This document shows, in pieces, positions 1 through 34,492 of a stretch of 34,492 bases of DNA. Every line of letters starts with the position of its first letter. The stretch's first letter is position 1. The stretch comes from an uncultured Alphaproteobacteria bacterium (GTDB taxonomy: Bacteria > Pseudomonadota > Alphaproteobacteria > RF32 > CAG-239): contig CALXZJ010000013.1 of assembly GCA_944393235.1 (NCBI GenBank), positions 1-34,492 of the forward strand, in the 5' to 3' direction. Made by a program: the position numbers and the translations under genes. The notes beneath the pieces are model-generated. The model saw only the letters and a program-made list of their open reading frames with translations. It did no database searches and was not told where the DNA came from.

Positions 1-626
1 TGGTTGAAATGCTCGGCGTTTTAGCAATTATCGGGGTTTTATCGGTTGGGGCTATCAGTGGTTATTCTAAGGCGATGATGAAGTATAAGCTCAATAAACA
101 GACCGAGCAAATCGGCAGCATTTTGGATTATGCTACACTGCATTATGACGACTTTGACCGCTTAAACTTAGCGCACACTAACGTTACTCTATTGTTTCAA
201 AAACTTGGTGCTATTCCGGTTGAAATGATAAAGGAACAGAATTCTAATTATATTTATGACGTTTTTAACAACCAAGTCAGCATTTATCATAATTTAGAAG
301 AAAATAACAATTCAAAACCACAATATTACGGGCTTCAAGATTCAATTGGTAAAAACGCTTATGAAATCTGTCGAAATTTGTATCAAACGGCAAAGTTGCG
401 CAGCAGCACACTTTGGATAACCCAATTTGTAAAAAGCAGCGAAAGTAGTATAGATGTTGATGTATCAGGCAACCGCGTTTATGGCGATGCCTATTGTACA
501 GATAATGCCGACTATTGTTTGAAAGACTTATCTTTACAACAAATTCATGACCTTTGTTTATATTGTGATGACAGCTCCGGCAGCTGCCGATTCATATTTT
601 ATTGGAACTTCAAATCCGAAGGATAG
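1..626 (+). CDS. Type IV pilin-like protein (5' end cut by window edge)
   Basis: The gene is already open at base 1: bases 1-2 are the end of an ATG codon (MVEMLGVLAIIG...), so the true start lies outside the window. The visible 208 or so residues begin with a class III (prepilin) hydrophobic segment with a glutamate near its start, followed by SKAMMKYKLNKQ and then a soluble variable domain. The C-terminal part has a motif shared with the other two pilin-like genes here: YC, about 8 residues, CLKDLS, then I..LC..C. Such proteins are cleaved by prepilin peptidase and inserted in the inner membrane, then built into pili or pseudopili. Bases 1-56 are identical to 11371-11426. No pilus assembly genes are in view, so pilus, pseudopilus or adhesin cannot be distinguished. 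The gene ends at a TAG just before a bidirectional terminator. Confidence 0.75.
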   Translation, partial: VEMLGVLAIIGVLSVGAISGYSKAMMKYKLNKQTEQIGSILDYATLHYDDFDRLNLAHTNVTLLFQKLGAIPVEMIKEQNSNYIYDVFNNQVSIYHNLEENNNSKPQYYGLQDSIGKNAYEICRNLYQTAKLRSSTLWITQFVKSSESSIDVDVSGNRVYGDAYCTDNADYCLKDLSLQQIHDLCLYCDDSSGSCRFIFYWNFKSEG

Positions 627-641
627 TTTAATATGAAAAAA

Positions 642-658
642 CAGGCTTTTTAAGCCTG
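642..658. terminator. Bidirectional intrinsic terminator
   Basis: Stem CAGGCTT / AAGCCTG with a 3-base loop, A-rich on the left and T-rich on the right. It sits between the convergent pilin-like gene and the minus-strand membrane protein gene and overlaps the latter's stop codon. Confidence 0.75.
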
Positions 659-1123
659 CTTTTCAATTTTTATATGTTTTTCCATGGCTTTCAGGATTGT
701 TTCCCTATCTTCTTCAGTCATGGCATAAAGCGGTATGGAAAATTCACCATACGGTGAACGTCTGCTTAAATGCTGCATCAGCGTGCGGCGATAAGCAACG
801 CCTTCTTTGGGGGTGATGGCGATAATTTCACGCTTTAAGCAACCTGAAACACGTTTTTGTTCGGCTTTGGCAATGTCTTCCCATTTTAGCATGGCGTTAT
901 GGTCAATTTTAATGCCCTCATCATTAACTAGCGCCAAACGTTGCGGAAAAATCACCACATACAAAGATGCCGAAAATGAAACTAAACACAAAACTGATAC
1001 AATGCTTATCCAGCCTAAACAATTGGGGCAAGTGTTGCCTGCCAAAATGACCAGGCACAACAACACAGCGTTTAGAAACACCATTTTTTGCAACTGGCGG
1101 TTATCGTAATAAAAACTTTCCAT
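650..1123 (-). CDS. Small membrane protein, STM3941-like
   Basis: This 157-residue protein has two hydrophobic segments close together (about residues 13-30 and 36-58), followed by a cytoplasmic domain of about 95 residues. The start is supported by AAGGAG six bases upstream of the ATG. The C-terminal half contains RRSPYGEFSIPLYAM, which resembles the conserved end of the STM3941 family, bacterial inner-membrane proteins of unknown function with a PH-like cytoplasmic domain. The family assignment is from memory of that motif and is tentative. It is monocistronic: it converges on the pilin gene and diverges from the flavodiiron gene. No catalytic residues are apparent. Confidence 0.65.
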   Translation of the reverse strand: MESFYYDNRQLQKMVFLNAVLLCLVILAGNTCPNCLGWISIVSVLCLVSFSASLYVVIFPQRLALVNDEGIKIDHNAMLKWEDIAKAEQKRVSGCLKREIIAITPKEGVAYRRTLMQHLSRRSPYGEFSIPLYAMTEEDRETILKAMEKHIKIEKQA

Positions 1124-1194
1124 GGCAATCTCCTTATAAAATTTATGCTAATTGTAATCATAAATAACAATTCCTAAAATTTCATTATTTTATG

Positions 1195-1223
1195 TTGAAA
1201 AATTTATATAACCTGATTATAAA
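1195..1223 (+). promoter_or_regulatory. Sigma-70-type promoter of the flavodiiron gene
   Basis: TTGAAA (1195-1200), 17-base spacer, TATAAA (1218-1223). The predicted transcript start is about 30 bases before the ATG, and a strong AAAGGAG (1244-1250) lies 8 bases before the ATG at 1259. Confidence 0.6.
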
Positions 1224-1258
1224 AAACTAAAAACATTACCGTTAAAGGAGATTTTACT

Positions 1259-2452
1259 ATGCATTGTACCCGCAAAATTTGCGACGACTTGATTTATATC
1301 GGCGCCAGCGACCGTCGTTTGGCTTTGTTTGAAAATATATATCCGATTCCGAACGGGGTTTCTTACAATTCTTATTTGTTAAAGGATGAAAAGACCGTTT
1401 TGCTTGATACGGTTGACCATTCCGTTTGCTTACAATTTATGGAAAATCTCAATTATGCTTTGGACGGGCGTGAACTGGATTATCTTGTCATTAACCATAT
1501 GGAACCGGATCATGCCGCGACTATCGGCGAAATTGCCCGCCGCTATCCGAAAACAAAAATGGTGGTTAATGCCAAAACATTAGCCATGATTAAGCAGTTT
1601 TTTGATTTTGACATTGATTCGCGCGCCGTTGTCGTCAAAGAAGGCGATACGCTTTCCGTCGGCCGCCATACATTGACGTTTGTTATGGCGCCGATGGTGC
1701 ATTGGCCGGAAGTGATGGTTACTTATGATTTGACCGATAAAATTTTGTTTTCCGCCGATGCTTTCGGCAGTTTCGGCGCTTTGAACGGACATCTGTTTGC
1801 TGATGAAGTTGATTTTGAACATCAATATCTCGACGAGGCGCGCCGCTATTACACCAACATTGTCGGTAAATACGGTCCTTCGGTGCAAGCTTTGCTCAAA
1901 AAAGCCGCCGGCTTGGAAATCAATCTGGTATGTCCGCTGCATGGGCTTATCTGGCGTAAAGATTTAGGGCTGTTTATTGAAAAATATAATTTGTGGAGCA
2001 CTTACACGCCGGAAACGAACGGGGTAATGATCGCTTATGCCTCTATATACGGCAACACAGAAAATGCGGTAAATGTTTTGGCAAACAAACTTTCGGAAAA
2101 AGGTGTGAAAAACATTGCCGTTTATGATGTTTCATCAACTCATGCATCGGTTATTGTCAGCGAGGCGTTTAAATATGACAAGTTGGTGTTTGCTTCGCCA
2201 ACTTATAATGCCGGTATTTTTCCGCCGATGGAATACGTGCTAAATGAACTTAAAGCACATAATTTGCAAAACCGCACTATTGCCTTAATGCAAAACGGTT
2301 CATGGGCGCCGGCTTCAGGAAATTTGATGAAAAACCTGATTGAAAGTCTGAAAAACGTCACTCTGCTTGAAATTATACCGACTCTTAAATCGGCATTGAA
2401 AGATAATCAACTTGACGAATTGGAACAGTTGGCAAATTTGCTTTGTAAATAA
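1259..2452 (+). CDS. Flavodiiron protein (FprA-type A-type flavoprotein)
   Basis: This 397-residue cytoplasmic enzyme reduces O2 to water, and/or NO to N2O, using a diiron site and FMN. The N-terminal metallo-beta-lactamase-like domain (about 1-250) carries the diiron ligands: the HxExDH set at residues 80-85, His148, Asp167 and His228 (CPLHG). The C-terminal flavodoxin domain begins near residue 255, with the FMN phosphate-binding loop in YASIYGNTE. Length and ligand set are those of the class A two-domain family. No rubredoxin or rubredoxin reductase is fused or adjacent, so the electron donor is encoded elsewhere. The gene is monocistronic, with its own promoter and a terminator at 2458. 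In anaerobes and microaerophiles this family usually serves oxygen or NO detoxification; which substrate is used here cannot be read from the sequence. Confidence 0.92.
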   Translation: MHCTRKICDDLIYIGASDRRLALFENIYPIPNGVSYNSYLLKDEKTVLLDTVDHSVCLQFMENLNYALDGRELDYLVINHMEPDHAATIGEIARRYPKTKMVVNAKTLAMIKQFFDFDIDSRAVVVKEGDTLSVGRHTLTFVMAPMVHWPEVMVTYDLTDKILFSADAFGSFGALNGHLFADEVDFEHQYLDEARRYYTNIVGKYGPSVQALLKKAAGLEINLVCPLHGLIWRKDLGLFIEKYNLWSTYTPETNGVMIAYASIYGNTENAVNVLANKLSEKGVKNIAVYDVSSTHASVIVSEAFKYDKLVFASPTYNAGIFPPMEYVLNELKAHNLQNRTIALMQNGSWAPASGNLMKNLIESLKNVTLLEIIPTLKSALKDNQLDELEQLANLLCK

Positions 2453-2457
2453 TTTTA

Positions 2458-2495
2458 GTTAATAAAAAAGCACCTAACGGTGCTTTTTTATTAAC
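2458..2495. terminator. Bidirectional intrinsic terminator
   Basis: A perfect 17-bp stem (2458-2474 with 2479-2495) with a TAAC loop. The GC core GCACC/GGTGC is flanked by A6 and T6. It serves the converging flavodiiron and ettA genes, and its right arm overlaps the ettA stop codon. Confidence 0.85.
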
Positions 2496-4170
2496 GTTCC
2501 AGCTTTTTATATTTCAAACGATGCGGTTTGCAGGCTTCATCACCCAAGCGACGGCGTTTGTCTTTTTCATATTCTTCAAAGTTTCCTTCAAACCACTCCA
2601 CATGGCCTTCGTCTTCATAAGCCAAAATATGGGTTGCCAAGCGATCCAAAAACCAGCGATCGTGCGAGGTTACCAACACGCACCCCGGATAATTCATAAT
2701 GCCTTCTTCCAACGAACGCAATGTGTCGACATCCAAGTCATTGGTCGGCTCATCAAGCAAAATAACATTGGCGCCTTTTTTAAGCATTTTTGCCAAATGA
2801 ACGCGGTTGCGCTCGCCGCCGGAAAGCTGGCCGACTTTTTTCTGTTGGTCGGCGCCTTTGAAATTAAACTGACCGACATAAGCGCGCGACGGCATTTGTT
2901 TTTTGCCCAGTTCAATAACATCCAACCCGTCGGAGATTTCTTCCCATACGGTTTTATTGGGGCTTAGCTCATCGCGTGTTTGGTCGACATAGCCCAAATC
3001 AACCGTTTCACCGATTCTGATTTCACCTTTGTCGGGTTTTTCAGCACCGGTAATCATCTTAAATAAGGTTGTTTTGCCGGCGCCGTTCGGACCGATGATG
3101 CCGACAATCGCGCCCTTGGGAATTTTAAAAGACAAATCGTCAATCAAAACCCTATCGCCGAAAGCCTTACTGATATGATTAGCCTCAATCACCAAATCGC
3201 CCAAACGCTCCGTCATCGGAATATTGATATAAGCGTGTGTGATTTTGTCTTTCGTTGCCTGCGACAACAGCTCGTCATAGGCGTTAATACGCGCTTTTGA
3301 CTTAGCTTGCCGCGCTTTGGGATTTTTTTGAATCCACTCTAATTCATTAGCCAAAATCTTTTGACGGGCGCTTTCTTCACGAGCTTCCTGTTCCAGGCGT
3401 TTTTGCTTTTGTTCCAACCATGAGGAATAATTTCCCTCATAAGGAATCCCCTGCCCGCGGTCGAGTTCCAGAATCCAACCCGTAACGTTGTCCAAAAAGT
3501 ATCGATCGTGGGTAACCATCACCACCGTGCCTTTGTAATCTTTCAAATATTGCTCTAACCAAGCGACCGACTCGGCATCTAAATGGTTGGTCGGCTCGTC
3601 AAGCAACAACAAATCCGGTTTTTGCAGCAACAAACGACACAAAGCCACACGGCGTTTTTCACCGCCGGAAAGCTTGGTGACGTCGGCTTCCGCTGGCGGG
3701 CAGCGCAACGCGTCCATCGCAATTTGAATTGTGCGTTCCAAATCCCAACCGTTGCAGGCGTCAATTTTTTCCTGCAATTCCGCCTGCTTTTCAATCAACG
3801 CCGTCATTTCCTCATCGCTCATCGGCTCGGCAAATTTGGCGGAAACTTCTTCAAACTCCTGTAGCAGGGCGCGCGTTTGACCCACGCCGTCCATCACATT
3901 TTCCATCACGTTTTTGTTCGGGTCAAGCTGCGGTTCTTGTTCAAGATACCCGACCTTAACGCCATCTGCTGCCCAGGCTTCGCCGTTAAAATCTTTATCC
4001 ACGCCAGCCATGATTTTTAAAAGTGTGGATTTTCCGGCGCCGTTAACGCCCAAAACGCCGATTTTGGCGCCGGGCAAAAAAGAAAGCGTGATCCCTTTGA
4101 ACAGTTCTTTGCCGCCCGGAAAAACTTTGGTTAAATTCTGCATGACAAAAACATACTGATATGCCGCCAT
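2491..4170 (-). CDS. ettA: Energy-dependent translational throttle protein EttA (ABC-F)
   Basis: This 559-residue soluble ABC-F ATPase binds the ribosomal E site and gates the first elongation step according to ATP/ADP status. There are two nucleotide-binding domains: Walker [10 protein letters not shown] at 41-49 and GPNGAGKTT near 360. Both have ABC signatures ([15 protein letters not shown] and [15 protein letters not shown]) and Walker [12 protein letters not shown] / [11 protein letters not shown], with catalytic Glu present. The linker between the domains holds the charged helical tRNA-interacting region. There are no transmembrane segments, and length and N-terminus ([13 protein letters not shown]) fit EttA rather than Uup or YheS. 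The start is supported by AGGAGG 8 bases upstream. It lies 42 bp downstream of a secreted-protein gene on the same strand, so co-transcription is possible. Confidence 0.95.
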
Positions 4171-4212
4171 GTATTCTGCCTCCTGATAAAAAAATTAAAA
4201 TGTTAACAATGA

Positions 4213-4749
4213 TTATAAACCGTCTTGCATCTGACGTTCGCGCAATGCCCGTTGAAATGCCGGATCGTTGTGGATTTTGCGGGTTTGCTCGGTATAAAGT
4301 TTGATGTAGCGTTCTCTGGCATTCGGCTCTTTTTTGTAAACCTGTGTGGCATCATAAGCATGCCGCGGCGTAATAACTGTTCCGTCCGGCATTTTGATTG
4401 TGCCGTTGCCGTAAAGGGTGGCTTTAAAAATTGCCTGTTTGTCAAAAGCTTCGGCAATGCTGCGGCAATCATAAAAACCATCTTTAACTTTTGATATAAA
4501 AGTGTCGACCTTGTATTCGTTATAAGCTTCCATGCCTTGAGCTTGTTCAGCATCAGATTTTGCCTTTGAAATCATAATTGCGCGCGCTAAAAGCTCAAAC
4601 GTATCATATTTAGAAGCTTCGCAAGCAAGACCTTGTCCGGACACAATACCCAGCGATTGCATTTCTTCAATATAACTCATTTTTTGTGCCTGCGCCGGAT
4701 TAAATAACATCCCAAATGCCGCTAAAAAGAATAAAACAAATTTTTTCAT
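4213..4749 (-). CDS. Secreted helical protein of unknown function
   Basis: The protein is 178 residues if started at the ATG at 4749, which has GGGAG a few bases upstream. An in-frame TTG at 4761 would add four residues but has no ribosome site. A Sec signal peptide is clear: MKK, a hydrophobic core, then AQA|Q near residue 21. The mature part looks mostly helical and is polar, with two cysteines (about 43 and 95) that could form a disulfide in the periplasm. I recognise no family, and it has no lipobox, membrane anchor or catalytic motif. It lies directly upstream of ettA on the same strand and divergent from rpmJ; the neighbours do not suggest a role. Confidence 0.7.
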   Translation of the reverse strand: MKKFVLFFLAAFGMLFNPAQAQKMSYIEEMQSLGIVSGQGLACEASKYDTFELLARAIMISKAKSDAEQAQGMEAYNEYKVDTFISKVKDGFYDCRSIAEAFDKQAIFKATLYGNGTIKMPDGTVITPRHAYDATQVYKKEPNARERYIKLYTEQTRKIHNDPAFQRALRERQMQDGL

Positions 4750-4843
4750 GATTACTCCCAATTTTAAAAATTAGGTTTATTATAAGAAAAAGAAGTAAAA
4801 ATGCAACTAATTTAAAATTTTTAGAGAATTTGTAAAATTTAGG

Positions 4844-4872
4844 TTGACATTTTTGATGATTTAGCATAAGTT
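4844..4872 (+). promoter_or_regulatory. Putative promoter of rpmJ
   Basis: A perfect TTGACA (4844-4849), a 17-base spacer and TAAGTT (4867-4872), a weak -10. The predicted start is about 25 bases before the rpmJ ATG, leaving room for the AAGGA ribosome site at 4891-4895. Confidence 0.5.
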
Positions 4873-4904
4873 GCGCACAACTGTAATGAGAAGGAATTAG
4901 AAAA

Positions 4905-5030
4905 ATGAAATGCTATAGCTCTTTAAAATCAAAGAAAACCCGCGATAAAGACTGCAAATTGGTTCGTCGTAAAGGTCGGGTTTATGTTATTAATAAGAAA
5001 AACCCAAAGATGAAATGTCGTCAAGGTTAA
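4905..5030 (+). CDS. rpmJ: Large-subunit ribosomal protein bL36 (class B, zinc-independent type)
   Basis: This 41-residue protein reads [15 protein letters not shown], then [19 protein letters not shown], and ends KMKCRQG. That is the bL36 pattern, including [13 protein letters not shown]-like and ARQG-like elements. The C-C-C-H zinc ribbon spacing of class A bL36 is absent, so it belongs with the YkgO-like class B. Cysteines at positions 3, 17 and 38 are present, with Cys3 and Cys38 unusual for this class. It has a good AAGGA site 9 bases before the ATG and a consensus -35 upstream. It is single-copy in view and monocistronic, ending before the terminator at 5069. The protein is part of the 50S peptidyl-transferase-proximal region. 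Confidence 0.9.
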
Positions 5031-5068
5031 TTGTGTTTTCATAACATAATTTAGCTCCTTATATTGCG

Positions 5069-5112
5069 TTAAATTAAAAACCGTTCATTTTCATGAACGG
5101 TTTTTAATTTAA
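5069..5112. terminator. Long bidirectional terminator between rpmJ and marC-like gene
   Basis: A perfect 20-bp inverted repeat (5069-5088 with 5093-5112) around a 4-base loop. The core CCGTTCAT/ATGAACGG has AT-rich outer arms giving A and T tracts on each side, so it works in both directions. Confidence 0.85.
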
Positions 5113-5126
5113 TCGGCAAATCCTTT

Positions 5127-5723
5127 TTAAGCAATTTCTTTAAGCAAAAGCGACAAATTGGTAATAAACAACTTAACCGAAATGGCAAGCAAGATAATCC
5201 CAAACAACTTTTGTATAACATAAATCACGCCGGGGTTCAGGAATTTTTCAAAGTTTTTAGCCAGTTTGATAACAATATAGACAATTATCATATTCATGAA
5301 AACCGCCAATAAAATGTTTATATCTTCAAACTGCGCGCGGATAGATAACAAAGTTGTCATAGAACCGGCGCCGACAATTAACGGAAATACGATTGGGGTG
5401 ATGGTTGCATCTTTGGGTAAATCCGGACTATCGCGAAAAATTTGAATATCCAAAATCATTTCCAGCGCCATAACAAAAATGATGATTGCACCGGCAACGG
5501 CAAACGAAGAAATGTCCAAGTTAAATAGTCTTAAAAAAGCTTCTCCGACATAAAAAAAGCCGATAAAAGCAAACAGCGAAATTATGGCAGCGCGCAAGGC
5601 ACTGACTTTTTTGCCTTTTTTGCGAAGACTGATAATAATTGGCGTTGTCCCCAAAATATCAATAATGGCAAACAACACAACAAATGCGCTTAAAAATTCA
5701 CGCCAATTTAATAGTTCTAACAT
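5127..5723 (-). CDS. MarC-family integral membrane protein
   Basis: This 198-residue protein is almost entirely hydrophobic, with about six predicted transmembrane helices. It has the MarC/UPF0056 layout: an N-terminal helix with FVVLFAIIDILGTTPI (the conserved D-x-x-G-x-x-P region), and a central loop with PLIVGAGSMTTLLS, corresponding to the family P-x-x-x-G-P/A-G motif. The molecular function of the family is unknown; the original link to multiple antibiotic resistance was not supported. The start has AAGGAG seven bases upstream. The gene is monocistronic, divergent from rpsA. Confidence 0.85.
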   Translation of the reverse strand: MLELLNWREFLSAFVVLFAIIDILGTTPIIISLRKKGKKVSALRAAIISLFAFIGFFYVGEAFLRLFNLDISSFAVAGAIIIFVMALEMILDIQIFRDSPDLPKDATITPIVFPLIVGAGSMTTLLSIRAQFEDINILLAVFMNMIIVYIVIKLAKNFEKFLNPGVIYVIQKLFGIILLAISVKLFITNLSLLLKEIA

Positions 5724-5818
5724 TTGTATCTCCTTAATTTTGAACAGGTCAGATATTGTGGTTGTAACATTCGTTTTTTATAAGTCAACAGATTTTTAAT
5801 GTGTCATGTAAAAAAAGC

Positions 5819-5846
5819 TTGAAAAATAATTATTTGCATGTATAAA
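5819..5846 (+). promoter_or_regulatory. Sigma-70-type promoter of rpsA
   Basis: TTGAAA (5819-5824), a 16-base spacer and TATAAA (5841-5846). The same hexamer pair occurs in front of the flavodiiron gene. It predicts a leader of roughly 125 bases. Confidence 0.6.
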
Positions 5847-5851
5847 TCTAT

Positions 5852-5887
5852 TTTGTCTTAAAGTACTAATTTGTCTTAAAGTGCTAA
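5852..5887 (+). repeat. Tandem 18-bp direct repeat at the rpsA transcript start
   Basis: Two adjacent 18-base units (5852-5869 and 5870-5887) of the form TTTGTCTTAAAGTRCTAA differ at one base. They begin 5 bases after the -10 box, so they straddle the predicted transcription start. They could be an operator or a 5' RNA element; nothing else in the window has this sequence. Confidence 0.7.
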
Positions 5888-5892
5888 GTGTG

Positions 5893-5947
5893 GTGCGACG
5901 CTTATATTAAGATGTTGATTTTCGCACAAGTCCGCCTCAAAATGAGG
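5893..5947 (+). promoter_or_regulatory. Structured rpsA leader (two candidate hairpins)
   Basis: GTGCGA (5893-5898) can pair with TCGCAC (5922-5927). Just downstream, CCTCA (5935-5939) pairs with TGAGG (5943-5947). Both lie between the promoter and the rpsA ATG, where S1 autoregulation acts in other proteobacteria. The pairing is visible; the regulatory role is inference. Confidence 0.4.
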
Positions 5948-5977
5948 GTCCGGCATTTATTTGAAACTTTTATCATA

Positions 5978-7666
5978 ATGACAAATACAGAATTTAAAGC
6001 TCCCGAAACGACCGAAAACTTTGAAGAATTGCTTAATGAACAATTTGGCAGTAAAGGTATTGTCGGTTCGGTTGTCAAAGGAACGATTATTAATTTAACT
6101 GATGACTATGTTACCGTCGATGTCGGTTTGAAATCCGAAGGACGTATTCCGTTGCGTGAATTTGGGCAGAATCCCGAGTTGAAAATCGGTGACCAAATTG
6201 AGGTTTTGGTTGACCGTTATGAAGATAAAGACGGCAACATTGTTCTTTCACGCGAAAAAGCACGCCGCGAAGAAGCTTGGATTGGCTTAGAAGCTGCCAT
6301 GAATGCCGGACAACGTGTTAACGGCATTATCTTTGGTCGTGTTAAAGGCGGTTTCACTGTTGACTTGAACGGTGCGATTGCTTTTCTGCCCGGTTCGCAG
6401 ATTGACATTCGCCCGATTCGCGATGTTACACCGTTGATGGGTATTTCTCAGCCGTTCCAAATTTTGAAAATGGATCGTTTGAGAGGCAATATTGTTGTTT
6501 CGCGCCGCGTGGTTTTGGAAGAAACCAGAGCCGAAGCCCGTGCAGAACTGATTGATACCATCAAAGAAGGCGCCGTTTTGGAAGGTATTGTTAAAAACAT
6601 TACCGACTATGGTGCATTTATTGATTTGGGCGGCGTTGACGGTTTGCTGCACGTTACCGACATTTCATGGAAACGTATTAATCATCCGGCTGAAGTCTTA
6701 TCGGTTGGGCAGACCGTAAAAGTTCAGGTTATTAAGTTCAATGAGGATACACAAAGAATAAGCCTCGGTATGAAACAACTTGAAAATGACCCGTGGCAGG
6801 CTGTTGCCGAAAAATATAAAGTCGGCGAAGTTTATACCGGCAAGGTAACTAACATTACCGATTACGGCGCATTTGTCGAACTGGAAGACGGTATTGAAGG
6901 TTTGGTTCATGTTTCTGAAATGAGCTGGACGCGTAAAAACGTTCATCCGGGTAAGATTGTTTCGACCTCTGAAGAAGTTCAGGTCAAAGTTTTGGAAGTT
7001 GATCCGGAAAAGAGAAGAATCAGCCTCGGCATCAAGCAATGCACACCGAATCCGTGGGCGGCTTATGTTGAAGAACATCCGGTCGGTTCAATCATTGAAG
7101 GCAAAATTAAAAACATTACCGAATTTGGTTTGTTTGTCGGTTTGACCGATGAAATCGACGGTATGATTCATTTGTCTGACATCGCTTGGGGTAAATCCGG
7201 CGAAGAAGCCGTAAAAGATTATACCAAAGGTCAAGACATTACCGCTAAAATCATTGATGTTGATGTTGAAAAAGAACGCATCAGCTTAGGTATTAAGCAG
7301 ATGGCTGAAAACAATGCGGCTTTGGCTTTGGAAAACTTGAAGAAAGGCGATGTGGTTAAAGCCGTTGTGGTCAGCACCGATGACAAAGGCGTTAACGTTG
7401 AGGTTGAAGGCATTGCCGCAACCATCAAAAAAGCCGACTTGTCTAAAGATAAGAGCGCACAGAATCCGGAAGATTATCACGAAGGTCAGGTTTTGGAAGC
7501 AAAACTTACCTCAGTTGATAAGAAAAACGGTAAACTCGGCGTTTCGGTCAAAGCTCTGGAAATTGAAGAAGAGAAGAAAGCTCTGGAAGAATATTCCGCA
7601 GCCAATGCTTCCGGTTCTTCCTTAGGCGATGCTTTGGGCGAAGCTTTGAAAAAGAATGCTTCTTAA
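5978..7666 (+). CDS. rpsA: Small-subunit ribosomal protein S1
   Basis: The protein is 562 residues from the ATG at 5978 (MTNTEFKAPET...). An upstream in-frame extension to 5888 runs through the leader hairpins and is not expected to be translated. Six S1/OB-fold domains are visible. The first two are divergent and ribosome-binding. The next are marked by repeated blocks such as NITDYGAFIDLGGVDGLLHV, NITDYGAFVELEDGIEGLVH and NITEFGLFVGLTDEIDGMIH, each followed by RISLG-type endings. S1 recruits and unfolds mRNA on the 30S subunit. The start has no Shine-Dalgarno: the preceding 20 bases are a pyrimidine/A mix. That fits S1 genes elsewhere, whose initiation depends on leader structure and S1 itself. 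The usual neighbours cmk (upstream) and ihfB (downstream) are absent. Confidence 0.96.
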   Translation: MTNTEFKAPETTENFEELLNEQFGSKGIVGSVVKGTIINLTDDYVTVDVGLKSEGRIPLREFGQNPELKIGDQIEVLVDRYEDKDGNIVLSREKARREEAWIGLEAAMNAGQRVNGIIFGRVKGGFTVDLNGAIAFLPGSQIDIRPIRDVTPLMGISQPFQILKMDRLRGNIVVSRRVVLEETRAEARAELIDTIKEGAVLEGIVKNITDYGAFIDLGGVDGLLHVTDISWKRINHPAEVLSVGQTVKVQVIKFNEDTQRISLGMKQLENDPWQAVAEKYKVGEVYTGKVTNITDYGAFVELEDGIEGLVHVSEMSWTRKNVHPGKIVSTSEEVQVKVLEVDPEKRRISLGIKQCTPNPWAAYVEEHPVGSIIEGKIKNITEFGLFVGLTDEIDGMIHLSDIAWGKSGEEAVKDYTKGQDITAKIIDVDVEKERISLGIKQMAENNAALALENLKKGDVVKAVVVSTDDKGVNVEVEGIAATIKKADLSKDKSAQNPEDYHEGQVLEAKLTSVDKKNGKLGVSVKALEIEEEKKALEEYSAANASGSSLGDALGEALKKNAS

Positions 7667-7686
7667 GCTTTAAGCAGCGTTTTTTT

Positions 7687-7715
7687 AAGGCACTTTGTAA
7701 CACGCAAAGTGCCTT
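7687..7715 (+). terminator. Intrinsic terminator of rpsA
   Basis: 11-bp stem AAGGCACTTTG / CAAAGTGCCTT with a 7-base loop, followed by a T-rich stretch. Confidence 0.85.
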
Positions 7716-7760
7716 TATTTTATGGGATGATTTTTATTAGTAGACAGATTATAAAAATAC

Positions 7761-7789
7761 TTGACAAATTTTGTGTAAGTTGTTATTAA
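7761..7789 (+). promoter_or_regulatory. Putative promoter of the lipoprotein gene
   Basis: A perfect TTGACA (7761-7766), a 17-base spacer and TATTAA (7784-7789). The leader that follows (7796-7835) is almost pure A/T and has no Shine-Dalgarno. Confidence 0.55.
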
Positions 7790-7835
7790 TGTAGGTACAT
7801 TCAGATTTTTTATAAATTATTAAAAATTTTTTATT

Positions 7836-8333
7836 ATGAAAACAGTAAAAATTTTGGCATTGTTTGCAATTTGCATCTTTGCCGTGTCATGTAACAAAGA
7901 ACAGGCCCCTGCTCCGGAACCTGTACCGGAAGTACCGGAAGTTTATCAGCCGCAGAATGTGCAAGAGTTTGTTGACTTAACAAAAGTCAAAACTTACAAC
8001 TACTACAAAGCACCAAAGGCTGATCTATCTGCCGCATCGGTGGCTGTAACTTATGACGAAAAGGTTTTGTATCAGCCGATTAAAATTAAGTATACTTACG
8101 CCAACGGCGATACGTATACTTATACCATTCCTGCTGAATTCGGGTTATGGGCAAATGAAGCCGGCCGCTTACGCGTGGTAACAGATAAACAAAACACCGT
8201 ATGGCTGCAAGGGCAAACCAAAACCGGTAAGTTCTGTGAATTTGTATTTTACGGAGATCCGGCATTTAACGGCAAAAAGATCAGACCGAACTCTTACCGG
8301 AATCTACCTGCCGGCGAAATTGTTTACAGGTAG
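7836..8333 (+). CDS. Small secreted lipoprotein, function unknown
   Basis: This 165-residue protein has a lipoprotein signal peptide with lipobox AVSC at residues 16-19, so the lipidated residue is Cys19. A proline-rich linker follows (APAPEPVPEVPEV), then a small domain of about 125 residues rich in Tyr, Thr and Lys (e.g. KIKYTYANGDTYTYTIPAEF), suggesting a beta-rich fold. I recognise no family. There is no ribosome binding site before the ATG, only A/T. The signal peptide plus CNKE after the lipobox looks like Bacteroidetes lipoproteins, but this alone does not prove transfer. It has its own promoter and terminator (8388), and opens the accessory block between rpsA and rpoC. Confidence 0.7.
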   Translation: MKTVKILALFAICIFAVSCNKEQAPAPEPVPEVPEVYQPQNVQEFVDLTKVKTYNYYKAPKADLSAASVAVTYDEKVLYQPIKIKYTYANGDTYTYTIPAEFGLWANEAGRLRVVTDKQNTVWLQGQTKTGKFCEFVFYGDPAFNGKKIRPNSYRNLPAGEIVYR

Positions 8334-8387
8334 AGGATTGCTTACTTTAATTAACCTAACTAAACCTAAAACCTAACTAAACCAGGG

Positions 8388-8418
8388 ACGGCGCCAACAT
8401 CATCGGCGCCGTTTTTTT
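8388..8418 (+). terminator. Intrinsic terminator of the lipoprotein gene
   Basis: GC-rich stem ACGGCGCC / GGCGCCGT (8388-8395 with 8405-8412) followed by T7. Just upstream, a 12-base direct repeat CCTAACTAAACC occurs at 8355-8366 and 8372-8383. Confidence 0.88.
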
Positions 8419-8470
8419 GTTGAGAAAGAATGATTTTTAAGGTTTGTCGGCAATATATTGCGCCATCGTC

Positions 8471-8501
8471 TTGTTTGGGCGTATAATATTCGTATAATAT
8501 T
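8471..8501 (+). promoter_or_regulatory. Putative promoter with duplicated -10 region
   Basis: TTGTTT (8471-8476), a 16-base spacer and TATAAT (8493-8498). The 11-base unit CGTATAATATT is present twice in tandem (8480-8490, 8491-8501), so two perfect -10 boxes lie 11 bases apart. The predicted transcript has a leader of about 95 bases before the gene at 8602. Confidence 0.5.
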
Positions 8502-8601
8502 ATTCATGCACAATCTTTCTTTGGGGCTGTTTTCAGTTGCAAAAAACAGAAAAAAAGTTTAAGATAAATCTATGTGTTGTAAAGTTTAGCAGGAAAACTC
8601 C

Positions 8602-10923
8602 ATGAAAGTATATTTTTGGGCAATTCTTAGCATTTTTTCTTTCTTTTCATTTCCGGTTGGGGCGCAAGTTTGCGGCGAAGATTGTACGACTCCGCCAACG
8701 TGTTCTCAGCTTGGTTACAAAAAAGGGCTTACCTGCCCCGAAGGCGGCATTATTTGTCCGTTTGATGCTTCTTATAAATGGTGCAAAGAATATACTTGTG
8801 ATGATGGGCGCTATTATTCTTCCCCTTTAGCCGGCGATTATACCTGTGCTAAGGTAGAATACCATGGCCTAACCTGTTATGACTGTGTGGCAACGGCAGA
8901 AGAAGTCAGCTGCTCGGTCACTGATGAACAAAGTTTGGTTGAGGCTTTGCAATGCGACGATTGTCCGGTTGTTACCGTCTTAAATAATATTACTATTACG
9001 AATAGTCTGCCGGATTTGAAAGAAGGACAAACCTTAAAAGCTGCCGACGGACAGACTTATACCATTTCCGTTAATCCGAGCGGCGATATTCAAACCTCTG
9101 ACCCGGAATTTGAAATATCCCAAGACGGACAAACTATGAAAATGAAATTGTCACAACTGTTTGGTGCAGCACCGGGCATTATCTTAACCACGGCGGCAGG
9201 AAGTCGAATCGACAACATCCACTTTGATGTGGCGGCAACGCACAATGTGGATGCGGTGATAGTTCCTCTCGGCGATACGACTTTTAACAACCTAAGCATC
9301 GTCATTGACGGCAAGGACGAAGAGAGTGAACGAATGTTTTCTGCCGGGGTTTTTCCCTTGAACCCGGGCGGCAAATTTGCCTTTGAGGGCGATACTTACA
9401 TTGAGATGAAAAACATTAAAGGACGGCAAATGGCCGGAGGTGTTTTGGATTTTCTATCTATGGCTTCCCCTGAAACAGCTGCTTCCATCACTGTCGACAA
9501 TATTGACATCCTCCAGGAAAATATTAATAGCGAAAACATATATGGTTTAATATCGAGTAATCTTGATGTTACCGGCGACATCGGCATCCTCCAGGAAAAT
9601 ATCGGCGGCGGTAATCTCGAGGGTCTGAGTCTAAACCTTCTTAACGTTACGGGTGATGTTACCATAACGCAGAATAAGAACAATGTAAATGATTCGCTTA
9701 TAGGCATGGATTTCCAAAACCTTACCCTGACAAAAGCCGGTGCCCAAATAATTGTCAATCAACATAACAACTCTACAAAATTTAAGTTAATCGGTCTAAA
9801 ATTTACTCAAAACGCCAAAATATTTGCCGACGATGCAGAAATCATTATTAACCAAGACGGCAACAATGGCTCTACCGGAATCGAAATGAGTAGGGGTGCT
9901 ACTATAGAAAACACCGACATAAGCATTAATCAAACTAACAATAATGGCCCAATAACAGGGATTGATGTTAATTTTGGTAGTATTATTATAACAGGTGATC
10001 CTCTGGTTACTATCAACCAGACTAATAATATTGTATTACAAGGTTTATATGGCATAAACGGCAATCTTACATCCGATGGTAACGGTGTGTTAACCATCAA
10101 CCAGATCAATAATAATATAGTGGCAAATGTTGTCTATGGTATTAGTGGAAATACTGTATTTTCCGATATCAGGATTGTGCAAGAAGATCTTATCAAAAGT
10201 ACGACTTCTTCCTCAGCAAATATTACCGCCTTGTATACACATGAACTTCAAAGCGACAGCATTGATATCCGACAAATCGGCAACGATTTTGCTGGTAGTT
10301 TTTCCGGATTGAATGCATATACTAACGCACAGATTGGCATTATCAAAATCGAACAACAAGATAATGTTAATATGGAAGATAGCACCAATAACACATTCGG
10401 TATTAGAGTCTCAGATAATTTCCAAGCCGACACAGTTGAGATTATCCAGAATGGTTATACTTATCAAACTATGGATGGTGGAAGCAATATATATGGTTTT
10501 TTTGCGTCAGCAGTCGCAAAAGATGTCAACATCGGTCATATTTCCGTAACGCAGACAGATTGGCGTTTGGCTGCAATTAACAGCGGTTATGTTGGCCTTT
10601 TTGGAATAAACGGCGGCAGTTATGAAAACGCTGTTGTTACACAAAACAATATCGTGTTTGAACATCCGACATTTTCAACAATTTATTGCTATTATACTTT
10701 ATCGGCTTTGGCCTCTCATACTACCGGCCGTACGCTGTCTATTAACAATTCAGCAATCATTAACCAGGGACAATTTGCAGATAATACACCTATGTGCCAA
10801 TATGTTATCTATGGTACCGCGAGTATTAACAAAATGACTGTAGACAGGCAATGCGGCAGCTTGGCTTCCGACAACAATTACACCATTACCGATTTAACGG
10901 ATAATTATACGCCGTGTAAATAG
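8602..10923 (+). CDS. Large secreted repeat protein, predicted beta-solenoid surface protein
   Basis: This 773-residue protein has a Sec signal peptide (VGA|Q near residue 21) and AGGAAA upstream of the ATG. Residues 22-121 are cysteine-rich (13 Cys, including CSQLGY and CPFDASYKWC), like a small disulfide-stabilised module. Residues 122-290 look like the entry to a beta-helix. From about 300 to 725, roughly 15 imperfect repeats of 26-34 residues each carry a hydrophobic pair then Gln, often Q-x-N-N: ILQEN (303), ILQEN (329), ITQNKNN, VNQHNN, INQDGNN, INQTNNN, INQTNN, INQINNN, IVQED, IRQIGN and others. Such spacing fits stacked beta-solenoid rungs with an internal Gln/Asn ladder. There is no autotransporter barrel, LPXTG or type I secretion tail. 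A cysteine pair near 751 and 772 closes the C-terminus. The role, perhaps adhesin or matrix, is inference. Confidence 0.75.
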   Translation: MKVYFWAILSIFSFFSFPVGAQVCGEDCTTPPTCSQLGYKKGLTCPEGGIICPFDASYKWCKEYTCDDGRYYSSPLAGDYTCAKVEYHGLTCYDCVATAEEVSCSVTDEQSLVEALQCDDCPVVTVLNNITITNSLPDLKEGQTLKAADGQTYTISVNPSGDIQTSDPEFEISQDGQTMKMKLSQLFGAAPGIILTTAAGSRIDNIHFDVAATHNVDAVIVPLGDTTFNNLSIVIDGKDEESERMFSAGVFPLNPGGKFAFEGDTYIEMKNIKGRQMAGGVLDFLSMASPETAASITVDNIDILQENINSENIYGLISSNLDVTGDIGILQENIGGGNLEGLSLNLLNVTGDVTITQNKNNVNDSLIGMDFQNLTLTKAGAQIIVNQHNNSTKFKLIGLKFTQNAKIFADDAEIIINQDGNNGSTGIEMSRGATIENTDISINQTNNNGPITGIDVNFGSIIITGDPLVTINQTNNIVLQGLYGINGNLTSDGNGVLTINQINNNIVANVVYGISGNTVFSDIRIVQEDLIKSTTSSSANITALYTHELQSDSIDIRQIGNDFAGSFSGLNAYTNAQIGIIKIEQQDNVNMEDSTNNTFGIRVSDNFQADTVEIIQNGYTYQTMDGGSNIYGFFASAVAKDVNIGHISVTQTDWRLAAINSGYVGLFGINGGSYENAVVTQNNIVFEHPTFSTIYCYYTLSALASHTTGRTLSINNSAIINQGQFADNTPMCQYVIYGTASINKMTVDRQCGSLASDNNYTITDLTDNYTPCK

Positions 10924-10950
10924 TCGGTTTGTTATTGACGCACCTATTTT

Positions 10951-11168
10951 CCGTCACGCCACCGACGCGCGTTAGTGCGGCGGTTAAGGCGTCCTTTGGG
11001 AGACCCCTAAACTCGGATACTAACGTATCCTCGTGGGGTGACGAGGTGTGGGGACGTTGTCGGCTCATGGGGTGACGAGGTATGTGGGACGTTATTGGTT
11101 TGTGGGGTGAAGAGGACTGGAGCATGATGATAAAGAGCCGATTATAAGTTATCCCAACCAATCTCTTT
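10951..11168 (+). repeat. Dispersed GC-rich hairpin repeat, copy A (full-length form)
   Basis: This fills most of the 317-base gap between the beta-solenoid gene and the pilin gene. It opens with a 35-base hairpin (10957-10991): CGCC, ACCG and CGCGC pair with GTGCG, CGGT and GGCG. A second hairpin is GGATAC-TAAC-GTATCC (11015-11030). Three degenerate tandem units of 34-35 bases follow, starting at 11034, 11068 and 11103 with TGGGGTGACGAGG, TGGGGTGACGAGG and TGGGGTGAAGAGG. Related copies lie at 20771, 25138 and 34321 in the same orientation. It encodes no credible protein; the minus-strand reading frame across it is open by composition. Confidence 0.85.
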
Positions 11169-11199
11169 AAAAAAAAAAAAAAAAAAAACGGTTTAGAAT
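11169..11199 (+). promoter_or_regulatory. Poly(A)20 tract abutting a -10 box upstream of a pilin gene
   Basis: Bases 11169-11188 are 20 consecutive A. Five bases later is TAGAAT (11194-11199), a 5/6 match to the -10 consensus. With a normal spacer the -35 region would fall inside the A tract. Slippage in the tract would change promoter spacing for the pilin gene at 11241. Confidence 0.5.
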
Positions 11200-11240
11200 G
11201 ACGAGCAAATACATTCATTTTGCAGTTTTGGGAGAATGTT

Positions 11241-11975
11241 ATGCGCGAAAATGATAGAAACGACCGCCCGACGAACACTGGAGATGCGCAGCCTTGTTTG
11301 AGCGACGTGTACAAAAATAGTACACGAGCGAGAAGAAGGCAAGCAGATGCGGTGTTATCCGGGCGGTCTATGGTTGAAATGCTCGGCGTTTTAGCAATTA
11401 TCGGGGTTTTATCGGTTGGGGCTATCTCGGGTTATTCCAAGGCAATGCTTAAATATAAACTCAACAAACACGCTGAAGCTTTTAGCACTCTTATAGCAAA
11501 CGGTGTCCGATTTCGAGAATATTTGCATAATTATAACTATGCTGAAGAAACTCATATATTAGATAAAATTTTTTACCAACTAAACCTTGTTCCAGACGGT
11601 ATGACGTATAAGGGAAGCAAGATTTACGATAATTTTAACAATGTTATAGATATATTATATGATGGTACATATTATCATTTTACAACATACTTAAAAAAAG
11701 ACGATTCTGGATCAGGAAGCAATATGACCATAGATAATGAAAATAAACAAGTTTGCATCAATATCTTAAACATTGCCCGACAGTTTGTTAATGATGTATA
11801 TTATGTCCATCAAACCGATGGCTTTGGAAACAAAACTGGCATACTTTACGGTAATAATTACTGTACTTCAAAAGTTAACTGCCTAAAAAATATGTCGATT
11901 AGCGATATTGATCAAATCTGCAATACTTGTTATTCCGAAAAAGCTTGCGTGTTATATTTCAATTTAATACCTTGA
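11241..11975 (+). CDS. Type IV pilin-like protein with long basic leader
   Basis: The protein is 244 residues from the ATG at 11241, chosen because GGGAG lies 6-7 bases upstream. An earlier in-frame codon at 11220 lacks one. The leader is about 41 residues, with a basic stretch (TRARRR), ending in G|RSMVEMLGVLAIIG. Cleavage after Gly41 would place Glu at +5, as in type IV prepilins, although +1 would be Arg instead of Phe or Met. A hydrophobic helix, then YSKAMLKYKLNKH and a variable domain follow. The C-terminal motif YC...CLKNMSI..I..IC..C is shared with the genes at 1 and 20865. Expected location is the inner membrane and then an extracytoplasmic filament. It is preceded by repeat A and the poly(A) tract, and followed by a terminator. 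No pilus machinery is nearby. Confidence 0.78.
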   Translation: MRENDRNDRPTNTGDAQPCLSDVYKNSTRARRRQADAVLSGRSMVEMLGVLAIIGVLSVGAISGYSKAMLKYKLNKHAEAFSTLIANGVRFREYLHNYNYAEETHILDKIFYQLNLVPDGMTYKGSKIYDNFNNVIDILYDGTYYHFTTYLKKDDSGSGSNMTIDNENKQVCINILNIARQFVNDVYYVHQTDGFGNKTGILYGNNYCTSKVNCLKNMSISDIDQICNTCYSEKACVLYFNLIP

Positions 11976-12008
11976 CTGTCTATCTCAAACGTAGGGTTTT
12001 GGGGATAC

Positions 12009-12040
12009 AAAAAACCGTGCTTTTTTAAGCACGGTTTTTT
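12009..12040. terminator. Bidirectional terminator of pilin gene and rpoC
   Basis: A 14-bp stem (12009-12022 with 12027-12040), AAAAAACCGTGCTT / AAGCACGGTTTTTT, with a TTTT loop. It lies between the convergent pilin gene and rpoBC. Confidence 0.9.
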
Positions 12041-12056
12041 GTTATTTGGCTTTAGC

Positions 12057-15000
12057 CTATTCAGCCGGCGTTTCGGCAGCCGGAGCGTCTTCATTGCTGT
12101 GTTCCAGCTGGGCATTGGCTTCTGCTTCACGCTGTGCCAGAATTTCTTTATCATTCTGGGCGGCAACGCGTTTGAGCGAACGCAATACCGTGCCGGTACC
12201 GGCCGGAATCAGACGGCCGACAATGACATTTTCTTTCAAGCCACTCAGGTGGTCAACCTTACCGCAAACTGCTGCTTCGGTCAGAACACGCGTGGTCTCC
12301 TGGAAGGAAGCCGCCGAGATAAACGACTTGGTCTGCAGAGAAGCCTTGGTGATACCCAACAGCACCGGATCGGCTTCCGCCGGCGTACCGTTCTCGGCAA
12401 TCACTTTGGCGTTTTCTTCTTCAAAGACGTCACGGTCAACCTGTTCGCCAACCAGGAAGGTGGTGTCGCCCGGCGTGGTAATCTCAACTTTCTTGAGCAT
12501 TTGTGAAACAATGACCTCAATATGCTTGTCGTTGATTTTCACACCTTGCAGGCGGTAAACGTCTTGAACTTCTTTGACCAGATATTCAGCCAGTTTTTCC
12601 ACGCCCAAAACGCGTAAAATATCATGAGGCGCCGGCGTGCCTTCAACCAGCATATCGCCTTTTTTGACGATATCGCCATCTTGAACAACCAGGTGACGAC
12701 CCTTCGGAATCAGATATTCAACCGGTTCGCCTTTGGTCGGGATGACGCTGATGCGTTGTTTGGCTTTATAATCTTTGCCAAACTCGACCATACCGTCAAC
12801 ATCGGAGATAATCGCCTGATCCTTCGGGTGGCGGGCTTCAAACAGCTCAGCCACGCGCGGCAGACCACCGGTAATATCTTTGGTCTTGGAGCTTTCTCTC
12901 GGAATACGGGCAATCACGTCACCAACTTTGACTTCCGAGCCGTTATCCACATTCAAGACCGCGTCAACCGACAGATAATAACGGGCTTCTTTGCCGTTAT
13001 CAAAGTTGACCGGTTTGCCTTTGGCATCTTTTAAGACAATACTCGGCTTCAAAGAAGCGTTGGCTGAAGCTCCGCTTTGCCAATCAATCACCACTTTGGA
13101 AACAATACCAGTTGTTTCATCCATGTTTTCTTTGACTGAAACGTTATTAATCAAATCAACCAATTGAGCCGTACCGGCTTTTTCAGAAATGACCGGAATC
13201 GTGAACGGATCCCATTCGGCAACTTTCTGACCTTTTTTGACTTTAGCGCCTTCGGCAACCAAAATCGTGGTGCCGTACGGAATGTGATGACGTGATTTTT
13301 CACGGCCTTGGGCATCTTCAATGATGATTTCGCAGTTACGAGACAAAACAATCAAATGTCCTGCCGAATCGGTAACTGTGTGTTTGTTTTCCAGTTTCAA
13401 AATACCGGCAAACGGAATTTCAATACTGGATTGCTCGGCTGATTTTGACGCCGCACCACCGATGTGGAAAGTACGCATCGTTAATTGAGTGCCCGGTTCA
13501 CCGATGGATTGGGCGGCAATAACACCGACCGCTTCACCGACGTTGACCGGCGTTCCGCGTGCCAAATCGCGTCCGTAACAAGCCGCACAAACACCGTGTT
13601 CGGAATCGCAGGTCAAAACCGAACGGATTTTGACTTGTTCGACACCGGCTTTTTCCACCAGTTCGGCATCGTTTTCATCAATCAGTTTGCCTTTCTTGAC
13701 CAAAACTTCACCGGTTTCAGGGTGCAAAATGTCTTCTTGAATGGTGCGACCCAAAATCCGATCGCCGATGGAAACAATCACATTGCCACCGTCAACAACC
13801 GGACGGACAATAATGCCGCGTTCGGTGCCGCAATCGGTTTCGGTAACAACCACATCTTGCGCAACATCCTCCAGACGACGGGTTAAGTAACCGGAGTTCG
13901 CCGTTTTCAAAGCCGTATCGGACAAACCTTTACGCGCACCGTGGGTGGAGTTAAAGTATTCGGACACCGTCAAGCCTTCTTTAAAGTTGGAGATAATCGG
14001 TTGTTCAATAATCTCACCGGACGGTTTGGCCATCAAACCACGCATACCTGCCAACTGGCGCATTTGAGCGGCAGAACCGCGGGCGCCGGAGTGAGCCATC
14101 ATGTAAACGGAGTTGATATAGCCGTGGTCGGTCTTGGAAATGTTTTTCATCATTTCATCGGCCACTTTATCCGTGCAGGCAGCCCAAATATCAACGACCT
14201 TGTTGTATTTTTCGCCCTTGGTAATCAAACCGTTTTGATATTGTTGTTCAAATTCTTTGACCTGCTTGGTGGTTTCTTCAATCAAATCTTTCTTGGCAGC
14301 CGGAACAATCAAGTCGTCCTTGCCGAAAGAAATGCCGGCTTTGCAAGCGTTGGTGAAGCCCAAAGTCATGATCTTGTCAACCATGATACAGGTTTCTTTT
14401 TGACCGCAATGACGATACACCGTGTCAATGATTTCGCCGATTTCTTTCTTCTTCAACAGACGGTTGACCAAAGAAAACGGAATATTCGGGTTCTTAGGCA
14501 AAATATCTGATACGATAATGCGTCCCGGGGTGGTGTCCACCAAACCATATTTGGTTTCGCCGTTGTCATCAACATATTCCATGCGGCATTTGATTTTGGC
14601 ATGCAAATCAACCACTTTGGCGTTTAAGGCCAACATCACTTCGTCGGCATCGGCATAAATTCCGCCCTCGCCCATCACATCATCGGCTTCATAAGTCAGG
14701 TAATAAATACCCAACACCATGTCTTGCGACGGCACGATAATCGGTTTGCCGGAAGCCGGAGACAAAATGTTGTTGGTGGACATCATCAGCACGCGGGCTT
14801 CCAGTTGTGCTTCAATGGAAAGCGGAACGTGAACGGCCATTTGGTCACCGTCAAAGTCGGCGTTGAACGCCGTACACACCAACGGATGCAGGTGGATGGC
14901 TTTTCCTTCAACCAAAACCGGTTCAAAAGCCTGAATACCCAAACGGTGCAAAGTCGGCGCACGGTTTAACAACACCGGATGCTCGCGGATGACTTCTTCC

Positions 15001-16241
15001 AAAATATCCCACACTTCCGGACGTTCTTTTTCCACCATGCGTTTGGCCGCCTTAATCGTGGTCGCATGGCCGTACAGTTCCAGTTTGGAATATACAAACG
15101 GTTTGAACAATTCCAGAGCCATCTTCTTTGGCAAACCGCATTGTTGTAATTTCAATTCCGGACCGACCGTAATCACCGAACGACCGGAGTAGTCAACACG
15201 TTTACCCAACAGGTTTTGACGGAAACGACCTTGTTTACCTTTGAGCATATCCGACAAAGATTTCAACGGGCGCTTGCTGGTGCCGGTAATGGCACGGGCG
15301 CGGCGGCCGTTGTCAAACAAAGCGTCAACCGACTCTTGGAGCATTCTCTTCTCGTTGCGGACGATGATATCCGGCGCATGCAATTCCAGCAAACGTTTCA
15401 AACGATTGTTACGGTTAATCACGCGGCGGTACAAATCGTTCAAATCAGAAGTGGCAAAACGGCCACCGTCCAACGGCACCAACGGACGCAGATCCGGCGG
15501 AATCACCGGCAGGACTGTTAAAATCATCCATTCGGGCTTGGTGTTGGAATCAATGAACGCTTCCACAATTTTCAAGCGTTTGACCAGTTTTTTGCGCTTG
15601 GCTTCGGAATTGGTTTCTTTCAATTCGGCGCGCATGGAGGCACGTTCAGCTTCCAAATCAATATTTGCCAAAATTTCGCGCAGGGCTTCGGCACCGATAC
15701 CGGCACGGAAAGCGTCTTCGCCGTATTTATCCAAAGCATCCTGATACTCATCTTCGCTTAACAGCTGATGCAGGGTTAAATCGGTCAACCCCGGTTCAAT
15801 CACCACATAGCTTTCAAAATACAAAATTCTTTCCAGCGCTTTCATCGGAATGTCGGTCAGCATGGAAATGCGGCTCGGCAACGATTTCAAGAACCAGATG
15901 TGCGCCACCGGCGCGGCCAGTTCAATATGGCCCATGCGCTCGCGGCGGACTTTGGAAAGCGTGACTTCAACGCCGCACTTTTCGCAGACGATGCCGCGGT
16001 ATTTCATTCTTTTGTATTTGCCGCACAAACATTCATAGTCTTTGACCGGACCAAAAATGCGGGCGCAGAACAAACCGTCGCGTTCCGGTTTGAACGTGCG
16101 GTAGTTGATGGTTTCGGGTTTTTTGACCTCGCCGTATGACCATGAACGAATCTGTTCAGGAGAGGCAATGGAAATCTTGATTTCGTCAAAACTCTCTTCA
16201 GCCGGTTGCTGCTGGCCAAAAAATTTCATTACGTCATTCAT
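12057..16241 (-). CDS. rpoC: DNA-directed RNA polymerase subunit beta'
   Basis: This 1394-residue protein is normal for alphaproteobacteria. It has the N-terminal zinc ribbon ([20 protein letters not shown], about residues 70-90), the catalytic Mg-binding loop NADFDGDQ near 460, and the second zinc site ([14 protein letters not shown]). The bridge helix and trigger loop regions are intact. The C-terminus ends in an acidic, alanine-rich tail. The start MNDVMKFF has AAGGAG upstream, in the 20-bp gap after rpoB, so the two genes are surely co-transcribed. Downstream genes usual in this neighbourhood (rpsL, rpsG, fusA, tuf) are missing; a terminator and then the convergent pilin gene follow. Confidence 0.98.
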
Positions 16242-16261
16242 ATTTATAAAACTCCTTATCC

Positions 16262-19200
16262 TTAAACTTCTTCGTTCAACATTTCAACATTCAGGCACAA
16301 AGATTTCATTTCTTTGACCAAAACGTTAAACGATTCAGGAACGCCGGTGTCAAACGTATCTTCACCGCGGACAATGGCCTCGTAAACCTTGGTGCGGCCG
16401 TTGACGTCATCGGATTTGACCGTCAACATCTCTTGCAAGGTATAAGCCGCGCCGTAAGCTTGCAGCGCCCAAACCTCCATTTCGCCGAAACGTTGACCGC
16501 CGAATTGAGCCTTACCGCCTAACGGCTGTTGGGTAACCAAGCTGTACGGACCGACGGAACGAGCGTGCATCTTTTCATCAACGATGTGGTGCAATTTAAT
16601 CATATAAATGATACCCACCGTCACTTTGCGGTCAAATTTTTCACCGGTGCGACCGTCATAGAGGTCTATCTGACCGGAAGTCGGCAGACCCGCCATTTCC
16701 AACATACGGTTAATATCGTCGCCGCTGGCACCGTCAAAAACCGGTGTCGCCATCGGGATACCGTCTTTCAAGTTGGAAATCATTTCCATCTTTTCCGGCT
16801 CGCTTAAGGTAGCAATTTCGGCTTTATATTGTTTTTCGCCGTAAATTTCTTTCAAGCGGTTGTTTAATTCATCAATCGTCTTTTCGCCGCGTTTATATTG
16901 TTCGCACATTTCGTTTAACTGGCGGCCGAGTTCTTTGGCTGCCCAACCCAAGTGCGTTTCCAAAATTTGCCCGACGTTCATACGGGACGGAACACCCAAC
17001 GGGTTTAAGACGATGTCAACCGGCGTACCGTCGGCCATATACGGCATGTCTTCCAGCGGCAAAACGCGGGAAACCGTACCTTTGTTACCATGACGACCGG
17101 CCATTTTATCACCGGTTTGCATTTTACGCTTGGTGGCGATAAAGACTTTGACCATCTTTAACACACCCGGCAGCAAATCATCGCCGCGTTGAACTTTTTC
17201 CACCTTGTCGTCAAAGTGTTTTTGCACCTTGGCAACGCGGGCATCAAAAGCGGCTGCAAATTCTTCAATCTGCGCCATGATGTTTTCATCTTTAACAACG
17301 ATTTTGCGCCATTGTGCCGACGGGACGGAATCCAACATTTCGGCCGTAATTTTTGACTTCTTGTCAAAGCCTTTCGGCGCATCAACAATCGTTTGACCAA
17401 TGAGCATTTCTTTCAAACGGGCGTCAAAACTCTTGCGGACGATAGCGATTTCATCGTCACGGTCTTTAGCCAGCTGCGAAATTTCCTGCTGTTCAATGGA
17501 AAGCGCACGTTCATCTTTTTCCACACCGCGGCGGGAGAAAACATGAACGTCTACCACCACGCCCTCAATGCCGGGTTGAACACGCAACGACGTATCGCGA
17601 ACATCGCTTGCCTTTTCACCGAAAATCGCACGCAACAATTTTTCTTCCGGCGTGACCGGTGATTCACCTTTCGGGGTGACTTTACCGACCAGAATGTCGC
17701 CGGCCTTAACTTCGGCACCGATATAAACGATACCGGCTTCATCAAGGTTGCGCAAAGCTTCTTCGCCGACGTTGGGGATGTCGCGGGTAATTTCTTCCTG
17801 ACCCAACTTGGTATCGCGCGCCATCACTTCAAATTCTTCAATGTGCAAAGATGTCAAGACATCATCGCGAGAAATGCGCTCGGAAAGTAAAATAGCGTCT
17901 TCGTAGTTCAAACCGTTCCAAGGCATGAACGCCACCAAAACGTTTTTGCCCAAAGCCAGTTCGCCCATATCGGTACACGGTCCGTCGGCAATGATATCGC
18001 CGGCTTTGATTTTGTCGCCGACTTTAACGAGCGGCACCTGATTGATGCAGGTGTTTTGGTTGGAGCGGCGGAATTTTTGCAAGCGGTAAATTTCCACACC
18101 GACGTTGTTGGCTTTATGATCATCGGAGCGGATAACGATACGATTGGCATCAACCGAATCCACCACACCGTCATATTTTGCCACCAGTGTTGCACCCGAA
18201 TCTTTAGCCACGGTTGCTTCAATGCCGGTACCCACCAACGGCGCCTCGCTTCTTAACAACGGCACGCCTTGGCGCTGCATGTTTGAACCCATCAATGCAC
18301 GGTTGGCGTCGTCGTTTTCCAAAAACGGAATAAGAGCGGTTGCAACAGAGACCAACTGTTTGGGCGAAACGTCAATCAAGTTGATTTCCGTGGGCGCGGC
18401 ATAAACAACCTCGCCGGCTTTGCGGCAGGCAATCATATCATTGGCGAAACGTCCGTCTTCGTTAACCTTGGCATTGGCCTCGGCGATGATGTATTTGCTT
18501 TCTTCATCGGCAGAAAGATAAACAACATCTTTGGTTACCACACCGTCAACCACTTTGCGATACGGACATTCAATAAAGCCGTATTTGTTAATGCGGGCAT
18601 AAGTCGCCAAAGAGTTAATCAAACCGATGTTCGGACCTTCCGGCGTTTCAATCGGGCAGATACGACCGTAATGCGTCGGATGCACGTCACGCACTTCAAA
18701 ACCGGCGCGATCACGCGACAAACCGCCGGGACCCAAAGCCGACAAGCGGCGTTTGTGGGTGATTTCCGAAAGCGGGTTGTTTTGATCCATAAATTGCGAC
18801 AGCTGCGAAGAACCGAAGAACTCGCGAATGACCGAGGCTATCGGTTTGGCATTGACCAAATCTTGCGGCTTGACGTTGTTTAAAACTTCGGCGCTCATTT
18901 TTTCACGAATGGCGCGCTCCATACGCAACAAGCCCATACGATATTGGTTTTCCATCAGCTCACCGACTGAACGAACGCGGCGGTTGCCCAAGTGGTCAAT
19001 ATCATCCACTTCACCTTTGCCATCACGCAATTCAATCATGTGTTTGATGATGCGCAAAATATCATCTTTGCGTAACGTGCGATATGTATCCGGAGCCTCT
19101 TCAAACGGAATATCCAAAGCCAAATTCATTTTCACACGGCCGACCGAAGACAGATCGTAACGCTCGTTATCAAAGAACAAAGCTTTAAACAATTGGTAAG

Positions 19201-20428
19201 AAGCATCCAACGTGGCCGGTTCGCCTGGGCGCATCACGCGGTAGATGTCCAACAATGCCTCTTCGCGGCAGTGATTTTTATCAGCTTCCAACGTGTTGCG
19301 GATGTACGGTCCGACATTAACGCCGTCAATATAAAGAATACTCAACTCATTGATTTTGGCGTCGGTAATCTTGTTTAAAACCTCTTCGTTTAATTCGGCG
19401 CCGGCATCGGCAATCACTTCACCGGTTTTGGCATCAACCGCGGCTTTGCCTAAAAACTTGCCGTACAGCTGTTCTTTGGCAACAAGGTAATATTCCAAGC
19501 CGTCTTCAGCTAATTTGGCAGCCGTGCGCGGCGTAATCTTTTTACCCTGTTCCCAAACGGTTTTACCGGTTTTGGCGTTGACCAAATCAAAATCAAACTT
19601 AACGCCTTTCATGCGTTCGGGAATAAACTTAACCTTCCAACCTTTTTTGGCAGCGACATATTCATCGGCTTCATAGAAGTAATTTAAGATTTCTTCTTTA
19701 TCCATGCCTTTGATTTCTTCAGCCGGAACTTTTTCACCGGCTTTGATACGGTCTTCGGTTTCTTTGGAATACAAAGAATACAAAACGGAAGTTACCGGCA
19801 GTTTGCGGCGGCGGTCAATACGGGCATAAATCAGGTCTTTGGCGTCAAATTCAAAATCAAGCCAAGAACCGCGGTAAGGTATCACGCGGGCGGCAAATAA
19901 ATATTTGCCGGAAGACATGGTTTTGCCTTTGTCATGGTCAAAGAACACACCCGGAGAGCGGTGCATCTGGGAGACCACCACACGTTCGGTGCCGTTGAAG
20001 ATAAAGGTGCCTTTGTCGGTCATCAACGGAATATCGCCCATATAGACATCTTGCTCTTTGATGTCATGGATTGATTTGGCACCGGTCGCCTCGTCAATAT
20101 CCCAAACAACCAAACGCAACGTCGCTTTAATCGGCGCGGCATAGGTCATATCGCGCTTGATGCATTCGTCAACGTCATATTTTGGTTCTTCAAGCTCGTA
20201 TTTAACAAATTCAAGCTCGCCGTTGCCGGAAAAATCTTTAATCGGGAAAATTGATTTGAAAACTTCTTCAAGCCCAAACTCGCAGTGTTCGCCATAGGCG
20301 TCAACGTTGTTGATAAAACTGGAATAAGAACCGGTCTGGACTTCAATCAAACTCGGCATATCAATGACAGAGTCAATCTTGCCGAAGTTCTTTCTTACAC
20401 GTTTTTTGCTCGTATAAGATTCCTTCAT
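16262..20428 (-). CDS. rpoB: DNA-directed RNA polymerase subunit beta
   Basis: This 1388-residue protein forms the catalytic core of RNA polymerase with RpoC. The rifampicin pocket ([20 protein letters not shown], then [14 protein letters not shown]) keeps the wild-type Asp, His and Ser residues equivalent to E. coli 516, 526 and 531, so no classic resistance change is present. The following [20 protein letters not shown] block is standard. The ATG at 20428 has AAAAGGAT about 10 bases upstream. It is not preceded by rplL: the upstream side holds a hairpin, a repeat element and a pilin remnant on the other strand, so rpoBC must use a promoter within the approximately 260-440 bases before it. 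Confidence 0.98.
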
Positions 20429-20590
20429 TTTGCTTATATCCTTTTCTTGGTTATGAATTCTGCGGCCATCCTATCGGCATTTTCGGAAGCTGCCCGTTTG
20501 CCAAACCCCGCCGGCAGAAGGTTAATAAAAAAACGTTTTTTTTAATCTGCCGCGCACACGTTTTTATAAGCGCATACGCAAAACACGACC

Positions 20591-20635
20591 GAATCGTCCG
20601 AACCCCTAGGCTTAAAGCCAAACTCGGACAAATTC
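20591..20635 (-). promoter_or_regulatory. Structured element in the rpoB upstream region
   Basis: The stretch 20429-20770 has no gene. It contains the rpoB ribosome site, an A/T-run hairpin candidate around 20525-20545, and this element. GTCCGA (20596-20601) pairs with TCGGAC (20624-20629), extended by GAAT/ATTC, and encloses a smaller palindrome GGCTTAAAGCC. Its sequence resembles part of the dispersed repeat (ACCCCTA...AACTCGGA). It could be an rpoB leader structure or an eroded repeat. I could not settle on an rpoB promoter. Confidence 0.35.
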
Positions 20636-20770
20636 AACCAAATAATTGAAGTAAAACTGCCCGTTTTTTACATTATTTCAGAATAAAATGCAAGCAGAAT
20701 CTGTTGATAAACTGATAAAATTTTCATGCTTTGGTGACAAGGTGTGTGTGGTTGTCGGCTCGTTCCTCTC

Positions 20771-20864
20771 TATCACGCCACCGGCGCGCGATAGTGCGGC
20801 GGTTTGGGCGTCCTTTGGGAGACCCCTAAACTCGCCGACGTTGTCGGCTCATGGGGTGACGAGG
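20771..20864 (+). repeat. Dispersed GC-rich hairpin repeat, copy B (fused to pilin remnant)
   Basis: This contains the 35-base hairpin (20776-20810), with changes from copy A in the loop and at one unpaired base while all paired bases are kept. It then shares GGCGTCCTTTGGGAGACCCC and a later block with copy A. GTTGTCGGCTC occurs both at 20751-20761 and 20840-20850, bracketing the core, so the edges may extend left to about 20730. The GGATAC hairpin of copies A and D is missing. The right edge abuts pilin coding sequence without any spacer. Confidence 0.85.
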
Positions 20865-21422
20865 ATTGGGGCAATTGCCGGTTATTCCAAGGCGATGTTC
20901 AAATATAAACTCAACAAACAGAATGAACAATTAAGTACTCTCATCAACGCCGGTTTGCGTTATGCCGGAACATGGAATTTTACCCAAGATACGATGCTTG
21001 TTCCTTATTTCATCAAACTCGGAGAAATTCCAACAGAAATGACTTCTAATTCTAATGATGTCATTTATGATGTTTTCGGTACAGCCATAAATGCTGCTTA
21101 TACTATTGCTCAAAACGGTTCTCATTATACACAATTTTTCATACGTTTAGATACGACAAAAAACAATACCTACATATCAAGCATCTGTCACAATATCATT
21201 AACACTATTAAAGAATTTCACGACCATGCTAATTTAAAATATGTGTCTACACTTGGGAGCAGTAATGATGGTGGTTTCTTTGCTTACACTTATTATGGTG
21301 ATGCTTATTGTGATGGTACTAATAAGTGTCTGAAAGATATGGATATTGAACAAATAGACAGCTTTTGCCGATATGCTTCCGGAAAAGATAATTCTCACAT
21401 CAAATTGGTATGGACAGAATAA
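20865..21422 (+). pseudogene. Pilin-like gene lacking its 5' end
   Basis: About 185 codons match the body of the other pilin-like genes: GAIAGYSKAMFKYKLNKQ, an IYDVFG block, and YYGDAYC...KCLKDMDIEQI..FC at the C-terminus. The leader, cleavage site and first two thirds of the hydrophobic helix are gone. At the point where the intact genes read GVLSVGAI, this one reads out of repeat copy B (HGVTR|IGAI). The frame stays open back to 20688 through the repeat, but that start has no ribosome site and the product would have no prepilin signal. It is probably a silent remnant or a donor cassette for recombination. A short cytosolic product from an internal ATG cannot be excluded. Confidence 0.7.
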
Positions 21423-21457
21423 ACGAAGCAAATACAATTTTATTTACCATAAAAGCA

Positions 21458-21481
21458 AGCCGCTTGTTTTCAAGCGGCTTA
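21458..21481. terminator. Terminator between pilin remnant and gyrA
   Basis: A perfect 10-bp stem AAGCCGCTTG / CAAGCGGCTT with a TTTT loop. The T-rich side (CTTTTA) is on the minus strand, so it mainly serves gyrA. Confidence 0.8.
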
Positions 21482-21508
21482 ACTCTGTTCTACCATTTTT
21501 AAGCGGGA

Positions 21509-24325
21509 TTATTCATCTTCCGGCGCGGTTTCCGGTTCGTTAACCGTGTCAACCGCGGCTTCGTCCACATCGGCAGCGCTTTCGCCCAAGACCTCGGAAC
21601 CGGTTTCTTCTTCCAACTCCTCGTCATCGCCTTCATCGGCATTGAGCCAGGTAACTGAAACCACGCGTTCGTCCTCGGCGGTGCGGAACAAAATCACCCC
21701 TTGGGTTTTGCGGCCGGCAATGCGGATGTCTTCCACCGGCATACGGATGAGTTTGCCGCCGTCGGTAACCATCATAATCTGATTATCGTTTTCAATCGGG
21801 AACGAGCTGACAACTTCTTTGTTGCGCGCCGACATTTCCATGTTGGCAATGCCCTGCCCGCCGCGGCCGGTTACACGATATTCGTATGATGATGACCGTT
21901 TGCCGTAACCTGAAGAAGTGACGGTTAAAATAAACTCTTCATTTTCCTGCATCGCCTTAAACTGTTCAACATTCAAAACCGAAAGGAGACCGGTTTGTTC
22001 GGGCGAAATCGTCACATCGTCGCCGGTTTCGGTCTGCATATGTTTCAAGGCGGAAGAAACTTTTAAGTATTCATCACGCTGTTCGGAGGTGGCATCCGTA
22101 TGTTTCAACATTGACATGGAAATCACCTCGTCGCCTTCTGCCAGCTTGATACCGCGCACACCGGTGGAGTTGCGGCCGACAAACACGCGAACCTCGGTTA
22201 CGGGGAAACGTATGCACTTGCCGCTCTTGGCTGCCAACATCACATCGTTGGCTTCGGTGCAGAGCATCACATTGACCAGTTTGTCGCCCTCGTCAAGTTT
22301 CATGGCGATTTTGCCGTTGGATTGGACATTAACAAAATCCATCAGCGAGTTGCGGCGGACATTGCCTTGAGCCGTGGCAAACATGATTGACAAATCGCGG
22401 CAATCTGCTTCGTTTTCCGGCAACTTCATTATGGCGGTGATGTTCTCGCCCTCATCAAGCGGCAACAGGTTGATAAACGGCTTGCCTTTGGAGGTCGGCG
22501 ACCCCAACGGCAATTTATAAACTTTCATCTTATAAACCAAACCCTTGGAAGAGAAGAACAATACCGGCGTGTGGGTTGAGGCCACAAACAAACGGGTAAC
22601 AAAGTCTTCTTCCTTGGTCGCCATGCCGGATTTTCCCTTGCCGCCGCGTTTTTGCGCTTTATAGGCGTTGAGCGGCACGCGTTTGATATAGCCGGCTTCG
22701 GTAACGGTTACCACCATTTCTTCACGCTGGATAAGCGATTCAACATCGGTGTCATATTCAATGTCTTCAATTTTAGTCAAACGCGGGGTGGCGTATTCAT
22801 CTTTGACTTCAACCAACTCATCGCGCATGATGCCGTAAAGTTTTTCACGCGAGGCTAAAATGGAAAGATATTCTTTAATATCTTCGCCGAGGCCGGTTAA
22901 TTCTTCATGGATTTTTTCACGCTCCAAACCGGTCAAACGCTGCAGTTTCAAATCCAAAATCGCTTTAGCCTGATCTTCAGACAAACGATAAACTCCGTTT
23001 TCCACCTTGCGATCCGGTTCGTCAATCAGTTTGACCAAAGCTTCAACATCGCCGGCTGGCCACGCTCTGGCAAGCAGCGCGTCTTTAGCCTCCTGCGGGC
23101 TGGGCGCGGTGCGGATTAATTCTATTACCGGATCAAGGTTTTCAACCGCAATCGCCAAACCAACCAACACATGGGCGCGGTCGCGGGCTTTGTTTAATTT
23201 ATAAATCGTGCGGCGACGAATCACCTCTTCACGAAACTCCACAAACGCGGCAATGATTTCCTTTAAGGTCATCATCATCGGGCGACCGTGATTAATCGCC
23301 AACATATTCATGCCGAAGCTCGTTTGCAACGGTGTGTATTTATAAAGCTGATTTAACACCACATCGGCTTGAAAATCTTTTTTGATTTCAATCACCACGC
23401 GCACGCCCTGACGGTCGGACTCGTCGCGGATGTCGGAGATGCCGTCCACCCGTTTTTCTTTGACCAGTTCGGCAATGCGGGTAACAAGCGCGGCTTTGTT
23501 GACTTGATACGGAATCTCATGGACGATGATGGCTTCTTTGTCTTTGCGGATTTCTTCAATCGTGCATTTGGCGCGCATCATCACCGAGCCGCGGCCGGTC
23601 AGATAAGCTGATTTGGCGCCGCCTTGACCCAAAATCAAACCACCGGTCGGGAAATCAGGCCCCGGAACGATATTGACCAGCTCATCGGGCGTGATGTCAG
23701 GATTATCAATATAAGCGCAGCAGGCATCAATCACTTCGCCCAAGTTATGCGGCGGCATGTTGGTTGCCATGCCGACGGCGATACCATTGGAGCCGTTGAC
23801 CAGCAAATTCGGAAAACGTGCCGGCAAAACCGTCGGTTCCTGCACGCTTTCATCATAGTTGGGCATAAAGTCAACCGTGTCGTACTCAATGTCTTCAATC
23901 AGCTTGTGGGCGACCTTGGCAAGTCTGGCTTCGGTATAACGCATAGCCGCGGCGCCGTCGCCGTCCATGGAACCGAAGTTGCCCTGCCCGTCTATCAGCG
24001 GCAGACGCATGGAAAACGGCTGTGCCATGCGCACCATAGCCTCATAAACCGAGCTGTCGCCGTGCGGGTGGTATTTACCCAAAACCTCGCCGACGATACG
24101 GGCAGATTTGCGATAAGGTTTGGTGCAGTCATAGCCGTTTTCATACATCGCATAAATAATACGGCGATGCACCGGTTTTAAGCCGTCGCGGACATCCGGC
24201 AACGCACGGGAAACAATCACGCTCATGGCATAATCAAGATATGAGCGGCGCATTTCCTCGGTAATCATGGTCGGGGTAATGTTCTCGGCCGCGGTCGGCA
24301 CGCCGGCAATTTCGTTTTCTTCCAT
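21509..24325 (-). CDS. gyrA: DNA gyrase subunit A
   Basis: The protein is 938 residues from the ATG at 24325, preceded by AAGGAAA. The longer reading frame to 24364 has no ribosome site. GyrA cuts and rejoins DNA for ATP-driven negative supercoiling in an A2B2 complex. The catalytic tyrosine is Tyr130 ([11 protein letters not shown]). The quinolone region reads [15 protein letters not shown]: the positions equivalent to E. coli 83 and 87 are Ser91 and Glu95. Ser plus an acidic residue is the quinolone-susceptible type. The GyrA box QKRGGKG opens the C-terminal beta-pinwheel, followed by an acidic tail of about 45 residues. gyrB is not in view. Confidence 0.97.
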
Positions 24326-24562
24326 AGATTTTTCCTTATATTTTAATTTTTCAACTGCCGGCAATATAGCAAAAATCGCTTTCGGGCAAAAGTTTTTTTT
24401 GAGATTTATACCCAGTATAAAACATCACTTTTTTCTCTATGGGCAAAAAAAGCGCCTTAAAACGGTTTTTGCTCCTTAAAAGTTAACAATTAAAATTAAT
24501 AATCTCGCTTTTTTTGTTTGTTTTCAGGAAAAAATGTGCTAATCCCTATGATAGGAGATGAT

Positions 24563-25018
24563 ATGAGCGAAGAAAACAAAACAACTTTAGTAAACAGATT
24601 ATGGCGGTTGTGCCTGCGGTCACCGGTGAGCGTGCTGGCCATCGTGCTGTTGGCTTATTATGGGTTTTTGGCATTCGTTTTGGGAAAAGATGCATTTTTA
24701 AACAAAACGATTATGCTCGGCATCGTGTTTTTATGGGGCGTGTGGTTCTTTTTAAAAAACATTATCAAAATTCTGTTGATTGTCGCTATCATCGGTTGCG
24801 GCGCATACGGTTGGTATCGTTACGCTAATATGGACCGGATAAAGTGCGAAGAAAGCGGCCGCGAATGGAATGAAACCACCAAAACTTGCGAAGACAAGCT
24901 CACTTTTTGGCAGGAAATTCAAAACAAATGGGAAAAGTTCAAGAAATCTGCCGTTGTTGTGGAAAAAATCTCCGATAAAGAACATACCAAAGATAAAAAA
25001 GATGAAGAAAAGAAATAA
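24563..25018 (+). CDS. Small membrane protein of unknown function
   Basis: The protein is 151 residues from the ATG at 24563, which has AGGAG 8 bases upstream. The in-frame codon at 24518 has no ribosome site. Two to three transmembrane helices lie between about residues 20 and 85, followed by a short loop with KCEESGREWNETTKTCE and a very charged lysine-rich tail ending KDKKDEEKK. The C-x-x-S-G-x-x-W-N-x-x-T-x-x-C pattern suggests a small disulfide or metal loop. I recognise no family. It is divergent from gyrA, and 25019-25137 after it shows no gene and no clear terminator. Confidence 0.65.
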   Translation: MSEENKTTLVNRLWRLCLRSPVSVLAIVLLAYYGFLAFVLGKDAFLNKTIMLGIVFLWGVWFFLKNIIKILLIVAIIGCGAYGWYRYANMDRIKCEESGREWNETTKTCEDKLTFWQEIQNKWEKFKKSAVVVEKISDKEHTKDKKDEEKK

Positions 25019-25137
25019 TAGTTTTGAGAATCCTTATATTTAACTGTTTTAGCATTTTATATGTGTGGTGTTTTTTTATCATGTATTTTAAAAATGCGTA
25101 AGCATTCAAAGTAAAGCTTCTGTCGCACATCACTTTC

Positions 25138-25280
25138 CCGTCACGCCACCAGCGCGCAATGGTGCGGCGGTTAAGGCGTCTGTCGCACGTTTGAGAAGAG
25201 ATGCCTTATCCTCGGCGTTTTCAACACCTCGGAGGCATGACAGAGAAAAAAGGAAGAGATGCCTAATGGCATGACGATAG
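25138..25280 (+). repeat. Dispersed GC-rich hairpin repeat, copy C (divergent form)
   Basis: This is the only recognisable content of 25019-25451. The 35-base hairpin (25144-25178) is present with the outer CGCC/GGCG arms kept. TCTGTCGCAC occurs on both sides (25119-25128 and 25179-25188). After that the copy differs from A, B and D: AAGAGATGCCT occurs twice and GGCATGAC twice, giving small hairpins such as ATGCC-TAAT-GGCAT. No pilin gene is attached. The minus-strand open frame 25171-25437 runs into the repeat, starts at TTG without a ribosome site, and is not accepted as a gene. Confidence 0.75.
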
Positions 25281-25451
25281 ATTGTAAATTATCTGCAAAA
25301 TGCCGATAAATGTTTTTTCTATTATATTTTCCGTTATTGTATTTTCTTTTGAAACACAACACTATAAATAATGCAAAGAACACCACAAATGCAGCCACAT
25401 CAACCATTCCAAAATTGCCATTTGCCAAAGAAAACAATAAGGAGACAACAC

Positions 25452-25477
25452 AAAAAAATCCCCGACAGAGGGATTTT
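25452..25477 (-). terminator. Intrinsic terminator of the 25496 gene
   Basis: On the minus strand, stem AAAATCCC / GGGATTTT with a 7-base loop is followed by a run of seven T. It lies 19 bases after the stop of the small membrane protein gene, and perhaps ends the whole mutL operon. Confidence 0.8.
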
Positions 25478-25495
25478 ATAGGTTACTTCAGGAAA

Positions 25496-25816
25496 TTAAT
25501 TTTCAACGAAACCACCGGATGCGGAAGTTTGTGCAGAAGATGGTTCTTCTTCAAGTTTGGGTGCCGGTTCGGCAGATTTATTTTCGTCTTTATGTTCTTC
25601 AATTTTGTCTTTAGCAGCCTGATAACCGTCTTTAATGGTCTCTTTGGTTGAATCATAGCCATCGCGGATGACACGTTTAGTCCCCTGTGCCACATCGGAA
25701 GAAATTTCCCCAACCGTTGAATCGCGGTTGAACGTACCTTCATAAAAACCGACACCTAACAGATAAATCACAATGATAATCAAGGCGTATAAAAGATATT
25801 TGAGCAATGTTCCCAT
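25496..25816 (-). CDS. Small single-pass membrane protein
   Basis: This 106-residue protein has one N-terminal transmembrane helix (about residues 5-25), then an amphipathic helical stretch with repeated DGYDSTKETIKDGYQAAKDK-type heptads. The tail (about residues 75-106) is acidic, with Pro, Ser and Ala. This resembles YtxH-like or apolipoprotein-like membrane-tethered helices in general design only, and no family is assigned. AAAGGAG lies about 10 bases before the ATG. It follows mutL on the same strand after 75 bases, so read-through transcription is likely. Confidence 0.65.
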   Translation of the reverse strand: MGTLLKYLLYALIIIVIYLLGVGFYEGTFNRDSTVGEISSDVAQGTKRVIRDGYDSTKETIKDGYQAAKDKIEEHKDENKSAEPAPKLEEEPSSAQTSASGGFVEN

Positions 25817-25891
25817 GATAAAAAAACTCCTTTGTTGAAACTGTTTTCAGTGTTTCAGATAATCACAGCTCAAAAAATTTCAAGGCAAGGA

Positions 25892-27751
25892 TTAACGACG
25901 GGCAAAGAGTTTTTCAATATCGCTTAATTTTAATTCAACATAGGTCGGGCGTCCATGATTGCATTGGCCGGAATGTTCGGTTTTTTCCATATCGCGCAAC
26001 AGACGGTTCATCTCATCAATATTTAAACGCCGTCCGGCACGCACGGAGCCATGGCAGGCAATGGTCGCACAGATGTGATGCAGTTTGTCGGTTAAGGAAA
26101 ACTCCCCGCCCCATTCGGCGATTTCAGCCGCCAAATCCATCACCAAGCGGCGGATGTCGGCACCGCTTATCAATGCCGGAATCTCACGGACGATGACCGC
26201 TTGTTGGCCGAATTCTTCAACCACCAACCCCATTTGTGCCAAATTTTCGGCTTGCGAAAGAATGTTTTCTTTTTCCGAGGCACTTAAGTCCACAATTTCC
26301 GGAATCAAAAGCATCTGGGTGACTACTTTTTGACCGGACGTCAAAGAGCTTTTTAATTTTTCCATCACTATCCGCTCGTGGGCGGCATGCTGATCAATGA
26401 TGATAATGCCGTCTTCGGCTTGAGATATGATGTAAGTGTCATGAAATTGGGCTTTAGCCAAACCCAACGGGCCGATTTCATCAGTTTGGGCATCCGAAGC
26501 CGGTTCTTCGGTTTTGACCGAATAAAGGCGTTCCAATTCCGGCAATGGATTTTGCACACGGCGCGGCGCTGAAAACGGCGGTAACGGCGTATGAGCATGA
26601 ACTTTAGGTTCCGGCATTTTCATCTCAAATGCTTCTTCGGCAAAAGAAAGCTTTTGTGGTTGTACCGATGTTGTCTGCGTTTGCGACGGATTAAAAGACG
26701 GAATATTATCATGTACAAAAGCGGTTAAATCCAGAGTGTCCGCCACGGCTTTATCGCCCAAAGCCAACCCATGGCGAATGGAACCGACCAACAAACCACG
26801 AACGGCTGCGGCATCATAAAAACGAACTTCGGCTTTGGTCGGATGCACATTGACATCAACATAAGCCGGATCAACATCAATAAACAACGCGCATAACGGA
26901 TAGCGGTTTGAGGCTAAAACATCTTGATATGCACCCTTGATTGCGCCTAAAAGAAGTTTGTCGCGCACCGGACGGCTGTTGACGAACAAATATTGCGACA
27001 AGGAATTGGCTTTATTTAAAGTCGGCAGGCTGACATAACCACCGATACGAACATGTTCACGAGAAGCGTCTATTAAAATTGAATTATCGGCAAATTCTTT
27101 GCCCATTACCTCGCCAATGCGTTTTAACCTTGCCTCCAAAAGCTCCCCCGAACAGGCATTTAAGGATATGCGTCTGCGGCCTTCGCTTGTCAGATAAAAA
27201 GCTATGTACGGATTAGCCATGGCTATGCGGTTGACAATGTCAATGCATTGCGCCGCTTCAGCACTATCAGCTTTCAGAAATTTTAAACGTGCCGGCGTGG
27301 CATAAAACAAATCGCGCACTTCAATACGCGTGCCCTTTGAAAGGGCTGCCGGTGTAATTCCCGATTTGTGCCCACCGCTAATATCAAGCTTCCATGCGTT
27401 TTCAGAACTTTGTGCCCGCGTTGTTATCGACATGCGCGATACGGCAGCAATTGAAGGCAGTGCCTCACCTCTAAAACCTAAGTGTTTGATATTGAACAAA
27501 TCATCATTTGGGAGTTTAGAGGTGGCATGGCGTTCTACAGCCAAATTTAATTCTTCGGCAGACATACCTTTACCATCATCGGTAATGGAAATCAGATTTT
27601 TTCCGCCGCCGGCTAAATCAATTTCTATTCTTTCTGCCCCTGCATCTATGGCATTTTCTACCAACTCTTTAACAACCGAAGCGGGACGTTCTATGACTTC
27701 GCCGGCAGCTATTTGGTTTATCAGGTTATCCGGTAAAATGCGAATAGGCAT
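25892..27751 (-). CDS. mutL: DNA mismatch repair protein MutL (endonuclease-type)
   Basis: This 619-residue protein has an N-terminal GHKL ATPase domain with the standard motifs (ELVENAIDAGA, DDGKGM, RHATSK, GFRGEAL). A variable linker with many prolines follows (about 340-430), then the C-terminal dimerisation/nuclease domain. The latter carries DQHAAHERIVME near 455, the DQHAxxExxxxE metal-binding endonuclease motif, plus ACHGSVRAG and CNHGRPTYVEL. It should therefore nick the daughter strand itself, as in organisms lacking MutH. Start MPIRILP has GAGGT 8 bases upstream, in the 19-bp gap after pgi. mutS is not in view. Confidence 0.96.
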   Translation of the reverse strand: MPIRILPDNLINQIAAGEVIERPASVVKELVENAIDAGAERIEIDLAGGGKNLISITDDGKGMSAEELNLAVERHATSKLPNDDLFNIKHLGFRGEALPSIAAVSRMSITTRAQSSENAWKLDISGGHKSGITPAALSKGTRIEVRDLFYATPARLKFLKADSAEAAQCIDIVNRIAMANPYIAFYLTSEGRRRISLNACSGELLEARLKRIGEVMGKEFADNSILIDASREHVRIGGYVSLPTLNKANSLSQYLFVNSRPVRDKLLLGAIKGAYQDVLASNRYPLCALFIDVDPAYVDVNVHPTKAEVRFYDAAAVRGLLVGSIRHGLALGDKAVADTLDLTAFVHDNIPSFNPSQTQTTSVQPQKLSFAEEAFEMKMPEPKVHAHTPLPPFSAPRRVQNPLPELERLYSVKTEEPASDAQTDEIGPLGLAKAQFHDTYIISQAEDGIIIIDQHAAHERIVMEKLKSSLTSGQKVVTQMLLIPEIVDLSASEKENILSQAENLAQMGLVVEEFGQQAVIVREIPALISGADIRRLVMDLAAEIAEWGGEFSLTDKLHHICATIACHGSVRAGRRLNIDEMNRLLRDMEKTEHSGQCNHGRPTYVELKLSDIEKLFARR

Positions 27752-27770
27752 GCTTTTGACCTCTTAATGT

Positions 27771-29423
27771 TTACTTGCGAAACGCCTTGATTGCTTTAAT
27801 CAACGACAAGGTGGAAGAATCATGATTGACGGCAAACGCCGTTCCTTCCAATTCGGGCAGTATGTTTAACGCTAATTGTTTGCCGAGTTCAACCCCCATT
27901 TGGTCAAATGAATTGATGTTCCAAACCATCCCTTGTATAAATATTTTGTGTTCATACAAAGCAATCAACATACCAAGTGTAAAGGCATCAATTTTTTTGC
28001 AAAGCAATGTGTTCGACGGACGGTTGCCGCTGAAACTTTTGTATTTTTTTAAGGCTTCGACTTCTTCTTTGTCTTTTCCTGCTTTACGCAGTTCTTCGGC
28101 AGCTTCGGCAACGGTTTTGCCACGCATCAAGGCTTCGCTTTGCGCCAACACATTGGAAAGCAAAATTTGATGATGATTGCCGATTTCATTGTGTGATATC
28201 GCCGGTGCAATAAAATCTACCGGTACAATTTCGGTTCCTTGATGCAGTAATTGGAAAAATGAATGCTGAACATTGGTTCCGGCACCACCGAACAAAACAG
28301 GTCCGGTCGCGTATTTGACAAAGTTATTCTCTCTATCAACCGATTTGCCATTGCTTTCCATATCCAACTGCTGCAAATAAGCCGGCAAATATTGCAGATA
28401 TTGATCATAAGGAATAACGGCATAACGATGAATGTTAAAGAAATTGTTGTACCAAATGCCCAACAATGCCATGATAACAGGCATGTTTTCTGCCAATGGG
28501 GCGGTGCGGAAATGCTCGTCCATGGCATAAGCACCTTCCAAAAGCTTTTCAAAATTTTCAAAGCCAACGGCAATGCAAATAATCAAACCGATGGCAGACC
28601 ATAATGAATAGCGTCCGCCGACAAAATCCCAAAATTCAAACATGTTTTCGGGATTTATACCAAACTTAATAACCTCTTCCCGATTGGTGGAAAGTGCGAC
28701 AAAATGTTTGTCAACCGCGTGTTCGCCTAACGCATTGACCAACCATTTGCGGCAGGTTTTGGCATTGGTTAAAGTTTCAATCGTGGTAAATGTTTTGGAG
28801 GCAATGATAAACAAGGTCGTTTCCGGATCAAGTTTGTTTAACACCTCAGCGCAAGCCGTTCCGTCAATGTTGGAAATAAAATAACAATTGATGCCTTTAA
28901 TCCAATATTTGCGCAAAGCTTCGCAAACCATTACCGGCCCTAAATCTGAGCCACCGATGCCGATGTTGACGATATTGGTTAGTTTTTTGCCGGTATAACC
29001 TTTGAATTTTCCAAAGCGGACAGCATCGGAAAAGTTTTTCATTTTTAACAAAACTTCGTTGATTTGCGGCATAACATCTTTGCCGTCGCTTAACATCGCC
29101 TGCCCCGAACGATTGCGCAACGCAACGTGCAAAACCGAACGGTTTTCGGTATAATTGATTTTTTTGCCTTCAAACATGGCTTTTATTTTTGCGGGAATGC
29201 CGCGTTCTTCTGCCAAAGCCAGCAACCCTGCCATGACTTTATCATCAATTCGGTTTTTAGAATAATCCAAAATCAAATCGTCTACGCGTAATGTATATTT
29301 TGCTGCGCGCTTATTATCAGCGGCAAACAGATCGCGCATTTCAATTTTTCTGAAACGTTTATATTCGCTTTCAAGTTTTTTCCATGCTTTTGTTTTTTCT
29401 TTATTCTTATGAAGTCCGAACAT
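27771..29423 (-). CDS. pgi: Glucose-6-phosphate isomerase
   Basis: The enzyme interconverts glucose-6-phosphate and fructose-6-phosphate in glycolysis and gluconeogenesis. It is 550 residues from the ATG at 29423, which has AGGAGT upstream; the longer frame starting at 29453 overlaps the previous gene and is less likely. The size and both PGI signatures match: DFVGGRYSLWSAIG and GMVWNINSFDQMGVELGK. The catalytic Glu lies in LDMESNGK and the catalytic His in TNVQHSFFQLLHQG. Phosphate-binding GIGGSDLGP and SKTFTT are present. The start lies 4 bases after the stop of the upstream peptidase gene, which points to translational coupling. Confidence 0.96.
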   Translation of the reverse strand: MFGLHKNKEKTKAWKKLESEYKRFRKIEMRDLFAADNKRAAKYTLRVDDLILDYSKNRIDDKVMAGLLALAEERGIPAKIKAMFEGKKINYTENRSVLHVALRNRSGQAMLSDGKDVMPQINEVLLKMKNFSDAVRFGKFKGYTGKKLTNIVNIGIGGSDLGPVMVCEALRKYWIKGINCYFISNIDGTACAEVLNKLDPETTLFIIASKTFTTIETLTNAKTCRKWLVNALGEHAVDKHFVALSTNREEVIKFGINPENMFEFWDFVGGRYSLWSAIGLIICIAVGFENFEKLLEGAYAMDEHFRTAPLAENMPVIMALLGIWYNNFFNIHRYAVIPYDQYLQYLPAYLQQLDMESNGKSVDRENNFVKYATGPVLFGGAGTNVQHSFFQLLHQGTEIVPVDFIAPAISHNEIGNHHQILLSNVLAQSEALMRGKTVAEAAEELRKAGKDKEEVEALKKYKSFSGNRPSNTLLCKKIDAFTLGMLIALYEHKIFIQGMVWNINSFDQMGVELGKQLALNILPELEGTAFAVNHDSSTLSLIKAIKAFRK

Positions 29424-29427
29424 TTTA

Positions 29428-30843
29428 TTACTCCTGATTATTAATATTGCCAATCACAACTTCCATTGGCATAACAGAAAAATATTTGGCGGCGGCTTGA
29501 TTAACCTCTTCTAATGTTACCGCTTTAACATAACTGTTTCTTTTTTGCAAAAAGTCAAGCCCAAGCTCATATTTTTGCATTGCTGCCAGCATATCGGCGA
29601 GCCCGGCAATCGAATCAAAACGCAAATTATATGAGGCTAACAAATAATTACGAGCATCTTCAAGTTCTTGCTCAGTAACGCCGTTTTGTGCCATTTTTTG
29701 CCATTCGGTATTTATAATTTCTTTTATTTTGGAATAATTTTCCGGCGTTGAGGAAAATTGACCCAAAATAAGCGGCGTTTTTTCATCGGTTGACAAATAT
29801 GTGTACACACCGTAGGTCAGCCCTTCTTTTTCTCGCGCGGCAAGCGATAAACGCGATGTCAAGCCAGCGCCGCCAAAGATATGGTTGGCAATATACAAAG
29901 GATAAAAATCTTCAGCCGAGCGCGTCGTTCCGGCTGCAGCAAAGCTGCTGATGACTTGCGCTGTTTCGCGTTTGAGGTTTTTGGTATGCGGTTTAAGATT
30001 CATATTTGGCGACGGAACATCCTCTTTGGCGTTATGCTTAGGCAGGTCTGCAAAAATTTTTTCAACGGCGGCAGAGGCTTCCTTTAGGGTTATATCTCCG
30101 GCAACGGCAATTATCAGGTTATCTTTGGTTAGTGTATTTTGATGCCAATCTTTTAAATCTTTTGCATCCAGAGAAGCAATATCTTCTTTTTTGCCTAATG
30201 GATTGCGTCCAAACGGGTGTTCATCTCCAAACAACTCTTTAGCAAAAGCCAGACTTAAAATTGAAGCCGGATGTTCTTGTTGAATTTTTAAAGCTTCAAG
30301 ATTTTGTTGTTTTTCAATTTGTAAATCCCGCATGGTAAAATGCGGCGAAATTAAAGCAGAATGCAATAAGGCATAAGCTTTTTCACGATTTTTAGAAGGC
30401 GTTACCAAGCCGCCGGACAAATCTTCTCGTCCGGCTGAAAAAGCTATATGAATACCATTTAATTCCATTTCTTCTTGAAATTGCTGCCGGTTGAAATTGC
30501 CCGAACCATAAACCAGCATGTTTGCTGCTATACCGGCTCTGCCGGATTTGTTGACAGGATCATAGGCGTGGCCGCCTTGCTTGAAAATAAAGCTCATGGC
30601 AATAATTGGAATGGTATGTTCTTCAATCAACCAAAATTTAATGCCTGAAGATGTGATAATTTCGACCGGTTCTTTTTCAAAAGTTTTTTCTTTCAGGATA
30701 GATGTTTCGTTTATTTTTTTAGCATCAAAACCCGGTTTTATAAAAAAACGCCCCCCTACCCATGCGGCATAAACCATAGCCGCGACAACCATCAACTTCA
30801 AGACGGCATGAAAAAATTTGTGGCGGTGATAATGATAATGCAT
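29428..30843 (-). CDS. M16 peptidase-like protein, non-catalytic partner
   Basis: This 471-residue protein has an N-terminal transmembrane anchor (about 14-35) and two M16B-type domains. The zinc motif is lost: where the neighbour has HLLEH, this protein reads GIAAN (about 104-108). The C-terminal half has SRLSLAAREKEGLTYGVY (residues 330-347), the Arg/Tyr substrate-binding pair typical of the inactive subunit of heterodimeric M16B peptidases. It should therefore pair with the product of the gene just upstream. The cytoplasmic N-terminus is His-rich (MHYHYHRHKFFH). The start codon is one base after the upstream stop, with GGAGG inside the end of that gene. It faces the periplasm if the anchor is a signal anchor. 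Confidence 0.88.
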   Translation of the reverse strand: MHYHYHRHKFFHAVLKLMVVAAMVYAAWVGGRFFIKPGFDAKKINETSILKEKTFEKEPVEIITSSGIKFWLIEEHTIPIIAMSFIFKQGGHAYDPVNKSGRAGIAANMLVYGSGNFNRQQFQEEMELNGIHIAFSAGREDLSGGLVTPSKNREKAYALLHSALISPHFTMRDLQIEKQQNLEALKIQQEHPASILSLAFAKELFGDEHPFGRNPLGKKEDIASLDAKDLKDWHQNTLTKDNLIIAVAGDITLKEASAAVEKIFADLPKHNAKEDVPSPNMNLKPHTKNLKRETAQVISSFAAAGTTRSAEDFYPLYIANHIFGGAGLTSRLSLAAREKEGLTYGVYTYLSTDEKTPLILGQFSSTPENYSKIKEIINTEWQKMAQNGVTEQELEDARNYLLASYNLRFDSIAGLADMLAAMQKYELGLDFLQKRNSYVKAVTLEEVNQAAAKYFSVMPMEVVIGNINNQE

Positions 30844-30844
30844 T

Positions 30845-32182
30845 TTATTTATCCTCCTTTTCTGCCGGCATCAAGTATCCGGTTATTGAGGTTGATGAAG
30901 AAAGCATATCCGAAACGGCTTGTTTGATATCAGAAAGCGTTACATTTTTGATGTTTTCTTCATAATCATCAATTTCATTAATATTTATGCCTAAAGCCGC
31001 CATTTGACCAACAAGCATGGCTGCATCTTCCGGATTATCGCGTATATACACCAGTCCGGAAACCATTTTATGTTTTTCTTTTTCTAATTTATCTTCATTT
31101 AAGGAAACTATTGAATCTTTTAGAGCCTTTTGCAGTAAACGTTCTGTTTCCGCTGCAGTTTTACCGGCAGCCGGCACTGCCGAAAAAGAAAATTCACCTT
31201 TGCCGCGTGATAAGGCACTATATGACGAACCTGCCGCCGCAGCTTGTTTTTTTAAGACCAATTCACGGTTAAGAAACGAATTATCCCCTTCGCCGAAATA
31301 TTTGGAAAAAACCATTAAAGCGTAGGCTTGTTTTGAATTTTCTTGTAATGAAGCAACAATATAGCGGTTGACGACTCTCGGTGTTTTAATTTCGGGATGA
31401 AACATTTCCAGTTGATAAACCATTTTATTTTTGCTCGGTAAAAGACGCGTGTCGCTTTTTTGCTCCTTTTTGCCGGAGTTTTTAATGTCTCCAAAATATT
31501 TTTCAGCCAGTTGCTTTGCCGTCGGCACGTCAATATCACCGGATAAGATCAATACGGCATTGGCCGGTGAATAGTAGTGTTGATAGAATTTTTTGACATC
31601 TTCGGGCGTTAAATTTAATATTTCTTCTTCCGTTCCGGTAACCGGACGTTCATAGGGCGTCCCCTGCCATAAAATTTTATTCATAGCTTCGGCAAACTGA
31701 GCCATCGGGTTGTTATCTATCCGCTGTTTTCGTTCCTGAAATACAATCATCTGTTCTTTATCAAAAGCTTCCGTATCAAAATCAAGATTAACCATGCGAT
31801 CTGCCTCTAAAGCCATGGCAACTTCTAAACGGCTGATATCAACAAACTCATGATAAGCGGTAAAATCCGTTGAGGTAAAGGCGTTGCTGTCGCCGCCGTT
31901 TTGGGTGATAATATCATTAAAGCCTGAGCCCGGTACTCTTTTGGTGCCGCGGAACATTAAATGTTCCAACAAATGCGCTACGCCGCCTTTTCCTACCGGT
32001 TCATCAATACTGCCGGCTTTGTACCAAAGCATTTGTTTAACAATCGGCGCTTTGGTATTGCTGACAACGATAACCTGCAAACCGTTATCTAATGAAAATT
32101 TCTCCATTGGCAGCAATTTTGCTTTGGCAAATAACGGAAATAATAAAAACGCAAAAACAACTGCCAATACTTTCTTTTTCAT
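30845..32182 (-). CDS. M16 family zinc metallopeptidase, catalytic partner
   Basis: This 445-residue protein has a Sec signal peptide (FAKAK near residue 20) and is predicted periplasmic. It carries the inverted zinc motif HLLEH at residues 70-74 and the third ligand Glu150 after the expected spacing (FQER). FNDIITQNGGDSNAFTS is the usual conserved block following it. It probably degrades peptides or processes envelope proteins as a heterodimer with the adjacent inactive homologue, as established for paired M16B genes. A GAGGT site lies in the 15-bp gap after the small lipoprotein gene. Confidence 0.93.
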   Translation of the reverse strand: MKKKVLAVVFAFLLFPLFAKAKLLPMEKFSLDNGLQVIVVSNTKAPIVKQMLWYKAGSIDEPVGKGGVAHLLEHLMFRGTKRVPGSGFNDIITQNGGDSNAFTSTDFTAYHEFVDISRLEVAMALEADRMVNLDFDTEAFDKEQMIVFQERKQRIDNNPMAQFAEAMNKILWQGTPYERPVTGTEEEILNLTPEDVKKFYQHYYSPANAVLILSGDIDVPTAKQLAEKYFGDIKNSGKKEQKSDTRLLPSKNKMVYQLEMFHPEIKTPRVVNRYIVASLQENSKQAYALMVFSKYFGEGDNSFLNRELVLKKQAAAAGSSYSALSRGKGEFSFSAVPAAGKTAAETERLLQKALKDSIVSLNEDKLEKEKHKMVSGLVYIRDNPEDAAMLVGQMAALGININEIDDYEENIKNVTLSDIKQAVSDMLSSSTSITGYLMPAEKEDK

Positions 32183-32197
32183 CTTTTACCTCAATAT

Positions 32198-32362
32198 TTA
32201 TTCCGGCAATGTATTAAAATCCGGCGGCAAATCAAGCGGCTGACGAGCCACAACTTTTGTTTCATCAGGCATGCTGCGATTTAAGCCTAAATCTTTCTTA
32301 CTTAAACCACAGGCGCATAAAACACAAGAAAGCAGCAACATTACACTCAGCATTTTTTTCAT
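32198..32362 (-). CDS. Short lipoprotein, DUF3035/BamF-like
   Basis: This 54-residue protein has a perfect AAAGGAGGT site 6 bases before the ATG. A lipoprotein signal (LLLSCVLCACGLS, lipidation probably at Cys18) is followed by a short tail: LGLNRSMPDE, then VVARQPLDLPPDFNTLP. The R-x-PL-x-LPPDF-x-LP block and LGL...PDE resemble the DUF3035 family, alphaproteobacterial lipoproteins that include the BAM complex subunit BamF. Family members as I recall are longer, so this looks like a minimal version. It sits between lspA and the M16 pair; this gene order recurs in Alphaproteobacteria as far as I recall. Its product would itself be processed by the adjacent LspA. Confidence 0.7.
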   Translation of the reverse strand: MKKMLSVMLLLSCVLCACGLSKKDLGLNRSMPDETKVVARQPLDLPPDFNTLPE

Positions 32363-32375
32363 TTTTTGACCTCCT

Positions 32376-32843
32376 TTAGTGAGTTTTTTTAGGATTTATC
32401 AAACCATGGACTATAATTAGAAAAGCACCGACACAAATAAAGCTGTCTGCGGCATTAAAAGCCGGCCAGTGCCAATCATTATAATAAAAATCCAAAAAAT
32501 CGTAGACAGCGCCAAAACGAATACGGTCAATCACATTACCGAGCGCTCCCCCGATAATCAGTCCCAAAGCTGTTTGAACTAACGGCGATTGTTCATGCCG
32601 AAGCCACGAAAGCAAAAAAACAATTACGCTCAGAGCAAAAGCTGACAATAAGATTGTTCCCCAAACACCACCATCATCAAATAAAGAAAAACTAACACCG
32701 GTGTTCCACGCTTCAACCAAATTAAAAAACGAGGTTAGCATCAGCGGCGGCGTGACATCCGTAAAAACATTCATGACCAGCCATTTACTAAATTGATCAA
32801 CCATACATGCCAAAACGGCTATACTTATACCTAAAATCAACAC
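32376..32843 (-). CDS. lspA: Lipoprotein signal peptidase (signal peptidase II)
   Basis: This 155-residue inner-membrane aspartic protease has four transmembrane helices. Catalytic aspartates are Asp106 in GNVIDR and Asp133 in NAADS, and WNTGVSFSLF is the conserved N-x-G-x-x-F region. It removes signal peptides from prolipoproteins after lipidation. The start is uncertain: GTG at 32843 lies only 3 bases after GGAG and the next codon, TTG, 6 bases. The out-of-frame ATG nearby is not the start. ileS, the usual upstream neighbour in many proteobacteria, is absent. It is the first gene of the lspA-to-mutL operon. Confidence 0.93.
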   Translation of the reverse strand: MLILGISIAVLACMVDQFSKWLVMNVFTDVTPPLMLTSFFNLVEAWNTGVSFSLFDDGGVWGTILLSAFALSVIVFLLSWLRHEQSPLVQTALGLIIGGALGNVIDRIRFGAVYDFLDFYYNDWHWPAFNAADSFICVGAFLIIVHGLINPKKTH

Positions 32844-32870
32844 ATGCTCCGTTACTAAAAATCACACGTT

Positions 32871-32876
32871 ATTATA
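32871..32876 (-). promoter_or_regulatory. Putative -10 box of the lspA operon promoter
   Basis: A perfect TATAAT on the minus strand, about 27 bases before the lspA start. No convincing -35 hexamer is seen at the right distance. Confidence 0.4.
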
Positions 32877-33000
32877 AGAATTTTATGACTCAATAAAAGC
32901 CCCTTTATTGAAATATATACAGAAAAAATTTATAAAAAAGTTTTTAGAAAAACATTTTTTTGATTTATCAAGCACATGATATGGCCGGCAGAATGAATTG

Positions 33001-33954
33001 TCAGAACATGCCTTTTTTCCTAAAATAAATAATCGTTAAGATGGTTGCCAGTGCCGATATGGCCATCACAATCATAAAACCGTAAGGATTTCCGGCGCCC
33101 GGAACCGGAACGTTCATCCCCCAAAAACTTGCCAACATGGTCGGAATAGAGAGAATAATCGTTATAGCCGCCAAAAACTTCATAACCAAGTTCAAATTGT
33201 TATTAATGATTGAAGCAAAACCATCCATCATGCCTTCCAAAATGGAACGATGCATATCAACCATTTCAATGGCTTGTTTGTTGTCTACAATCACGTCCTC
33301 AAGCATATCAATATCATCATCCGTGAATTTGACTACTTTTGATAACGCCGGCGAATTAATCATGCGCAGGATTTTTAACAAAACTAAATGGTTGTCTTTT
33401 AAGGCCGTGGTAAAATAAACTAAAGACTTTTGAATTTCAATGAGCTTGAACAAAGCTTTATTTTTGGTTGTTTTGCGCAAAGAATATTCAATTTCTTCGG
33501 TTTTTTGGTTTATGATTGCCAGATATTTTAAATAAAACTGCGTACATTTGGATAAAATATTTAACAAAAAGCGCCCACGCTCACGCGTATCAAAAGTTTT
33601 GGCGGTATTTTTGTTGAATGCGCCGATAATACGATTTTCGCGCGAGCAGATTGTTATAAAATTATGCTTAGTAAAGAACAAACCGCATGGCAATGTATCA
33701 AATTTTCCGTCATCATCCATCAGCGGCAGATTGACGATTAAAGACAAAACACCGTCTTCAAATTCAACACGGGAGCGCTCATCCAAGTCAAGAGCATTTT
33801 TAAGCATGTCAAAGTCTAGCTTTAACTGTGATGAAACTTTTTCCATTTCATCAACGCCGGGATTTATCATATTATACCAAGAAAGCGGTGCAACGCGGTT
33901 TTTTTTAAGCTTAACCAGTTTGCCGCCATCTTCAGATTTATAAATTCTTAACAT
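33001..33954 (-). CDS. corA: CorA-family magnesium/divalent cation transporter
   Basis: This 317-residue protein has a large N-terminal cytoplasmic domain (about 1-245) with long helices, ending in two transmembrane helices. The signature GMN lies near residue 279 (FWGMNVPVPG), at the end of TM1 as required for the pentameric CorA pore. The C-terminus is basic (YFRKKGMF), facing the cytoplasm. It moves Mg2+, possibly also Co2+ or Ni2+, down the membrane potential. It is monocistronic; 32877-33000 downstream is A/T-rich with no clear terminator. Confidence 0.93.
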   Translation of the reverse strand: MLRIYKSEDGGKLVKLKKNRVAPLSWYNMINPGVDEMEKVSSQLKLDFDMLKNALDLDERSRVEFEDGVLSLIVNLPLMDDDGKFDTLPCGLFFTKHNFITICSRENRIIGAFNKNTAKTFDTRERGRFLLNILSKCTQFYLKYLAIINQKTEEIEYSLRKTTKNKALFKLIEIQKSLVYFTTALKDNHLVLLKILRMINSPALSKVVKFTDDDIDMLEDVIVDNKQAIEMVDMHRSILEGMMDGFASIINNNLNLVMKFLAAITIILSIPTMLASFWGMNVPVPGAGNPYGFMIVMAISALATILTIIYFRKKGMF

Positions 33955-34022
33955 GACAAACCCTCCTCTGCTTTAACAAACATATTGATTAATGTTTACG
34001 ATATTTTTCAAGAAAGATTTTT

Positions 34023-34108
34023 TGGTGCGGCCGAAAGGACTTGAACCTTCACGAACTTAGTTCATAACGACCTCAACGTTACGCGTCTACCAATTCCGCC
34101 ACGGCCGC
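34023..34108 (-). tRNA. tRNA-Leu (anticodon GAG)
   Basis: This 86-base class II tRNA includes an encoded CCA. Acceptor arms GCGGCCG / CGGCCGC pair fully. The D arm contains GGCGGAATTGGTAGACGC, the typical tRNA-Leu D loop. The anticodon stem TAACG / CGTTA encloses TTGAGGT, giving anticodon GAG (reads CUC and CUU). A long variable arm (GAAC...GTTC) and GGTTCAAGTCC T arm follow. Confidence 0.96.
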
Positions 34109-34131
34109 ACTTTTTTATGAAAGACATGCAA

Positions 34132-34160
34132 CAGATATTCCAGAAATAAAAAATAATCAA
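34132..34160 (-). promoter_or_regulatory. Putative promoter of tRNA-Leu
   Basis: On the minus strand TTGATT (34160-34155), 17 bases, TATCTG (34137-34132), about 24 bases before the mature tRNA. Moderate matches only. Confidence 0.35.
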
Positions 34161-34320
34161 GAGTTTTTTTCTAGGTTTGCATAAATTTTGTGAAAATTAT
34201 TTTTTTAAACGCTCTAAATTGCTAAACAAATCTTGGCAGCAACATAATGATTTTTGTAAATTACATCTAAAAGACTTGACGTTTTGTACTGTCATGTCAC
34301 CAATGTGCAATTTTCCCTTT

Positions 34321-34486
34321 CCCGCCACGCCACCGACGCGCGATAACGCGGCGGTTGGAAGATCCCTAAACTCGGATACTGGCGTATCCTCGTGGGATGA
34401 CGGGATGTAGGGTTGTCGGCAGTGGCATGACAGTAAAGTGCATATTGCGTCTACCGGTAGAAACTTATCCCCACCAGACTCTTTAA
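34321..34486 (+). repeat. Dispersed GC-rich hairpin repeat, copy D (at right edge)
   Basis: This is the only recognisable content of 34161-34492; the left part is A/T-rich with no credible gene. The first hairpin is kept in its inner part (34328-34355), where GTGCG of copy A is ACGCG. The second hairpin GGATAC-TGGC-GTATCC (34374-34389) has the same stem as copy A but a changed loop. Two degenerate TGGNATGAC units follow at 34393 and 34423. The last bases (AACTTATCCCCACCAGACTC, then TTTAAAA) resemble the sequence just before the poly(A) tract of copy A. Confidence 0.8.
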
Positions 34487-34492
34487 AATTGC

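Follow-up and report, generated by a model that had tools for sequence, protein, structure and literature searches.

How a pilin gene came to be fused, without its head, to a copy of a dispersed palindromic repeat, and whether such a copy still serves the cell, are the questions raised by a locus between rpoB and gyrA in the genome of an uncultured alphaproteobacterium. We analyzed this locus within a window of 34,492 nucleotides, which is contig C13 in a draft genome (G000) of 1.43 Mb and 62 contigs. Reading elsewhere in the genome covered the surroundings of pilins and repeats, and the two congeners G001 and G002 served for comparison. The evidence set out below leads us to view the fused gene as most likely a young pilin pseudogene that arose by short-homology joining, at a break in rpoB-gyrA synteny that is specific to G000.

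Anatomy of the repeat-pilin junction

Direct reading of positions 20840-20890 (GGCTCATGGGGTGACGAGGATTGGGGCAATTGCCGGTTATTCC) revealed the order repeat copy B, TTGGGGC, pilin body. The preliminary description, according to which copy B passes without a gap into pilin coding sequence, was therefore correct, and the open reading frame that spans the junction (20688..21422, plus strand) is free of stops. Copy B, the left fusion partner (20733..20872, plus strand), is a C+G-rich palindromic repeat that matches copy A of the same window at 94% over 62 nt and a copy at G000:C3:48244-48298 at 98% over 55 nt. The junction falls inside the string TTGGGGC (20866..20872, plus strand), which is common to the repeat end and the pilin head, and its exact position is ambiguous over these 7 bases. 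That the same string also occurs in intact pilin genes could be verified: among the 57 heads kept elsewhere in G000, 15 end in TTGGGGC and 11 in TCGGGGC. The type IVb-like pilin body (20868..21422, plus strand) comprises 184 codons, ends with a stop codon at 21422 and contains neither an internal stop nor a frameshift, so that the remaining gene is indeed undamaged. What the copy lacks is the leader, the cleavage motif (GRSMVE, cut after the G) and the helix up to the residues SV. A terminator-like hairpin (21456..21481) lies between the body and the 3' end of gyrA, the right neighbor (21509..24364, minus strand). The left neighbor is rpoB (16262..20428, minus strand), which is matched in G001 and G002, and its upstream region (20429..20727) is oriented divergently from the pilin body. 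A search of the window for known RNA elements returned a single tRNA and nothing else.

Since an ATG at 20688, within the rpoB leader, opens a frame of 244 codons that crosses the repeat and enters the pilin body, this frame might encode a functional protein with a repeat-encoded N-terminus. However, the ATG belongs to a leader that is conserved to 20727 in G001 (96% identical to G001:C24:7443-7741, after which the sequences diverge) and that carries no such fusion there. Nine of eleven repeat copies are open in this same frame, and promoter-like sites in the region were not more frequent than expected by chance, with none upstream of the ATG on the plus strand. An in-frame reading is consequently nothing special and does not argue for a product. 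Moreover, the N-terminus has neither a prepilin motif nor a family match; compared with family models, the fused protein gave one weak match below the cut-off, to an unrelated family. The in-frame fusion that had been described thus holds as an open frame, not as a significant one; the frame is probably no gene, and we consider a functional fusion protein very improbable.

Palindromic elements of Rickettsia offer a comparison, since there, too, a palindromic repeat is read in frame with a protein body. Those elements lie inside a gene and have gene sequence on both sides. Here, in contrast, no pilin sequence is present upstream of the repeat, where the conserved rpoB leader is found instead, and an in-frame insertion of the Rickettsia type was rejected.

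Intact pilin genes and the segment missing from the fused copy

Genomes of this genus hold 50-68 dispersed type IVb-like pilin genes (53-68 in the family search), with some 60 in G000. An intact pilin at 11370 used as a query gave 67 matches in G000, and a related query gave 54 and 53 in G001 and G002. Most other sampled genomes of the family had 1-7 matches, with G018 (95), G028 (35) and G005 (18), single representatives of other genera, as exceptions. Literature searches yielded no relevant account of a pilin expansion in this lineage. The heads of the G000 genes are almost invariant (GRSMVEMLGVLAIIGVLSV) and the bodies divergent; two of the 57 head-bearing genes, on C39 and C53, are short at the 3' side. 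Intact relatives show G(-1) and the Glu5 spacing, with Arg at position 1, and were matched by N_methyl and related family models below the cut-off only. Pilus-type ATPases and one prepilin peptidase are present in G000, and hence the intact pilins could be processed. As a separate observation, 17 G000 pilins, including the one at 11253-11370 of the window and those in L013, L032 and L034, have an open leader of more than 25 codons before GRSMVE, and these long leaders are often made of recurrent blocks such as RNDRPTNTGDAQPCLSDVYKNSTRARRRQADVPLC.

Most of the testable intact genes share a common architecture, which from 5' to 3' comprises the repeat, CTTATCCCCACCAGACTCTTTAAAATTGC, an A-tract, GGTTTAGAAT, a ribosome site, ATGCGTGAAAAT with the ATG next to the ribosome site, the head and the variable body. 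Within the window it is illustrated by repeat copy A (10954..11130, plus strand), which occupies the normal position 5' of an intact pilin with leader and head (11220..11975, plus strand) that we used as comparator. Upstream sequence longer than 600 bp was available for 31 standard genes, counting the fused copy. A repeat on the same strand lies upstream of 22 of them, and 27 have a fixed promoter-like module (TTATCCCCAC), whose usual distance from the joining point is about 161 bp. The fused copy has its repeat at distance -5 and is devoid of the module. At C3:48244, the closest copy of copy B, the normal repeat tail and the module come after the shared sequence. Because the repeat normally stands 5' of intact pilins in the same orientation, it did not jump into the gene; rather, the piece in between is missing. 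Of the proposed replacement of the head by repeat, the absence of the head was confirmed and the insertion of the repeat was not.

We then considered the bases at the joining point. The repeat end GGTGACGAGGATTGGGGC was found at 8 exact sites, compared with 0 for the reversed control, and the repeat end GACGAGGATTGGGGC is intact at seven sites besides the fused copy. Nine intact genes have an upstream repeat that ends in GACGAGGATTGGGGC with at most one difference and can be regarded as undeleted analogues. The heads of the nearest relatives vary at the joining point (GTTGGGGC, GTCGGGGC, GTTGGCGC, GTCGGTGC), and the shared stretch was therefore probably about 5-8 bp long; had the former head been GTCGGGGC, it would have comprised only 5-6 bp. 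Copy B folds into hairpins better than shuffled sequences do (z -2.6), and hairpins favor slippage. Among the heads listed, none continued into a repeat tail, as the reciprocal product would. Identical bases on both sides, together with the undeleted form at comparable loci, are the marks of a deletion between short direct repeats, and they lend support to the suggestion that recombination through short homology is plausible. Deletion between short direct repeats without RecA has precedent (PMC5426353). Like pseudogenes with a 5' deletion of this kind, the fused copy has a junction marked by about 5-8 bp of direct repeat, a missing segment and an intact remainder. It differs from them in having a dispersed palindromic repeat as its upstream partner and in lying at a synteny break.

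These data are consistent with an event that linked the terminal TTGGGGC of an upstream repeat to the TTGGGGC or GGGGC with which a pilin head ends, and that removed everything in between; in the nine analogues the equivalent loss would amount to 181-573 bp. The joining probably occurred by short-homology recombination, for example by replication slippage helped by the repeat hairpins, a step that we infer. Two routes are conceivable. A local deletion could have taken place in one repeat-pilin unit after a crossover at pilin modules, or illegitimate recombination could have directly joined two loci, one with the repeat next to rpoB and one with the pilin next to gyrA. The latter route is considered because the junction coincides with the synteny break specific to G000. 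Either way, the product has no promoter and no start codon, and both the prepilin leader and most of the N-terminal hydrophobic helix are missing; export and assembly as a pilin are consequently not expected.

Gene order around the fusion and the possibility of misassembly

The rpoB leader of G001 and G002 is followed by an intact pilin of the same direction with a different body and then by gene U (683-687 aa), and the 3' neighbor of gyrA in both genomes is gene V, not a pilin. G000 has gene U on C55 beside another pilin and gene V at the start of C18, adjoining a repeat. The rpoB-gyrA neighborhood is therefore peculiar to G000. The fused body shares 62% amino acid identity with a G000 pilin on C44 and 63% with a G001 pilin on C7, and its nearest G001 relative sits elsewhere, beside a tolB-like gene. 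From 21555 to 34188 the window is colinear with a single contig of G002. Repeat copy C of this part (25121..25245, plus strand) has no pilin, and a pilin adjoins the corresponding gene end in G001; copy D (34327..34412, plus strand) lies close to the contig end. Transfer by a plasmid or phage was also considered; the plasmid collection contained no match to the fused region and the phage collection none to the body, which rules against it.

A neighborhood found in one draft genome only might also be a product of the assembly, and misassembly is the main rival to a young pseudogene. Since the genome holds about 60 copies of the missing module and head, an assembler or gap closer may have used a short overlap to misjoin the body to the repeat end, or two loci may have been joined chimerically; the real genome would then contain an intact pilin or different neighbors. 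Indeed, 26 of the 57 pilin heads are less than 450 bp away from a contig end, the window itself starts within the conserved head of a truncated pilin (1..626, plus strand), and the contig start at gene V beside a repeat fits such an error. However, contig tips at pilin 5' ends extend 45-396 bp upstream of the joining point and never 0, and near its start the body shares exact matches of at most 32 bp with other copies, both of which make an artefact less likely. The overlap of 7 bp is also shorter than the usual assembler k-mers. Furthermore, the headless copies on C29 and C8 (see below) are cut deep in unique sequence, showing that real losses of the head do occur. Taken together, we regard misassembly as unlikely and a genuine young pseudogene as the better account of the locus.

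Gene order between the window and G001 is broken at five positions, near 2460, 8450, 11500, 21000 and 25200, and all five breaks fall at a pilin or repeat in at least one of the two genomes. This is offered as support for a broader scenario, in which the repeats and the near-identical pilin 5' modules would serve as portable recombination sites, about 60 in number, at which upstream flanks are exchanged and the genome is rearranged. In this view the fused gene would be a caught rearrangement breakpoint, and headless bodies would be by-products or reserve templates. We consider this scenario rather doubtful. Nevertheless, the gene-order breaks at pilins and repeats are a more interesting lead than the fused gene itself: if they are real, the pilin genes of this lineage would not only store diversity but also drive the rearrangement of its genomes.

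State of the headless body and of other truncated copies

We analyzed the body with a codon model that included eight related bodies. Omega was 0.19 on the fused branch and about 0.10 (0.107) in the background, a difference that is not significant (2 delta lnL 2.6), and omega = 1 was rejected for the fused branch (2 delta lnL about 10). As this branch is long, with more than one substitution per codon, its omega shows only that most of the branch predates the loss, and later decay is masked. An AlphaFold model of the body had a mean pLDDT of 90.5. The best structural match of the predicted body was the type IVb pilin PilS of Salmonella Typhi (3fhu; Z 11.1, rmsd 3.4 over 138 residues), followed by TcpB, PilS (NMR) and CofB, and the 3fhu score was well above those of unrelated structures; Foldseek alone returned nothing at E <= 0.001. 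The body is thus predicted to keep the fold of a type IVb pilin. With Salmonella Typhi PilS, TcpB and CofB it has this predicted fold in common and, through its intact relatives, the G(-1)/Glu5 spacing. Unlike these proteins, it is headless and therefore without the leader, cleavage site and N-terminal hydrophobic helix that define a type IVb pilin, no family model matches it above the cut-off, and its relatives carry Arg at position 1. Retention of the predicted fold and purifying selection on the branch make the loss look recent. A recent event had been proposed as one of two readings of the intact gene, and the undamaged body, the confidently predicted fold and the rejection of omega = 1 speak for it.

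The other proposed reading was a silent donor cassette, in which a headless and promoterless body would persist to supply sequence to expressed pilins by gene conversion. In the pilS copies of Neisseria, the promoter, the ribosome site and the constant 5' coding region are missing (PMC6796969). The fused copy resembles them in all three respects, and its body is open and conserved. Unlike pilS, it is a single copy that is not part of an array, and no conversion tracts are shared: past codon 22, the longest tract common to another pilin of G000 measures 23 bp, and otherwise 15 bp, compared with up to 136 bp in the most similar pairs (G000 only). Nearly all other copies are full-length genes that possess a start and a head of their own, and no single expression locus that several silent copies would serve was identified. 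A division into one expressed gene and a silent store does not describe how this pilin family is organized. Positive support for a donor cassette was consequently not obtained, and we judge this role improbable.

Decay of the other headless copies further argues against a donor role. A second repeat-pilin fusion at C29:13150 (L063, about 2560-2790) consists of a repeat and about the last 45 pilin codons. The copy at C8:12589 has kept the module and ATG and lost the head and the frame, and C20:19174 is a pilin without a head. All three relics are plainly decaying. G001 likewise has a headless copy, at C3:54750. The relics in both genomes and the 3'-short genes on C39 and C53 indicate that loss of pilin parts is recurrent. 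Most likely, the fused copy is an ordinary, recently disabled gene and no special genetic device; we infer that it has lost expression and has no present function. As a young pseudogene it clearly illustrates how members of a large pilin family are lost.

Three minor observations concern variation within the pilin family. A separate subfamily (GGIAGYSKAMNKYKINK) with at least four copies in G000 (L054 at 2595, L059, L060 and L061) is without the repeat and the module. The residues that follow the head read GAM[STN]GY[AS]K in most G001 copies and GAI[AS]GYSK in most copies of G000 and G002; this homogenization within each genome suggests concerted evolution of the pilin 5' part. Finally, in a small sample of variable bodies compared between G000 and G001, bodies tended to match where the downstream and not the upstream flank is common, as expected if exchange occurs in the 5' module.
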